Positions 1 to 64,000 of a stretch of DNA of 64,000 nt are shown here, piece after piece. Position 1 is the first letter of the stretch; every line of letters starts with the position of its first letter. This DNA comes from Rathayibacter oskolensis (GTDB lineage Bacteria; Actinomycetota; Actinomycetes; Actinomycetales; Microbacteriaceae). The DNA is taken from contig NZ_FXBM01000002.1 in the NCBI RefSeq assembly GCF_900177245.1, positions 1,116,001-1,180,000 on the forward strand, read 5' to 3'. A model generated the notes under the pieces. It was not told where the DNA came from and did no database searches. It saw nothing but the letters and a program-made list of their open reading frames with translations. A program made the position numbers and the translations under genes.

Positions 1-873
1 CCGGTCCATGATCTGCCCGCCCGCGTAGAACAGGGCGAAGTCGATGCCGCCCGCGATCCCGATGACGATGGCCGTCTCGGTCTCGGCCATGCCGATGCTG
101 ATCGCCCAGAGCGGGAGGATCACCGTCCGGCTCGCCCGAAGGGCGCCGATCACCGCCGCCCCCGTGCCCATCCGCGCGAGGACGCCGCGGTGCTGCCGGA
201 GGACGCGGACGAGTCCGTCGGACGGCTCCCGTGCGGGCGCCGGCGCGGCCGCACCCGGCGCGGCGGCGGCGGCGCGGCGGAGGACGGTCGCGGGATCGGG
301 GACGAGCAGGAGCACGACCACCGCGGCCACGCAGCAGACGATGTGCACCCAGAAGACGGACTCGACGGAGCCGCTGAGGTGGACGACTCCCGCCGCCAGG
401 AACGGACCGATCAGCCACCCCGCCCGGAACGCCCCCGCGAGCGCGCTCAATGCCCGCGCGCGGTGGCTGATCGGCACGAACGAGGTCATGAACGCGTGCC
501 GCGCGAGCGCGAAGACCGCCGTCGCGAGGCCGATGAGGAACACTCCGACCGTCAGCCCCACCCAGGACGTGGACAGCAGGCAGATCACGAGGCCGACGAT
601 CGACAGGCCGGAGGCGCTCAGCATTGCGCCGCGCTCGCCGATCCGCGAGACGATCCAGCCGCTCGGGATGTCGCCCGCGAGCTCGCCGATCATGATCATC
701 CCGGCGACGAGGCCCGCGAGGGCGAGGGTCGCACCGAGATCCCCCGCCGCAGCAGGGAGGAGGGGGATGATCGCGCCCTCGCCGATCGAGAAGAGCAGCG
801 TCGGCAGGAAGGTCGACAGCAGGAGCGGGCCGACGGGGAACGGGCGCTCTGCGGTGTCGGTCATCTCCTCCAT
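1..873 (-). CDS. MFS transporter, C-terminus cut by window edge
   Basis: Major facilitator superfamily permease read on the minus strand without a stop to the window edge, so the last helices are missing. The translation starts MEEMTDTAERPFPVGP and continues as hydrophobic helices with the MFS-type loop GWIVSRIGERGAML between helices 2 and 3. About 290 residues are present of an expected ~400. A second in-frame ATG at 864 is an equally possible start. It is divergent from prfB. The substrate cannot be told; the family includes drug and metabolite exporters. Confidence 0.8.
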   Translation of the reverse strand, partial: MEEMTDTAERPFPVGPLLLSTFLPTLLFSIGEGAIIPLLPAAAGDLGATLALAGLVAGMIMIGELAGDIPSGWIVSRIGERGAMLSASGLSIVGLVICLLSTSWVGLTVGVFLIGLATAVFALARHAFMTSFVPISHRARALSALAGAFRAGWLIGPFLAAGVVHLSGSVESVFWVHIVCCVAAVVVLLLVPDPATVLRRAAAAAPGAAAPAPAREPSDGLVRVLRQHRGVLARMGTGAAVIGALRASRTVILPLWAISIGMAETETAIVIGIAGGIDFALFYAGGQIMDR

Positions 874-912
874 GCTAGGTCTGCGCGGGGCGGGCTCCGC
901 GCGGGCCGCCGG

Positions 913-928
913 TAGTCTGAGGGCACCA
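913..928 (+). promoter_or_regulatory. putative -10 box, leaderless start of prfB
   Basis: TAGTCT at 913-918 lies 9 nt before the prfB ATG at 928, the TANNNT-to-start spacing that recurs upstream of many genes here. No clear -35 is visible. Inferred leaderless or near-leaderless transcript. Confidence 0.45.
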
Positions 929-2028
929 TGCTGGACAACGACTTCACCGAGCAGATCACTGCTCTCCGCTCCACCTTCACCGACATCCGCGCCGTGATCG
1001 ACGTCGACGCCCTCCGCGAGAAGATCGCCGAGCTCAGAGAGCAGGCGGGCGCTCCCGACCTGTGGGACGACACCGACGCCGCGCAGAAGATCACGAGCGC
1101 CCTGAGCCACCGGCAGTCCGAGCTGGCTCGCATCACGTCGATCGAGCGCCGCCTCGACGACCTCGAGGTGCTGGTCGAGATGGCCAACGAGGCCGAGGAC
1201 GCCGAGTCCGAGCAGGAGGCGATCGCCGAGCTCACCGCCCTGCAGAAGACGATGGGCGAGCTCGAGGTGCAGACGCTGCTCGACGGCGAGTACGACGACC
1301 GCCCGGCGGTCGTGACGATCCGCGCCGGCGCCGGGGGAGTGGACGCCTCCGACTTCGCCGAGATGCTGATGCGCATGTACCTGCGCTGGGCCGAGAAGCA
1401 CAAGTACACCGCGACCGTCATGGACGCGAGCTACGCGGAGGAGGCCGGCATCAAGTCGGCGACCTTCGAGATCGACGCGCCCTACGCCTTCGGCACGCTC
1501 TCGGTCGAGGCGGGCACGCACCGGCTGGTCCGGATGAGCCCCTTCGGCGCCGCGGGCAAGCGCCAGACCTCGTTCGCCGCGGTCGAGGTCATCCCCCTGA
1601 TGGAGGAGGCCGGCGCGGTCGAGATCCCCGACAACGACATCCGGGTCGACGTCTTCCGCTCCTCCGGGCCGGGCGGCCAGTCGGTCAACACCACCGACTC
1701 GGCGGTGCGCATCACCCACCTCCCCACGGGGACGGTCGTGTCGATGCAGAACGAGAAGAGCCAGATCCAGAACCGGGCGGCGGCCATGCGGGTCCTGCAG
1801 TCGCGGCTCCTGCTGATCCAGAAGGAGCAGGAGGCGGCGACCAAGAAGGAGCTGGCCGGGAACATCACGGCGAGCTGGGGCGATCAGATGCGCAGCTACG
1901 TGCTCGCGCCGTACCAGATGGTCAAGGACCTCCGCACCGACCACGAGGTCGGCAACCCGGCGCACGTCTTCGACGGCGACATCGACGGGTTCATCGCCGC
2001 GGGGATCCGCTGGCGCAAGTCGGCGTGA
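928..2028 (+). CDS. prfB: peptide chain release factor 2
   Basis: RF2 recognises UGA and UAA stop codons and releases the nascent peptide at the ribosome. The 366-residue product has the usual length, the catalytic GGQ loop ([19 protein letters not shown], about residue 245) and the coiled N-terminal domain. Unlike E. coli, the reading frame is continuous near codon 26: there is no in-frame UGA, so no programmed autoregulatory frameshift. It is followed by ftsE in the same direction, the usual actinobacterial order. Confidence 0.97.
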
Positions 2029-2109
2029 CCCGCCGGCGGTCCGCCGCTCCCTGAGAGCGGTGATCGACTCGCCGCGCGCTCGCTCGGCGGTCTCGCCGAC
2101 TTCGTCGCT

Positions 2110-2125
2110 TACCCTCGGTACGACA
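2110..2125 (+). promoter_or_regulatory. putative -10 box, leaderless start of ftsE
   Basis: TACCCT at 2110-2115 sits 9 nt before the ftsE ATG, suggesting that ftsEX has its own promoter downstream of prfB. No convincing -35 element and no Shine-Dalgarno are visible. Confidence 0.4.
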
Positions 2126-3318
2126 TGATTCGCTTCGACAACGTCTCCAAGCAGTACCGGGGTGGCACGAGACCCGCCCTCAACGCCATCGATCTCGAGA
2201 TCCTCCGGGGCGAGTTCGTCTTCCTCGTCGGCGCCTCCGGCTCCGGCAAGTCGAGCTGCCTCCGGCTGATCCTCAAGGAGGAGCGGCCGTCCTCGGGCTC
2301 GATCCACGTGCTGGGGCAGAACCTCGGCAAGATCTCCAGCCGCAAGGTCCCCTACTTCCGCCGCAACATGGGCGTGGTGTTCCAGGACTTCCGGCTGCTG
2401 CCGAACAAGTCGGTGTTCGACAACGTCGCCTTCAGCCTCCAGGTGATCGGCAAGTCGAAGGGCTTCATCCAGGAGGCGGTGCCCGACACCCTGAAGATGG
2501 TCGGCCTCGCCGGCAAGGCCGCCCGCCTGCCGCACGAGCTCTCCGGAGGCGAGCAGCAGCGCGTCGCCATCGCCCGCGCCGTCGTCAACAAGCCGGCCGT
2601 GCTCCTCGCCGACGAGCCGACGGGCAACCTCGACCCCACCACCAGCGCCGGCATCATGGCGCTGCTCGAGCGGATCAACGCCGGCGGGACCACCGTCATC
2701 ATGGCGACCCACGAGGCCGGCATCGTCGACCAGATGAAGCGCCGCGTGATCGAGCTCTCGGCGGGCAGCATCGTGCGCGACGAGAGCCGGGGCGGCTACG
2801 GCCAGACCGAGAGCATCACCGTCGTGCACGACGGGGTCGTCGTCGTCGCGGCCGACGACCACGCCGTCGCCGAGCCCACGGCCGCCGTTCCCACGGCCGC
2901 CGCGGTGCCCGCTCTGATCGACGGGGAGCTCGCGCCCGTCGAGGTGCCGGAGTACGACCTCCGCCGCGCCGCCCCTCCGCTGCCGACCGCCGCCGAGGCC
3001 GCGCCCGTGAACGGAGACTCCTTCGCGCGCCCGCCCCTGCCGCAGACGTCGCCGCAGCCGCGGATCCGCGAGGGGCGCCGCTCCGCCCCTGCACCCGAGA
3101 CCCACGTCGTCCCCGCTCACCCCGCCGCGCCCGAGCCGGAGGCACCCGCCGCGCCGCGCCTCGTCGAGCTGCAGAGCCAGACCGGTCCGATCTACCTCCC
3201 CGCCGACACCGGCGCGCTCCCCGAGGAGTCGCTCGCCGCCCGTCTGGGTCTGCGCGCCCCGAAGGGCGACGGCGACGAGCCCGATGACGACCAGCAGAAC
3301 GTAGGACCGGTCAAGTGA
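2125..3318 (+). CDS. ftsE: cell division ATP-binding protein FtsE with long C-terminal extension
   Basis: ATPase subunit of the FtsEX complex, which controls peptidoglycan hydrolases at the division site. Walker A is GASGSGKSS (about residues 37-45), the ABC signature [15 protein letters not shown] (about 138-152) and Walker [11 protein letters not shown]. The ABC domain ends near residue 230; the protein is 397 residues, so about 165 residues of Pro/Ala/Glu-rich, low-complexity sequence follow. FtsE proteins are normally about 230 residues. The end overlaps ftsX by 4 bp. Confidence 0.95.
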
Positions 3319-4229
3319 GATTCGCACTCATCTGGTCGGAGGTCTCGAGCGGCCTCCGACGCAACGTCTCGATGGTCGTCTCGGTGATCCTCGTGACCTT
3401 CATCTCGCTCACCTTCGTCGGCACGGCGATCCTGCTGCAGATGCAGATCGGCCAGATGAAGAACTTCTGGTACGACAAGGCGCAGGTCGCGGTCTACATG
3501 TGCACCGCCACCTCGGGCGGTTCGAACTGCAGCGGCACCGATGCGACCCAGGAGCAGATCGACGCGGTCGAGACGCAGCTGAGCGGAGCCACGCTCGCCC
3601 CGTACATCGACGAGTCCTACTTCGAGGACCACGACCAGGCGTACGCGAACTTCCAGCAGCAGTTCGCGGGCAACCCGGTGGCCGAGTACGTGACCCCGGA
3701 TCTGCTGAACCAGACCTTCTGGATCAACCTCGAGGACCCGACGCAGTCCGACGTCATCGTCGAGAGCCTGTCGAGCGTCTCGGGGGTCGAGAGCGTCACC
3801 GATCAGCGCCAGTACCTCGACCAGATCTTCTCGATCCTGAACGCGGCGAGCTACACCGCGATCGGCATCGCGGTGCTCATGCTCGTGGCGGCCGTGCTCC
3901 TGATCGCCACGACGATCCGATTGTCGGCGTTCTCGAGACGACGGGAGCTGGGCATCATGCGGCTCGTGGGAGCGTCGAACCGCTTCATCCAGACCCCGTT
4001 CATCCTCGAGGGCGTCTTCGCGGCGCTGCTCGGCTCGATCCTCGCCGGGGTCGCGGTGGTCGCGATCGTCCAGTTCTTCGTGCAGGGCTTCCTGGCCTAC
4101 CGGATCCCGCTGACCTCGTTCGTGGGACTCGACGACGCGCTGATCGTCTTCCCGATCCTCGTCGTGGTCGGCATCGTGCTGGCGGCCGTCTCGGCGAACG
4201 TCGCGATCGCGAGATACCTGCGGGTCTGA
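3315..4229 (+). CDS. ftsX: cell division permease FtsX
   Basis: Membrane partner of FtsE. The 304-residue protein has the FtsX plan: an N-terminal membrane segment (about residues 20-45), an extracellular domain containing a Cys pair ([14 protein letters not shown]), then three membrane segments in the C-terminal FtsX domain with [19 protein letters not shown]. It starts with the ATG that overlaps the ftsE stop (ATGA-type coupling is replaced here by GTGA: start GTG at 3315). It transmits FtsE ATPase activity to cell-wall hydrolases; which hydrolase is not visible here. Confidence 0.95.
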
Positions 4230-4268
4230 TCCCCGAGCATCCGGCGGCTCCTCCGCCGCGAGCGGTCG

Positions 4269-4305
4269 TATACTGGTGGGCTGCCCCGGATCGGGGCGGC
4301 CCACC
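4269..4305 (+). promoter_or_regulatory. -10 box and long hairpin upstream of smpB
   Basis: TATACT at 4269-4274 is a good -10 element. It is followed at once by an inverted repeat: GGTGGGC (4275-4281) pairs with GCCCACC (4299-4305), with an inner GCCCC/GGGGC pair. The repeat begins at or just before the expected start of transcription, so it may be an operator or a 5' leader hairpin of smpB. Function unknown. Confidence 0.5.
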
Positions 4306-4328
4306 ATCGCTCTCGGAGAGGAGCCGCC

Positions 4329-4805
4329 GTGCCCAGGGAACAGGGACAGAAGGTCGTCGCGACCAACCGCAAGGCGCGCCACGACTACCTCATCGAGGAC
4401 ACCTACGAGGCGGGTCTCGTGCTGACGGGGACCGAGGTCAAGTCGCTCCGCGCGGGCCGTGCCTCGCTGGTCGACGGCTACGCGTTCGTCGACGGCGGCG
4501 AGGCCTGGCTCGACGCCGTGCACATCAACGAGTGGGCCCAGGGCACGTGGACGAACCACCCGCCGCGCCGCAAGCGCAAGCTCCTCCTCCACAAGGCCCA
4601 GATCCTGAAGATCCACAACAAGGTGAAGGAGGGCGGGTACACCCTCATCCCGCTCTCGCTCTACTTCAGCGACGGCAAGGCCAAGGTCGAGCTCGCGGTG
4701 GCGAAGGGCAAGAAGGACTACGACAAGCGCCAGGTGCTCCGCGAGCGCCAGGATCGCCGCGAGGCCGATCGCGCGATGGCGACCCGCCGCCGACTCGGCG
4801 ACTAG
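4329..4805 (+). CDS. smpB: SsrA-binding protein SmpB
   Basis: RNA-binding partner of tmRNA in trans-translation ribosome rescue. 158 residues, typical length. Diagnostic sequences are [20 protein letters not shown] near the N-terminus, [10 protein letters not shown], and the basic C-terminal tail with [14 protein letters not shown] that occupies the mRNA channel. The GTG start is preceded by GGAGAGGAG. The tmRNA gene lies 1.6 kb downstream, with one transporter gene between. Confidence 0.97.
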
Positions 4806-4825
4806 CGGCTGCCAGACTGGACGGC

Positions 4826-6304
4826 GTGACGCCCCCCGAGATGCCCACCGCCGCACCGCGAACCGCCGCCGAGGAGAAGACCCGCTGGCGCGCCTTCGCC
4901 GTCGCGGTCGGAGTCGCCGCGATCACGATCCTCGATCTCTCGAAGGTCAACGTGGGCCTCCCCTCGATCGAGAAGTCGCTGTCGGCCGATCCGAGCCAGC
5001 TGCAGCTGATCGTCGCGGGCTACGCGCTCGCCTTCGGCCTCGCCCTCGTCCCCTCGGGGAGGCTGGGCGACATCCGCTCGCGGAGGCTGCTGTTCCTGAT
5101 CGGCCTCTCGGCGTTCACGCTCACGAGCCTCCTCTGCGCCGTCGCGCCCAGCATCGAGCTGCTGGTGGTCGCGCGGTTCCTCCAGGGGGTCGCCGCCGGC
5201 ATCCAGATGCCGCAGGTCCTCGGTCTGGTGCAGCAGATGTTCACCGGGGCGGAGCGGGCCCGCGCGTTCGGGGTGTTCGGAGCGGTGATCGGCCTCTCGA
5301 CCGCGTTCGGGCCGACCCTGGGCGGGCTGCTGATCGCGATCGGCGGCGACGTGGACGGCTGGCGCCTCCTGTTCTGGATGAACATCCCGCTCGGTATCGC
5401 GGCGCTGGTCTTCGCCTGGCGGCTCCTCCCTCGCACGACGCGCGAGCCCGGTGCCGACACCTCGCTCGATCCGGTCGGCCTGCTCCTCCTCGGCGTCGCG
5501 ATCTTCGCGTTCATGCTGCCGTTCCTGCTGACGACCGGCAGCTCGTCGGACTCGCCGTTCCGCTGGTTCTGGCTGCTGCTGGCGGTGGCCGCCGCCGTTG
5601 TCTTCGTGCGCTGGGAAGCGCGCTACGCGGGCGAGGGCCGCACTCCCGTCATCGACTTCCGCATCTTCCGCACCAGCTCCTACCGCAACGGGATCCTGGT
5701 GGCCACGTCGTACTTCGCGGCCATCCCGGCCACCTTCCTGCTCACGACCCTCTTCCTCCAGCAGGGTCTCGGCCTGGCCCCCGTCTTCGCGGGCATGGTG
5801 AGCATCCCGTTCGCACTGACCTCGGCCGTGACCGCCTGGTACGGCGGCAAGCTCGTCCAGACCTACGGGCGTGCGCTGGTGGTGCTGGGCATCGTGCTCG
5901 TCGTGATCGGCTTCACCCTGGTGCTCCTGGCCGCCGAGCTCCTCCCGGCCGAGACGGCCGCCTACGGCATGGGGGCGGCGATGCTCGTCGCGGGCGCGGG
6001 CGGCGGCTTCGTCGTCTCGCCCAACCAGACCCTGACGCTCGCCGAGATCTCGCCCGAGCAGGGCGGAGTCGCGGGCTCGGTCGGACAGCTCGGCCAGCGA
6101 GTCGGGACGGCCGTCGGGACGGCGTGCGCCTCCGCCGTCTTCTTCGCCACGCTCGCGAGCGAGCAGGGGATGGCCGAGGGGCTCGACAGCTACCACGACG
6201 CGTTCCGCAACGGCTACTTCGTGACCCTCGGGCTGATCGCGCTGGCCCTGGTGCTCGGACTGCTCGACCTGCGCAAGCGGAAGGCCGCGGAGGCGCTAAA
6301 CTAG
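4826..6304 (+). CDS. MFS transporter, DHA2-like drug exporter
   Basis: About 492 residues from a GTG start at 4826 (alternative ATG at 4841). Multiple hydrophobic segments, with motif A-like SGRLGDIRSRRLLF after helix 2 and the motif C-like stretch GAVIGLSTAFGPTLGGLL near helix 5, which is typical of proton-driven antiporters of the EmrB/QacA type with 14 helices. It sits between smpB and ssrA, so it is likely an insertion into a usually conserved pair. The substrate is unknown. Confidence 0.88.
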   Translation: MTPPEMPTAAPRTAAEEKTRWRAFAVAVGVAAITILDLSKVNVGLPSIEKSLSADPSQLQLIVAGYALAFGLALVPSGRLGDIRSRRLLFLIGLSAFTLTSLLCAVAPSIELLVVARFLQGVAAGIQMPQVLGLVQQMFTGAERARAFGVFGAVIGLSTAFGPTLGGLLIAIGGDVDGWRLLFWMNIPLGIAALVFAWRLLPRTTREPGADTSLDPVGLLLLGVAIFAFMLPFLLTTGSSSDSPFRWFWLLLAVAAAVVFVRWEARYAGEGRTPVIDFRIFRTSSYRNGILVATSYFAAIPATFLLTTLFLQQGLGLAPVFAGMVSIPFALTSAVTAWYGGKLVQTYGRALVVLGIVLVVIGFTLVLLAAELLPAETAAYGMGAAMLVAGAGGGFVVSPNQTLTLAEISPEQGGVAGSVGQLGQRVGTAVGTACASAVFFATLASEQGMAEGLDSYHDAFRNGYFVTLGLIALALVLGLLDLRKRKAAEALN

Positions 6305-6384
6305 CGGGACAACTCCACAGTGTGCGACGACGACCCACTCCTGCCGACCTGAGATCCTCGAGATCGAGATCGGCGAGTGCTCGC

Positions 6385-6757
6385 GGGGATGATCGGTTTC
6401 GACATTGCCTGCGAAACTGCGAGAAGCGGGTCGAGGATCCAGGGTTATCTCGTTAACGATCTCTGGAAAACACAGGTGCCGAACAGAAGCGCACCGACTT
6501 CGCTCTCGCTGCCTAAGCCAGAGTAGATAGTCCGTCAGCCCGTGGGTGCGTCCTCGCCCCGGATCCTGGCGTCATCTAGAGGACTTGCTGCGTCGTTACG
6601 CCTGAGGGCGACGCGGGACTTGCACTCGGGCTGGGCCCGTCGACCGATGCGCCGGTGGTAACGGTCGGGGCCGAGTAGAACGCATTCATCGGCTACACCC
6701 GTAGAAGGCGCAGAATCACAGCGATGGACGGGGGTTCGATTCCCCCCATCTCCACCA
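6385..6757 (+). ncRNA. ssrA: transfer-messenger RNA (tmRNA)
   Basis: The 5' end GGGGATGATCGGTTTCGAC is the tmRNA signature. The first 7 bases pair with CATCTCC before the encoded terminal ACCA at 6754-6757, and the T-arm reads GGGGGTTCGATTCCCC. The tag reading frame runs 6478-6516: GCC resume codon, then peptide AEQKRTDFALAA and stop TAA. The ALAA end is the usual protease-recognition tail. Works with SmpB to free stalled ribosomes and tag the products. A TAAACT box at 6297-6302 could drive it. Confidence 0.97.
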
Positions 6758-6790
6758 TCGGTCGTCGTCGCACACCTGGAGCTCCTGCCC

Positions 6791-7435
6791 TCACACCGCT
6801 CGCACGTCGAGCTGGCGCACGCGCCCGTACAGGATCATGAGGGCGACGCGGTCCTCCTCGCTCGTGGCCGGCCCGGTGAGCGCCGCGGCCGGTGCCCACG
6901 ACCGGTAGAGGACGTCCTCGGTGAGCACCGCCGCCGCGGCGATCGCCGGATAGTGCGCGTGCGGGTGGACCGGCAGCTCGATGAAGGCGTCCGGCAGGAG
7001 CCGGGAGAGCACCGTCACGACGGCGCGGAGGCGCTCCGATCGCTCGACGTCCACCGTCAGCGTCACCGCGTTCATCGCCGCGAGCGCCGCAGCGAGGTTC
7101 TCGACCGCGTGCTCGTCGTCGCACTCCTCCGTGACGAGGAGGGAGACGATCCCCCGGGGCTTCAGCCAGCCGAGGGTCGCCGCCTCGGCGTCGCCGTCGA
7201 CCGAGAGCACCCGGTCGGAGGCGATCGCGTAGTCGCGGAGCAGGCGCGACCAGCGGGCGGGGGAGTCGTCGCCCTGGGGCGCGGACTCGCGGGCCAGCTC
7301 GTCCGCCGCGGCGAGCAGCGCGGTCTGGTGCCGGATGCGCGCGAACAGCGTGTCCGCAGGAGCGAAGACCCGCTCAGCGGTGGTCGGCCGTGCGTGGTCC
7401 GCCCGGCGGACGTCTGCGGGGTGCTGCTCGTGCAT
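6791..7435 (-). CDS. hypothetical protein, 214 residues
   Basis: Not recognised. Soluble protein with no signal peptide or membrane segment, Ala/Leu/Val-rich, ending RQLDVRAV. The stop is about 34 bp beyond the 3' end of ssrA, and the gene converges on it. GC-rich third positions and the lack of a better frame on the other strand support coding. The central part (KPRGIVSLLVTEE, then EDRVALMILYG) recalls alpha/beta folds but not enough to assign. Possible promoter: TTGACA on the minus strand at 7530-7525. Confidence 0.6.
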   Translation of the reverse strand: MHEQHPADVRRADHARPTTAERVFAPADTLFARIRHQTALLAAADELARESAPQGDDSPARWSRLLRDYAIASDRVLSVDGDAEAATLGWLKPRGIVSLLVTEECDDEHAVENLAAALAAMNAVTLTVDVERSERLRAVVTVLSRLLPDAFIELPVHPHAHYPAIAAAAVLTEDVLYRSWAPAAALTGPATSEEDRVALMILYGRVRQLDVRAV

Positions 7436-7566
7436 CTACGACTCCTGCGTCGCTCTCTCGCGGCGCCCCCCGGGGCCGTTCGTGGTTCGTCGGTGGACAC
7501 ACTGTGCGCTCTGGTCCTGCGGGCTGTCAACGCCATGGATCCGTCGATTCACGACGGGCGGGGTCG

Positions 7567-8055
7567 TCAGCGGGCGGCGCCGAAGAGGCTCCCCGCGGCC
7601 GCACCGGTCGTCGGATCGAAGACCGCGCAGAAGATCGTGCGATCGCCGTTCCTCCAGCTCACCTCGGAGGGGACGAAGCTGCGGTACTCCAGAGCGGAGT
7701 CCCCGTAGGCGATGCCGATGGTCGGCGGGAACTCGGGCTCGCACGACGCCTCCGCCTGGGCGAGGAGCGTGTTCTCGCTCGTGTAGTCCTCACCAGGCTG
7801 GGCGAAGGCGTGGAAGATCTCGAGGTCGTGCGCCTCGGCGCAGGGGACGAGGTCGACATCGGCGACGCGGTCGTCGTCGGGCTCGAGGAAGCAGTCGCCC
7901 TTGCGGACCGAGAACGGGTCTCCGGTGCCCGCCGTGACGACCGCGCCGCTCTCGTCGCGGACCGCCTCGGGAGCGTCGGAGCCGACGACGGAGGAGCAGG
8001 CGGCGAGGGGCAGCGCGAGGGCGACGGCGGCGAGGATCGCGCCTCGCCGCCTCAT
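7567..8055 (-). CDS. lipoprotein with septum-formation-like domain
   Basis: 162 residues. MRRRGAILAAVALALPLAACSS is a lipoprotein signal with lipobox LAAC (Cys about residue 20), so the mature protein is expected on the outer face of the membrane. The mature part has GDCF, VPCAEAHDLEIFHAF and a later Cys in EASCEPEF, a pattern of the actinobacterial Septum_form domain family, whose function is poorly defined. The ATG overlaps the hisN stop (ATGA), so it is probably co-transcribed with hisN. Confidence 0.82.
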   Translation of the reverse strand: MRRRGAILAAVALALPLAACSSVVGSDAPEAVRDESGAVVTAGTGDPFSVRKGDCFLEPDDDRVADVDLVPCAEAHDLEIFHAFAQPGEDYTSENTLLAQAEASCEPEFPPTIGIAYGDSALEYRSFVPSEVSWRNGDRTIFCAVFDPTTGAAAGSLFGAAR

Positions 8056-8903
8056 CGTGCCGCCACGATCGCCAGCACGTCGTCGTGCAGGACGCCGTTG
8101 GTGGCGAGGGCGCTGCCGTGCCAGGGGCCCGATTCACCGTCGACGGAGGTGAACCGGCCGCCCGCCTCCTCGATGATCGGCACCAGCGCGGCGAGGTCGT
8201 AGGGCTTCACGTCGAACTCGCCCGCGCCGTCGATCAGCCCCTCGGCGACCAGCATGTAGGCCCAGGCGTCGCCGTACGCGCGATCGCGGAAGACCGTGCG
8301 GGCTAGGTCGAGGAGCTGGTCGAGACGGCCCGCTCCGTCCCACTGCTGGATGCTGTTGTAGCTGAAGGTCGCGTCGGTGAGGTCGGCGACCTGCGAGACG
8401 CGGATGCGGCGCGGCTCCTCGCCGGCGGGCGCGGCCAGGACGCCGCGCAGCTCCTCCGGCAGCTCGATGCGGCCGACGGCGCCGGCGCTCTCGTCGACCC
8501 AGGCGCCGAAGCCCTTCGCGGCCCACCAGCGCTTGCCGAGCGCGGGCGCCGAGACCACGCCGACGACCGGCACCCCGTCGACGGCGAGCGCGATCAGGGT
8601 GGCCCAGATCGGGACTCCGCGCAGGAAGTGCGCGGTGCCGTCGATCGGGTCGAGGATCCACTGCCGCGACGAGTCGCCGGAGGTCCCGAGCTCCTCGCCG
8701 AGGATCGAGTCTCCCGGCCGCTCCGAGGCGAGGATGCCGCGGATCGCCTCCTCGACCGCGCGGTCGGCGTCGGTGACCGGCGTCCGATCGGGCTTCGTCG
8801 TGACGACGAGGTCGATCGCGAGGAACCGCTCGCGCGAGATCCCGTCGGCGGCGTCGGCGAGGCGGAGGGCGAGGCGGAGGTCGTCGTCGAGGCTCGGGGT
8901 CAC
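8052..8903 (-). CDS. hisN: histidinol-phosphatase, inositol monophosphatase family
   Basis: Likely dephosphorylates histidinol phosphate, the eighth step of histidine synthesis. The metal-binding motifs are LGEELG (about residue 75), WILDPIDGTAHFL (about 93-105) and GDAWAYMLVAEGLIDG in the C-terminal half. Start chosen at GTG 8903 (VTPSLDDDLR), because a TATCGT -10 box ends 6 nt upstream; a longer in-frame start at 8993 would cover that box. Inositol or other sugar phosphates remain possible substrates. Confidence 0.85.
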   Translation of the reverse strand: MTPSLDDDLRLALRLADAADGISRERFLAIDLVVTTKPDRTPVTDADRAVEEAIRGILASERPGDSILGEELGTSGDSSRQWILDPIDGTAHFLRGVPIWATLIALAVDGVPVVGVVSAPALGKRWWAAKGFGAWVDESAGAVGRIELPEELRGVLAAPAGEEPRRIRVSQVADLTDATFSYNSIQQWDGAGRLDQLLDLARTVFRDRAYGDAWAYMLVAEGLIDGAGEFDVKPYDLAALVPIIEEAGGRFTSVDGESGPWHGSALATNGVLHDDVLAIVAAR

Positions 8904-8915
8904 GGCTCCACGATA
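8904..8915 (-). promoter_or_regulatory. putative -10 box of hisN, leaderless start
   Basis: TATCGT on the minus strand (8915-8910) ends 6 nt before GTG at 8903. It decides the start of hisN and implies a leaderless mRNA. Confidence 0.45.
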
Positions 8916-8940
8916 CTGAGGGACCTCGGTCGGCGCCGAT

Positions 8941-8971
8941 TTGACGAGCGGGGGGTCGTGACTGCTAGTGT
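8941..8971 (+). promoter_or_regulatory. putative promoter of tRNA-Lys
   Basis: TTGACG (8941-8946) and TAGTGT (8966-8971), 19 bp apart, upstream of tRNA-Lys at 9025. The spacer is 2 bp longer than usual. Confidence 0.45.
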
Positions 8972-9024
8972 GATCCCTCGGTTCGGCACGCACGATTCGC
9001 CGTCCACGGTGCTCAGAGCACCAT

Positions 9025-9097
9025 GCACCTCTAGCTCAATCGGCAGAGCAACTGACTCTTAATCAGTGGGTTCTCGGTTCAAGTCCGAGGGGGTGCA
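9025..9097 (+). tRNA. tRNA-Lys (anticodon CTT)
   Basis: 73 nt cloverleaf. Acceptor strand GCACCTC pairs with GGGGTGC, the anticodon arm CTGACTCTTAATCAG shows CTT, and the T-arm is CTCGGTTCAAGTCCGAG. The 3' CCA is not encoded. Confidence 0.96.
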
Positions 9098-9102
9098 CCC
9101 TC

Positions 9103-9144
9103 CGAAACGCTCGCCCCGGCATCATCGCCGAGACGAGCGTTTCG
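9103..9144 (+). terminator. hairpin terminator after tRNA-Lys
   Basis: CGAAACGCTCG (9103-9113) is the reverse complement of CGAGCGTTTCG (9134-9144), giving an 11-bp stem. T-rich sequence follows (TCGTTC). It separates the tRNA from mscS. Confidence 0.7.
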
Positions 9145-9194
9145 TCGTTCAGCGTCGAGCAGCCCGCTGAACGACCTGCAACGAAAGGCTCTCC

Positions 9195-10376
9195 GTGCCA
9201 GAAGACGCCCTCTCCGAGATCGGCTCGATCGCCCTCGCCGTGCTCATCGCGATCGTCGTCGCGGTCGTGGTCACCGCCGTCGTCGCCCTCGTCGTCCGCT
9301 CGATCGGCAAGCGCAAGACCTGGGCGCGCCTGCTGATCCGACGGGTGCGCATCCCCTTCAGGGTGCTCCTGATCACCATCGCCGTCTGGGTGGCGCTGGC
9401 CGCCACGGTGTCCGGCGAGGTCTGGCCGGGTCTGGTCGACCGGATCTTCCAGATCGCCACCATCGGCGCGGCCGCCTGGCTGGTCGGCGCGCTCTTCGTC
9501 TTCCTCGAGGACCTCGGTGCCGAGCGCTACCGGACCGACACGGCCGACAACCGGCGTGCGCGCCGCCTCCGGACCCAGATGACGATCATCAGGCGGGTGG
9601 CCGTCGCCGCCGTCGTGGTGGTCGCACTCGGGGCCTCGCTCCTGACCTTCCCCGAGGCGCGGACCGCGGGCGCGAGCGTCCTCGCCTCGGCCGGGGTGCT
9701 CTCGATCGTCGCCGGCCTCGCCGTGCAGTCGAGCCTCACGAACATCTTCGCGGGCATGCAGCTCGCCTTCTCCGACGCGATCCGGCTCGACGACGTCGTC
9801 ATCGTCGAGAACGAGTGGGGGCGGATCGAGGAGATCACGCTCACCTACGTCGTCGTGCACCTCTGGGACGACCGGCGCCTGGTGCTCCCGACGAACTACT
9901 TCACGACCCAGCCGTTCCAGAACTGGACGCGGACCGGGTCGGAGCTGCTCGGAGCGGTGGAGCTCGACCTCGACTGGCGCGTGCGCCCCGAGGAGATGCG
10001 CGAGGAGCTGCACCGCATCCTCGAGGAGACGGACCTCTGGGACAAGCGCGTCAGCGTCCTCCAGGTGACGGACGCGGTCGGCGGCTTCGTCCGCATCCGG
10101 GTGCTCGTCACGGCGACCGACGCGCCGACGCTGTTCGATCTCCGCTGCTACGTCCGCGAGCGCCTCGTCACCTGGCTGCACGAGAGCGACCCGATCGCCC
10201 TCCCGCGTCAGCGGGTCGAGCTGCAGCAGGAGGAGGCGCGCGGCACGGACGCCGTTCCGCGCAGCCACGCCGCCTCCTCGCCCGACAACCTGTTCTCGGG
10301 CGACCGGGCCTCGAAGGAGCGGGGTGCGCTCTTCACCGGGCTGATCGACCTGCGCGAGTCGCCGAAGCGCGACTAG
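9195..10376 (+). CDS. MscS-family mechanosensitive ion channel
   Basis: 393 residues. Three hydrophobic segments (about residues 10-37, 52-75 and 85-105), a further pair near 130-180, and the pore-lining helix region ASAGVLSIVAGLAVQSSLTNIFAGMQ recognisable as MscS, followed by the beta domain (RLDDVVIVENEWGRIEEI). It releases solutes under hypo-osmotic shock. It starts with GTG after AACGAAAGGC. The acidic C-terminal tail past the channel domain is family-variable. Trehalose genes lie 8 kb away. Confidence 0.92.
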   Translation: MPEDALSEIGSIALAVLIAIVVAVVVTAVVALVVRSIGKRKTWARLLIRRVRIPFRVLLITIAVWVALAATVSGEVWPGLVDRIFQIATIGAAAWLVGALFVFLEDLGAERYRTDTADNRRARRLRTQMTIIRRVAVAAVVVVALGASLLTFPEARTAGASVLASAGVLSIVAGLAVQSSLTNIFAGMQLAFSDAIRLDDVVIVENEWGRIEEITLTYVVVHLWDDRRLVLPTNYFTTQPFQNWTRTGSELLGAVELDLDWRVRPEEMREELHRILEETDLWDKRVSVLQVTDAVGGFVRIRVLVTATDAPTLFDLRCYVRERLVTWLHESDPIALPRQRVELQQEEARGTDAVPRSHAASSPDNLFSGDRASKERGALFTGLIDLRESPKRD

Positions 10377-10402
10377 CGCAGGCCGATCGAGGCCGGCGCC
10401 CT

Positions 10403-11400
<998 letters not shown>

Positions 11401-11404
<4 letters not shown>

Positions 11405-11814
11405 GGTGTGGTGTTCCTCTCGTGGTACGCCGCGATCTTGATGTCGATCGCGGCGAGGCTGGTGCGAGTGCGAGCGAGCTGCTCCTCGACGTCGGCGCGG
11501 TGCGCCCGGAGGAGCGCGAGGCGCTCGGGTTCGCTGTCCGGTCCGATCCGGACCAGCTCGGCGTACTCCCGGATGCGCGCGATGGGCATCCCGGTCGAGC
11601 GCAGCTTGGTCAGGAAGTCGACCCAGCCCACATCCGCGGGCCGGTAACGGCGGTGGCTCGACGAGGCCCGCTCGACGGCGTCGAGCATCAGCCCCGCCTG
11701 CTCGTAGTAGCGCAGCGTGTGCACCGTCAGCCCGGTGACGGCGGCGGCCTCCGAGATGGAGAGCCCTCCGTCGCGCGCGGCCGGGAGCCCGGGGGCGGTT
11801 CGGATCGTGGACAT
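11401..11814 (-). CDS. MerR family transcriptional regulator
   Basis: 137 residues. The N-terminal helix-turn-helix with [20 protein letters not shown] (about residues 19-38) is the MerR signature, followed by the wing and a dimerisation coiled coil (about 80-125). There is no Cys-rich metal site at the C-terminus, so it more likely senses an organic compound or redox state than a heavy metal. First gene of the operon with the aldo/keto reductase. It probably controls its own promoter. Confidence 0.92.
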
Positions 11815-11820
11815 GGCGTC

Positions 11821-11851
11821 AACCTACGACTTCGAGTGCGCTCGAAGTCAA
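11821..11851 (-). promoter_or_regulatory. MerR-type promoter with palindromic operator in 19-bp spacer
   Basis: On the minus strand TTGACT (11851-11846) and TAGGTT (11826-11821) are separated by 19 bp. A perfect 20-bp palindrome, ACTTCGAG-TGCG-CTCGAAGT (11829-11848), fills the spacer. The 19-bp spacing with a central dyad is the hallmark of MerR-activated promoters, where the protein twists the DNA. The -10 ends 6 nt before the merR ATG, so the mRNA should be leaderless. Confidence 0.85.
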
Positions 11852-12612
11852 GCGGCGTCGGCGAGGAACGGCTCGAGCGCCTCGATGATCAGACTGTCCG
11901 CCTCCTCGTGGCCGATGGTCGACTCCCCGTCGCCCGGCTGGGGGCCGTACCAGCCGAAGTCCGCGTGGTTCGCGCCGTCGATCTCGACCGATCGGGCGGA
12001 GTCGGGGAGCAGACCGCGGGCGGCGTCGACCTTCTCCGGGGTGCTCAGGCCGTCCTCCGAGCCGCTGATGCTCAGGACGGGGAGGGCGGAGCCGGACAGG
12101 TCGTTCGCGCAGTAGCTCCCGAGCAGGACGAGCCCCGAGACCGCGGGGTCGTCGGCCCACTGGCAGGCCTTGACCCCGCCGAGGGAGTGGCCGCCGACGA
12201 GCCACTCGTCGACTCCTCCCGCCTGAGCGGTGAAGCTCTCGAGCGAGCGGAGGTCGAAGAAGGCGAGATTCAGGATCGGACGGGTGATGACGACCGTCGC
12301 ACCGTCGGCGACGAGCGGCGCGAGCGTGGCCTCGTACGACTCCGCGTCGACCTTCGCCCCGGGCACGAAGACCAGACCGGTGCCGGCGATGGTGCTCGCC
12401 GCCCCCGCGGCCGGTGTCATCACGATCGCGGAGTCGGTGCGCTCGACGGCGATCGCGGGATCGGCGCGCACCCGGGCGAGCGCCTCCTCGTCGGGTCCCC
12501 TGACGATCGAGCTCCAGATCAGGAAGCCGACGACGGCGACGGCGACGAGGCCGCCGAGGCAGAGGAGGACGATCCTGACGACGCGCCTGCGCTCGCCGGG
12601 CCGGGTGCTCAC
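11848..12612 (-). CDS. alpha/beta hydrolase, membrane-anchored
   Basis: 254 residues. A signal-anchor (about residues 11-32) is followed by an alpha/beta hydrolase domain: nucleophile motif GGHSLGGVKA, acid in SGSEDGLS, His in IDGANHADFGWYG. The likely substrate is an ester or small carbohydrate ester outside the membrane, but it is not determinable. The GTG start overlaps the stop of the upstream GH15 gene (GTGA), so the two are translationally coupled. The 3' end overlaps the MerR promoter. Confidence 0.85.
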   Translation of the reverse strand: MSTRPGERRRVVRIVLLCLGGLVAVAVVGFLIWSSIVRGPDEEALARVRADPAIAVERTDSAIVMTPAAGAASTIAGTGLVFVPGAKVDAESYEATLAPLVADGATVVITRPILNLAFFDLRSLESFTAQAGGVDEWLVGGHSLGGVKACQWADDPAVSGLVLLGSYCANDLSGSALPVLSISGSEDGLSTPEKVDAARGLLPDSARSVEIDGANHADFGWYGPQPGDGESTIGHEEADSLIIEALEPFLADAA

Positions 12613-14381
12613 CGGTTCGCCGCGATCGCGTCGGCCGCCTGCACGAGCGCGAGGTGGGAGAGCGCCTGGGGCGTGTTGCCCGCGTGACGGCCCTGCCCGA
12701 CGTCGTACTCCTCCGAGAGCAGGCCGACGTCGTTGCAGAGACCGACCAGCCTGGTCATCAGGGTCTCGGCGTCGCCGAGCCGCCCGGAGTACGCGTACTG
12801 GCGCACGAGCCAGAACGAGCACGCCACGAACGGGTGCTCGCCGCCTGCCAGGCCGTCGACCGAGGACTCGGTGCGGTAGCGGTGCAGCAGGCCGTCCTGC
12901 AGCAGGACGCGCTCGAGCTCGGCGACCGTTCCGAGCATCCGAGGGTCGTCGGCGTCGACGTAGCCGACCATCGGCAGGACCAGCAGCGAGGCGTCGACCT
13001 CGCTCGAGCCGTAGGACTGGACGAAGTGGCCGCGCTCGGCGTCGAAGCCCTGCGCGTCGATCTCGGCCCGCACCTGCTCGCGCAGCGCCTCCCAGGTCTC
13101 GACCGGCCCGTCGAGCCCGCACTCGCGGGCCGCCCGCACCCCGCGGTCCAGCGCCGCCCAGATCATCACCCGCGAGTGCGTGAAGTGGCGCGGCTCGCCT
13201 CTGATCTCCCAGATGCCGTTGTCGGGGCGCTGCCAGTTCTGCTCGACGTAGCCGAGCAGGGCGCGCTGGAGCGGCCACGAGAACTCCGTCTCGTCCACTC
13301 CCGCGAGCCGCGCCTCGTGCAGGGCGACCATCACCTCGCCGATCACGTCGGCCTGGTACTGGTCGACGGCCGCGTTACCGATCCGCACCGGAGCCGCGCC
13401 GCCGTAGCCGGGCAGGCTCGGCATCGTGCGCTCGAGCAGGTCGCGCTCGCCGGCGAGCCCGTACATGATCTGCACGTCCTCGGGAGCGCCGGCGACCGCG
13501 CGCAGCAGCCAGGCCCGCCACTTCTCGGCCTCCTGCTCGAATCCGTGCGCGAGCAGCGCCTGGAGTGTGAGCGAGGCGTCGCGCAGCCACACGTAGCGGT
13601 AGTCCCAGTTGCGGCTCCCGCCGAACTGCTCGGGCAGGGAGGTGGTCGCCGCCGCGACGATGCCGCCGGTCTCGTCGTCGGTCAGCGCGCGCAGCGTCAG
13701 CAGCGAGCGGACCACCGCGTCGCGGTGCGGGCCGTCGTAGCTGATCGACTCGGCCCAGCCGCTCCACCAGGCGATCGTCCGCTCCAGCGCGCGATCGACG
13801 TCGAGCTCTCTCGGCGCCTTCCGGTGCGAGGGGAACCAGGCCATCGACAGGTCGACCGTCGCCCCGCTGGCCACGTCGAACTCGGCCGAGTGCACGTGAT
13901 CGCTCGCCGTCAGGCGCATGCCGCGCACCACGACCGCGTCGGGGCCGGCCACGGCGACCAGCAGCGGGTCCTCGTCCGTCCCCTCCTGGCGCATCCACGG
14001 CAGCGTCCGCGCGTAGTCGAAGCGGATGCGCAGCTCCTGGCGCATCCGCACCGAGCCGGAGACCCCTCTCACCCGGCGGACCAGCTCGGCGCGGTCATCG
14101 CGCAGCGGCATGACGTCGACGACCTCGACCACGCCGGTGGAGGTCGTCCACCGCGTGACCAGGGCGAGCGTGTCACCGAGGTAGTGGCGCTCGACGGTGG
14201 CGTCCTGGTCGACCGGGCGCAGCGACCAGCGGCCCTGCTCGTCGCCGCCGAGCAACGCGCCGAAGACCGAGGCGGAGTCGAAGCGGGGGAGGCAGAGCCA
14301 GTCGATGCCTCCGTCGCGCGAGACGAGAGCAGCGGTGCGGCAGTCGGAGAGGACGGCGTAATCCTCGATCGGGGAGACCAT
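12609..14381 (-). CDS. glycoside hydrolase family 15, glucoamylase/trehalase-like
   Basis: 590 residues: N-terminal beta-sandwich, then the (alpha/alpha)6 barrel with NWDYRYVWLRDASLTLQALL and the catalytic-region motif PDNGIWEIRGEPRHFTHSR near the middle. Actinobacterial members of this soluble GH15 group include trehalases, so a role in trehalose or maltodextrin turnover fits the nearby otsAB. No signal peptide is seen, so it is probably cytoplasmic. Divergent from the Zwf-like gene. Confidence 0.88.
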   Translation of the reverse strand: MVSPIEDYAVLSDCRTAALVSRDGGIDWLCLPRFDSASVFGALLGGDEQGRWSLRPVDQDATVERHYLGDTLALVTRWTTSTGVVEVVDVMPLRDDRAELVRRVRGVSGSVRMRQELRIRFDYARTLPWMRQEGTDEDPLLVAVAGPDAVVVRGMRLTASDHVHSAEFDVASGATVDLSMAWFPSHRKAPRELDVDRALERTIAWWSGWAESISYDGPHRDAVVRSLLTLRALTDDETGGIVAAATTSLPEQFGGSRNWDYRYVWLRDASLTLQALLAHGFEQEAEKWRAWLLRAVAGAPEDVQIMYGLAGERDLLERTMPSLPGYGGAAPVRIGNAAVDQYQADVIGEVMVALHEARLAGVDETEFSWPLQRALLGYVEQNWQRPDNGIWEIRGEPRHFTHSRVMIWAALDRGVRAARECGLDGPVETWEALREQVRAEIDAQGFDAERGHFVQSYGSSEVDASLLVLPMVGYVDADDPRMLGTVAELERVLLQDGLLHRYRTESSVDGLAGGEHPFVACSFWLVRQYAYSGRLGDAETLMTRLVGLCNDVGLLSEEYDVGQGRHAGNTPQALSHLALVQAADAIAANR

Positions 14382-14471
14382 GGGGCCGATCCTCTCAGTA
14401 CTTCGGGCCCGTGGCAGCGCGTCACGCGAGCCCTCTCAGTCAAGGCGGAGCGTCGACTCCGAGGCGCGCCG

Positions 14472-14485
14472 TAGGGTGAGCCGCA
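14472..14485 (+). promoter_or_regulatory. putative -10 box, leaderless start of zwf-like gene
   Basis: TAGGGT (14472-14477) ends 7 nt before ATG at 14485 and supports this start over upstream in-frame ones. Confidence 0.4.
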
Positions 14486-15858
14486 TGCCTCACTCCGTCT
14501 CGACACTGCTCATCCTCGGTGCGACGGGCGACCTGTCCTCCCGTCTGCTCCTCCCGGCGATCGGTCAGCTGCTGACCCGGGAGACCGACCGGCGGATCCA
14601 GCTCGTGGGAGCCGGCCGCGAGGACTGGAGCCAGGAGCACTGGCACGAGGTCGTGGCCGCGTCGTTCGCCACCGAGCAGTCCTCGGGCGCGGGCATCGAC
14701 GAGCTCGTCGCGGGCACGCGCTACCAGCAGGTCGACGTCACCGATCCGGAGGAGCTCGCCGCCCTCCTCGCGAGCTGCGAGGGACCCGTCGCCCTGTACT
14801 TCGCGCTGCCCCCGGCGATCGCGGCGAAGGCGTGCGACGCTCTCGCCGCCCACGAGCTGCCGGAGGGGACCGTGCTGGCCCTCGAGAAGCCGTTCGGCAC
14901 CGACGAGGCCGGCGCGCGCGCGCTCAACGAGCGCCTCGCCGCGCTCGTGCCCGAGGACCGGATCCACCGCGTCGACCACTTCCTGGGCCGGGCGACCGTG
15001 ATGAACATGCTCGGGCTCCGCTTCGCCAACCGCGTCTTCGAGCCGCTGTGGTCCTCCGAGCACATCGAGAGCGTCGCGATCGTCTACGACGAGCAGCTCG
15101 GGCTCGAGGGGCGCGCCGGCTACTACGACGGTGCGGGAGCCCTGATCGACATGATCCAGAGCCACCTGCTGCAGGTGCTCGCGGTGGTCGCGATGGAGCC
15201 GCCGTCGACCCTCGACGCGGCCGACCTCCGCGACGCCAAGGGGATCGTGCTGCGCGCGACCCGTCTCCGCGGCGACGACCTGACCGAGAGCTCCCGGCGC
15301 GCCCGGTACACCGCGGGGACCATCGGCGGCCGCGAGCTGCCGTCGTACGTCGACGAGCAGGGGGTCGATCCCTCCCGCGGCATGGAGACGCTGGCCGAGC
15401 TGACCGTCGAGATCGACACCTGGCGCTGGGCGGGGGTGCCCTTCACTCTGCGCTCCGGGAAGGCGCTCGGCGAGCGTCGACGCGAGGTCGTCATCCGCTT
15501 CAAGCCCGTGCCGCGCCTCCCCGAGGGGTTCCACGGCACCGAGGAGCCGTCGGTGCTGCGGCTGTTCCTCGCGCCCGATCAGATGGCGCTCGAGCTGAAC
15601 ATCAACGGCCCCGGCGACCCCTACTCGCTCGACCGCGCCTCCCTCGAGGCTACCTTCGGCGAGGGCGAGCTGCTCGCCTACGGAGAGGTGCTCTCGGGCA
15701 TCCTCGACGACGACCCGTCGCTCTCGGTGCGCGGGGACGCGGCCGAGGAGTGCTGGCGGATCGTGCAGCCGGCGATCGACGCATGGCGCGCGGGCGACGT
15801 GCCGCTGGACGACTACGCGGCGGGGAGCCGCGGGCCGGAGCGATGGGCGTCGGTCTGA
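14485..15858 (+). CDS. glucose-6-phosphate dehydrogenase-like protein (divergent Zwf)
   Basis: 457 residues with Zwf architecture: N-terminal NADP-binding ILGATGDLSSRLLLPAI and the catalytic-His motif RIHRVDHFLGRATVMNM. It is about 40 residues shorter than usual Zwf, and several conserved substrate contacts differ: the Lys of the usual GDLxxRKL is Leu, and DHYLGK reads DHFLGR. It is not linked to tal, tkt or opcA here. It may be a paralogue acting on another sugar phosphate. The family call is sure; the exact reaction is not. Confidence 0.8.
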   Translation: MPHSVSTLLILGATGDLSSRLLLPAIGQLLTRETDRRIQLVGAGREDWSQEHWHEVVAASFATEQSSGAGIDELVAGTRYQQVDVTDPEELAALLASCEGPVALYFALPPAIAAKACDALAAHELPEGTVLALEKPFGTDEAGARALNERLAALVPEDRIHRVDHFLGRATVMNMLGLRFANRVFEPLWSSEHIESVAIVYDEQLGLEGRAGYYDGAGALIDMIQSHLLQVLAVVAMEPPSTLDAADLRDAKGIVLRATRLRGDDLTESSRRARYTAGTIGGRELPSYVDEQGVDPSRGMETLAELTVEIDTWRWAGVPFTLRSGKALGERRREVVIRFKPVPRLPEGFHGTEEPSVLRLFLAPDQMALELNINGPGDPYSLDRASLEATFGEGELLAYGEVLSGILDDDPSLSVRGDAAEECWRIVQPAIDAWRAGDVPLDDYAAGSRGPERWASV

Positions 15859-15876
15859 GCGCCTAGCGCGGTCGTG

Positions 15877-15925
15877 AGCGGGTGGATCTCGAGACACCCG
15901 CTGAGCGGGCTGCTCGATCAGCAGG
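15877..15925. repeat. REP-like palindromic element, copy 1
   Basis: Nested inverted repeats: AGCGGGTG (15877-15884) with CACCCGCT (15895-15902), then CCCGC/GCGGG, ending in GGGCTGCTCGATCAGCAGG (15907-15925). A near-identical 19-mer is at 31743-31761. It lies between the convergent ends of the Zwf-like gene and the next gene, and could act as a bidirectional terminator. Confidence 0.6.
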
Positions 15926-15940
15926 ATCCGGGCCGCGACG

Positions 15941-16369
15941 TCAGCGCGGCGCGGGAGAGTCGACCGGCGACGCGTCGGCCTGCACCGGCTCGGCCCACAC
16001 CGCGATCGGCTTCGGCTCCCAGGTGAGGGCCGCCGGCTCCGCGACGGGCGACTCCGCCACGACCGGGGGAGTGGACGCCGTCATCACGGGGATCGCCTCG
16101 GTGATCGGGTTCGCGGTGTCCTCGACGCCGGCGCGGAGCTGCTCCGCCTGGATCGCGGCGGACAGCTCGTGCGCGAGGGAGCGGGCGAGCATTCCGTGGA
16201 AGATCGGATCGCGGTCGTCGTGGCTGCGGCGGGTGACGACCCACGCGCCCTCCGCACCGACGAAGGCGGCGAGGCGCTCGTGCACGACGGCGAACAGCTC
16301 GTCCTGCGTGAGGGCGGGGGCCGCGACGACCTCGGGGGCCGGCTGGCGGCGCCTCAGACGAAACCTCAT
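15941..16369 (-). CDS. hypothetical protein, 142 residues
   Basis: Not recognised. Start chosen at ATG 16369 (MRFRLRRRQPAPEV). The first half, with LTQDELFAVVHERLAAFVGAEGAWVVTRRSHDDRD and IFHGMLARSLAHELSAAI, looks like a small folded domain; the last 50 residues are Pro/Ala/Glu-rich. No signal peptide or membrane helix. Confidence 0.6.
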   Translation of the reverse strand: MRFRLRRRQPAPEVVAAPALTQDELFAVVHERLAAFVGAEGAWVVTRRSHDDRDPIFHGMLARSLAHELSAAIQAEQLRAGVEDTANPITEAIPVMTASTPPVVAESPVAEPAALTWEPKPIAVWAEPVQADASPVDSPAPR

Positions 16370-16464
16370 GACGTGCCCCTTCCCGCGTGCGACTGCCCCC
16401 AGTGTCGCCGCGGGATCGCCGCGCGCCGGGCTGACACGCCGCAGCGGGCGCTGAGCCGGACGCG

Positions 16465-16671
16465 TCAGCGCTTCTTCTTGCCGCCCGGGTTCCCGGCCAG
16501 CTGCTTCGAGTCGTACGAGACCGAGCCGATCGCCACGGCCACCGAGATCGCCCAGCTCGCCCACTGCAGGGCGAGACGCCAGTCGCGCGGACCCTTGCGC
16601 GTCGTCTGGAGGATGGACCAGCCTCCGACGATCGCGCTGATGACGCTCGAGTTGAGGATGAACTTGCGCAT
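16465..16671 (-). CDS. small membrane protein, 68 residues
   Basis: MRKFILNSSVISAIVGGWSI opens a short protein with two hydrophobic stretches (about residues 5-20 and 32-50) and a Lys-rich end (GGKKKR). Small proteins of this form are common in Microbacteriaceae but have no known function. It probably follows the same direction as 15941-16369 but is separate from it. Confidence 0.65.
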   Translation of the reverse strand: MRKFILNSSVISAIVGGWSILQTTRKGPRDWRLALQWASWAISVAVAIGSVSYDSKQLAGNPGGKKKR

Positions 16672-16790
16672 CGATTGCCTCCCGTGTTCACGACGACGCT
16701 AGCGGGCTGATGGGGCTCTCAGGGACGGTTGACACCGCATCCCGCTTCCGCCCGCTACGGTGAACCGCCACCGAGGAGAACGGGTACGAG

Positions 16791-17948
16791 ATGCGCACGG
16801 CTGTGATCGGGGCGGTCCTGCTCGCGCTCGGAGCCCTCGCCGTGGCGACAGGTGTGCTCCCGCTCGACGCGCTGGGGGAGCTGGTGGAGCGCACGGCTCC
16901 CGTTCTCGCCTTCGTGGTCGCGGTCACGGTCGTCGCCGAGCTCGCATCGGAGGCGGGACTGTTCACGGTCGTCGCCGAGCGCGCCGCCGACTGGGGTCGC
17001 GGGCGGACCGCCGTGCTCTGGCTCCTGGTCGTGGTCATGGCGATCGTCAGCACCGTGTTCCTCTCGCTCGACACCACGGCGGTCCTGCTGACGCCGGTGG
17101 TGGTGCTCCTCGCCGCGCACGTGCGGGTCTCGCCGCTGCCGTTCGCGATGGCGACCGTCTGGCTCGCGAACTGCGCCTCGCTCCTGCTCCCGGTCTCGAA
17201 CCTCACCAACCTGCTCGCGGAGCGGCGGCTCGGCGTCGACGGGCCGCTCGCGTTCGCCTCCCTCACCGCGGCCCCCGCACTCGTCGCAGCGGCGGTCCCG
17301 GTGCTCGTCCTGGCGGTCCGCTACCGCCGGGAGCTCGCCGGGCGGTACGAGCCCGGCGAGCGCACGCCCGTCGGCGACCGCGTCCTGCTGGTCGGCGCCG
17401 GTGTCGTCGTCGCCCTGCTGCTGCCCGCGCTGGTGTCGGGGCTCGAGGTGTGGATCCCCGCGGCGGTGGCCGCCCTCGCCCTCGTGGTGATCTTCCTCGT
17501 CCGCCGCCGCTCGGCTGTGCGGTTCTCGCTCGTCCCGTGGCAGCTCGTCGTCTTCGCCTCCGGTCTGTTCGTGGTGATGGAGGCGGCGCACCAGCTCGGT
17601 CTCGGAACCGCGCTCGCCGTCGTCGCGGGCGAGGGGGGAGGAGTGGGGGACCTGCTCCGGCTCGCCGGCTCGGGCGCGGTGGCGGCGAACCTCGTCGACA
17701 ACCTGCCCGCCTACCTCGCGCTGGAGCCCGTCGCCGACGATCCGGTCCGCCTCGTCGCGCTGCTCATCGGCGTCAACGCGGGCCCCCTGATCACGCCGTG
17801 GGCGTCGCTCGCCACCCTGCTCTGGCACCAGCGGCTGACAGCGCTCGGAGTGCGGATCTCGTGGGGCCAGTACGCGCTGCTGGGCCTCGTCGCGGTGGTG
17901 CCGACGGTCGGCGCTGCGGTGCTCGCGCTGGCGGCCGTGCAGGGGTGA
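16791..17948 (+). CDS. ArsB/SLC13-type ion permease
   Basis: 385 residues, 10 or so membrane segments in two inverted halves. LANCASLLLPVSNLTNLL (about residue 125-142) and AANLVDNLPAYLAL (about 300) are the paired re-entrant motifs of the ion transporter superfamily that includes ArsB arsenite exporters and dicarboxylate carriers. No arsenate reductase or ArsR gene is adjacent, so arsenite is not assured. Starts at ATG after GAGGAGAA; probably monocistronic or upstream of otsA. Confidence 0.8.
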   Translation: MRTAVIGAVLLALGALAVATGVLPLDALGELVERTAPVLAFVVAVTVVAELASEAGLFTVVAERAADWGRGRTAVLWLLVVVMAIVSTVFLSLDTTAVLLTPVVVLLAAHVRVSPLPFAMATVWLANCASLLLPVSNLTNLLAERRLGVDGPLAFASLTAAPALVAAAVPVLVLAVRYRRELAGRYEPGERTPVGDRVLLVGAGVVVALLLPALVSGLEVWIPAAVAALALVVIFLVRRRSAVRFSLVPWQLVVFASGLFVVMEAAHQLGLGTALAVVAGEGGGVGDLLRLAGSGAVAANLVDNLPAYLALEPVADDPVRLVALLIGVNAGPLITPWASLATLLWHQRLTALGVRISWGQYALLGLVAVVPTVGAAVLALAAVQG

Positions 17949-18011
17949 CGCCGGGCCGCTCGACAGGCGGGGCTGGTACCCTCACGGCGTAAGAAGACGG
18001 CACGACCGACG

Positions 18012-19652
18012 ATGGGGAACACCATTCTTCCGAACTCCGCCTCCGACTCCCTCGACGCCGCCGCGGCACCCCGCAACGCGTTCGTGGTGGTGTCCAACCG
18101 CCTCCCCGTCGACCGCGTCGTCGCCGACGACGGCACCGCCTCGTGGAAGACCTCGCCCGGCGGCCTGGTCACCGCACTCGAGCCCGTGATGCGGGCCAAC
18201 GCGGGCGCCTGGGTCGGCTGGCCCGGCGTCGCCGACGAGGACGTCGCGCCCTTCGAGAACGACGGCGTGACGATCGTGCCGGTGGCCCTCAGCGCGCAGG
18301 AGCTCGAGGACTACTACGAGGGCTTCTCGAACGACACGCTCTGGCCGCTCTACCACGACGTGATCGCGCCCCCCACCTACCACCGCGACTGGTGGGACGC
18401 CTACGTGCGCGTCAACCGGCGCTTCGCCGAGGCCGCCGCCGCGGTGACGGAGGAGGGCGGCGTCGTCTGGGTGCAGGACTACCAGCTCCAGCTCGTGCCG
18501 AAGATGCTCCGCGAGCTGCGGCCCGATGTGACGATCGGCTTCTTCAACCACATCCCGTTCCCGCCCTACGGCATCTTCGCCCAGCTCCCGTGGCGCAAGC
18601 AGATCGTCGAGGGCCTGCTCGGTGCCGACGTCATCGGCTTCCAGCGCCAGGGCGACGCGGGCAGCTTCCTGCGGGCGGTCCGCCGCCTGCTGGGCTACGA
18701 CACCCGCAGCACGACCGTCGAGGTCCCGGTCGAGGAGGAGGCGGCCTCGGGCTCGCGCCGCGTCAACCGCTCCCGCCGCGGCGCCACGGTGCGCCCGGTC
18801 GTCGCGAAGCACTTCCCGATCTCGATCGACGCCGCGTCGTTCGAGGCGATGGCCCGCACCCCCGAGATCCAGGAGCGGGCACGCCAGATCCGGCACGACC
18901 TGGGCGACCCCGCCATCGTCATGCTCGGCGTCGACCGCCTCGACTACACCAAGGGCATCGGCCACCGCCTGAAGGCGTTCGGCGAGCTCCTGGCCGACGG
19001 ACGGCTGAGCACCGAGGAGGCCGTCCTGGTGCAGGTCGCGAGCCCGAGCCGCGAGCGCGTCGAGACCTACAAGCAGCTGCGCGACGACATCGAGCTGCAG
19101 GTCGGCCGCATCAACGGCGACTACGGCACGATCGGCAATCCCGCGATCAGCTACCTCCACCACGGCTACCCCCGGGACGAGATGGTCGCCCTCTACCTCG
19201 CGGCCGACGTCATGCTCGTCACCGCTCTGCGCGACGGGATGAACCTCGTCGCGAAGGAGTACGTCGCCTCGCGGTTCGACAACGACGGCGTGCTCGTGCT
19301 CAGCGAGTTCACCGGCGCCGCCGACGAGCTGAAGCAGGCGGTGCAGATCAACCCGCACGACATCTCCGGTCTCAAGGATGCGATGGAGGGCGCGGCGAGG
19401 ATGCCGCGCGCCGAGCGTCAGCGGCGGATGCGGGCCCTCCGCCGGCGGGTGCTCGAGAACGACGTCGCGCGCTGGTCGGCCAGCTTCCTCGACGCGCTGT
19501 CCGAGCACGCCGAGGGTCAGCAGCTCGACGTGCAGCCGGCCCCGCGCGGGCAGGAGGCGCCGCTCGGACAGGAGGCGGAGCACGACCAGGACGCGGCCCA
19601 CGGCCAGGCCGCCGCGGCCCGCGAGGCCGTCGAGGCCGAGGCCGCGCGATGA
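18012..19652 (+). CDS. otsA: trehalose-6-phosphate synthase
   Basis: Joins UDP- or ADP-glucose and glucose 6-phosphate (GT20, retaining). 546 residues. Landmarks: VSNRLPVDR (about 21), [15 protein letters not shown] (about 154), [30 protein letters not shown] (about 308) and [10 protein letters not shown]. The last 50 residues are a low-complexity tail of Gln/Ala/Glu repeats not needed by the family. The stop overlaps otsB (ATGA). A TACCCT box lies at 17977-17982. Confidence 0.96.
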
Positions 19653-20464
19653 GCACGGTCACCCCCGCACCGCTCGAGCCGCACCAGCCCGGCATCCCGG
19701 ATCGCCTCGTCGTCGCGCTGCGCGAGCTCGCGCAGACCGAGAGGCTCCTGGTCGCCCTCGACTTCGACGGCACGCTCGCCCCCGAGGTCGACGAGCCGGC
19801 GCGCGCCCGGGCGCTGCCCGAGGCGCGCGACGCCGTGCTCCGCCTGCTCGCGCTGCCGGCCACCCGCGTCGCCCTCGTGTCCGGGCGCGCCCTCGAGAGC
19901 CTGGAGGAGGTCGCGCAGCTCCCCGACGAGGCGCTGCTCGTCGGCTCCCACGGCGTCGAGATCCGCCTCGACCCCGATGAGGACGCCGTCCGACTCGACG
20001 CGAGCGAGCAGGCCAAGGTCGACGTCCTCGAGGACGTGCTGAAGGGCATCGCCCGCGGCATCGACAACGTCTGGATCGAGGACAAGCCGGCCGGCTTCGC
20101 GCTGCACACCCGGCTCGCGACCGATCGCCACAGCCGGGTGGCCCACGTCGTCGCCCTGTCGGAGGCGCGTGCCGAGGTCGAGGGCGTCCACGTCCGCGAG
20201 GGCAAGAACGTGCTCGAGTTCTCGGTCCGCTCCACCACCAAGGGCGAGGCGGTAGAGCACCTCCGCCGCTACACCGGCGCCACGGCCGTGCTCTACGCGG
20301 GCGACGACGTCACCGACGAGGACGCCTTCGCGGTGATGCGCGCGGGCGACGTCGGGATCAAGAGCGGCGCGGGCACGACGTCGGCCTCGCACCGCGTCCG
20401 CGGCCCGGAGCAGGTGGCGCACGCGCTGTCGCTGCTGGCCGGGTACCGCGGCACGGCGGGCTAG
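19649..20464 (+). CDS. otsB: trehalose-6-phosphate phosphatase
   Basis: 271-residue HAD phosphatase that removes the phosphate from trehalose 6-phosphate. Motif I is [17 protein letters not shown] (about residue 32), motif II in LVSGRALES, and motif IV in [13 protein letters not shown] (about 208-220). Start at ATG 19649, overlapping the otsA stop. Together with otsA it makes the osmoprotectant trehalose, and the GH15 enzyme upstream could degrade it. Confidence 0.95.
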
Positions 20465-20528
20465 GTCCTCCTCCTCCACGGCGGATCGGAACGGCTCCTC
20501 CCGAGCCGGAGTACGGCCGACGAGGCGG

Positions 20529-20541
20529 TAGCCTCGTCACA
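20529..20541 (+). promoter_or_regulatory. putative -10 box, leaderless start of ilvD
   Basis: TAGCCT at 20529-20534 ends 6 nt before ATG 20541. No Shine-Dalgarno is visible, so a leaderless transcript is inferred. Confidence 0.45.
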
Positions 20542-22235
20542 TGCCGGAAATCGATTGGAAGCCTCGTTCGCGCACCGTCACGGACGGCATCGAGGCCACG
20601 ACGTCGCGCGGGATGCTGCGGGCCGTCGGAATGGGCGACGACGACTGGGAGAAGCCCCAGATCGGCATCGCCTCGTCCTGGAACGAGATCACCCCGTGCA
20701 ACCTCTCGCTGGAGCGCCTCGCGCGCAGCGCCAAAGAGGGTGTGCACTCGGGAGGCGGCTACCCGCTCCAGTTCGGGACCGTCTCGGTGTCGGACGGCAT
20801 CTCGATGGGCCACGAGGGCATGCACTTCTCGCTCGTCTCGCGCGAGGTCATCGCCGACTCCGTCGAGACCGTGATGATGGCCGAGCGCCTCGATGGCACC
20901 GTCATGCTCGCGGGCTGCGACAAGTCGCTGCCCGGCATGCTGATGGCGGCCGCGCGGCTCGACCTCGCCGCCGTCTTCGTCTACGCCGGCTCGATCGCGC
21001 CGGGGTGGGTCAAGCTCTCGGACGGCACCGAGAAGGACATCACGATCATCGACTCCTTCGAGGCGGTCGGCGCCGTCAAGGCCGGGATCATGTCCGAGGA
21101 GGACGCCAAGCGCATCGAGTGCGCGTTCGCACCCGGCGAGGGCTCGTGCGGAGGCATGTACACCGCGAACACGATGGCCAGCGTCGCCGAGGCGCTCGGC
21201 ATGAGCCTCCCCGGCTCCGCGTCGCCCGCCGCGGCCGACCGCCGCCGCGACTACTTCGCCCGCAAGTCGGGGGAGGCCGTGGTCGAGATGCTCCGCAACG
21301 GCATCACCGCGCGCGACATCCTCACCAAGGAGGCGTTCGAGAACGCGATCGCCGTCGCGATGGCCTTCGGAGGCTCGACCAACGTCATCCTGCACCTGCT
21401 GGCGATCGCGAACGAGGCCGAGGTCGACCTCACGATCGACGACTTCAACCGCGTCGGCGACACGATCCCGCACATCGGAGACCTGAAGCCCTTCGGCAAG
21501 TACGTCATGAACGACGTCGACCGCCACGGCGGGGTCCCGGCCGTGATGAAGGCTCTGCTCGACGCGGGGCTCCTGCACGGCGACTGCCTCACGGTGACCG
21601 GCAGGACGGTGGCCGAGAACCTGGCCGAGATGGACATCGCCCCGCTCGACGGCGAGGTCATCCGCACGCTGGACAACCCGATCCACGCGACCGGGGGAAT
21701 CACGGTCCTCAAGGGCTCGCTGGCTCCCGAGGGCGCTGTCGTCAAGACCGCGGGCTTCGACGCCTCCGTCTTCGAGGGCCCGGCCCGCGTGTTCGAGCGC
21801 GAGCGCGCCGCGATGGACGCGCTCACCGAGGGGCGGATCAAGCACGGCGACGTCGTCGTCATCCGCTACGAGGGCCCCAAGGGCGGGCCGGGGATGCGCG
21901 AGATGCTCGCGATCACCGCCGCCATCAAGGGCGCGGGCCTCGGAAAAGATGTACTACTCTTGACCGACGGACGATTCTCAGGCGGCACAACCGGCCTGTG
22001 CATCGGACACATAGCTCCCGAATCGGTGGACGCAGGTCCTATCGCATTCGTTCGCGACGGCGACCCGATTCGGGTCGACATCGCCGCTCGCTCGATCGAC
22101 CTACTCGTCGACGACTCCGAGCTCGCCGCCCGCCGAGAAGGCTGGGCCCCCCTCCCTCCGCGCTACACCCGCGGTGTCCTCGCCAAGTACGCCAAGCTCG
22201 TCCGCTCGGCAGCCGAGGGCGCCACCACCGGGTAG
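20541..22235 (+). CDS. ilvD: dihydroxy-acid dehydratase
   Basis: Third step of valine/isoleucine synthesis, an iron-sulfur dehydratase. 564 residues, standard length. Cluster-binding Cys are in [12 protein letters not shown] and [14 protein letters not shown]; the C-terminal [21 protein letters not shown] is conserved. Codons 468-533 (about 21942-22140) switch abruptly to codons rare in the rest of the gene (GTA, CTA, TTG, ATA, ACA, TCA, CGA), although the protein stays intact. First gene of ilvD-ilvB-ilvN-ilvC. Confidence 0.96.
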
Positions 22236-22297
22236 TCCAGGCCGGCCGCGCACTCGCGCTCCCTGACGCATCACGTTCCGAAGGAATCGACACCCGC

Positions 22298-25709
<3,412 letters not shown>

Positions 25710-25722
25710 TCGTCCGCACGGC

Positions 25723-25790
25723 CGAGGGAACCCCGGTGCGTCGAGAGAGCCTGTCCTGTCAGGCCCGCTCGCCGGGTCGGGGTTCCCTCG
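25723..25790. terminator. bidirectional hairpin terminator
   Basis: CGAGGGAACCCC (25723-25734) is the reverse complement of GGGGTTCCCTCG (25779-25790), a 12-bp perfect stem between the convergent ends of ilvC and the SGNH hydrolase gene. The 44-nt loop contains a smaller dyad. Confidence 0.75.
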
Positions 25791-25799
25791 CGTCCGGGG

Positions 25800-26624
25800 T
25801 CAGTAGCCGAGGTCGCGGGCCAGGCGGCGCAGGCCGCCCTTCGGGGGGACGAGCACGGGCTCGGGCCAGCGCGGAGTCAGGTGGTCGCCCAGGGTGACCC
25901 GGCGGATCTTGCGGCCGACCAGGGGGAGGAGCCAGTCCGCCGTCCAGCGGTGCTGGTCGCGCAGCCACTCGGCGGCGGTCAGCGGCTCCGGAGCCTCCCA
26001 GGGGCCGGTCGAGATCGTGTGCGGCACGCCGAGGATGTCGAGCACCTGCGCCGCGAGGTAGCGGTGGCCGCGCTTGGAGAGGTGCATCCTGTCGGGCGAC
26101 CACATCATCGGCTCGCGGAACGCCTGCATCCGCCAGTAGTCGACCAGGATCGCGCCGCGCTCCCTGGCGATCCGGCGGACGGCGGCGTTGTAGACGCGGT
26201 TCCGCCGCAGGAACATCCGCGGGGCGGGCAGCTTCGGGATGTCGAACCCGGTGAAGAGCACCAGGGAGGCGCCGGTCGTCGCGAGGGCGTCGACCATGCT
26301 CTCGTACTCCTCGACGAGCACGCGCATGTCGGTCTTCAGGTCGAGGATGTCGTTGCCGCCCGCGTAGAGGGTGACGAGGGTGGGGCGCAGCGCGAGAGCG
26401 CCGGGGAGCTGCTCGGCCCGGATCTGCGCGAGGCGCTTCGAGCGGATCGCCAGGTTCGCGTACTCCCACCCGGGCTCGGCGCGGGCGAGCCGGTCCGCGA
26501 CGCGGTCGGCCCAGCCGCGGACCCCGTTGGGCATCCGGAGGTGCGGGTCGCCGACCCCCTCGGTGAACGAGTCGCCCACCGCCACGAAACGGCGCCCGGA
26601 CCCCGCTCCCGTGCGATCAGCCAT
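25800..26624 (-). CDS. SGNH/GDSL-family hydrolase
   Basis: 274 residues. Block I VAVGDSFTEGVGDP (nucleophile Ser about residue 19), Gly of block II, GGND in block III (YAGGNDILD) and block V PDRMHLSKRGH (Asp and His). Esterase/lipase or acyl-sugar hydrolase; the substrate is unknown. No signal peptide is evident. It converges with ilvC and ends next to a shared terminator. Confidence 0.9.
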   Translation of the reverse strand: MADRTGAGSGRRFVAVGDSFTEGVGDPHLRMPNGVRGWADRVADRLARAEPGWEYANLAIRSKRLAQIRAEQLPGALALRPTLVTLYAGGNDILDLKTDMRVLVEEYESMVDALATTGASLVLFTGFDIPKLPAPRMFLRRNRVYNAAVRRIARERGAILVDYWRMQAFREPMMWSPDRMHLSKRGHRYLAAQVLDILGVPHTISTGPWEAPEPLTAAEWLRDQHRWTADWLLPLVGRKIRRVTLGDHLTPRWPEPVLVPPKGGLRRLARDLGY

Positions 26625-26719
26625 CCGCCCAGCATCTCCTGCGCAGAGGACCGGCCGGTGTCCTCCGGGTGTCGGCGCGGTGTCGGCTCGCTCCGAGCCC
26701 GCTGCCGGGCGGGCGCGGC

Positions 26720-26732
26720 TAGGGTGTTGCGG
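26720..26732 (+). promoter_or_regulatory. putative -10 box, leaderless start
   Basis: TAGGGT at 26720-26725 ends 6 nt before GTG 26732 and supports that start. Confidence 0.4.
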
Positions 26733-27259
26733 TGATCGAGGACAGGCCGCGAGAGGCCGCAGACGACGATGCGCTCAGCTGGGCCGGCGAGGGCGACGAC
26801 CCGACCCTGTCGGCGGGCGACGGGACGCGGCCCCGCCGGGCTCCGCGCGCCGTCCGGTCGGCGCCGAGCGACCGGGAGGCCCTGCCGGGCGAGACGGACG
26901 ACGAGCTGCCGGAGGAGCTGCGCGAGGACGAGGACGGCCCGACGGAGGCGGAGGAGGCCGCCGCCTCCTCGGTGCTGCTCGTCGCGACCGGTGCGGCCGC
27001 GGGCCTCTACCTGCTGTACACGATCGGATGGATGATCACCGCGACCCGGCCGAACGCCACGATCGCCGCCTCCTTCTCGGGCGACGCGCTCGGCGGTGCG
27101 CTCTACGGGCTCGGCCTCTGGCTGGCCGTCGCCGCCCCTGCGACCTGGTTCGCCGCGGTGCTGCTCGGCACGCGCGACTCCCGGGTCCGCACTCGCGTCC
27201 TCTGGCTGGTGGCCGGTCTCGTGCTGCTCGCCCCGCTGCCGTTCCTGAAGGGGGCCTGA
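26732..27259 (+). CDS. hypothetical membrane protein
   Basis: 175 residues from a GTG start. The first 85 residues are acidic and disordered-looking (ETDDELPEELREDEDGP); the rest has three hydrophobic segments (about 87-105, 122-148, 157-172) enclosing TATRPNATIAASFSGDALG. The family is not recognised. Two bases separate it from the next membrane protein, so they are probably a pair upstream of serA. Confidence 0.7.
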   Translation: MIEDRPREAADDDALSWAGEGDDPTLSAGDGTRPRRAPRAVRSAPSDREALPGETDDELPEELREDEDGPTEAEEAAASSVLLVATGAAAGLYLLYTIGWMITATRPNATIAASFSGDALGGALYGLGLWLAVAAPATWFAAVLLGTRDSRVRTRVLWLVAGLVLLAPLPFLKGA

Positions 27260-27261
27260 TC

Positions 27262-27651
27262 GTGACCGCACCTGCTGCCTCCTCGAAGGCGACCCTCGGC
27301 GGTCGCCGGCCCGGTGAGGGACGCGGGCGGCGCCTCGCCCTGTCCGTGCTGATCGCCGTGGTCGCCGGTCTGCTCTTCGCCTGGGACGTCTGGGAGGCGA
27401 TCGGCAACCTCGTCGGCCTGCGCACCTATGCGGCGAGCCTCGGCACCGATCTGAACGCCACGGGCTGGACCGTGCTCGTGCTCGGGCTGGTGCTGCCCGT
27501 CGTCTGCTTCGCCGTCGCACTCGCGCTCGGCCGCCGGCGCGGCGTTCCGGCACGCGCCGGGCTGCTCGTCGCCGCGCTGTGCCTCTCGGCCGCGCTCTCG
27601 CTCGACGTGCAGCTGATCCTGGGCTTCGAGAGCCTCGTCGACCTCGGCTGA
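27262..27651 (+). CDS. hypothetical membrane protein
   Basis: 129 residues from GTG 27262. Basic N-terminus (SKATLGGRRPGEGRGRR) and three hydrophobic segments (about residues 26-45, 65-85, 95-120). Not recognised. It follows the previous gene after 2 bp, so a shared membrane function is likely but unknown. Confidence 0.7.
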   Translation: MTAPAASSKATLGGRRPGEGRGRRLALSVLIAVVAGLLFAWDVWEAIGNLVGLRTYAASLGTDLNATGWTVLVLGLVLPVVCFAVALALGRRRGVPARAGLLVAALCLSAALSLDVQLILGFESLVDLG

Positions 27652-27691
27652 CGCGGACGTCACACGGCCCGGGCCCTGCTCGGGGCTCCGA

Positions 27692-27697
27692 TACAGT
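27692..27697 (+). promoter_or_regulatory. putative -10 box upstream of serA
   Basis: TACAGT in the context GATACAGTGG. With serA starting at 27766 this would give a leader of about 60 nt. No clear -35. Confidence 0.35.
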
Positions 27698-27765
27698 GGC
27701 GGGGGCTCCACCGAGGCCCCGCGCCCGGTGCCCGCTCCGTCCCCTCCCCGAAGGAAGCGCCTCCC

Positions 27766-29358
27766 GTGACACAGCCGGTCGTCCTGATCGCCGAAGAACT
27801 CTCGCCCGCCACCGTGGACGCCCTCGGTCCCGACTTCGAGATCCGCTCAGTGGACGGCACCGACCGCCCGGCGCTGCTCGAGGCGCTCGGCACGGCCGAC
27901 GCGATCCTGGTGCGCTCGGCCACGCAGGTCGACGCGGAGGCGCTCGCCGCAGCCCCGTCGCTGAAGGTGATCGCGCGGGCCGGCGTCGGCCTCGACAACG
28001 TCGACATCACGGCCGCCACGGCCGCGGGAGTGATGGTCGTCAACGCACCGACCTCCAACATCATCTCGGCCGCCGAGCTGACCGTCGGCCACATCCTCAG
28101 CCTCGCCCGCCACATCCCCGCCGCGCACAGCGCGCTCGCCGAGGGTCTCTGGAAGCGCTCGAAGTACACGGGCGTCGAGCTCTACGAGAAGACGGTCGGC
28201 ATCATCGGCCTCGGCCGGATCGGCGCGCTGATCACCGCCCGCCTGCAGGCGTTCGGCGTGGACGTCGTCGCCTACGACCCCTACGTGACGAGCGCCCGCG
28301 CCCAGCAGCTCGGCGTGACGCTGCTCCCGCTCGAGGAGCTGCTCGCGCAGAGCGACTTCATCACGATCCACATGCCCAAGACGGCCGAGACCACCGGGAT
28401 GATCTCGGACGAGCAGCTCGCGCTGATGAAGCCGACGGCGTTCATCGTGAACGTCGCGCGCGGCGGGCTCATCGACGAGGACGCGCTGCACCGCGCACTC
28501 GTGGCGAAGAGCATCGCCGGCGCCGGCCTCGACGTCTTCGTCAAGGAGCCCCCGACCGGCTCGCCGCTGCTCTCCCTCGAGAACGTGGTGGTGACTCCGC
28601 ACCTGGGAGCGTCGACGGACGAGGCGCAGGAGAAGGCGGGCGTCTCGGTCGCCAAGTCGGTGCGGCTCGCGCTCTCGGGCGAGCTCGTGCCCGACGCGGT
28701 CAACGTCGCGGGCGGAGTCATCGACGAGTACGTCCGCCCGGGCATCCCCCTGGTCGAGAAGCTCGGTCAGGTGTTCTCGGGTCTCGCCGGCTCTCCCGTC
28801 ACCTCGATCGACGTCGAGGTCCGCGGCGAGCTCGCCGGCTACGACGTCAAGGTCCTCAAGCTCGCGGCACTCAAGGGCGTCTTCACGAACGTGGTGTCGG
28901 AGTCGGTGTCGTACGTGAACGCCCCGGTGCTCGCGGAGCAGCGCGGCATCGAGGTGCGCCTCATCACCGACGCGGTGTCGGACGAGTACCGCAACGTGAT
29001 CACGCTGCGCGGCGCCCTCTCGGACGGCTCGCAGATCTCGGTATCGGGCACGCTCACCGGCACCAAGCAGGTCGAGAAGCTCGTGGCGATCAACGGCTAC
29101 GACGTCGAGGTGCCGCTCGCGAAGCACCACGTGGTGATGAGCTACGTCGACCGGCCCGGGATCGTCGCGGTGTACGGCCGCGAGTTCGGCGACGCCTCCG
29201 TCAACATCGCCGGCATGCAGATCGCCCGCACCGAGGCCGGCGGCAAGGCCCTCTCGGTGATCACGATCGACTCTCCCGCGCCCGACGGCCTGCTCGAGAA
29301 GGTCCGCGTCGCGATCGACGCGGACCTGATGCAGGAGATCGACATCACCCAGCAGTAG
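27766..29358 (+). CDS. serA: D-3-phosphoglycerate dehydrogenase
   Basis: First committed step of serine synthesis, oxidising 3-phosphoglycerate with NAD. 530 residues, the long actinobacterial type: substrate/NAD domains with VGIIGLGRIGALI (Rossmann, about 144-156) and catalytic Arg/Glu/His segments, then the intervening domain and a C-terminal ACT domain for serine feedback (about 455-530, VVMSYVDRPGIVAVYG). GTG start at 27766. PhzF follows after 8 bp, so they may be co-transcribed. Confidence 0.96.
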   Translation: MTQPVVLIAEELSPATVDALGPDFEIRSVDGTDRPALLEALGTADAILVRSATQVDAEALAAAPSLKVIARAGVGLDNVDITAATAAGVMVVNAPTSNIISAAELTVGHILSLARHIPAAHSALAEGLWKRSKYTGVELYEKTVGIIGLGRIGALITARLQAFGVDVVAYDPYVTSARAQQLGVTLLPLEELLAQSDFITIHMPKTAETTGMISDEQLALMKPTAFIVNVARGGLIDEDALHRALVAKSIAGAGLDVFVKEPPTGSPLLSLENVVVTPHLGASTDEAQEKAGVSVAKSVRLALSGELVPDAVNVAGGVIDEYVRPGIPLVEKLGQVFSGLAGSPVTSIDVEVRGELAGYDVKVLKLAALKGVFTNVVSESVSYVNAPVLAEQRGIEVRLITDAVSDEYRNVITLRGALSDGSQISVSGTLTGTKQVEKLVAINGYDVEVPLAKHHVVMSYVDRPGIVAVYGREFGDASVNIAGMQIARTEAGGKALSVITIDSPAPDGLLEKVRVAIDADLMQEIDITQQ

Positions 29359-29366
29359 GAGGCGTC

Positions 29367-30203
29367 ATGCGGTCGCGGAGGTTCGCACAGGTCGACGTGT
29401 TCGGTGCAGAGCCGTTCCTGGGCAATCCGGTGGCGGTGGTCGTCGAGGGCGACGATGTCTCGGACGACGCGATGGCGGCGTTCGCGCGATGGACGAACCT
29501 GTCGGAGACGACCTTCGTGCTGGCGCCGACGACTCCCGAGGCCGACTACCGCCTCCGGATCTTCACGCCGGGCGGCGAGCTGCCGTTCGCCGGCCACCCG
29601 ACGCTCGGGAGCGCGCACGCGTGGCTCGCGGCCGGGGGAGTGCCGCGCGGTGACGGTGCGATCGTGCAGGAGTGCACGGCCGGGCTGGTGCGGTTGCGGG
29701 TGACGGAGGCGGGGATCGCGTTCGCCGCGCCTCCGCGACGACGCTCGGGGCCGGCCGACGAGGCGACGGTGGAGCGCGCCGCCGCGGCCCTCGGGATCCG
29801 CCGTTCCGAGATCCTCGGACACGAGTGGGTCGACAACGGGCCGGGCTGGCTCGCGGTGCGGCTGGCCTCGGCCGCGCGGGTGCTCGAGCTGGCGCCGGAC
29901 CAGGCGCTGCTGGCGGGGCTGCCGCTCGGTGTGGTCGGGCCGCACGCCGCGGGCTCCGAGTGCGCGTTCGAGGTGCGGGCGTTCATCCCGGACGCGGGCG
30001 TCGCCGAGGATCCGGTGACGGGGAGCCTCAACGCGGGGATCGCGCAGTGGCTGATCGGGGCGGGGCTCGCTCCGGAGCAGTACGTCGCGGCGCAGGGCGC
30101 GGCCCTCGGGCGCGCGGGTCGCGTGCACGTCGAGCGCGTGGGCGAGGACGTGTGGATCGGCGGGGCGACGACGACGCTGATCGACGGGGTCGTGCGGCTG
30201 TAG
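29367..30203 (+). CDS. PhzF family isomerase
   Basis: 278 residues with the PhzF double fold: N-terminal VDVFGAEPFLGNPVAVV with conserved acidic residue in NLSETTFVL, GELPFAGHPTLGSAHAWL, and C-terminal EDPVTGSLNAGIAQWL. Known members isomerise phenazine precursors or other small amino-acid-derived compounds; no phenazine cluster is present, so the substrate is unknown. Good ribosome binding site (GTAGGAGG) 5 nt before ATG. Confidence 0.9.
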   Translation: MRSRRFAQVDVFGAEPFLGNPVAVVVEGDDVSDDAMAAFARWTNLSETTFVLAPTTPEADYRLRIFTPGGELPFAGHPTLGSAHAWLAAGGVPRGDGAIVQECTAGLVRLRVTEAGIAFAAPPRRRSGPADEATVERAAAALGIRRSEILGHEWVDNGPGWLAVRLASAARVLELAPDQALLAGLPLGVVGPHAAGSECAFEVRAFIPDAGVAEDPVTGSLNAGIAQWLIGAGLAPEQYVAAQGAALGRAGRVHVERVGEDVWIGGATTTLIDGVVRL

Positions 30204-30248
30204 GAGTGCTGTTCTCAGAAGGGGCTGGCGCGCGTCGGCGTGTCCGCG

Positions 30249-31598
30249 TCAGAACGGCGGCGGTGCGTCGTCGAAGCGTGGGGGTGGTGCGGGTCGTCGC
30301 CCGGGAAGTGCGGGCGGTCGAGTGGTGACGTGGCGTCCGGTGGGGGTGGTCCACTCGGCGGTGCCGTCGGGATGGAGGACGTAGGTCCAGCGGTCGCCGT
30401 GGCGGACGTGATGGTGGCTGGTGCAGAGCGATGCCAGGTTGTCGAGGGAGGTCTGCCCGCCGTTCCGCCATTCGAGGGTGTGGTCGGCTTCGCTGGTGGA
30501 GGCGGGGCGGGTGCAGGCGGGGAAGCGGCAGGTCTGGTCGCGCAGCTGGAGGGCGAGACGCATCTGAGGAGGTGGGACGCGGTGGGTGCGTCCGACGGAG
30601 ACGACTGTGCCCGTGACCGGGTCGGTGAGGACGCGGGTGAACGAGGCGGCGACTCCGACGAGGTGGCGGGCGACGGTGGCGGGGATCTCTCCGTAGCCGT
30701 CGAGATGGGCGGGCCCATCGTCCTCACCGGCTGCGGTCGTCGCGGGGAGGATGAGGCGCACTTCTGCGCGGACTCCGGGCACGAACGTGGGCGGGGCCTC
30801 CGTCCCGTCGCCGAGAGGGGTGGTTCCGGCGACGTCGCCGTCGCAGAGCAGGTCGGTGAGGGCGTCGGCGCGCAGCTGCGCGAGGGTCCGCTCGTCCCCG
30901 GACTCGTCGTCGCGGCTGCTGTCGCTGGTGCCGGTGCCGTCGCGGAGGTTCCGGGCGATCCGGTCGAGGCGGTGGTGGGCGCCGACCGCAGCGGCGGCCG
31001 GGAGGTAGGCGGACAGCGTGGCCATTCCGTCGATCTCCGGAGTGAGCCAGACGCCGCGGTCCTGCTCGGCGCGCGCGTGCCGCTTCTCGAGGGGGGAGTC
31101 GTGCAGTCGGTCGCGGAGCCTGCCGACCGCGCGCCGCAGCTGGGTCGGCGTCGTCGAGAGAGCGAGTTCGGCGGCGCGCTCGTCGAACTCGGCACGGGAC
31201 TCCTTCGGCAGGGACGCGGCGACCGAGCAGATCACCTCGCCCGCCTTCCAGCGGATGCGCGCCGCCGCGAGCGCTGCGCGGGTCAGGGGGAGATCCTCGA
31301 CCAGCAGGTGTGCGCGCTCGAGCTCGCGCGACAGCTCCCACTCGGACACTCCCGACCCGATCGCGAGCTCGGCGCGGAGGGAACGCTCGACGAGGTCGTT
31401 CGACTCGCTGCTCGACAGCCCGCCCCGAGCGAACGCGAGCGGGATCGCGAGCGCCGCGCGGTACACCTCGTACAGTCGCTCGGCCGACGCGAGCAGCGAC
31501 AGCGACGCCTCGCGGGCGAGCCGGCCGACCTCGTCGGCGCCCTCGCGGATCTCGTCGAGTGACGCCTCCGCGGGTCGTGTCTCTGCTGCCGCTGCCAT
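30249..31598 (-). CDS. DUF222 / HNH endonuclease domain protein (13E12-type)
   Basis: 449 residues. DUF222 helical region over most of the length, then an HNH nuclease domain near the C-terminus: CRFPACTRPASTSEADHTLE, then NLASLCTSHHHVRHGD, with the typical Cys/His pattern. These genes occur in many copies in Actinobacteria; their job (selfish element, repair or other) is not settled. ATG at 31598. It converges with PhzF. Confidence 0.9.
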   Translation of the reverse strand: MAAAAETRPAEASLDEIREGADEVGRLAREASLSLLASAERLYEVYRAALAIPLAFARGGLSSSESNDLVERSLRAELAIGSGVSEWELSRELERAHLLVEDLPLTRAALAAARIRWKAGEVICSVAASLPKESRAEFDERAAELALSTTPTQLRRAVGRLRDRLHDSPLEKRHARAEQDRGVWLTPEIDGMATLSAYLPAAAAVGAHHRLDRIARNLRDGTGTSDSSRDDESGDERTLAQLRADALTDLLCDGDVAGTTPLGDGTEAPPTFVPGVRAEVRLILPATTAAGEDDGPAHLDGYGEIPATVARHLVGVAASFTRVLTDPVTGTVVSVGRTHRVPPPQMRLALQLRDQTCRFPACTRPASTSEADHTLEWRNGGQTSLDNLASLCTSHHHVRHGDRWTYVLHPDGTAEWTTPTGRHVTTRPPALPGRRPAPPPRFDDAPPPF

Positions 31599-31717
31599 AC
31601 GAGTATTGAATCAGGGACTACTGACACCGGGGCCGCGCACCCCGCCGATCGAGACGACTCGACGCCTGCGAAGGCCTGTGGAGGAAGGGTTCTCGCGCTG
31701 TGTGGTCCGGAGCCGCG

Positions 31718-31761
31718 CCTGCTGGCGATGGTGGCCCCTGCGGGGCTGCTCGACCAGCAGG
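31718..31761. repeat. REP-like palindromic element, copy 2
   Basis: Nested hairpin: CCTGCTGG (31718-31725) pairs with CCAGCAGG (31754-31761), inside which GCCCC pairs with GGGGC. The right arm GGGCTGCTCGACCAGCAGG (31743-31761) differs from copy 1 at 15907-15925 by one base. It lies between the divergent HNH gene start and the TetR gene end. Confidence 0.6.
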
Positions 31762-31773
31762 GAGGGGGGCCCG

Positions 31774-32304
31774 CTACTTCTCCAGGAGGCGGTCGATCAC
31801 CGCGAGGACGTCCTCGGCCTGGCCGCGGGTGCCCTCGCGCGTGGGGAGGAGGGCGGAGTTGTAGTAGAGGCCGTCGCTCATCAGGACGATCGCGCGGGCG
31901 ATCAGGGGGTCGCCGACCGCCTCGGCGACGACGGCGTTCCAGCTGTCGTGGATGCGGGCGAGGCCGGCGCTCGCGCGCTCGTCGTGGCCCTGCGCGATGC
32001 GCGAGACGGCGAGGATGGTGCGGTCGAAGGGGGTGTCGGCGGCGAACGACGTGCGGATCAGGTAGGGCACGACTCCCTCGTCCGAGGTGCGGATGCGATC
32101 GATGTCCTCTTCGAGGCGCTCGTCGAGGCGCTCGAGCAGGCCGTCGACGAGGGCGTCCTTCGAGGGGAAGTGGTAGAGCAGCCCGCCCTTCGAGACGCCG
32201 GCCGAGCGGGCGACGGCGTCGAGGGTGGCCGAGCGCTCGCCCTGCTCGGTGAGCAGCTCCTCGAAGGCGTCGAGGACGCGGTCGCGGGCGGGGGCGGGAG
32301 GCAT
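31774..32304 (-). CDS. TetR family transcriptional repressor
   Basis: 176 residues from ATG 32304 (MPPAPARDRVL). Chosen because TAGAAT at 32317-32312 (minus) ends 7 nt before this ATG; longer in-frame starts at 32313 and 32328 exist. N-terminal helix-turn-helix ATLDAVARSAGVSKGGLLYHF (about residues 25-45); C-terminal ligand-binding domain helical. Divergent from the MFS gene at 32403, which it probably represses. Confidence 0.92.
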   Translation of the reverse strand: MPPAPARDRVLDAFEELLTEQGERSATLDAVARSAGVSKGGLLYHFPSKDALVDGLLERLDERLEEDIDRIRTSDEGVVPYLIRTSFAADTPFDRTILAVSRIAQGHDERASAGLARIHDSWNAVVAEAVGDPLIARAIVLMSDGLYYNSALLPTREGTRGQAEDVLAVIDRLLEK

Positions 32305-32349
32305 GCGCTCCATTCTAGGGAGCGGCATCGCGCCGGCTCTCGATTACTG

Positions 32350-32369
32350 TACCGGCTGGACGGTATACT
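32350..32369 (+). promoter_or_regulatory. TetR operator overlapping MFS -10 box
   Basis: Dyad TACCG-N6-CGGTA (32350-32365) in the 98-bp divergent region; flanking bases extend it loosely. It overlaps TATACT (32364-32369), a good -10 for the transporter gene. Repressor binding here would block RNA polymerase. Confidence 0.6.
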
Positions 32370-32402
32370 CCTCGGAGTCGTCCCTCGAAAGGAAGCACCA
32401 CC

Positions 32403-33953
32403 GTGTCCGCCCGCACCGCCCCCGTCGCCGTCCGCCTCCCCGCCTCCGAGCCCGCCACCGATCGGGTCGGCCGGCGCGCCTGGCTCGCGCTCGCCGTGCT
32501 GATGCTGCCGGTGCTGCTGGTCTCGGTCGACAACACCGTCCTCAACTTCGCGCTGCCCTCGATCTCGGAGGACCTCGGCCCGACGGGCACCGAGCTGCTC
32601 TGGATCGTCGACGCCTACCCGCTGGTGCTCGCGGGACTCCTCGTGGCGATGGGCGGCCTCGGCGACCGCGTCGGGCGGCGCAGGCTGCTCGTCATCGGCG
32701 CCGTCGGCTTCGCCGTCGTCTCGGTCGCGGCCGCCTTCGCGCCGACCGCGGGCGCGCTGATCGCCGCGCGCGCCGCCCTCGGTCTCTTCGGTGCGACGCT
32801 GATGCCCTCGACGCTGTCGCTGCTCCGGAGTCTCTTCCCGAACCGCGACCAGCGCCGCCTCGCGATCGCGATCTGGGCGACCGGCTTCGCGGTCGGCTCC
32901 GCGGTCGGGCCGCTCGTCGGCGGGGTGCTGCTCGAGAACTTCGCGTGGGGCTCCGTGTTCCTGCTCGCGGTCCCCGTGCTGCTGCCGCTCGTCGTCCTCG
33001 CACCGATCCTGGTACCGGAGTCGCGCGACCCCCGACCCGGACCGGTCGACGTCGTCAGCATCGTCCTGTCGCTCGCGACCATGGCTCCGATCGTCTACGC
33101 GATCAAGACCGCGGCCGAGCACGGCGTCGACGCCGTCGCCGTCCTGTCCCTGGTCGTCGGAGTGGCCAGCGGGATCCTGTTCGTCCGTCGTCAGCAGCGG
33201 CGCGCCGTGCCGATGCTCGATCTGTCGCTCTTCCGGCGCGGCTCGTTCAGCGCCGCGATCCTGGTGAACCTGCTGAGCGTGGTCGCGCTGGTGGGCGGTC
33301 TGTTCTTCGTCTCGCAGCACCTGCAGCTCGTCGTCGGGCTCTCGCCGCTGGAGGCGGGACTCGTGCTGGTGCCCGGTCTCGCGGTCATGATCGTGGCCGG
33401 CCTCGGGGTCGTGCCCGTTGCGCGGAGGATCTCGCCGCGCATCGTCGTCCCCGCCGGACTCGTCGTCTCGGCCGTGGGCTACGCCCTGCTCGCGCTGGGG
33501 AGCGACGCCCCGGGAGGCGCCTCCGCTCTGACCGTCGCCGTCTCGTTCGCGTTCCTCGGCCTCGGCATCGGCGCGGCCGAGACCGTGTCGAACGAGCTGG
33601 TCCTCGCGAACGCCCCGGTCGACAAGGCCGGAGCCGCCTCCGCGGTCTCTGAGACCGCCTACGAGCTCGGCGCCGTGCTCGGCACCGCCACCCTCGGGAC
33701 GGTGCTGACCGCCGCCTACCGCAGCGGGGTCGTCCTTCCGGAGGGCCTCGACGCGGGCCAGGTCCAGCGCGCGGGCGAGACCCTCGGCGGCGCGGTGGCC
33801 GTCGCGGGCGAGCTGCCCGCCGACTCCGCCGCGAGCCTGCTCGCCTCGGCCGGCGCCGCGTTCGACGCGGGCGTGGGCTGGTCGGCCTGGATCGGCGTCG
33901 GGCTCGTGCTCGTCGCTGCAGCGCTCGCCGCGGCGCGGCTCCGCCGCAGCTGA
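32403..33953 (+). CDS. MFS transporter, DHA2/QacA-type drug efflux
   Basis: 516 residues with about 14 hydrophobic segments. [14 protein letters not shown] (helix 1), [15 protein letters not shown] (motif A) and [16 protein letters not shown] (motif C, antiporters) place it among proton-drug antiporters. GTG start after AAAGGAAG. Divergently paired with its likely repressor. No drug can be named. Confidence 0.9.
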
Positions 33954-34011
33954 CGCGGCGCCCGAGAGTACGCTGGAGGCCCCTGCCCTCCCCGCACGCC
34001 TGAGGATCCCC

Positions 34012-35061
34012 ATGCCCCGCACCGTGAAGCTCGCCGTCATCCCCGGAGACGGGATCGGACCGGAGGTGATCGCCGAGGCCGTGAAGGTCCTCGACGCCGT
34101 CACCGCCGACTCCGACCTGGTGATCGAGAAGACGCCGTTCTCGCTCGGTGCCGGCCGGTACCTCGAGACCGGCGACGTGCTGACCGACGAGGATCTCGCC
34201 TCCATCGCCTCGCACGACGCGATCCTCCTCGGAGCCGTCGGCGGCGTGCCCGGCGACCCTCGGCTGAAGGACGCGAACATCGAGCGCGGTCTGCTGCTGC
34301 GACTGCGCTTCGCGCTCGACCACTACGTGAACCTCCGCCCGACGCGCCTCTACGACGGTGTCCCGTCGCCGCTCTCCGCGCCAGGAGAGGTCGACTTCGT
34401 CGTGGTGCGCGAGGGCACCGAGGGTCCCTACGTCGGCAACGGCGGCGCGATCCGCCAGGGCACCGGGCACGAGATCGCCAACGAGGTGTCGGTCAACACG
34501 GCCTACGGGGTCGAGCGCGTCGTGCGCCACGCCTTCGAGCTCGCCCGCAAGCGCCGCTCGACGCTGACCCTCGTGCACAAGACCAACGTGCTGGTGTTCG
34601 CCGGGTCGCTCTGGAAGCGGCTCGTCGACGAGATAGGGGCCACCTACGACGACGTGGCCGTCGACTACCTCCACGTCGACGCCGCGACGATCTTCCTGGT
34701 GACCGACCCTGCTAGGTTCGACGTCATCGTCACCGACAACCTCTTCGGCGACATCCTGACCGATCTGGCCGGCGCGATCAGCGGCGGCATCGGCCTCGCA
34801 GCCTCGGGCAACATCAACCCCGACGGCGCGTTCCCCAGCATGTTCGAGCCGGTCCACGGATCCGCGCCCGACATCGCCGGGAAGCAGCTGGCCGATCCGA
34901 CGGCCGCGATCCTCTCGGTCGCCCTGCTGCTGGACCACCTGGGCCTCGGCGACGAGGCCGCTCGCGTGACGGCGGCCGTGACCGCCGACATCGAGTCGCG
35001 CGACGGCACCGCGCGCTCGACCACCGCGATCGGCGACTCCGTCGTCGCCCGGCTGCGCTGA
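34012..35061 (+). CDS. leuB: 3-isopropylmalate dehydrogenase
   Basis: Oxidative decarboxylation in leucine synthesis. 349 residues. [19 protein letters not shown] at the start, substrate-binding Arg in [14 protein letters not shown], metal-binding Asp in [14 protein letters not shown], and the NAD-binding [13 protein letters not shown] near the C-terminus. The 24-bp gap to ilvE suggests an operon. A TACGCT box at 33969-33974 is a possible -10. Confidence 0.95.
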
Positions 35062-35085
35062 CCGACTCGACGTAAGGAACGAACG

Positions 35086-36195
35086 ATGACCCTCCACCTC
35101 CCGCTCGCGCAGGACCTCGCCTTCGAGGTGACGCCGAACCCCGCCCCCCGCTCGGCCGAGGAGCGCGCGCACATCCTCCGCGCGCCCGGCTTCGGAGTCC
35201 ACTTCACCGACCACATGGTCGACCTCTGCTGGTCGCGCGCCGGCGGCTGGCACCGCCCGCGCGTGCAGGCGTACGGCCCGATCTCGCTCGACCCGGCCGC
35301 GTCGGTGCTGCACTACGCGCAGGAGATCTTCGAGGGGATGAAGGCCTACCGGCACGCCGACGGCTCGATCTGGACGTTCCGCCCGGGGGCGAACGCCGCC
35401 CGCATGCAGCGCTCGGCCCGCCGCCTCGCGCTGCCGGAGCTGCCGTCGGACCTCTTCGTCGAGTCGCTGCGCCAGCTCATCGCCGTCGACGGCGACTGGG
35501 TGCCGTCCGAGCCCGAGACGAGCCTGTACCTGCGGCCGTTCATGTTCGCGAAGGAGGCGTTCCTCGGGGTGCGCGCGGCCGAGAAGGTCGCCTACTACGT
35601 GATCGCGAGCCCCGCGGGCGCCTACTTCTCGGGAGGCGTCGCACCCGTCTCGATCTGGCTCTCCACCTCCTACGCCCGAGCGGGCAAGGGCGGAACGGGA
35701 GCGGCGAAGACCGGCGGCAACTACGCCTCCTCGCTGCTGCCCCAGCAGGAGGCCTACGAGCACGGCTGCGCGCAGGTGCTCTTCCTCGACTCGCAGGAGT
35801 CGCGCTACATCGAGGAGCTCGGCGGCATGAACGTCGTCCTGGTGAAGAAGGACGGCACGCTCGTGACTCCGGAGTCGGACTCGATCCTCGAGGGGATCAC
35901 GCGCGACAGCGTGCTGCAGCTCGCCGAGGACCGCGGACACCGCGTGGAGCGGCGCCGGGTGAGCATCGACGAGTGGCGCGACGGGGTCGCCTCCGGAGAC
36001 GTGGTCGAGGTGTTCGCCTGCGGGACCGCGGCGGTCATCACTCCGATCGCCGAGCTCAAGGGCGACGGCTTCTCGGTCGGGCACGAGGGCGCGCCCGCGG
36101 GCGAGCTGACGATGTCGCTGCGCGAGGAGCTGACCGACATCCAGTACGGACGCCGCGAGGACACCCACGGCTGGATGACGAGGCTCGACGCATGA
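35086..36195 (+). CDS. ilvE: branched-chain-amino-acid aminotransferase
   Basis: PLP-dependent class IV (fold IV) transaminase, 369 residues, last step for Val, Leu and Ile. The PLP Lys lies in GAAKTGGNYASSL (about residue 206), and the phosphate/substrate pocket is in EELGGMNVVLVKKDGTLVTPE and GTAAVITPI. Good RBS GTAAGGA. Stop overlaps the following FAH gene (ATGA). Confidence 0.96.
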   Translation: MTLHLPLAQDLAFEVTPNPAPRSAEERAHILRAPGFGVHFTDHMVDLCWSRAGGWHRPRVQAYGPISLDPAASVLHYAQEIFEGMKAYRHADGSIWTFRPGANAARMQRSARRLALPELPSDLFVESLRQLIAVDGDWVPSEPETSLYLRPFMFAKEAFLGVRAAEKVAYYVIASPAGAYFSGGVAPVSIWLSTSYARAGKGGTGAAKTGGNYASSLLPQQEAYEHGCAQVLFLDSQESRYIEELGGMNVVLVKKDGTLVTPESDSILEGITRDSVLQLAEDRGHRVERRRVSIDEWRDGVASGDVVEVFACGTAAVITPIAELKGDGFSVGHEGAPAGELTMSLREELTDIQYGRREDTHGWMTRLDA

Positions 36196-36977
36196 AGATC
36201 GCACGATTCGCCACGCAGCGCTCGGGGGACAACGGGGGCGCCATCTTCTTCGGCATCGTCGACGAGGACGAGCTCGTCGTGCTCGCCGGCGACCCGATGT
36301 TCGCCGGCTTCGAGACGACGGGCGAGCGCATCCCGATCGCGGAGGCGAAGCTGCTCGCCCCGGTCATCCCGCGCTCGAAGGTGGTGGGGATCGGCAAGAA
36401 CTACTCCGATCACGCCGCCGAGATGGGCGGCGACGCTCCGGCCGAGCCGCTGATCTTCCTCAAGCCCAACACCTCGGTGATCGGACCGGACGAGGCGATC
36501 GTGCTGCCCGAGGACAGCCAGCAGGTCGAGTACGAGGGCGAGCTGGCGATCGTGATCGGCGCCGTCGCGCGGAACGTGCGCGCGGAGGACTTCGAGGACG
36601 TCGTCTTCGGCTACACGATCGCCAACGACGTCACCGCGCGCGACCTGCAGCGCTCGGACGGACAGTGGGCGAGGGCGAAGGGCTACGACACCTTCTGCCC
36701 CATCGGCCCGGTGATCGAGACCGAGCTGATCTGGAACGAGAGCGCGCTCGAGACCCGCGTGAACGGCCGCCGCGTGCAGTCGGGCAACACGGGCGACATG
36801 ATCCACGGCGTGCCCGAGATCGTCGCCTACGTCTCGCGGGTGTTCACGCTCCTGCCGGGGGACATCATCCTGACCGGGACGCCCGCCGGCGTCGGGCCGA
36901 TCGCGAACGGCGACACGGTCGCGATCGACATCGAGGGCATCGGCACGCTGTTCAACCCGGTGATCGTCCGGGGCTGA
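36192..36977 (+). CDS. fumarylacetoacetate hydrolase family protein
   Basis: 261 residues, FAH C-terminal fold. KVVGIGKNYSDHAAEMG, the metal-binding EYEGELAIVIG (Glu residues) and DVTARDLQ, and GDIILTGTPAGVGPI. Members cleave or decarboxylate dicarboxylic keto acids (for example acylpyruvates, oxaloacetate). Coupled to ilvE by a 4-bp overlap; the link to branched-chain metabolism is unclear. Confidence 0.9.
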   Translation: MKIARFATQRSGDNGGAIFFGIVDEDELVVLAGDPMFAGFETTGERIPIAEAKLLAPVIPRSKVVGIGKNYSDHAAEMGGDAPAEPLIFLKPNTSVIGPDEAIVLPEDSQQVEYEGELAIVIGAVARNVRAEDFEDVVFGYTIANDVTARDLQRSDGQWARAKGYDTFCPIGPVIETELIWNESALETRVNGRRVQSGNTGDMIHGVPEIVAYVSRVFTLLPGDIILTGTPAGVGPIANGDTVAIDIEGIGTLFNPVIVRG

Positions 36978-37073
36978 GCCCGGCCCCCACTCGAACGGAC
37001 GCGTCCGGCTCGTCGGAATCACCGATTCCCGCGAGCCGGACGCGTGTCCACGAGCCGGATGCTGCAGCGCGGG

Positions 37074-37337
37074 TCAGTCGGCGCTCGCGCTGTCGTGGCC
37101 GACCGCGCCGCCGGTCTCGTCGGGCAGGTCGGCGTCATCGGCGACGGTGTCGCCTCCGCTGTCGCCCTCGGTCACGGCGTCGCTGACTCCGCGGTCGATC
37201 GCGGTGCCTCCGGGAGCCGCACCGGCAGCGGAGTCGTCGGTCGCCCCCTCGCCGGGCAGCACTGTCTGCGCACCACCGAGATTCGGTGCCTCGGTGCCGG
37301 ACTGCTCGGGCAGGTCCTCGTTCACGCTCTGGGCCAC
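37074..37337 (-). CDS. small acidic hypothetical protein
   Basis: 87 residues from GTG 37337, chosen because GAGGAGG stands 5 nt upstream (an in-frame ATG at 37373 has no such site). Very acidic, Gly/Ala/Asp-rich, no hydrophobic segment (VAQSVNEDLPEQSG at the start, ending VGHDSASAD). Probably disordered. Function unknown; could be a stress protein. Confidence 0.5.
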   Translation of the reverse strand: MAQSVNEDLPEQSGTEAPNLGGAQTVLPGEGATDDSAAGAAPGGTAIDRGVSDAVTEGDSGGDTVADDADLPDETGGAVGHDSASAD

Positions 37338-37498
37338 GGCGGCCTCCTCTCGTCGGTCGTCCCAGTCGAGCACGAGGCGACCACGGCGGGCAGGGTCTTG
37401 ACAGTCCGCTCGCTCACGATGCGCTGCGCGAGGCGCAGAGGCGCTTCACCGTGCTCCCCGGAGCTGTCAAGCGGAGACGCTCCCAGGCGGCGGAGTCG

Positions 37499-37512
37499 TA
37501 GCGTCGAAAGCA
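37499..37512 (+). promoter_or_regulatory. putative -10 box, leaderless start of recQ
   Basis: TAGCGT at 37499-37504 ends 7 nt before ATG 37512 and supports that start over an earlier in-frame GTG near 37044. Confidence 0.4.
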
Positions 37513-39194
37513 TGAGCTCGACCCTGACCACGCCCGACACGATGGACCCCGACACGATGGAACCCGACACGACCGACCGGATCGCCCGAGACGACTTCGG
37601 CTGGACATCGCTTTTGCCCGGTCAGCGCGAGGCCATCGAGTCGGCGGCCGCGGGGCGCGACACCCTCCTGGTGCTGGCCACCGGAGGCGGGAAGTCGGCC
37701 GTGTACCAGATCGCCGGCGCCCAGCGTGGAGGCGTCGTCCTCGTCGTCTCGCCACTGGTCGCGCTGCAGGCCGATCAGCTCGCCTCGATCGAGGCCGCGC
37801 CGGCCGCACCGCCCGCCGTCGCCGTGAACTCCTCCCTCGGCCCGGCCGCCGTCGCCCGCGCCTGGGAGCGCATCGACGAGGGCGGCCCGCTCTACGTGCT
37901 GCTGGCCCCCGAGCAGCTCGCGAAGCCCGAGAACGTGGCCAGGCTCGCCGCCGCGGGGGTCTCGCTGCTGGTCGTCGACGAGGCGCACTGCGTGTCGTCC
38001 TGGGGCCACGACTTCCGCCCCGACTACCTGCGCCTGGCCGACGTCCGGAGCGAGCTGGGCGACCCGCCGGTGCTCGCGATGACGGCGACCGCCTCCGGTC
38101 CCGTCCGCGACGAGATCATCGAGCGCCTCCGGATGCACGACCCCGACGTGCAGGTGCACGGGGTCGACCGCCCCGAGATCCGGCTCGTCGTGCACCGTCA
38201 CGAGAGCGAGAACGAGAAGCGCGCGGCCGTCGTCGAGGAGGCGCGCAGCTGGACGGCTCCGGGCCTCGTCTACGTCGCCACGCGCAAGGAGACCGAGCTG
38301 TACGCGGCCGACATCGCCGCCGAGGGCCGCTCGGTCGCCGCCTACCACGCGCGACTCAAGGTCGCCGAGCGCAAGGTCGTGCACGAGCAGTGGCGCGCCG
38401 GCGAGCTCGACGTCGTCGTCGCGACCTCGGCGTTCGGGATGGGCATCGACCGCGCCGACGTGCGCTTCGTGCTGCACGCGACGACGACCGAGTCGCTCGA
38501 CGCCTACTACCAGGAGATCGGCCGGGCGGGACGCGACGGTGAGCCCGCGACCGGTGCGCTGCACTACCGCGCGGAGGATCTGGGGCTGCGGCGCTTCTTC
38601 GCGAAGCGCTCGGTCGACGCGGCGGCGCTGCGCGTGGTCTGGGCGGCCGTCACGAGCGAGCCCGGCGTCGGCGTCGCGGATCTGGCGGAGGCTCTCGGGA
38701 AGCCCGCGCGGACCCTGTCGCGGATCGTGAACGACCTCGCCGACGCCGATCTGCTCGACGTCGGAGCCGGCCTCCGGCCCCTCCGCGAGGCGAGCGCCGA
38801 CGAGGCCGTCCGCGCCGTGAAGGACTCCCTCGCCTCCCGCCAGCGGATCGCCGAGTCGCGGCTGTCGATGATGCGGACCTACGCCGAGACCTCCCACTGC
38901 CGCCGGCGCGTGCTGCTCGACTACTTCGGTGTCGACGCCCAGGAGTGGTGCGGCAACTGCGACGGCTGCGAGCGGCGCGAGGCGGCGTTCGAGGCCGCCG
39001 TCGAGGAGGCGCCGGCCGACGCTCCGCTGGCGGTCGACGATGCCGTGGAGCACCGCGAGTGGGGCGCGGGCACGGTGATGAGCGTGGAGGCCGACCGGGC
39101 GACGGTCTTCTTCGAGTCGGAGGGCTACAAGGTGCTCTCGTTCGCGGCGCTCGAGTCCGGCGTGCTGCGCGAGCGCGACGGCGCCTCCGCCTGA
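37512..39194 (+). CDS. recQ: RecQ family ATP-dependent DNA helicase
   Basis: 560 residues. LLPGQREAIESAAAGRDTLL, Walker A ATGGGKSAVYQ, DEAH-type box VVDEAHCVSSWGHDFRPDYLRL (split here as two motifs), motif VI GRAGRDGEP, and the RecQ zinc site (HCRRRVLLDYFG, then CGNCDGC near residue 475). The winged-helix/HRDC part is short; the last 50 residues (EHREWGAGTVMSVEADRATV) look like a small SH3-like beta unit. 3'-5' unwinding in DNA repair. Confidence 0.93.
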   Translation: MSSTLTTPDTMDPDTMEPDTTDRIARDDFGWTSLLPGQREAIESAAAGRDTLLVLATGGGKSAVYQIAGAQRGGVVLVVSPLVALQADQLASIEAAPAAPPAVAVNSSLGPAAVARAWERIDEGGPLYVLLAPEQLAKPENVARLAAAGVSLLVVDEAHCVSSWGHDFRPDYLRLADVRSELGDPPVLAMTATASGPVRDEIIERLRMHDPDVQVHGVDRPEIRLVVHRHESENEKRAAVVEEARSWTAPGLVYVATRKETELYAADIAAEGRSVAAYHARLKVAERKVVHEQWRAGELDVVVATSAFGMGIDRADVRFVLHATTTESLDAYYQEIGRAGRDGEPATGALHYRAEDLGLRRFFAKRSVDAAALRVVWAAVTSEPGVGVADLAEALGKPARTLSRIVNDLADADLLDVGAGLRPLREASADEAVRAVKDSLASRQRIAESRLSMMRTYAETSHCRRRVLLDYFGVDAQEWCGNCDGCERREAAFEAAVEEAPADAPLAVDDAVEHREWGAGTVMSVEADRATVFFESEGYKVLSFAALESGVLRERDGASA

Positions 39195-39213
39195 GTCTCG
39201 GCGGCGGTCGCCC

Positions 39214-39281
39214 CACAACGAAGGCTGAACCGCCCTTTCTCCCGAGGATTCGGAGGATCGAGCGGTTCAGCCTTGGTTGTG
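39214..39281. terminator. strong bidirectional terminator
   Basis: AAGGCTGAACCGC (39221-39233) pairs with GCGGTTCAGCCTT (39262-39274); CACAAC (39214-39219) and GTTGTG (39276-39281) extend it beyond one mismatch. It separates recQ from the convergent heptose/DUF2795 operon. Confidence 0.85.
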
Positions 39282-39292
39282 ACGGAGTGGAG

Positions 39293-39484
39293 TCAGACCT
39301 TCGAGACGGCCGAGCTCACGTCGGTGGGCTTCTCGTAGTCGCCCTCCGGGATCGCGCGGAGGGCCTCGAGGACGTCGCCGTCGGCGCCCTCCTTCTCGGC
39401 GGTCTCGACGATCGTGTCCTTCGAGGCCGGGTAGTCGATCCCGGCGAGGTACTTCTGGATCTGGATCGGGTTGGGGGCGTCCAT
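39293..39484 (-). CDS. DUF2795 domain protein
   Basis: 63 residues: NPIQIQKYLAGIDYPASKDTIVETAEKEGADGDVLEALRAIPEGDYEKPTDVSSAV is shown here only in part; the YLxGxxYPASKxxLVxxA pattern is DUF2795. Function unknown. Its ATG lies 23 bp beyond the GT2 stop, so it is probably the last gene of the ALDH-hldE-GT2 operon. Confidence 0.85.
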   Translation of the reverse strand: MDAPNPIQIQKYLAGIDYPASKDTIVETAEKEGADGDVLEALRAIPEGDYEKPTDVSSAVSKV

Positions 39485-39507
39485 GGTGCTGTCCTTCCGT
39501 CGTGTGG

Positions 39508-40380
39508 TCAGTGCTGGCGCTCTTCGGTGAAGAGCCGGTCGAAGGCGTCGACGCTGCGGTCGATCACCGTCGTGGGCGTCTCGAGGTGCACGGCGCCGCT
39601 GGGCACGAGCCCAGCGCCACCGAAACGCTCCATGACGCGCCACTGGGCGGCGACGTCCTCGCCGCTGTGCTCTGGGGGCAGTTGCTCCCAGAAGTCGAAA
39701 CCGCCTGAAGCGACAAGCGCGTCTCGGCGGTAGAGAGCGCAGGCACCCAGCCAGGCGATGCGGTAGGGGAGCCAGCCGCCTTCCGGCACGTCCAGACGCG
39801 CCGCGAGGTGCGTCAGGTTCGCCCCGTTGTGCAGCGGCCAGCGCTCGAACGGCGCGGTGCCGCGGCGGATGCGCTCGGGCTCGACTGCGCCGCGCCACGG
39901 TTCGAACGCCTCCTGCTCGTGCGGACGGACGTCGTCGAGGTAGGACAGCCCCTGCACGGCCGAACCGACGAAGCCGCAGTCGAGGCGCTCGAGCGCGTCG
40001 TGCAGCCGTGCGAGCGTGCCCGGCTCGAGCCAGACGTCGTCGTCGAGGAACAGCACGGCCGGCGCGCTCGAGAGCGAGAGCAGGAACTGCCGCTGGTGGG
40101 CGAGTCCGAGGCGCGGGAGGTTGGCGCGCACGAGGGTCGCGCGTCCCTGCGCCTCGAGGACGCGCAGCATCGAGAGCACTGTGGGGTCCGTGGAGGCGAC
40201 GCCGTCGTCGGACTGGTCGCTGACGATCACGCGGAACGGCGGGTCGTCCTGCGCCGCGAGTCCGGCGAGGGTGGCGGCGAGTTCGGCGCGGCGTCCGGCC
40301 GTCGGGATGAGCACGTCGACGAGCGCCGTCCGGCCCTCTCCCGCCCGCCCCCACTCGCCCGACCATCGCCGGCTGCTCAT
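39508..40380 (-). CDS. family 2 glycosyltransferase
   Basis: 290-residue GT-A enzyme. N-terminal DVLIPTAGRRAELAATLAGL, the DxD-type metal motif VLFLDDDVWLEPGTL (about residues 100-114), and a C-terminal acceptor part with RRDALVASGGFDFWEQLP and EHSGEDVAAQWRV. ATG overlaps the stop of the HldE gene, so it is made with it. The sugar transferred is unknown; heptose metabolism next door suggests a role in a heptose-containing glycan. Confidence 0.88.
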   Translation of the reverse strand: MSSRRWSGEWGRAGEGRTALVDVLIPTAGRRAELAATLAGLAAQDDPPFRVIVSDQSDDGVASTDPTVLSMLRVLEAQGRATLVRANLPRLGLAHQRQFLLSLSSAPAVLFLDDDVWLEPGTLARLHDALERLDCGFVGSAVQGLSYLDDVRPHEQEAFEPWRGAVEPERIRRGTAPFERWPLHNGANLTHLAARLDVPEGGWLPYRIAWLGACALYRRDALVASGGFDFWEQLPPEHSGEDVAAQWRVMERFGGAGLVPSGAVHLETPTTVIDRSVDAFDRLFTEERQH

Positions 40381-41861
40381 GAGGGGCCGGGCTGCGCGCT
40401 CGAGCGGATCCGCTGGACCATCTCGGTCGTCGAGTGCTCGGAGACGTAGCCGACGGTGGTGACGGTGCCTCCGTAGGAGCGCACGACGACGGCCTCGGCG
40501 AGCATGTCGGGCGCGTAGTCGCCGCCCTTCACGTAGACGTGCGGCTGCACGCGCTCGAGGAGGGGGATCGGGGTGTCGCCGCTGAACAGGGTGACGTAGT
40601 CGACGCAGCCCAGCTCGGCGATGACTCCCGCGCGGTCGCCCTCGGGGTTGATCGGGCGGCCCTCGCCCTTCAGACGGCGGACGGAGTCGTCGTCGTTGAC
40701 CGCCACCACGAGCACGTCGCCCAGCTCGCGCGCCTGGCGGAGGTAGGCCGTGTGGCCGCGGTGCAGCACGTCGAAGCAGCCGTTCGTGAAGACGACCCGG
40801 CGGCCGCGGCGCGCCTGCTCGGCGAGGACCTCGACGAGCGCGTCCTCGCCGAGGACGGTCGCCGCGGGGGCCGCCAGCGAGTGCAGCAGGTCGTCGGCGC
40901 TGCAGACGGAGGTGCCGGGTCGCTGCACGACGACGTCGGCCGCGGCCTGCGCGAGATCGACGGCGGTCGCGAGGGAGCGGCCCGCGGCGAGGGCGAGCGT
41001 CGCGGTCGCGGCGAAGGTGTCGCCGGCCCCCGAGGCCTGCTTCTCCTCGGCGGGCTGGGCGAAGGTGCGGGTGATCGAGCCGTCGGCGTCGAGTGCGGCG
41101 GAGCCGTCGCGGTCGAGGGTCACGACGACGTGTCGGGAGCCGGAGCGCTCGCGGAGCTGCTCGGCGGCGGCGTGTACGGCGGCGGCTCGCGCGCTGCCGC
41201 GGCCGAGCGGTGCACCCAGGAGGAGCTCCGCCTCCTTCGCGTTCGGCGTCACCAGATCGGGCCGGGCGAAAGCCCAGCCGGCGAGATCGTGCGCGTCGAC
41301 CACGAGCAGCTCGGGGCGCCCGGCCGCGAGGACGCGCTCGAGAGCCGCGCGCAGGATCCCGGAGCCGTAGTCGCACACGAGCACCGCGTCGGCGCCGGCG
41401 GCGGCACGCACGGCGGCGTCCGCCAGCTCGTCGAGCGCGGCGTCGCCGGGGCGGTGCGGGCCGGAGTCGACGCGCAGCATCACGCTGTCGCCGCCGACCA
41501 CGCGGGTCTTGATCGTCGTGGCGGCGTCGCTCCGGATGATCGACTCGGTGCCCAGCCCCGCCCGCTCGAGGGCGGCGAGGAGGCGATCACCCTCGGGATC
41601 GCGACCGGCGACTCCGACCGTGCGGACCTCGGCGCCCAGGGCGCGCAGATTGGCCGCGGTGTTCGCCGCGCCGCCCGCGACGTCGACGACGTCCTCGAGG
41701 CGCAGGACCGGCGCCGGGGCCTCGCGGGTGACGCGCTCGGCCTCGCCCAGCCACCAGGAGTCGAGGATCAGATCGCCGAGGACCACGACGACCGGCGGCC
41801 GCTCGCGCACGTGGGCGACGAGCGCGCTCGCGCGCTGCAGCGCCGATCCCTCGAGGCTCAT
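40377..41861 (-). CDS. hldE: bifunctional heptose-7-phosphate kinase / heptose-1-phosphate nucleotidyltransferase (canonical copy)
   Basis: 494 residues, two domains as in HldE/RfaE. The PfkB-type kinase domain has VVVLGDLILDSWW (about 26-37), GGAAN (63-67) and the catalytic GAGD (278-281). The C-terminal cytidylyltransferase-fold domain has TNGCFDVLHRGH (359-370, HxGH motif) and VYVKGGDYAPDML. In Gram-negatives this enzyme makes D-glycero-D-manno-heptose 1,7-bisphosphate and then ADP-heptose. Overlaps both neighbours by 4 bp. Confidence 0.9.
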   Translation of the reverse strand: MSLEGSALQRASALVAHVRERPPVVVVLGDLILDSWWLGEAERVTREAPAPVLRLEDVVDVAGGAANTAANLRALGAEVRTVGVAGRDPEGDRLLAALERAGLGTESIIRSDAATTIKTRVVGGDSVMLRVDSGPHRPGDAALDELADAAVRAAAGADAVLVCDYGSGILRAALERVLAAGRPELLVVDAHDLAGWAFARPDLVTPNAKEAELLLGAPLGRGSARAAAVHAAAEQLRERSGSRHVVVTLDRDGSAALDADGSITRTFAQPAEEKQASGAGDTFAATATLALAAGRSLATAVDLAQAAADVVVQRPGTSVCSADDLLHSLAAPAATVLGEDALVEVLAEQARRGRRVVFTNGCFDVLHRGHTAYLRQARELGDVLVVAVNDDDSVRRLKGEGRPINPEGDRAGVIAELGCVDYVTLFSGDTPIPLLERVQPHVYVKGGDYAPDMLAEAVVVRSYGGTVTTVGYVSEHSTTEMVQRIRSSAQPGPS

Positions 41862-43180
41862 CGCGCGGCGCCGGGGAGGACGGGGAGGCCGAAGTGGACG
41901 ACCGTGGTCGTGGTCATCTCGTCGAGCAGCTCCGGTCCGTAGCCGAAGCCGGAGCCGCTGGTGCCGCGCGGCTGGGCGCTGCCGCCCGGCGCGCCTCCGA
42001 AGACGCCGTTGATCTTGACGGTGCCGACGGGGAGGGTCGCCGCGGCGCGGTGCGCGTGCTCCATGTCGGCGGTGAGGACCGTCGCGGCGAGGCCGTAGGG
42101 GCTCGCGGCGGCCCGGGCGAGGGCCTCGTCGAAGCCGTCGACGACGAGGATCGGCGCGACCGGTCCGAAGGTCTCCTCGGTCATCACGAGCATCTCGTCG
42201 GTGCAGCCGGCGAGGACGGTCGCCGGGTAGAAGGTGCCGTCGCCGGGCGTGCCACCGGTGAGGGCGGTCGCTCCGCTCTGCGTGGCCTGCGTGACGTGCT
42301 CGTGCACGGCGTCGCGCATGCGGGCGTCGACGAGGCGGGGGAGGGGGCCGGCGCTCCAGCGGTCGGCCTCGCCGACGAGCGCGGCGGTGAAGGCCTCGGC
42401 GATGTCGCGGTGCACGTAGATCCGCTCGACGGAGGTGCAGATCTGGCCGGCGTTCGCGAAGGCCCCCAGCGCCGCCTGCTCCGCGGCCCAGACCGGGTCG
42501 ACGTCGCGGTCGACGACGAGCGCGTCGTTGCCGCCGTTCTCGAGGATCACGTGCGCGCCGGTCACGGCGGCGACGCGGGCGAGTGCGCGGCCGGTGGCGG
42601 TCGAGCCGACGTGCGCGAGGACGTCGACGCCCTCGGTGCGGGCGAGCGCATCGCCGACGGCTCCGTCGCCCTCGACCAGGGTGAGCACGCCGTCGGGCAG
42701 GGCCTCGGCGAGGATCCGCGTGAAGAGGGCGCCCGTCGCGGGGCTCCGCTCGCTGGGCTTGTGGATCACGACGTCACCCGAGACGATCGCGGCGCCGAGC
42801 ATGCCGGCGGCGACGGCGACCGGGTCGTTCCAGGGAGTCAGGGCGAGGACCACGCCGCGGGGGTGCGGCAGGGCGAGATCGACGTTGAGGGCGCCTCCGC
42901 GGAGGCTCTTGCCGCGGTGCAGCGGGCCCAGCTCGGCGTACTGGAGCAGGGTGTCGACTCCGGCGCGGACACCGCCCAGGGCGTCGCCCGCGGGCTTGCC
43001 GGTCTCGTCGGTGTTGAGGGCGGCGAGCTCGTCCTCGCGCTCGGCGACGCGGTGGGCGGCGGCGCGGAGCAGGGCGCCGCGCTCCGCGGGTGCGGTGGCG
43101 GCCCAGGCGGGGAAGGCGGCGCGGGCGCGCTGGACGGTGGTGGCGGAGCTCGTGGCGGCGGGGGCGGTGTCGATGGTCAC
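41858..43180 (-). CDS. aldehyde dehydrogenase family protein
   Basis: 440 residues, GTG start at 43180 behind GAGAGGTG. NAD-binding LTPWNDPVAVAAGML, HKPSERSP, general base Glu in VILENGGND, nucleophile Cys in FANAGQICTSVERIYV, and EETFGPVAPILVV. The substrate is unknown; the position as first gene of the operon with hldE and GT2 suggests oxidation of a sugar aldehyde or a semialdehyde made for the glycan. It is shorter than most ALDHs (about 480). Confidence 0.88.
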   Translation of the reverse strand: MTIDTAPAATSSATTVQRARAAFPAWAATAPAERGALLRAAAHRVAEREDELAALNTDETGKPAGDALGGVRAGVDTLLQYAELGPLHRGKSLRGGALNVDLALPHPRGVVLALTPWNDPVAVAAGMLGAAIVSGDVVIHKPSERSPATGALFTRILAEALPDGVLTLVEGDGAVGDALARTEGVDVLAHVGSTATGRALARVAAVTGAHVILENGGNDALVVDRDVDPVWAAEQAALGAFANAGQICTSVERIYVHRDIAEAFTAALVGEADRWSAGPLPRLVDARMRDAVHEHVTQATQSGATALTGGTPGDGTFYPATVLAGCTDEMLVMTEETFGPVAPILVVDGFDEALARAAASPYGLAATVLTADMEHAHRAAATLPVGTVKINGVFGGAPGGSAQPRGTSGSGFGYGPELLDEMTTTTVVHFGLPVLPGAAR

Positions 43181-43200
43181 GGGTCACCTCTCGATCGGAG

Positions 43201-43233
43201 GCGTCCGCAGGGGTCGCGGACGCGTGTGCACAC
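43201..43233 (-). promoter_or_regulatory. leader hairpin and palindrome before ALDH operon
   Basis: GCGTCCGC (43201-43208) pairs with GCGGACGC (43216-43223), and GTGTGCACAC (43224-43233) is a perfect 10-bp palindrome at the predicted start of transcription. They could be an operator and a 5' leader hairpin. Confidence 0.4.
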
Positions 43234-43238
43234 CTCCG

Positions 43239-43263
43239 GTACCCTCAGCGGACTCGGCTAGAC
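43239..43263 (-). promoter_or_regulatory. SigB/SigF-like promoter of ALDH-hldE operon
   Basis: On the minus strand GTCT (43263-43260), 15 bp, GGGTAC (43244-43239). It matches the GNNT-N14-16-GGGTAC/T pattern known for actinobacterial SigB/SigF-type factors and is identical in form to the promoter at 53592. ATG/GTG follows after about 58 nt. Confidence 0.55.
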
Positions 43264-43311
43264 ACAGCGCGCCACGGACGCCGAGCAAGAGCTGGCGCCT
43301 TCTCCTCGAGC

Positions 43312-43334
43312 TGTACAAGTTGTACTATCTGGTT
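43312..43334 (+). promoter_or_regulatory. toxin-antitoxin operator and leaderless promoter
   Basis: Palindrome GTACAA-G-TTGTAC (43313-43325) contains the TGTACA core (43312-43317) known from YefM-type operators. TACTAT (43323-43328) ends 6 nt before ATG 43335, so the antitoxin mRNA is probably leaderless and the operator overlaps the -10. Autorepression is expected. Confidence 0.65.
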
Positions 43335-43580
43335 ATGACCAGCGTGACTCTGTCTCAATTCCGCGAACGCCAGAGCGATTACATCGCCGAGGCCCAGCGA
43401 GAGCCGGTGGAGATCACTTCCCGAGGCGTCGGACGGCGCGCAGTGATCGTCTCCCCAGACTTCTTCGACCGTGCGATGCAGGCGCTCGAGGACCAGTCGG
43501 ATGTCAGCGCCGCCGCCGAGGCGCGCAGCGACCGCGGCCGCGTGACCCACGAGGAGTTGATGGCCGAGCTGAAGATTTGA
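43335..43580 (+). CDS. type II antitoxin, Phd/YefM family
   Basis: 81 residues. N-terminal SVTLSQFRERQSDYIAEAQREPVEITSRG is the Phd/YefM DNA-binding fold; the acidic C-terminal tail (EARSDRGRVTHEELMAELKI) binds the toxin. ATG 43335. Seven bases separate it from the toxin gene. Confidence 0.92.
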   Translation: MTSVTLSQFRERQSDYIAEAQREPVEITSRGVGRRAVIVSPDFFDRAMQALEDQSDVSAAAEARSDRGRVTHEELMAELKI

Positions 43581-43587
43581 TCGTTGA

Positions 43588-43845
43588 GTGTCGTATTCGA
43601 TCGTCTACAGCCGCGCCGCTGCCAAAGCCTTCCGTGGAATCCATCCGAACGATCAGCGATCAATCAAGGCAGCCGTCGAGGGCCTCACGGTCGAGCCACG
43701 CCCTCCCGGCGCCATCCAGCTCGTGGGAGGTGGCGGCGAGTACCGTGTACGAGTCGGCGACTACCGCATCGTGTACGACATCCAGGACGGCGAGCTCGTG
43801 ATACTCGTCCTGCGCGTCGCGCATCGAAGAGAGGTCTACCGGTGA
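43588..43845 (+). CDS. type II toxin, RelE/ParE superfamily
   Basis: 85 residues from GTG 43588. MSYSIVYSRAAAKAF, then GEYRVRVGDYRIVYDI and a basic end RVAHRREVYR: the RelE fold, an mRNA endonuclease acting on ribosomes. Arg residues of the catalytic surface are kept, so it is probably active. It stands with its antitoxin, in sequence of lower GC than the flanking heptose genes. Confidence 0.92.
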   Translation: MSYSIVYSRAAAKAFRGIHPNDQRSIKAAVEGLTVEPRPPGAIQLVGGGGEYRVRVGDYRIVYDIQDGELVILVLRVAHRREVYR

Positions 43846-44066
43846 GGTTCTAGATACCCGGTGGATCAGACCGTGATCGACACCGTCCGCCTCAAGGCGG
43901 AAGTCGCGCTGGCGGCCAAGACACCGCCGTCGTCCTCATTCCGGTTCTCCGATCGCCCGCTTCGCCCGCGCCTGGTTCGCACAGGGATGAGAGAGGCGCC
44001 CTGGTTCCAGGATTGCGCGGAGCGTGTCGCTCGATTCGAGAAGCAGGGACGAGGCATTATTGGCTC
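43846..44066 (+). other. short interval without a confident gene
   Basis: Between the toxin and the FRG gene. A 91-codon frame from 43861 overlaps the FRG start but resembles nothing and is not called. CATTAT (44055-44060) ends 6 nt before the FRG ATG and may be its -10. Confidence 0.5.
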
Positions 44067-45394
44067 ATGGAAGACATTGGCGCTGAGGACGGCGCGCAAC
44101 AAAGCGTTCCGGTTGTCCCACAAGAGAATACCGTGAGCTCTGTGCAAGATGCCGTGGAGCGTTTCTCTGAAGCAGATCTATCAGGTGCATTTGCCGGAAT
44201 TGCGCAACTTCAGGAATACTTGGCGTCGCCTGCGGTACAAGCAATCGCTGAGCTGCAGGAGAGTTGGATTGCTAGCCTGCGCTCCTCCCTCTCGCCAGCA
44301 CTGGCTTCCCTGAGCACGCAAGAGCAGGCGATCATCGCAGGGTTGCGTCCTCTTTTTCAAAACACCTTGAGTAAGCCCGCCGACTTCCAAACGCTTGAAG
44401 AGTCCCCATCGGGATATTCGACTGAGATGACGAGTCCTTCGAGCTACTACGAGCGTGATCAAGGTGTAGTCGATTCATTCGACTCCCTCAATGAAGCCAT
44501 TGTGCGTCTCATCTCGAAAAATCCTTCATTGAAGCTCGTCTGGCGAGGTCAGCAGAATGCTGAGTGGGGTATGCACAGTGGCCTCTTCCGTCGATTGATG
44601 CAGCTCAACGGGGTTAAAGGTCCTCAGGAGCGCCCAGAAGAGTCGCAACCCTACCCAGACGAAAGACAACTCGTGCAGGCCGAGCGAAAGATGCTCGACA
44701 TCGCCCGAGATCGGTGGCGCCTCGATGGGCTTCCGGCGCTGGAGATATTTGCCCGACTTCAGCATCACGCTGGGCCGACGCGCTTCATTGATATCACTCG
44801 CAATCCATATATCGCTGCATGGTTTGCAGTTGAAGCGAGCGAGGCCTACGACACGACTCCTGCCCGCTTGTTCGGGATCGCGGTCGCGCCGGCGGTCGCG
44901 GATGGAGACAAGGCTCCCGACGACGCGATCCGCCTTGATGATGCCGGAGGCACGAGAGACCCGTTCTGGCATTCCCTGACTAGTTCCGCGGATCGCCAGG
45001 GAGCTGATTGGGGTACGGGTGCCAAGCGTCGAATTTGGATACCCCCCGCGTATGATCAGCGCATCGTCGCGCAAAATGCAGGCTTTCTTCTCGACGGTGT
45101 GCCCATGATGAGCGCTAAGATCGCGCCGTACTTCAAGATCGATTCAAGAAGCGTTTATTGGAAGAAGGCGGATCTCCTTGCGGCGGCTTCCCTGTACCTG
45201 AAGACCGCTAAACCTTCGCGAAAGGCTCAAATCAACTCGAAGAATCTCCAACATTCATCTTCCTTATAACAGCCGAGGGGAAAGCGGATATTCGGAAGGT
45301 CCTCGAGGAGCGTTTCTCATACAATCATTCGACGATTTATCCAGATATTTCCGGTCTCGCGGGATATCTAGACGCCTCGCTGCAGGATCTGTGA
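44067..45394 (+). pseudogene. FRG-domain protein with C-terminal frameshift
   Basis: ATG 44067 opens a 400-residue frame ending at 45269. The FRG domain (about residues 150-230) shows LKLVWRGQQNAEWGMHSGLFRRL in part and RLQHHAGPTRFIDITRNPYIAAWF. The C-terminus of the frame (KAQINSKNLQHSSSL) has no family likeness, whereas the -1 frame from about 45228 reads NQLEESPTFIFLITAEGK and on to GLAGYLDASLQDL before a stop at 45394, which looks like an FRG-protein tail. One deleted base near CAAATC explains it. Lower GC than the neighbours. FRG proteins are seen in defence and toxin contexts. Confidence 0.7.
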
Positions 45395-45509
45395 CGCCGT
45401 CGGTGCGCCGAGTAGGGGCATACATCTGTTCATCGGGTAGGAAATTCTTGATCGGACTCTCTAGCGACTCATCTTGTGTCCCGTTCCCCAATTCTTCTGG
45501 GCCTTGGGT

Positions 45510-45532
45510 CTGGATCGCCCCACGCGATCCAG
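45510..45532. terminator. hairpin downstream of FRG gene
   Basis: CTGGATCGC (45510-45518) and GCGATCCAG (45524-45532), perfect 9-bp stem with a 5-nt loop. It could end the FRG transcript. Confidence 0.55.
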
Positions 45533-45607
45533 TACTCGTCATCGCCGTTCATCGTCATTGTGCTGCGGGGCTGTGGCGATCACTGACCTAAGTCTGTGAA
45601 CCTGGTG

Positions 45608-45632
45608 GTTTCGGATAGCCCTCGACGGGAAC
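45608..45632 (+). promoter_or_regulatory. SigB/SigF-like promoter of first GT9 gene
   Basis: GTTT (45608-45611), 15 bp, GGGAAC (45627-45632). The -10 differs from GGGTAC by one base; SigB-type boxes tolerate A or T there (GGGWAW). Expected start near 45639. Confidence 0.5.
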
Positions 45633-45696
45633 AGGGGGAGTGCACACCGCCCCCGGAGCCGCCCCACCGCGCCTCTGCCCACCGAGAGGAACCCCC

Positions 45697-46779
45697 GTGG
45701 TCGCCATCGCCCCCCTCCGAGAGCGCTTCGACGGAGTCGAGAGGATCGCGGTCCTGCGCGGTGGAGGCCTCGGCGACCTGCTGTTCGCGCTGCCGGCGAT
45801 CGACGCGCTCGCCGCGGCCTACCCGGGAGCCGAGATCACCCTGCTCGGCACCGCCGCCCACCGCGTGCTGCTCGAGGGGAGCGGCTCCGCCGTCTCCGGC
45901 GTCGAGGTGCTGCCGGTCGCGCAGGGCGTCCAGGACGGCGAGGCCGAGGATCCGCTCCTCGTCGAGGAGTTCGTCGCGAGGATGCGGTCGCGCTCCTTCG
46001 ACCTGGCCGTGCAGCTGCACGGGGGAGGGCGGTTCTCGAACCCGTTCCTCGAGCGGCTCGGCGCGCGGCACGCGATCGGCTCGCGCACCGACGACGCGGC
46101 CGGGCTCGAGCGCACCATCCCCTACGTCTACTACCAGCACGAGATGCTGCGGGCCCTCGAGATCGTCGGGCTCGCGGGAGCGGGGGCGACCCGGCTCGAG
46201 CCCGCGCTCGGCGTCGACCCGACCCGCCGCGACCGGCTCGCGGCCGCCCTGCCCGAGGGCGGGCCGCTCGTCGTGATCCACCCCGGCGCCACCGACGTGC
46301 GCCGGCGCTGGCCCTCGGCGTCATTCGCGGAGGTGGCGACCGCGCTGATCGCCGACGGGGCGCGCGTGCTCGTGGTGGGCGACGCCTCCGACGTGCCGGC
46401 CGCCGACGAGATCGTCGCCGGCGCCCCGGGCGCCGTGTCGTGGGCGGGTGAGCTGGAGCTGCGGGATCTCGCGCCGCTGCTCTCGCTCGCCGACCTGGTG
46501 CTCGGCAACGACAGCGGGCCGCGACACCTGGCGGCAGCGGTCGGAGCACCCACGGTCGGGATCTTCTGGGTGGGCAACGCGATCAACGCAGCGCCGATGG
46601 GCCGGCAGCGGCACCGCGTGCAGCTGAGCTGGACGACCCGCTGCCCGGTCTGCGGGATCGACGCGACCCAGGTGGGCTGGACGGCTCCGCGCTGCGAGCA
46701 CGAGCTGTCGTTCGTCGACGACGTGCGCGTCGACCGCGTGCTGGAGGACGTGCGCGGGGTGCTCGCCTCCACCCGCTGA
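45697..46779 (+). CDS. family 9 glycosyltransferase (heptosyltransferase type), copy 1
   Basis: 360 residues from GTG 45697, preceded by GAGAGGA; a GTG at 45640, at the expected transcription start, would add 19 residues. N-terminal AVLRGGGLGDLLFALPAI and C-terminal GNDSGPRHLAAAVGAPTVGIFW are the GT9 (ADP-heptose transferase) signatures. A Cys-rich tail part (RCPVCGID, PRCEHEL) is unusual. Divergent from the toxin/FRG insert, convergent with the SDR operon. Confidence 0.88.
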   Translation: MVAIAPLRERFDGVERIAVLRGGGLGDLLFALPAIDALAAAYPGAEITLLGTAAHRVLLEGSGSAVSGVEVLPVAQGVQDGEAEDPLLVEEFVARMRSRSFDLAVQLHGGGRFSNPFLERLGARHAIGSRTDDAAGLERTIPYVYYQHEMLRALEIVGLAGAGATRLEPALGVDPTRRDRLAAALPEGGPLVVIHPGATDVRRRWPSASFAEVATALIADGARVLVVGDASDVPAADEIVAGAPGAVSWAGELELRDLAPLLSLADLVLGNDSGPRHLAAAVGAPTVGIFWVGNAINAAPMGRQRHRVQLSWTTRCPVCGIDATQVGWTAPRCEHELSFVDDVRVDRVLEDVRGVLASTR

Positions 46780-46782
46780 ACG

Positions 46783-46827
46783 CGAGATGCCACCCGGGTG
46801 CGCGGGGCGCGCTCAGGTGGCATCTCG
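46783..46827. terminator. bidirectional terminator of heptose operon
   Basis: CGAGATGCCACC (46783-46794) pairs with GGTGGCATCTCG (46816-46827), 12-bp perfect stem, 21-nt loop. It ends GT9 on the plus strand and the SDR operon on the minus strand. Confidence 0.8.
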
Positions 46828-46844
46828 AGAGGGTCGTCAGGGTG

Positions 46845-47549
46845 TCACGGCCAGGACGGCTCCTCCTCGTGGGTGATCACGAGCTCGCGGACCTCGCAGC
46901 CCTGCGGCTGGCCGAGGATGAACATGACCGCGTTGGCCACGTTCTCGGGGTCGTTCAGCAGCGCGTCGGGGCCGGGCTTGTACTGCTCGTCGCGGTCGTC
47001 GAAGAAGCGCGTCTTCATCCCGGAGGGGATCAGCGTGGTCACGCCGATCTCGCCCTTGGTCTCGGCCGCGAGGGCCCGGGTGAAGCCGAGCACGCCGAAC
47101 TTCGAGGCGCAGTAGGCGGTCGCGTCCGAGACGGCCTTGATCGCGAGGGAGGAGGCGACGGTCACGACGCGCCCGTGCGTCTCGGTCAGGAACGGCAGCG
47201 CCGCCCGGACGACCGCCGCGGTGCCGAGGAGGTTGACCGAGATGACGCGCTCCCACTCCTCGGGCTCGACGTCGACGAGCCGGCCGCACCGGTCGATACC
47301 CGCGGCGGTCACGACCGCGTCGAGTCCGCCGTGCTCGCGGGCGATCTCGACGACGGCCTTCTCGGCCTCGCGGGTCTTCGCGACGTCGACCTGGTAGGCG
47401 GCGACGCCCTCGCGCACCGACGACACGTCGCGGTCGAGGACGATCGGAGTCCCGCCGGCGGCGGTCACGGCGGCGGCGACGGCGGCGCCGAGGCCCGACG
47501 CTCCTCCGGTGATCAGAACGCGGCCGATGGGGGTGGGGGTGGTGCTCAT
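46845..47549 (-). CDS. short-chain dehydrogenase/reductase
   Basis: 234 residues, classical SDR: LITGGASGLGAAVA (NAD(P) binding), Asp in DVAK, NLLGTAAVVRAAL, catalytic Ser-Tyr-Lys in SSLAIKAVSDATAYCASKFG. It has only the short SDR form, not the extended HldD (about 310 residues), so it is unlikely to be the ADP-heptose 6-epimerase. Last gene of the gmhB to hldE2 operon, start ATG 47549 after AAAGGAC. It may reduce or oxidise a sugar or other intermediate. Confidence 0.85.
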   Translation of the reverse strand: MSTTPTPIGRVLITGGASGLGAAVAAAVTAAGGTPIVLDRDVSSVREGVAAYQVDVAKTREAEKAVVEIAREHGGLDAVVTAAGIDRCGRLVDVEPEEWERVISVNLLGTAAVVRAALPFLTETHGRVVTVASSLAIKAVSDATAYCASKFGVLGFTRALAAETKGEIGVTTLIPSGMKTRFFDDRDEQYKPGPDALLNDPENVANAVMFILGQPQGCEVRELVITHEEEPSWP

Positions 47550-47572
47550 GGGTGTCCTTTCGAGGGGCGGAG

Positions 47573-48949
47573 TCAGCCGACGCGCGCGAGCGCGGCGGCG
47601 AGGCGGGTGGTCGAGCGGCCCGGGTGATAGGGCACAGTCAGCACGCGGCCGCCCCATTCGGCGACGGTCGCGGTCTCGGGGAGGGACTCGGCGGAGTAGT
47701 CGCCGCCCTTCACCCAGACGTCGGGGCGGATGCGGCGCAGCGCCTCGTCGGGGGTGTCCTCGCCGAAGACGATCACGGCGTCGACGCAGCCCAGCGCGAG
47801 GAGGAGGTCGACGCGATCGTCCTCGGGGATGATCGGGCGCAGCTCGCCCTTCAGGCGTCGCACGGAGTCGTCCGAGTTGAGGCAGACGATCAGGCAGTCG
47901 CCGAGGGAGCGCGCGGCGGCGAGTGTCCTCGCGTGACCGGCGTGCAGCAGATCGAAGCAGCCGCCGGTCGCGACGACCGTGCCGCCCGAGGCGCGCACCG
48001 CCTCCGCGACCCGGAGCGCGTCGACGCCGCCGCCGTGCAGGGGGGCCGCGTCGGCGGGCGCCGCGAGCGAGGCGACGCCTCCGGCGAGCAGGTAGGCGCC
48101 CGCGTCGGCGACGGCCGCGCCGACCGCCTCCGAGGGCGTGGCACCGCCGGCGAGGGCGACGGCGGCGGAGGCGGCGAAGCGGTCGCCCGCGCCGCACGGG
48201 TCGGTGGGCGGGATCGACGCGGCCGGCACGACGACCGGCACGCCCGCGCCGCGCGAGCGCACGAGCGCCCCGCCGGAGCCCATGGTCACCGCGACGGCGC
48301 CGCAGGCCCAGCGCTCGAGCAGCGTCGTGGCGGCAGACTCGGCCCGCGTCACTCCGCGACCCGTCGCACCCGAGAAGGCGGTCGCCTCCGCGAGGTTCGG
48401 AGTCACCAGGGTCGCACCCGCGACCGGTGTCGAGCCGCGGGGGTGCGGATCCCACACCAGGGGCACGTCGAGGGCGTCGAGGGCTGCGCGGAGCGAGGCG
48501 TCCTCGGTGAGGCGGCGGCCGTAGTCCGCGACGACGACCGCGTCGACGCCGCGGAGCGCGGCGAGCATCTCGTCGGTCACGGCGGGCAGCGGTGGTCGCT
48601 CGCAGCCGCGGTCCAGGCGCACGACGGCCTGCCCGGAGGCGGCGACACGGGTCTTCACCGGCGTCGGAGCGCCCGACACGCCCGAGACCAGGCGGATCCC
48701 GTCGAGCTCGGCGCGCAGCTCGGCGACGTCGGGGTCGGAGTCGTCGGCGAGCACGGTGACGAGGGTCACGTCGTGGCCGTCACGGGCGAGCATCCGCGCG
48801 ACCAGGCCGGCGCCTCCCGCCCGGGCGCCGCGCGACGAGACGTCGACGACGGGCACGGGCGCATCGGGGCTGAGCCGCTCGGCCGGGCCGGAGAGGTCGA
48901 CGTCGAGCATCACGTCGCCGACGACGGCGATCCGCAGGCGCGCGCTCAC
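47573..48949 (-). CDS. second HldE-like kinase / nucleotidyltransferase
   Basis: 458 residues from GTG 48949. Same two-domain plan as the canonical copy: PfkB kinase (VVGDVMLDVDLSG, GAGD at 253-256) and nucleotidyltransferase (CFDLLHAGH, HAGH 336-339; VWVKGGDYSAESL). The kinase motif GGAAN is GGAGL (45-49) here, lacking the Asn that binds the sugar. It may differ in substrate or have a weak kinase. GTGA overlap with gmhA upstream; 23-bp gap to SDR downstream. Confidence 0.85.
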   Translation of the reverse strand: MSARLRIAVVGDVMLDVDLSGPAERLSPDAPVPVVDVSSRGARAGGAGLVARMLARDGHDVTLVTVLADDSDPDVAELRAELDGIRLVSGVSGAPTPVKTRVAASGQAVVRLDRGCERPPLPAVTDEMLAALRGVDAVVVADYGRRLTEDASLRAALDALDVPLVWDPHPRGSTPVAGATLVTPNLAEATAFSGATGRGVTRAESAATTLLERWACGAVAVTMGSGGALVRSRGAGVPVVVPAASIPPTDPCGAGDRFAASAAVALAGGATPSEAVGAAVADAGAYLLAGGVASLAAPADAAPLHGGGVDALRVAEAVRASGGTVVATGGCFDLLHAGHARTLAAARSLGDCLIVCLNSDDSVRRLKGELRPIIPEDDRVDLLLALGCVDAVIVFGEDTPDEALRRIRPDVWVKGGDYSAESLPETATVAEWGGRVLTVPYHPGRSTTRLAAALARVG

Positions 48950-49566
48950 GCGGCCGCCTCCGTCCGCGCGCGGATCCGGTGCTCGAACGCCCGGCACAGG
49001 GCGTGCACGAGCACGAGCTGCGCCTCCTGCACGTTCGAGCCGTGCCCCTCGAGCGCGATCGACTCGTCGCAGAGCTCGGTCAGCGGGTTGGGCCCGTCGC
49101 CCGTCAGCGCCCAGGAGCGGGCACCCGCGGCGCGCGCCGCCTCGGCCGCGTGGAGCAGGTTGGCGCTGCGGCCGCTGGTCGAGAGCAGCACGACGACGTC
49201 GCCGGCGCGGGCGTGCGCCGTGACCTGCCGCGAGAACACGTGGTCGAATCCGTAGTCGTTGCCGATCGCGGTCAGGCTCGACGACTCCGCGTGCAGCGAG
49301 ATCGCCGAGAACGGGATCCGGTCGCCGTCGAAGCGGCCGACCAGCTCCGCGGTCAGGTGCTGCGCCTCGGCCGCCGAGCCGCCGTTGCCGGCCGCGAGCA
49401 GTCGGGCCCCGGAGTGCAGGCGGTCGGCGAGCTCGACCCCCCAGGCGGTGATGCGGTCGGAGTGGCGCTCGAGCTGGGCGACCACGGCGAGCGCGCGGGC
49501 GATGTGCTCGTCGACGAGGCGCCGGGCGGCGTCCGTCGGTGCGTCCAGGACGGTGTCGATGGTCAT
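48946..49566 (-). CDS. gmhA: sedoheptulose-7-phosphate isomerase
   Basis: 206-residue SIS-domain protein. [22 protein letters not shown] carries the zinc/substrate contacts, [20 protein letters not shown] the phosphate-binding loop (Arg where many GmhA have Asn), and [15 protein letters not shown] the second metal contact. It converts sedoheptulose 7-phosphate to D-glycero-D-manno-heptose 7-phosphate. Coupled by 4-bp overlaps to hldE-like and GT4 genes. Confidence 0.9.
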
Positions 49567-50876
49567 CGTCGCGGGGCCTTCCGGGTGAGGGGGGAGGAGG
49601 AGGGGGTGCCGGCGGCGCCGCTGAGGACGGAGTCGTCGGCGAGTCCGTCGAGGACGGCGGAGTAGGCGCGCTCCGTGTCCGCGGCGACGCGGTCCCAGGA
49701 GTAGCGGGACTCGACGCGCTCGCGACCGGCCGCTCCGTAGGCGCGAGCGCGCTCCGGGTCGTCGATCAGAGCGGCGAGCGCGGAGGCGAGGGCTGCGGGG
49801 TCGCGCGGCGGGACGTGCACGCCGGTGACGTCCTCGACGACCGTGTCGATGAGGCCGCCGACGGAGGAGGCGACCACGGGCACGCCGCACGCCATCGCCT
49901 CGAGGGGCGTGATCCCGAACGGCTCGTACCAGGGCGCGCAGACCACGATGTCGGCCGAGCGGAGCATCGCGGGCATCTCGGCCTGCGAGAGCTGACCCAC
50001 GAGCGCGACGCGATCGGCGACTCCCAGGCCCTCGACGATCGCGTGCAGCCGCTGGTACTCGGGGTCGGCCGCGAGGGCGTCGCCCGAGCCCGAGCCGCCG
50101 ACGATCACCAGCTCGGCGTCGTGCCCGTCGGCGACGACGCGGGCCAGGGCCTCGATGGCGTGCCCCATGCCCTTGCGCGGGACGAGGCGGCCGATGCTCA
50201 TCAGCCGGGTGCGGCCGGTGCGCGGCGCGACGGGGCCGTCGGGAGTGAAGCGCTCGATGTCGACCCCGCACGGCACGACCGAGATGGCTCCTGTCGGCAC
50301 GCCGAGGTTCTTGAGCTCGAAGGCCTCGTCGGAGCAGGTCGCCACGATGCGGTCGGCGCTCAGGCCCACTCCCGGCTCGAGCCACTCGCGCTCGGCGGGG
50401 CTCGTGTCGAGGGCTCCCTGCTGGCGCCGCTTGACGACTCCGAGCGCGTGGAAGGTGTGCACCACGGGGACGCGGCGGCCGGTGGCGCGCTCCACCTGCT
50501 CCGAGGCGTCGAGCGCGGCGACCCCGGACATCCAGAAGTGGCTGTGCACCAGGTCGGGGCGCTCGTCGACCCACTCCGCGGCGAGGTCGCGCGCGAAGTC
50601 GGCCATGAAGGGGAGCAGGTCGTCCTTGGGGACGCGCCGGGCGGGGCCCGCGTCGACGTGCACGACCTCGACTCCCGAGGTGAAGGGGACGCGGCGCGGC
50701 AGCGTCGGGTCGTCGCGCCGGGTGTAGACGACCACGCGGTGACCGCGCCGGGCGAGCGCCTCGGCGAGGGCCGCGACGTGGACGTTCTGCCCGCCGGCGT
50801 CGACGCCTCCGAGCGTCGCCAGAGGGCTGGCGTGCTCGGAGACCATCGCGATGGTGAGCGGCGAGGTCTGGCTCAT
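49563..50876 (-). CDS. family 4 glycosyltransferase
   Basis: 437 residues, GT-B fold. N-terminal [30 protein letters not shown] (MshA/sucrose-synthase-like GG loop), central [20 protein letters not shown], and C-terminal [20 protein letters not shown] with the retaining-enzyme Glu motif. Uses a nucleotide sugar to extend the glycan; the sugar cannot be told. Overlaps its neighbours by 4 bp. Confidence 0.9.
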
Positions 50877-51871
50877 CGGGTGCTCCCTGCTCGGTTGTCG
50901 GCGGGCCTGCGGCCGGAACGGCGAGGAAGGTCCGAGAGGAGCTCGTCCCAGTCGCGGTGGAACCGGCCGAGCCCGTAGCGCTCGAGGGCGCTCTCGCGGG
51001 CGACGGCCCCGGCGCGGGCTGCCCGCTCCGGATCCTCGATCAGCGCCCGCGCCGAGGCGGCGAGCGCGTCGAGGTCGTTCGAGATCGCTCCGGCCTCGGG
51101 AGGCACGGCGCGCCCCGCCTCCGTGGTCTCGAGCGTCACGACCGGCATGCCGAGGTGCATCGCCTCGAGCAGCGCCAGGCCGAGCGAGGTCCAGCGGAAG
51201 GGGTGCAGGTAGACGCGGCGGCGGGCGAGCGCCGAGTGCATCTCTCCGGTGCGGACATCACCCTGCACTCCCACCGCCTCCAGCCCCGGCAGCTCGCGCA
51301 GGCGGTCGGTCTTCATGCCGAAGACGTCCAGCGGTGCGAGGTCGGCGAAGCGGGGGAGGAGGTCGGTCCCCGCGACCCTGCCGCGGCGCACCGGCTCGTT
51401 CACGACGACTCCGAAGTGCGGGAGCTCGCCCGTGTAGAGCGGCCCGGGATCGTGGATCCCGTGCTCGATGACGGTGGTGGTGGTCGACCCGGTGTCCCAC
51501 ATCAGCGCGTTGAAGTGCGTGACGTGCACGAGGACGAGATCGTCGCGATCGGCGAGCGGATGACGGTTGTCGGGCACATCGCCGCGGGGCGTGTTGTGCT
51601 CGATGTAGACCGCGGGCAGGTCGAGCCCGAGCCGGCGGCCGAGCAGTCGCTCCGCCTCGGCGAGCTCCTCCGGGCGCTGCAGCAGCACGGCGTCGACGTC
51701 GGCCTCGCGCAGCTGGTCGGGAGCGATCTCGATCGCGTTCGGCCAGTCGCGACCGCCGGTGCCGAGACCCCAGCCGTCGCGCTCCGGGGTGGTGGGGAGC
51801 AGGTACTCGTGGTCGCCGCGGACGAACGCGTCCGCCCAGCCGCCGTGCACGTGCCAGAGCAGGATCCTCAT
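50873..51871 (-). CDS. glycosyltransferase, GT-B type
   Basis: 332 residues. [19 protein letters not shown] start; mid region [16 protein letters not shown]-terminal [21 protein letters not shown] resembles the donor-binding motif of GT4-like enzymes. It has a shorter N-domain than the preceding GT4. ATG 51871 overlaps the GT9 stop. The sugar is unknown. Confidence 0.82.
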
Positions 51872-52914
51872 GCCATCGCCTCCGTCGTCGTCGCCGTGCG
51901 CGCACCGAGTCGCAGCGCGGCAGCGACCGCCTCCTCGGCGCTCACCCCCGCGAGGCAGGGGTGGCCGGGCACCGGGCAGACCCGGGCCCGCGAGCCGGCG
52001 CACGGCGCGTGCTGGTCGCCGAGCAGCTCGACCGGCACCCCGTAGGGCGCCCAGCGGATCGCGGGGACGACCGGTGCGAACAGGCTGACGACCGGTGTGC
52101 CGACCGCCGCGGCGAGGTGCGCGGGGCCCGTGTTGCCGCTGATCACGACGTCGGCGCGCGCCAGCACCTCGGCGGCACCGGCGAAGTCGGTGACGCCGCC
52201 CAGGTCGATCCCGCGGCTGCCCGCGACCTGCGCGGTCAGGGTGCGCTCGCCCGGTCCGCCGGTGACGGCGACCGCCCAGCCCTCGTCGGCGAGCAGCTCG
52301 ACCGCGCGCGCCGCGTTCTCGGCCGGCCAGGCGCGGGCGGGCACCGCCGCACCGGGGTGCACGACGACGTAGCGGCCGATCCCCTCGAGCACCTCGGGGA
52401 GGCGCCCCTCGCGGCGCACCCGGAGGCGGCCGTCGTCGCCGTCGGGGAGGGGGAAGCCTGCGGCGGCGGCGATCGCGAGGGCGCGCTCGGGCTCCGGCTG
52501 GTCCTCCTCGAGACTCTCGCCGGGGACGAGGCGGACGTCGAGCAGCGCGCCGGCGAAGTCGACGGAGGCGCCCGTGATGCGGGCGACGCCGGCGAGGCGC
52601 AGCAGCAGCGCGAGCGGCAGCGGCGACTGGTGGAAGGAGGTGAGGACGACCGCCTCGTCGGGGGCGAACTCCTCGACGATCCCGCGCAGCTCGTCGACGA
52701 GCTCGGCGTCGACCGGGCGGGAGGCGTCGCCGATCCAGGGGCACCACCAGGTGCGCACCGACGACGGTCCGGGCAGCAGTGCCGCGGCGGGAGCGCCCTG
52801 CGGACCGCACAGCAGCAGCACCTCGGCGTCCGCCGCGATCGCCCGCACGGCCGGACCGCACAGCAGCACATCGCCCGCGCTGTCGAGGCGGGCGACGAGC
52901 ACGCGCCGGGTCAC
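51868..52914 (-). CDS. family 9 glycosyltransferase (heptosyltransferase type), copy 2
   Basis: 348 residues from GTG 52914. VLVARLDSAGDVLLCGPAVRAI at the start, VVHPGAAVPARAWP in the middle and SGNTGPAHLAAAVGTPVVSLF at the nucleotide-sugar site: a GT9 enzyme, most similar to LPS heptosyltransferases. Overlaps gmhB by a GTGA. Probably transfers a heptose. Confidence 0.88.
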   Translation of the reverse strand: MTRRVLVARLDSAGDVLLCGPAVRAIAADAEVLLLCGPQGAPAAALLPGPSSVRTWWCPWIGDASRPVDAELVDELRGIVEEFAPDEAVVLTSFHQSPLPLALLLRLAGVARITGASVDFAGALLDVRLVPGESLEEDQPEPERALAIAAAAGFPLPDGDDGRLRVRREGRLPEVLEGIGRYVVVHPGAAVPARAWPAENAARAVELLADEGWAVAVTGGPGERTLTAQVAGSRGIDLGGVTDFAGAAEVLARADVVISGNTGPAHLAAAVGTPVVSLFAPVVPAIRWAPYGVPVELLGDQHAPCAGSRARVCPVPGHPCLAGVSAEEAVAAALRLGARTATTTEAMA

Positions 52915-53498
52915 TCGGCGTCTCCGTCGGGCTGCATCGCGAGCAGCAGCTCGACCGCCTCGAGGAGCGTCGCCGCCCGCAGCGGGGCGGCGGCCACCTC
53001 CTCCGAGCGGGTGATCGGGGTCGGCACGATCACGCCGCGCGCGCCGGCCGCCGCGGCTGCGCCGACGTCGGCGCCGATGTCGCCGATCACGGCGAGGCTC
53101 TCCGGGGGCAGCCCCAGCGCCTCGGCCGCTCCGAGCACCATCCCTGGCGCGGGCTTGCGGCAGTCGCAGCCGTCGGCCGGCCCGTGCGGGCAGAGCATCC
53201 AGACGTCGAAGCCGCCGAAGAGCTCGTCGACCCGCGCGTTGACCGCGTCGGCCTGGGCGCGGTCGATGATGCCGCGGGCGATCCCCGACTGGTTCGTGAC
53301 GACGCCGAGGGCGAGCCCCGCCTCGCGCGCCCGCTCGACGGCGTCGAGCGCGGTCGGCATCGGGACGACCTTCTCGGGGTCCCCGTTGTAGGGGACGTCG
53401 ACCACGAGCGTCGCATCGCGGTCGAAGAGGATCCCGCGCAGCCGCGGCGCCCGCGCGCGGGCGGCGGTCGCGGTGCTCCGGAGGATCGAGACGTTCAC
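52911..53498 (-). CDS. gmhB: D-glycero-D-manno-heptose 1,7-bisphosphate phosphatase
   Basis: 195-residue HAD phosphatase. Motif I ILFDRDATLVVDVPY (Asp 26 and 28, with Ala where GmhB usually has Gly), zinc site CPHGPADGCDCRKPAPGM (Cys/His pattern as in GmhB), motif IV GDIGADVGAAAAAG. Removes the C7 phosphate between the two HldE steps. GTG 53498 starts the operon; the predicted -10 ends 9 nt upstream. First of seven genes ending at the SDR. Confidence 0.9.
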   Translation of the reverse strand: MNVSILRSTATAARARAPRLRGILFDRDATLVVDVPYNGDPEKVVPMPTALDAVERAREAGLALGVVTNQSGIARGIIDRAQADAVNARVDELFGGFDVWMLCPHGPADGCDCRKPAPGMVLGAAEALGLPPESLAVIGDIGADVGAAAAAGARGVIVPTPITRSEEVAAAPLRAATLLEAVELLLAMQPDGDAE

Positions 53499-53507
53499 TT
53501 CTTCCTC

Positions 53508-53533
53508 GTACCCCCTGCACCGGGTCCGTAAAC
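53508..53533 (-). promoter_or_regulatory. SigB/SigF-like promoter of gmhB operon
   Basis: On the minus strand GTTT (53533-53530), 16 bp, GGGTAC (53513-53508). It matches the GTTT-N15-17-GGGTA pattern of SigF-type factors. The sigma gene is 1 kb away. Confidence 0.65.
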
Positions 53534-53591
53534 GCGAGGAGGGAGAAGTCGTCGCGCTCGGGCGCGTCGAGGCTCCGATCTCCCCGGTCGC

Positions 53592-53616
53592 GTCTGAGCC
53601 CTCGGCAGCGGGGTAC
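53592..53616 (+). promoter_or_regulatory. SigB/SigF-like promoter of third GT9 gene
   Basis: GTCT (53592-53595), 15 bp, GGGTAC (53611-53616), divergent from the gmhB promoter in a 144-bp interval. Its CGTACCCC/GGGGTACG halves are mirror images. Confidence 0.6.
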
Positions 53617-53642
53617 GGGAGTCGCGACAGGAAGGAGGCGCC

Positions 53643-54665
53643 GTGCGCGCTCTCACCGACCCCGACGGCACCCCGGAGATCCTCGCGCTGCGTGCGCTGA
53701 AGCTCGGCGACATCCTCGTCGCGGTCCCGGCGCTGCACGCGCTCCGCCGCGGCTTCCCCGAGCACCGGCTGATCTTGGCGACCACGCCCTGGCTCGAGCC
53801 GATCGTCGATCTGATCGACGGCCTCGACGCCCTGGTCCCGACGCTGCACGGTCTCGACGATCCGCTCCCCGTGGCGCCGGACCGCATCGACCTCGCCGTC
53901 AATCTGCACGGCAACGGGCCGGAGTCGCGGGACGCGCTGCTCGCTCTCCGGCCGCGGCGGACCCTCGAGTTCCGCGTGCCGGCCCTCGATCCGGGCGCCG
54001 GCCCCGATGACCCGCGACCCCTCTGGATCGACGGCGAGCTCGAGCGCGCGCGCTGGGCCCGGCTCGTGAACTCGATCGGCCTCGACGCCGACCCCGAGGA
54101 CGTCGGCATCGCGGTGCCCGAGGTCGCGGCGCCCGTGGCCGGTGCCGCGGTGGTGCACATCGGCGCCTTCTACGGCTCGAGGGAGTGGCCGGAGGAGCGC
54201 TTCGCCGCGGTCGCGCAGGCGCTCGCCGCCCAGGGCCACCGCGTCGTCTTCACCGGAGGCGCGAACGAGGCCGACCGCGCGCGCCGGGTCGCCGAGATCG
54301 CCGGCGTCGGCGAGGTGCTCGCGGGAGGGATCGACCTGGCGGAGTTCGCCGCGGTGGTCGCCTCCGCCGAGGTCGTCGTGACGGTCGACACCGGAGCGGC
54401 CCATCTCGCCTCGGCCTACGGGATCCCCTCCGTGGTGATCTTCGGACCGGCCCCGCCCGAGGCCTGGGGCCCGCCCGTCACCGGCCCGCACGTCGTGCTC
54501 ACCGACGCGTCGCTGCGCCGCGGCGACGTCTTCTCGGCGGAGCCCGACCCTGCGCTGCTCGCTGTGCAGGTCGACGACGTCCTCGACGCCCTGGCCTCGC
54601 TCCCCGATCGCGCCGGAGCGCACCTCAGGCGGTCCGCAGTCGGGCACTCGAGCCGACGGGAGTGA
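53643..54665 (+). CDS. family 9 glycosyltransferase (heptosyltransferase type), copy 3
   Basis: 340 residues from GTG 53643 with a strong site AGGAAGGAGG upstream. LALRALKLGDILVAVPALHAL, then VVHIGAFYGSREWPEERF and VDTGAAHLASAYGIPSVVIFG are GT9 motifs, though the usual GNDSG is TVDTGA. Its last 41 bp overlap the 3' end of the sigma gene on the other strand. Probable heptosyltransferase. Confidence 0.87.
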   Translation: MRALTDPDGTPEILALRALKLGDILVAVPALHALRRGFPEHRLILATTPWLEPIVDLIDGLDALVPTLHGLDDPLPVAPDRIDLAVNLHGNGPESRDALLALRPRRTLEFRVPALDPGAGPDDPRPLWIDGELERARWARLVNSIGLDADPEDVGIAVPEVAAPVAGAAVVHIGAFYGSREWPEERFAAVAQALAAQGHRVVFTGGANEADRARRVAEIAGVGEVLAGGIDLAEFAAVVASAEVVVTVDTGAAHLASAYGIPSVVIFGPAPPEAWGPPVTGPHVVLTDASLRRGDVFSAEPDPALLAVQVDDVLDALASLPDRAGAHLRRSAVGHSSRRE

Positions 54666-55485
54666 CCGTGGCGACCCGGCCGCGCGGCTGCTGCGCGCGC
54701 GACGGGGCGCCGAGGCGGTCGGCGAGCTGAGCGAGGATCCGGCGCTGCAGGCGCGACACCTGCATCTGCGTGGTGCCGAGGGCGTCCGCGATCTGCTGCT
54801 GGGTCATCTCCTCGACGAACCGCATCCGGAGCAGCTCGCGCTGGCCCTCCTCGAGCTCGCCGAGCGCGTCGGCCAGGCCGTGGCGGCGCTCGATCCCGGC
54901 GAGCCGCTCGTCCTCGCCGCCGAGCGTCTCGCTCAGCCGCACTCCCGCCTCGCCGACCGTCTCGTCGAGCGACAGCGGGTGACCGGCGGTCCGAGCATCG
55001 GCGACGTCGCCGACCTCGACGCCGAGGCGGTGGGCGATCTCGCGGTCGGAGGGGTGGCGTCCGAGCTCCTGCGCCAGCTCCTCCGCCACGAGGGTGCTGC
55101 GGCGGTGCAGCTCCTGCACCCCGCGGGGCGGGCGGATCATCCAGCCGAGATCGCGGAGGTGGCGCTTGAGCTCGCCGGTGATGGTCGGCACCGCGAAGGC
55201 GGCGAAGCTGTCGCCGCGCTCGGGGGTGAAGCGCTGCGCGGCCTTGACGAGGCCGACGTAGGCGACCTGGCGCAGATCCGCTCCGTCGCCGCTGCCTCCG
55301 CGCGACACGCGACGGGCCATGGCCTCGGCCAGGCCGAGGTGATCGAGCACGATGCGCTCGCGGATGCGGTCGGCCTCGGCCGCCTCGGCTGTCGCGGCGC
55401 GGTGGAAGAGCGAGAGGGTGCGAGCGTCCTTCTCCTCGCGGGCGGAGTCCGACAGCGCTGCGGGCGCGAGGCGGGTGAGGCTCAT
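54625..55485 (-). CDS. SigB/SigF-family sigma factor
   Basis: 286 residues from ATG 55485 behind GAAAGGAG. Region 2 (RIRERIVLDHLGLAEAMARR, GADLRQVAYVGLVKAAQRF), region 3 and region 4 helix-turn-helix (LRMRFVEEMTQQQIADALGTTQMQVSRLQ) in order, as in stress and sporulation-type factors. No anti-sigma or anti-anti-sigma gene is adjacent. The four SigF-like promoters next door make it a candidate regulator of the heptose cluster. Confidence 0.9.
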   Translation of the reverse strand: MSLTRLAPAALSDSAREEKDARTLSLFHRAATAEAAEADRIRERIVLDHLGLAEAMARRVSRGGSGDGADLRQVAYVGLVKAAQRFTPERGDSFAAFAVPTITGELKRHLRDLGWMIRPPRGVQELHRRSTLVAEELAQELGRHPSDREIAHRLGVEVGDVADARTAGHPLSLDETVGEAGVRLSETLGGEDERLAGIERRHGLADALGELEEGQRELLRMRFVEEMTQQQIADALGTTQMQVSRLQRRILAQLADRLGAPSRAQQPRGRVATVTPVGSSARLRTA

Positions 55486-55616
55486 CCGGGCTCCTTTCGA
55501 TGCTGGCAGTTGACGGTCGGCTTCGGGGGGCGCCTCCTCGGACGCAGTCCTCCTTCCGGGGCCGGGTGGAGGGGAGAGGCAGGGTGGAACGGCCTCGAGA
55601 AGAAGCTCTCCGGCCA

Positions 55617-55681
55617 GAGCACCACTGCTCCTGCCTCTTCGGCAGCCCATTGACTCGGAGCACTGCTTCGCGCTAGTGCTC
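55617..55681. repeat. cluster of inverted repeats between sigma gene and gltX
   Basis: GAGCA-CCAC-TGCTC (55617-55630), CTGCC-TCTTC-GGCAG (55631-55645) and GAGCACT-N10-AGTGCTC (55658-55681) in 65 bp. The first and third share the GAGCA half-site. Possible regulatory sites of the divergent genes. Confidence 0.4.
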
Positions 55682-55729
55682 GGGACGGCCGGCGGCGGCG
55701 CTCACGGGCGGTGCGCGGGTGCTCGCGGC

Positions 55730-55745
55730 TAGAATCGGGGCCGTA
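55730..55745 (+). promoter_or_regulatory. -10 box of gltX, near-leaderless start
   Basis: TAGAAT (55730-55735) ends 9 nt before ATG 55745. Confidence 0.45.
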
Positions 55746-57298
55746 TGTCTGAGCTCACTCCGTCCCTGGATCGCGCGCCCGACGCGCACCCGTTCACCAC
55801 GGCGACCGGGAGCGACGTCCGCGTCCGCTTCTGCCCGTCCCCGACCGGGACGCCGCACGTCGGCCTCATCCGCACGGCCCTGTTCAACTGGGCCTACGCG
55901 CGGCACACCGGGGGCACCTTCGTCTTCCGCATCGAGGACACCGATGCGGCCCGCGACAGCGAGGAGAGCTACGAGCAGATCGTCGACGCGCTGCGCTGGC
56001 TGAGGCTCGACTGGGACGAGGGCGTCGGAGTCGGCGGCCCGCACGGCCCGTACCGCCAGTCGGAGCGGAGCGACGTCTACCTCGACGTGATCGCGCGCCT
56101 GCTCGAGTCGGGTCACCTCTACGAGAGCTACTCGACGGCCGAGGAGATCGACGCGCGCAACGAGGCCGCCGGACGAGCCAAGCAGCACGGCTACGACAAC
56201 GTCGACCGCGGGCTCACCGACGAGCAGCGCGCGGCCCTCCGCGCCGAGGGCCGTCAGCCGGCGCTCCGCCTCCGGGTCCCCGACGCCGACCTGTCGTTCG
56301 ACGACCTCGTGCGCGGGCCGATCACGTTCCCGGCCGGCTCGTTCAGCGACTTCGTCGTGGTGCGCCCGAACGGCCAGCCGCTCTACACGCTGGTGAACCC
56401 GGTCGACGACGCGATCATGCAGATCACGCACGTCCTCCGCGGCGAAGACATCCTGCCCTCGACCGCCCGTCAGATCGCGCTGTACCACGCACTGATCGAC
56501 ATCGGAGTCACCACCTTCGTCCCGCGCTTCGGCCACCTCCCCTACGTGATGGGCGAGGGCAACAAGAAGCTCTCGAAGCGCGACCCGTCCTCGAACCTCT
56601 TCCACCACCGCGACCGCGGCTTCATCCCCGAGGGCCTGGTCAACTACCTGGCGCTCCTCGGCTGGTCGCTGACGCACGACCGCGACGTCTTCTCGATCGA
56701 CGAGATGGTCGCCGCGTTCGACGTCGCCGACGTGAACCCGAACCCGGCGCGCTTCGACCTCAAGAAGGCGGAGTCGATCAACGGCGACCACATCCGCCTC
56801 CTGACGGTGGAGGACTTCACCGACAGGACGGTGCCCTACCTCATCGCCGCGGGAGTGCTCGCGGGCGAGCCGACCGTCGAGCAGCGCGGCGTGCTCGACG
56901 CCGCGGCCCCGCTCGTGCAGGAGCGCATCGGGCTCCTCGGTGAGGCGCCGGGGATGCTGGGCTTCCTCTTCACGACCGCCGACGCGCTCGAGTACGACGA
57001 CGACGCACTGAAGGGGCTGCCCGCGAACGCCGGCGAGGTCCTCGCGGCGTCGATCGGTGCGCTCGAGCTGGTGCCCGAGGGGGAGTGGCTGACCGCCGCG
57101 GTGCAGGAGGCGCTCGCGTCGGCCCTGATCGAGGGACTCGGCCTCAAGCCCCGCATCGCCTACGGCCCGCTGCGCACCGCGATCTCGGGGCGGCGCGTGT
57201 CGCCTCCGCTGTTCGAGTCGATGGAGATCCTCGGCAAGACGGAGTCGATCGCCCGCCTCGACCGCCTCTCCGCCCACCTCGTCTCCCGGTCCGCCTGA
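55745..57298 (+). CDS. gltX: glutamyl-tRNA synthetase
   Basis: 517 residues, class I. HIGH-type motif in [21 protein letters not shown] (about residue 30-50), KMSKS-type [11 protein letters not shown] (about 275) and a C-terminal helical anticodon-binding part. Charges tRNA-Glu; in bacteria using GatCAB a non-discriminating enzyme also loads tRNA-Gln. A tRNA-Gln gene lies 1.1 kb downstream. The flavoprotein gene follows 2 bp after the stop. Confidence 0.96.
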
Positions 57299-57300
57299 TC

Positions 57301-58299
57301 ATGGGCGAGGCAGTGGGAGGCCGCTACGACGTCGTCGTGATCGGCGCGGGCCCCGCCGGGCTGTCGGCGGGCCTCAATCTCGTCCGCGCGCGCCGCAGCG
57401 TGCTGCTGCTCGACGCCAACCGCCCGCGCAACGCGGCGACGCTGCACTCCCACGGCTTCATCACGCGCGACGGCATCTCGCCCCTCGAGCTGCGCCGCCT
57501 CGGCCGCGAGGAGCTCGAGCACTACGAGGGTGCGGAGGTGCACAACGGCCTGGTCACCTCGGTCGAGCGCTCGGGAGGCGAGTTCGTGGTCTCGTCCCGC
57601 GGCGTGCGCGGCTCGGCCGACCGCTGCGTGATCGCGACCGCGGTGGTGATCGCCGGTGGACTGGCCGAGAAGCTGCCGGCGCTGCCGAGCCTCCGCGCCT
57701 ACTACGGCACCGCCGTGCACAGCTGCATGGAGTGCGACGGCTACGAGAAGGCGGGCGAGCCGCTCGCGCTCATCGGCGAGACCGACGACCTGGCCGAGCG
57801 CGCCATGCTGCTCTCGCAGTGGTCGACCGATCTGATCGTCTTCACCAACGGCGTCGGACTCGTCAGCGACGCCGACGAGTCGCTCCTCGGCTCGATCGGG
57901 GTGCGCGTCGACCGCCGCCCCGTCGCCGACCTGACCGGCGAGCGCGCCACCCTGACCGGCGTCGCACTCGCCGACGGCGACGTGATCCCGCGCACCGGCG
58001 CCTTCGTGCGCCCGATCTGGGTCCCCGCTCTCGACTACCTCGACGCCGCGGGCCCCGAGCGCGACGCCGACGGCTTCCTCCGCGTCGACCCGGGCGGCCG
58101 CACCACCGTCCCCGGCCTGTACGCGGCCGGCGAGGTCACAGCGCCCGGCCCGCAGCAGCTCATCGTCGCCGCGGGCTCCGGCGCGCAGGTCGCCTCCTCC
58201 GTCAACCGCGATCTCGTGCGCGCTCGCCTCGGCGAGGCCGCCCCGGAGGCGGAGCATCTCGCGATCCACGGACCCGATTTGAGCAGCGTGCGCCCGTAG
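57301..58299 (+). CDS. thioredoxin-reductase-like FAD oxidoreductase
   Basis: 332 residues. FAD site VVVIGAGPAGLSAGLNLVRAR, redox Cys pair in AVHSCMECDGYEK (CxxC), second nucleotide part in LALIGETDDL, and C-terminal PGLYAAGEVTAPGPQQLIVAAGSGA. TrxB-like but without the usual NADPH GxGxxA motif intact in the middle (GETDDLAERA). Coupled to gltX, 2-bp gap. Electron partner unknown. Confidence 0.88.
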   Translation: MGEAVGGRYDVVVIGAGPAGLSAGLNLVRARRSVLLLDANRPRNAATLHSHGFITRDGISPLELRRLGREELEHYEGAEVHNGLVTSVERSGGEFVVSSRGVRGSADRCVIATAVVIAGGLAEKLPALPSLRAYYGTAVHSCMECDGYEKAGEPLALIGETDDLAERAMLLSQWSTDLIVFTNGVGLVSDADESLLGSIGVRVDRRPVADLTGERATLTGVALADGDVIPRTGAFVRPIWVPALDYLDAAGPERDADGFLRVDPGGRTTVPGLYAAGEVTAPGPQQLIVAAGSGAQVASSVNRDLVRARLGEAAPEAEHLAIHGPDLSSVRP

Positions 58300-58307
58300 G
58301 GTACTGT
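58279..58307 (+). promoter_or_regulatory. promoter of tRNA-Gln
   Basis: TTGAGC (58279-58284), 17 bp, TACTGT (58302-58307): a near-consensus promoter. The -35 lies inside the end of the flavoprotein gene. Transcription would start about 60 nt before the tRNA. Confidence 0.7.
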
Positions 58308-58372
58308 CGTACCTCGGCGCCCGGCCTCGTTCCGGTCGCCGCCTGGTCCCGGGATCACCTCCGGATGACCAT

Positions 58373-58444
58373 TGGGGTATGGTGTAATTGGCAACACGGC
58401 TGATTCTGGTTCAGTTGTTCTTGGTTCGAGTCCAGGTACCCCAG
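58373..58444 (+). tRNA. tRNA-Gln (anticodon CTG)
   Basis: 72 nt. TGGGGTA pairs with TACCCCA, anticodon arm GCTGATTCTGGTTCAGT shows CTG, T-arm CTTGGTTCGAGTCCAGG. Discriminator G; CCA not encoded. tRNA genes are common targets for insertion; the next gene unit lies just downstream. Confidence 0.95.
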
Positions 58445-58611
58445 CACTTCGTCTTCTCCGCGATCGGCCGCTGATCGGACGCGAGGCGGCCCGCGCAGCC
58501 GGACGCGGACGTACCGCCAGCGAGAATCCGTCGCCGAACGCCGACCTCGTCGTCGAGCGGCCGGGGTCGCGGCACGTGGCGGCATCGGTCGCCACGACCA
58601 CCACGGCGCGA

Positions 58612-60330
58612 TCAGAAGTAGCGCGCGAGGTGATGACGGAGTGGTTCGTCGCACACGTAGATGTAGGTCCCGCGGATCCCGCGCGTCAGCAGCACCGAGT
58701 AGATGTTGCGGACGTAGGCGAGCAGATCCTCGTCGGAGTAGACGAGGCCGAGCTTGGGGTTGTTCTCACGTCCCTTCTTGTCGTGGTAGTTGGACCGGTC
58801 GAAGACGATGCGCTGCGCGACAGGGTCGAAGCGCAGGTCGTGGCCGATCACGACTCCGGCGTAGTTGAGGTCGAAGCCCTGGACCGTGTGAATCGAGCCG
58901 ACCTCGTCGATGGCGCCGGGTGAGTTGATCCAGTCGCGCTGGGTCCGATTCCATCGCAGTTCCAGGCCGTCGATCTCGATGTCGAACGCGTCCTTCTGAT
59001 TCTTGGTGATCCACTTCCAGGCGTACCCGGCGACGAGTCGCGCGAGACCGTGCTCCTGCTCCCGGAGCAGCAGCTCCCGGCGCAGCTCGGCGAGGTCCTC
59101 GAAGAAGCGCAGGTCGTAGGAGCCGAAGTCCTCGCGGTGCTCGGGCGGGGCGTCGGACAGCGTCGCGCGCACGTACCCGACGTAGTCCTTGTCCGCCGCG
59201 ATGCGCATCTGCGAGCGGAGGGGGTATACGCGACCACTCGCCGACGCCTCCGCGAGGAGGCGCCCTGTGACTGCAGCAGGGAGGTCCATCGGTCGGACGG
59301 TCTGCGCTGTGTCGAGCATCAGGATCGTGTGCCTGCTGCGGGCGCGGATCCAGTCGAGCTGCGTGTACTCGAGGGAGTCCTGTCCGAACAGTGCCCGGTT
59401 AATGTCGGCGAACTTCTTGTTCAAGGGGCCGGACGGCTGGTTCGCCCGCTGACTCAGACGGTGTGCCTCGTCGACCAGGAGGAGGTCGAAGGGCTCCTCG
59501 CTCTGCCCGACATCGAAAGGCGTGAGCACGAGGTCCTTGCTCAATCCGGGCGTCAGCGTGAAGACCCGTGCGATCGAACCGCGCAGCGACTGCTGCGGCA
59601 CCACGAGCCCGACGCGGAGCGTCGACAGCAGCTCCGCATGGCCGGGGGTGAAGAAGTCGCTGAAGACGGAGTCGCTGTCCAGCGGCTCCTCCGGATCGTG
59701 CCGCCGGATGTCCTGCAGGAGCTTCAGCAGGTAGATCGCGACGACGGTCTTGCCGGTCCCCGGGTCACCCTGCACGACGACCGTGCTCGGCCGCCCGGAC
59801 TCCAGATCCGCGAACAAGCCCTCGAGGATGTCCTCGACGGCGATGGCCTGATCGTGGTTGAGCGCTTTGAACGGCGACAGCTTGAAGAGATCGCTGTTGA
59901 TGATCTCGGGAAGCGTCCGCTGGAAGAGGTGCTCCTCGGTGCGCAGGACCTCGAAGACCTCGTCGAACGTCTGACGGTAGGACTCGCGATCGAAGTAGTC
60001 GGCGTCGGTGATTCCCGCGTTGTGGTTCAGGACCTTCAACCGACCTTCGCCCGACAGCATCCGCAGGAGGAACGACTCGAGATCGAGGCAGGCGGACTTG
60101 TTGAAGGTGTTGTCGAGGACGACCCGCACGCGCTCGAGCCGGCTCTTCTCGGGGGAGTCCAGGTGCTGGCGGAGCCGTCCCTCAGCGTTGAGGGACTCGC
60201 CGACGTAGACCTCCGCCGCGCTGTCGAGGACGTAGACGACGGGCCAGTTGCGGTGCCGCGGATCGGCGGCGCCCCAGACGCGGACCTGGTCGGAGTCGAA
60301 GGGCAGGCGCTCGATGCTAAAGCCGGTCAT
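58612..60330 (-). CDS. GIY-YIG nuclease / DUF2075 helicase-like protein
   Basis: 572 residues. N-terminal GIY-YIG-type domain (VVYVLDSAAEVYVGES about 31-46, RLRQHL, later Glu). Then a P-loop domain like DUF2075/Schlafen-group-3: Walker A GDPGTGKT (188-195), Walker B LLLVDEAHR (283-291), a late motif GSIHTVQGFDLNYAGVVIG (478-496). The start overlaps the pyrophosphohydrolase gene by 14 bp. Nuclease plus helicase with a nucleotide hydrolase suggests defence, but no function is known. Confidence 0.85.
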   Translation of the reverse strand: MTGFSIERLPFDSDQVRVWGAADPRHRNWPVVYVLDSAAEVYVGESLNAEGRLRQHLDSPEKSRLERVRVVLDNTFNKSACLDLESFLLRMLSGEGRLKVLNHNAGITDADYFDRESYRQTFDEVFEVLRTEEHLFQRTLPEIINSDLFKLSPFKALNHDQAIAVEDILEGLFADLESGRPSTVVVQGDPGTGKTVVAIYLLKLLQDIRRHDPEEPLDSDSVFSDFFTPGHAELLSTLRVGLVVPQQSLRGSIARVFTLTPGLSKDLVLTPFDVGQSEEPFDLLLVDEAHRLSQRANQPSGPLNKKFADINRALFGQDSLEYTQLDWIRARSRHTILMLDTAQTVRPMDLPAAVTGRLLAEASASGRVYPLRSQMRIAADKDYVGYVRATLSDAPPEHREDFGSYDLRFFEDLAELRRELLLREQEHGLARLVAGYAWKWITKNQKDAFDIEIDGLELRWNRTQRDWINSPGAIDEVGSIHTVQGFDLNYAGVVIGHDLRFDPVAQRIVFDRSNYHDKKGRENNPKLGLVYSDEDLLAYVRNIYSVLLTRGIRGTYIYVCDEPLRHHLARYF

Positions 60331-60634
60331 ACTTCTCGCTGCGTCCCCGCGCCTTGTCTACGGGGTACTTCTCCCGCGTCTTCCGGAGCTTCGCGAGGAC
60401 GATGTCGTCCGCGTCGACTCCGAGGCGGTCGGCGAGCAGGAGGCAGTAGGTCAGCACGTCCGCGAGCTCCTCCACCGCCGCGGGGAGGTCGCCCTCGCCC
60501 CATTGGAAGCACTCGAGCAGTTCTCCGGACTCGATGCTGATGCTCTTGGCGAGGTTCTCGGGAGTGTGGAACTGCGACCAGTCGCGCTCCCGCACGAACT
60601 CGCGGAGAGCGTCGCGGACGTCGTCATCGGGCAT
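60317..60634 (-). CDS. MazG-type nucleotide pyrophosphohydrolase
   Basis: 105 residues. ExxE (E35, E38) in SIESGELLECFQW and ExxD (E56, D59) in EELADVLTY are the metal-binding helices of the all-alpha NTP pyrophosphatase (MazG/RS21-C6 group). It hydrolyses NTPs or modified nucleotides. ATG 60634 is supported by TAGGTT ending 7 nt upstream. First gene of the unit with the helicase. Confidence 0.92.
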   Translation of the reverse strand: MPDDDVRDALREFVRERDWSQFHTPENLAKSISIESGELLECFQWGEGDLPAAVEELADVLTYCLLLADRLGVDADDIVLAKLRKTREKYPVDKARGRSEKYDRL

Positions 60635-60647
60635 GAACGCCAACCTA
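60635..60647 (-). promoter_or_regulatory. -10 box of mazG-helicase unit, leaderless
   Basis: TAGGTT on the minus strand (60647-60642) ends 7 nt before ATG 60634. Confidence 0.5.
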
Positions 60648-60843
60648 CAGCGCACCCGCCGTCGAACCGTTCGTCGTCCCAGGCCAGCACTACGGCGGGA
60701 TTCCGCTGCGGCTCGAGCACTCCGGTGCCCCGCCCGATGTCGGCCGCCCTCCACGCCGCCCGTCATCGAGCCATGCCACCATGAATCTGTACATCGCTCA
60801 GGAACCCGCCTCCCGCAGGTTCTGACAAGGGGGTCTCTCGTCC

Positions 60844-62352
60844 ATGCAATCTGATCTGCTCTGGATCGTCGTCGCCGGCATCGCCGTCGGGGTCGTGCTG
60901 CTGCTCGCCATCATCGGCTTCTTCATCTTCCGGGCCTGGTACCAGGTGCCGCAGGCCGACGAGGCGATCGTGATCGTCGGAAAGAAGCAGAAGGGCGATG
61001 ACGGGCTGACGTCGAACATGACCGTCATCACCGGCGGCGGCGCGTTCGTCAACAAGCTGACCCAGCGCTCCGACCGCATCTCGCTGCGGTCGCGGCAGAT
61101 CAAGATGGAGCCGGTCGCGCAGACCAAGAACGGCGTGACGATCCACCTCGCGGGCGTCGCCCTCGTCAAGATCGGCTCCACGGCCGATCAGGTGCGCGCC
61201 GCCGCCGAGCGCTTCGCCTCGCAGGACCAGTCGATCGACGTCTTCACGACGGAGCAGCTGGAGGGCGCCCTCCGCGGCGTCGTCGCGAAGCTCAGCGTCG
61301 AGGAGGTCATGCAGGACCGGCAGAAGCTCGGCGACGAGATCGCCGAGGGGATCAAGGGCGACCTGCTCGCGCAGGGCCTCGTCCTCGACTCCTTCGCCAT
61401 CCAGGGCGTCACCGACCGCAACGGCTACATCGAGGCGCTCGGCGCGCAGGAGATCGAGCGCGTCCGGCGCGAAGCCGACGTCGCCCGGATCAACGCGGCC
61501 CGTGAGGTCAAGGCCCGCCAGCTCGCCACCGACGAGGCCAACCTGATCGAGCAGACCGCCTACGACAAGAACACCGCCGCCGCGAAGTCCGAGGTCGGCC
61601 GGGCGAACGCCGAGGCCGAGCAGGCCGAGAACCTGGCCCGCGCCGAGCGCGAGCAGGCCGTCCTCGTGCAGCGCGCCGAGAACCGGCAGGCCGAGCTCGA
61701 CGCCGACGTCAAGCGCGTCGCCGACGCCGAGAAGTACCGTCGCCAGACCGAGGCCGACGCCGACGCCTACGGGCGTCAGAAGAAGGCCGAGACCGACCGT
61801 CAGATCGCGCAGCAGGGGTCGGACGCCGAGGCCTACGCCGTCCAGCGCCAGGCCGAGGCCCGGCAGGCGTCGGCCGCCGCCGAGGCGGCAGCCGTGAGCG
61901 CGCGCGCTGAGGCGGAGGCCCACGCCCTCCGGGCCAAGGCCGGTGCCGAGGCAGAGGCGCTGCGCGCGAACGCCGCTGCCGAGGCGGAGGCCATCCGCGC
62001 CAAGGGCGAGGCGAGCGCGGCCGCGATCCAGGCCGAGGCGGAGGCGCTCCGCGAGAACCAGGAGGCGATCCTGGGCCGCGAGCTGATCGGGCAGCTCCCG
62101 TCGCTGATGGCCGAGTTCGCGAAGGGCTACCAGAACGTCGGCACCGTCACCCTGATCGGAGGCGACACCGCCGGCACCCACATCGCGCGCGAGCAGGCGG
62201 CGAGCCTCGCGGCCACGTTCGACAGCGTCAAGTCGGCGACCGGTGTCGACCTCGGAGCGATCCTGCAGGGCCAGGCCTTCGGCCGGGGCGTGGCGGCGGC
62301 TTCCGGGGCGTCGGAGTCCACCGACCCCACCGTCATTCCCTCGACGAGCTGA
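60844..62352 (+). CDS. flotillin-like SPFH-domain protein
   Basis: 502 residues. One N-terminal membrane segment (about 7-32), SPFH domain (about 45-220), then a long Ala/Glu-rich coiled coil (about 210-420) with many QAEAxA repeats, and a C-terminal part with LPSLMAEFAKGYQNVGTVTLIGG. Typical of flotillins, which scaffold membrane domains. ATG 60844 after AAGGGGGT. Confidence 0.93.
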   Translation: MQSDLLWIVVAGIAVGVVLLLAIIGFFIFRAWYQVPQADEAIVIVGKKQKGDDGLTSNMTVITGGGAFVNKLTQRSDRISLRSRQIKMEPVAQTKNGVTIHLAGVALVKIGSTADQVRAAAERFASQDQSIDVFTTEQLEGALRGVVAKLSVEEVMQDRQKLGDEIAEGIKGDLLAQGLVLDSFAIQGVTDRNGYIEALGAQEIERVRREADVARINAAREVKARQLATDEANLIEQTAYDKNTAAAKSEVGRANAEAEQAENLARAEREQAVLVQRAENRQAELDADVKRVADAEKYRRQTEADADAYGRQKKAETDRQIAQQGSDAEAYAVQRQAEARQASAAAEAAAVSARAEAEAHALRAKAGAEAEALRANAAAEAEAIRAKGEASAAAIQAEAEALRENQEAILGRELIGQLPSLMAEFAKGYQNVGTVTLIGGDTAGTHIAREQAASLAATFDSVKSATGVDLGAILQGQAFGRGVAAASGASESTDPTVIPSTS

Positions 62353-62364
62353 CGAGCGGAGGCG

Positions 62365-62393
62365 CCCCGCCCGCGAACTCCTCGCGGGCGGGG
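62365..62393. terminator. GC-rich hairpin after flotillin gene
   Basis: CCCCGCCCGCG (62365-62375) pairs with CGCGGGCGGGG (62383-62393), 11-bp stem, 7-nt loop, no clear U-tract. Terminator or attenuator. Confidence 0.55.
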
Positions 62394-62484
62394 GCCCGGC
62401 CCAGCCGACGCTCTATCCGCCTCCGAGCTCTGCGTCGCACCGAGGTCAGCCGCGCGGCTGATCCCAGCGACAGCAGCGCCTCGT

Positions 62485-62497
62485 TACGCTCGTCGGA
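62485..62497 (+). promoter_or_regulatory. -10 box, leaderless start of DUF4190 gene
   Basis: TACGCT (62485-62490) ends 6 nt before ATG 62497. Confidence 0.4.
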
Positions 62498-62850
62498 TGT
62501 TCGCAGGACTCGCAGGCTGGCACCTCGTCATTATCGCCGTCATCGTCTCTCCGGTGCTCATCGCGGCGATCGGCATCCCGATCGCCGTCACCCAGGGCCG
62601 CGCCCGTCGCGAGGCCGGCCTCGTGACCGATCCGCGCGTCAACCCGCTCTCGATCGCCGCCTTCGTCGCCGCGTTCCTGATCGGCATCGTGGGCGTGGTC
62701 CTCGGCCACGTGGCCCGGGCGCAGATCCGCAGGAGCGGGGAGGCGGGCTGGGGGTTCGCCACGTTCGCGCTGTTCCTCGGCTACTGGGCGACGGCGATCG
62801 CCCTGCTCGGCGTGGTGTCGGTCGTCGGCGCCGCGCTCTGGCAGAGCTGA
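62497..62850 (+). CDS. DUF4190-type small membrane protein
   Basis: 117 residues. Hydrophobic start (GLAGWHLVIIAVIVSPVLIAA) and the DUF4190 pair of helices NPLSIAAFVAAFLIGIVGVV with GHVARAQIRRSGEAGWGFA between. Function unknown; often beside stress or secretion genes. Confidence 0.8.
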   Translation: MFAGLAGWHLVIIAVIVSPVLIAAIGIPIAVTQGRARREAGLVTDPRVNPLSIAAFVAAFLIGIVGVVLGHVARAQIRRSGEAGWGFATFALFLGYWATAIALLGVVSVVGAALWQS

Positions 62851-62908
62851 CGCCGCGCGCGGGCCTCCACCGCGCTCGGGAAGGCCGCGCACCGGATCCC
62901 GCGTCGTG

Positions 62909-63376
62909 TCAGCTGAGCTCCTTGCGCATCTGCACCGCCGTCGTCTCGTATCCGAGCGACTCGTACAGCCCTCGCGCCGACGTGTTGAAGCCGAAGACGT
63001 TCAGTGCGAGCGCGCGGCCGCCGTGGGAGGCGACGTGCTCCTCCGCCAGCAGCATCGCTGCCCGGCCGAGGCCGCGACCTCGCTCGGCGGCATCGATCTG
63101 CACGTCCCACACCCAGAAGACGCCCTCCAGGTCGCTCGGATGGGGCCCGAGCCAGATCGTGCCGACGCGTCGATCCCCGTCGAGGATCACCAGCACATCG
63201 TGCCCCGGCGCCGGTACTCCGTCCGGGAAGTACTTCTCGTAGGAGGTGTCGGCGTTGCGGGTCGCTGCCGCTTCGTCGTCACCGGAGCGGATCCGGTCCG
63301 TGATGTACTCCGCGCGCTGAACCTCCATCCAGGCGGCGAGATCGGAGGCGGTCAGCGGCGAGAGCGAGACGGTCAC
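62909..63376 (-). CDS. GNAT N-acetyltransferase
   Basis: 155 residues from GTG 63376. Acetyl-CoA site ERGRGLGRAAMLLAEEHV (motif A R/QxxGxG/A) and C-terminal NVFGFNTSARGLYESLGYETT. The substrate amine is unknown. Converges with the DUF4190 gene. Confidence 0.9.
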   Translation of the reverse strand: MTVSLSPLTASDLAAWMEVQRAEYITDRIRSGDDEAAATRNADTSYEKYFPDGVPAPGHDVLVILDGDRRVGTIWLGPHPSDLEGVFWVWDVQIDAAERGRGLGRAAMLLAEEHVASHGGRALALNVFGFNTSARGLYESLGYETTAVQMRKELS

Positions 63377-63459
63377 CCCTCCACCGTGCCACGTCGACCC
63401 GTCGCGAACGGCTCCCTCCGTCCGGTCGAGGCAGCCGTTCGCGACTGATCGATCGAGGG

Positions 63460-64000
63460 CTACGAGCGGTTCGCGTGCGCCTTCTTGCCGAAGCGCGTCG
63501 CGAGGAACAGCACGGTGCCGACGACGGCGTAGGCGAGCGCGCCCAGCCACACCGGCCCGGTCTGCTGGGTCAGCAGGACGATGCTCGCGATGATCGCGAG
63601 CACGGGCACCACCCGCGGCACCGAGAAGTGCTCGTGGTCGACCTTGTCCTTCTTCAGCACCAGCACCGAGACGTTCGCCGAGATGAACACGAGCAGGAGC
63701 AGCAGCACGGTGGTCTCGGCGAGCGTCCCGACGTCGCCGACCAGGCTCAGCACGGCGGTCGCGACGCCGACGGCGATGATCGACACCCACGGGGTCCCGC
63801 GCTTGGGCAGCACGTAGCCGAATGCGCTCGGCAGCAGGCCCGAGGAGGCGAGGCCGAAGCCGACGCGGCTCGCCATCACCATGAAGAGCAGGGCGCCGTT
63901 GGCGATGGCGACGAGCGCGATCAGGCCGAACAGCCACTCCGGAACCGCCACGCCGCTCGCCGACACGACATCGAGCAGCGGGCCGGACGACGCCGCGAGC
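63460..64000 (-). CDS. APC-family amino acid permease, N-terminus outside window
   Basis: Reads in frame to the window edge on the minus strand: about 180 C-terminal residues with five or so membrane segments (LFGLIALVAIANGALLFM, SRVGFGLASSGLLPSAFG, VSIIAVGVATAVLSL, then two more). APC superfamily. Substrate unknown. Confidence 0.8.
   Translation of the reverse strand, partial: LAASSGPLLDVVSASGVAVPEWLFGLIALVAIANGALLFMVMASRVGFGLASSGLLPSAFGYVLPKRGTPWVSIIAVGVATAVLSLVGDVGTLAETTVLLLLLVFISANVSVLVLKKDKVDHEHFSVPRVVPVLAIIASIVLLTQQTGPVWLGALAYAVVGTVLFLATRFGKKAHANRS

What the first reader, a model, noticed from the sequence alone, without database searches (positions are those of the whole stretch)
43239..53616. 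SigB/SigF-like promoter box upstream of all four heptose transcription units
GTCT-N15-GGGTAC (43263-43239, minus), GTTT-N15-GGGAAC (45608-45632), GTTT-N16-GGGTAC (53533-53508, minus), GTCT-N15-GGGTAC (53592-53616). In a manual scan of the other intergenic regions I found no comparable pair. A SigB/SigF-type sigma gene (54625-55485) sits beside the cluster. The glycan could therefore be a general-stress or stationary-phase coat.
Basis: partly seen in the sequence, partly recalled or inferred. Interest (0 to 1): 0.85.

Follow-up and report, generated by a model that had tools for sequence, protein, structure and literature searches.

The report
Dedicated sigma factor for heptose glycan
Four matching promoters in front of a heptose-sugar gene cluster are real and conserved across related soil and plant bacteria, and they are probably switched on by the cluster's own sigma factor, which looks more like a private switch for one sugar coat than a general stress alarm.

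Summary
All four GTYT-N15/16-GGGWAC boxes are where stated, upstream of heptose-cluster genes in a Rathayibacter-like genome. They are kept in every Rathayibacter sequence examined while spacers vary. In a 4.1-Mb relative, 4 of only 25 such sites are these positions.

Across 93 clusters, a box 9-10 nt before the gmhB start codon occurs in 80 of 84 genomes bearing the neighbouring SigB/F-like sigma, and in 0 of 8 that keep the cluster without it. Those eight reflect about three losses, so independence is limited. Sigma and HldE genes co-occur in 22 of 199 genomes, about 4 expected.

The 'general-stress coat' reading is not supported: the SigF consensus is rare outside the cluster. A modest excess of looser sites in Rathayibacter (84 against 55 controls) leaves room for a few other targets. 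No RsbW-type gene was seen beside the sigma.

Best reading: a cluster-linked SigB/F-like sigma acting as a near-dedicated switch for an ADP-heptose glycan. Recognition is inferred; no transcription data exist.

The parts
43239..43263 (-). SigB/F-type promoter of the aldehyde dehydrogenase-HldE1-DUF2795 unit (GTCT-N15-GGGTAC)
   Evidence: present in 7 of 7 Rathayibacter sequences examined, window included (L035's copy of the unit was not in the locus and not fetched)
45608..45632 (+). SigB/F-type promoter of a GT9 gene (GTTT-N15-GGGAAC)
   Evidence: 8 of 8 Rathayibacter sequences, 5 of the 8 ending GGGAAG
53508..53533 (-). SigB/F-type promoter of the gmhB unit (GTTT-N16-GGGTAC); start codon 9 nt after the -10, so a near-leaderless mRNA is predicted
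   Evidence: 8 of 8 Rathayibacter sequences; 80 of 84 sigma-bearing relatives
53592..53616 (+). SigB/F-type promoter of the second single GT9 gene (GTCT-N15-GGGTAC)
   Evidence: 8 of 8 Rathayibacter sequences; of 75 loci the strict pattern is seen in 7, all Rathayibacter, and a looser one in one more
54625..55485 (-).
   Evidence: TIGR02980 E 1.4e-60, 204.8 bits, below its curated cut-off of 234.35; nearest solved chains 8x6g_H and 1l0o_C
52911..53498 (-). gmhB-like HAD phosphatase, first gene of its unit
   Evidence: PF13242 E 1.2e-13, frame read; the name gmhB rests on its FDRDATL motif and context (recalled)
51868..52920 (-). heptosyltransferase-like GT9 (start uncertain)
   Evidence: PF01075 E 3e-23
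50873..51870 (-). GT4-type glycosyltransferase (start uncertain; part of the open frame 50873-52861)
   Evidence: PF13692 E 9.2e-10 at residues 512-610 of that frame
49563..50876 (-). GT4 glycosyltransferase
   Evidence: PF00534 E 6.1e-40
48946..49620 (-). SIS-domain protein, GmhA-like isomerase by context (start uncertain)
   Evidence: PF13580 E 7.7e-22
47573..48997 (-). HldE2, heptose kinase/adenylyltransferase
   Evidence: TIGR02199 185.3 bits, over cut-off 181.5
46845..47575 (-). short-chain dehydrogenase (start uncertain)
   Evidence: PF00106 E 8.4e-37
45697..46779 (+). heptosyltransferase-like GT9 (start 45697 or 45640)
   Evidence: PF01075 E 1.2e-28
53643..54665 (+). heptosyltransferase-like GT9, convergent with and overlapping the 3' end of the sigma gene
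   Evidence: PF01075 E 2.6e-23
41858..43180 (-). aldehyde dehydrogenase
   Evidence: PF00171 E 2.6e-104
40377..41861 (-). HldE1, heptose kinase/adenylyltransferase
   Evidence: TIGR02199 190.6 bits, over cut-off 181.5
39293..40366 (-). open frame with a C-terminal DUF2795 domain; relatives suggest a small free-standing DUF2795 gene at its 3' end
   Evidence: PF11387 E 1e-21; in-frame stops 9 codons upstream of the aligned domain in L001, L002 and L006

Best explanation
The four boxes are promoters of one type, read by RNA polymerase carrying the SigB/SigF-like sigma factor encoded beside the cluster. When that sigma is active it turns on all four units. Together they encode GmhA- and GmhB-like enzymes and two HldE enzymes (ADP-heptose synthesis), three GT9 and two GT4 glycosyltransferases, an SDR and an aldehyde dehydrogenase, so the cell makes a heptose-containing glycan, probably at its surface. 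If transcription starts about 7 nt after the -10 (usual geometry, recalled), the gmhB message begins 2-3 nt before its start codon. In Rathayibacter the sigma serves mainly or only this cluster. Shown here: the boxes, their position and conservation, and their joint presence or absence with the sigma. Inferred: that this sigma reads them, that transcription starts there, the nature and place of the glycan, and that the regulon is narrow. Unknown: the signal that activates the sigma.
For: Boxes exact and above chance. 4 of 25 sites in the Leaf185 genome are the orthologous four positions; reversed control 11 in the genome. Present in 8/8, 8/8, 8/8 and 7/7 Rathayibacter sequences examined, with 0, 5, 5 and 0 of 14 spacer columns invariant for gmhB, GT9a, GT9c and the dehydrogenase (the boxes were picked by the pattern, so their own invariance is partly by construction). 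In 1.60 Mb of 80 loci, 98 sites against 13 for the reversed pattern; 83 of 98 at the four starts. gmhB box with a start codon 9-10 nt on: 80 of 84 sigma-bearing, 0 of 8 sigma-lacking; reversed control 0 of 93. In 20 loci from the family sample, 12 of 13 sigma-bearing have a box at a cluster start (all 15 of their hits are there) and 0 of 7 sigma-lacking; in L130, L132 and L136 the sigma gene is roughly 28-31 kb from the gmhB box. Sigma in 24, HldE-type match in 32, both in 22 of 199 genomes. One match of 199 bits or more to TIGR02980 in 17 of 20 genomes. GTTT-N15/16-GGGNAC-N9/10-RTG finds the gmhB site in 10 of 10 sigma-bearing and 0 of 4 sigma-lacking genomes.
Against: No expression or binding data. 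Sigma absence rests on about three changes on a FastTree tree, two on starred branches; the sign test is not significant. 4 of 84 sigma-bearing clusters lack the gmhB box as defined (L029, L070, L128, L135); L128 and L135 have one at GT9a and L029 has a GGGWA-type box that the pattern does not admit; L070 has none. The looser GGGNA[CGT] form was chosen after seeing misses; with GGGWA it is 75 of 84. L015 is counted as sigma-bearing on a partial match near a contig end only (one search found no good match); without it 79 of 83. L045, a fragmentary MAG with no good sigma match, keeps the box. L139 has sigma but no box. 2 of 24 sigma-bearing genomes have no HldE match (G025, G141). Some genomes hold more than one SigB/F-like sigma: six matches of 121-168 bits in that of L067 and two in G128. 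One search scored at most 10 candidates per genome. In six Rathayibacter genomes 84 GTYT sites lie outside the cluster against 55 controls. The sigma scores below the TIGR02980 cut-off.
Confidence: 0.78

Rival explanations
1. The sigma is a general-stress/stationary-phase factor and the heptose cluster is one of many targets.
For: SigF of M. smegmatis has a broad regulon (PMC4694148 passages). In six Rathayibacter genomes GTYT-N15/16-GGGWAC has 84 non-cluster sites against 55 for the reversed pattern. Of 40 of these 84 inspected, 8 are intergenic with a predicted gene downstream. In Arthrobacter-group loci a box precedes 6 of 24 copies of a Lys/Ala/Glu-rich protein, of which the one copy tested has no Pfam match, and lies elsewhere near the sigma in L080; 2 of 36 DUF2795 genes have one.
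Against: No excess of GTTT-N15/16-GGGWAC over 12 genomes, 88 against 93. In Leaf185 GTTT-N15/16-GGGTA occurs twice, once in the cluster. 23 of the 40 inspected sites are inside coding frames and 9 have no gene predicted downstream. 13 of 13 DUF3618 loci have no box.
Confidence: 0.16
2. The boxes are binding sites of a repressor or activator rather than promoters, and the sigma is a bystander.
For: No direct evidence of transcription; asymmetric operators exist.
Against: Fixed 15-16 spacing and match to SigF/SigB boxes; first in-frame start exactly 9 nt after the -10 in 59 of 75 loci; no gmhB box in 8 of 8 sigma-lacking clusters.
Confidence: 0.05
3. Chance boxes in a GC-rich genome picked out after the fact.
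For: The motif was defined from the same four sites.
Against: In other genomes: gmhB box 81 of 93 against 0 of 93 for the reversed pattern; 82 of 99 against 0 of 99 (three of the 99 loci repeat genomes).
Confidence: 0.01

Closest known systems
Mycobacterium smegmatis SigF and its regulon (PMC4694148, passages read)
   Same: Promoter boxes GTTT-N14-19-GGGTA with GGGAA and GGGCA variants; a last table column that I take as distance to the start codon has several values of 8-11
   Different: Broad regulon there, with a partner-switch system (PMC7693655, abstract start in listing); here few sites outside the cluster and heptose glycan targets
Streptomyces coelicolor SigB homologues (PMC8346170, passages read)
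   Same: SigB family; promoters such as GTTTCG-N15-GGGTAC
   Different: Nine paralogues and many RsbW homologues, osmotic stress and differentiation; here mostly one copy per genome, tied to one cluster
SigB and SigF of Firmicutes (nearest solved chains 8x6g_H and 1l0o_C; organisms recalled)
   Same: Sequence similarity over regions 2-4
   Different: Controlled by RsbW or SpoIIAB (recalled); different targets
Sigma factors encoded with a biosynthetic cluster, such as AlgU for alginate or ECF factors of lantibiotic clusters (recalled, no call)
   Same: A sigma encoded with, and acting on, a biosynthetic pathway
   Different: Those are ECF type; this is SigB/F type

Membership tests
SigB/SigF/SigG sigma subfamily (TIGR02980) | Sigma-70 regions 2, 3 and 4 present | tested here: met
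   PF04542, PF04539 and PF04545 over their cut-offs
SigB/SigF/SigG sigma subfamily (TIGR02980) | Best match among NCBIfam sigma models | tested here: met
   204.8 bits, ahead of SigF, SigB, FliA/WhiG and RpoD models
SigB/SigF/SigG sigma subfamily (TIGR02980) | Score over the curated cut-off (234.35 bits) | tested here: not met
   204.8 bits; 0 of 20 related genomes and 1 of 14 control genomes pass. So called SigB/F-like, not filed as a member
General-stress SigB/SigF system | GTTT-N14-19-GGGTA-type target promoters | tested here: met
   Cluster promoters; recognition by this sigma is inferred
General-stress SigB/SigF system | RsbW/RsbV partner-switch genes beside the sigma | tested here: inconclusive
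   PF13581: 8 of 13 G001 matches listed, none on the sigma contig; all 7 of G004 in frames of 288 aa or more (list cut). The 14 commonest neighbour families show none by eye. STAS and other anti-sigma types not searched
General-stress SigB/SigF system | Broad regulon | tested here: inconclusive
   No excess of the GTTT form, modest excess of the GTYT form in Rathayibacter, 84 against 55; no shared regulon seen in 40 of 84 sites
General-stress SigB/SigF system | Induction by stress or stationary phase | not testable with these tools
   needs expression data
ADP-heptose glycan cluster | GmhA-, HldE-, GmhB- and GT9-type genes together | tested here: met
   GmhA and GmhB by domain and context
ADP-heptose glycan cluster | Product is a heptose glycan | not testable with these tools
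   needs chemistry

The most novel reading that the evidence does not exclude
A SigB/F-type sigma that has shed the broad stress regulon of its relatives and become the private switch of a heptose glycan cluster in much of Micrococcales, usually the only sigma of its type in the genome, kept and lost together with the promoters it reads, and driving a near-leaderless gmhB message.
Probability: 0.4. Interest if true: 0.75.

Novelty: new variant of a known kind. Interest (0 to 1): 0.6.

Why it matters
Heptose glycans are best known from Gram-negative lipopolysaccharide; here a Gram-positive lineage carries what looks like a full ADP-heptose pathway under its own alternative sigma. The promoter code (box plus 9-10 nt to the start codon) gives a direct, testable handle on when these bacteria make the glycan, and natural sigma-less clusters offer ready-made comparisons. 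It would also show how a stress-type sigma can be narrowed to one pathway.

Tried and rejected
General-stress regulon: tested by genome-wide counts and by inspecting 40 of the 84 non-cluster GTYT sites of six Rathayibacter genomes: 20 of 21 of G001, 13 of 17 of G002, 3 of 10 of G003, 4 of 15 of G004, none of G021 and G022. 23 lie inside coding frames, 9 are intergenic without a predicted gene downstream, 8 are intergenic with one. The only shared place among these that I saw by eye is before a LacI-like regulator (L089, L120; type read from the sequence, not tested). A few true targets among the rest are not excluded.

Partner-switch control: HATPase_c_2 search in 16 genomes gave RsbW-sized frames in several genomes, also in sigma-less G013, so no link to the sigma was seen.

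DUF2795, DUF3618 and the Lys/Ala/Glu-rich protein as wider regulon members: weak or absent.

The first 'GT9b' query (frame 51868-53520) carried an out-of-frame N-terminus that overlaps gmhB; searches used it. The count was repeated with gmhB itself, with the same picture.

Literature: searches (listings only) showed no paper on this sigma or cluster; most subscription journals are not held. [quoted passage not shown]

No structure prediction was run; it would not decide promoter recognition.

Full report
What was checked. The four boxes are at the coordinates given, with the spacing given. GTYT-N15/16-GGGWAC occurs five times in the window; 100 second-order Markov simulations gave a mean of 0.21 and a maximum of 2. 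The fifth site (59048, minus) is inside the frame 58612-60330. No genome is held for the window itself. Its HldE2 protein is 92% identical to that of Rathayibacter sp. Leaf185, so the window is Rathayibacter or a very close relative. One search found 358 relatives of HldE2 and kept the best 80 (L001-L080).

Anatomy. Unit 1 (minus): aldehyde dehydrogenase, HldE1, DUF2795. Unit 2 (plus): GT9. Unit 3 (minus): gmhB-like HAD, GT9, two GT4, GmhA-like SIS, HldE2, SDR. Unit 4 (plus): GT9. GmhA and GmhB rest on domain plus context; several starts are uncertain. The sigma gene is convergent with unit 4 and overlaps its 3' end. Distances from the -10 to the start: unit 4, 26 nt to a GTG after GGAAGGAGG; unit 3, 9 nt to the gmhB GTG, which predicts a nearly leaderless message; unit 1, 58 nt; unit 2, 7 or 64 nt, open.

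Conservation in Rathayibacter. In Leaf185 (G001, 4.1 Mb) the exact pattern occurs 25 times (reversed control 11), and 4 of the 25 are the four orthologous positions. Counting the window, boxes are found in 8 of 8 sequences for gmhB, 8 of 8 for each of the two single GT9 genes and 7 of 7 for the dehydrogenase, three of these from genomes in which that unit lies elsewhere (the copy of L035 was not fetched). Invariant spacer columns of 14 compared: gmhB 0, dehydrogenase 0, each GT9 5. Five of eight unit-2 boxes end in GGGAAG. Since the pattern selects the boxes, their own invariance is partly by construction; their presence at each place is not.

Conservation beyond. In 80 loci (1,604,932 bases) there are 98 exact sites against 13 for the reversed pattern; 83 sit at the four starts: gmhB/GT9 unit 60, dehydrogenase 8, GT9a 8, GT9c 7. 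With a slightly different pattern (spacer 14-17, GGGWAY) starts of HldE1, HldE2, GT4a, GT4b, SDR and the sigma gene have none, in 67, 80, 78, 78, 78 and 67 loci. At GT9c the strict pattern is seen only in Rathayibacter (7 of 75 loci), a looser one in one more. Over 99 loci a GTYT-N15/16-GGGWA box lies at one of the four starts in 82, the reversed control in 0 (three loci repeat genomes).

The sigma link. In 17 of 20 related genomes there is one TIGR02980 match of 199 bits or more; the next best, up to 136 bits, are presumably primary sigmas. In 199 genomes of the family, 24 have an orthologue (137 bits or more), 32 an HldE-type match (E up to 1e-20, which also catches HldE1-like proteins) and 22 have both; Fisher p 1.6e-19, not corrected for kinship. 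Loci from seven genomes with cluster but no sigma match have no box at any cluster start in 18-20 kb (one stray site in L121); 12 of 13 with the sigma do, and all 15 of their sites are at cluster starts; the reversed pattern occurs once in the 20 loci. L127, L134 and L137 repeat genomes of L009, L008 and L074 and were dropped. With gmhB as anchor, a box GTYT-N15/16-GGGNA[CGT] with a start codon 9-10 nt on occurs in 80 of 84 sigma-bearing and 0 of 8 sigma-lacking loci, reversed control 0 of 93. The eight are L009, L039 and L121-L126; sigma absence comes. The relaxation at the fourth base of the -10 was chosen after seeing variants such as GGGCAC and GGGGAC; with GGGWA the count is 75 of 84.

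Limits of that link. On a FastTree tree of 92 HldE2 proteins the sigma state changes three times, two on starred branches; the box is absent in all three sigma-less groups, but with so few events the sign test is not significant, and the tree has long branches that meet. Sigma-bearing loci without the gmhB box are L029, L070, L128 and L135; L139 (no gmhB/GT9 unit in the locus) has none either. L015 counts as sigma-bearing only on a partial match near a contig end. L045 (status unknown, fragmentary MAG) has the box. One search scored at most ten candidates per genome. G025 and G141 have the sigma but no HldE match. The genome of L067 has six SigB/F-like matches of 121-168 bits and G128 has two, so the sigma is not everywhere the only one of its type.

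Breadth of the regulon. GTTT-N15/16-GGGWAC in 12 genomes: 88 hits, 93 for the reversed pattern. GTTT-N15/16-GGGTA in Leaf185: two places, the gmhB promoter and a sequence found in all 12 genomes searched, probably the 16S rRNA gene (identity recalled). The GTYT form in six Rathayibacter genomes: 104 hits, 20 of them at cluster positions, 84 elsewhere, against 55 for the reversed pattern, a modest excess that I could not explain. Of 40 of the 84 inspected, 23 are inside coding frames, 9 have no gene predicted downstream and 8 are intergenic before a predicted gene. GTTT-N15/16-GGGNAC-N9/10-RTG in 14 genomes: 20 hits, 10 for the reversed pattern; 10 of the 20 are the gmhB sites of the 10 sigma-bearing genomes, which have 0-2 others each; the 4 sigma-lacking genomes have 2 hits, neither at the cluster. 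In Arthrobacter-group loci a box also precedes 6 of 24 copies of a Lys/Ala/Glu-rich protein, another lies near the sigma in L080, and 2 of 36 DUF2795 genes have one.

Control of the sigma. No box was seen before the sigma gene in 67 loci; in G012 (L066), where the sigma lies elsewhere, a GTTT-N16-GGGAAC site ends about 106 bases before the matched part of the sigma, so autoregulation there is open. RsbW-type genes: see the membership test. The input signal is unknown.

Known biology. The box fits SigF of M. smegmatis (PMC4694148, passages) and SigB homologues of S. coelicolor (PMC8346170, passages). By sequence the nearest solved chains are 8x6g_H and 1l0o_C. The protein scores under the TIGR02980 cut-off, so it is described as SigB/F-like and not filed as a member.

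Verdict. The SigB/F assignment and the link to the neighbouring sigma are well supported by comparison, not by experiment. The general-stress reading is not supported in Rathayibacter, though a few further targets remain possible; a near-dedicated glycan switch fits better.

Noticed in passing
window 43588-45269: A lower-GC stretch (0.49-0.66 in 200-base steps from 43200 to 45600, against 0.72-0.79 around it) between units 1 and 2, with a ParE-type toxin gene and an FRG-domain protein; perhaps a mobile or defence-type island.
   Followed up: partly
window 52911-53533: Start codon 9-10 nt after the -10 box before gmhB in nearly all sigma-bearing relatives: a predicted near-leaderless mRNA.
   Followed up: yes
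L052, L056, L068, L069, L075, L078, L080: A further GTTT-N15/16-GGGTAC box on the minus strand roughly 2 kb from the sigma gene, in six of the seven before a Lys/Ala/Glu-rich protein, whose L069 copy has no Pfam match.
   Followed up: partly
L023 3734-3800 and L147 1293-1504: DUF2795 genes with their own SigB/F-type box in Salinibacterium sedimenticola and in the genome of A. pascens.
   Followed up: partly
six Rathayibacter genomes: 84 non-cluster GTYT-N15/16-GGGWAC sites against 55 for the reversed pattern: an excess left unexplained.
   Followed up: partly
genome of L067 (Sinomonas atrocyanea): Six SigB/F-like sigma matches of 121-168 bits, unlike the single copy in most relatives.
   Followed up: no
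window 58612-60330: Schlafen group 3-type DNA/RNA helicase (PF09848, E 8e-66) near the cluster.
   Followed up: no
L089 and L120 (also G022:C2:965142): Shared GCAATGTTACCGGGAAC sequence upstream of a LacI-like regulator in Rathayibacter genomes, perhaps its operator.
   Followed up: no
window 54625-54665: The sigma gene and the convergent GT9 gene overlap by 41 bases at their 3' ends.
   Followed up: no
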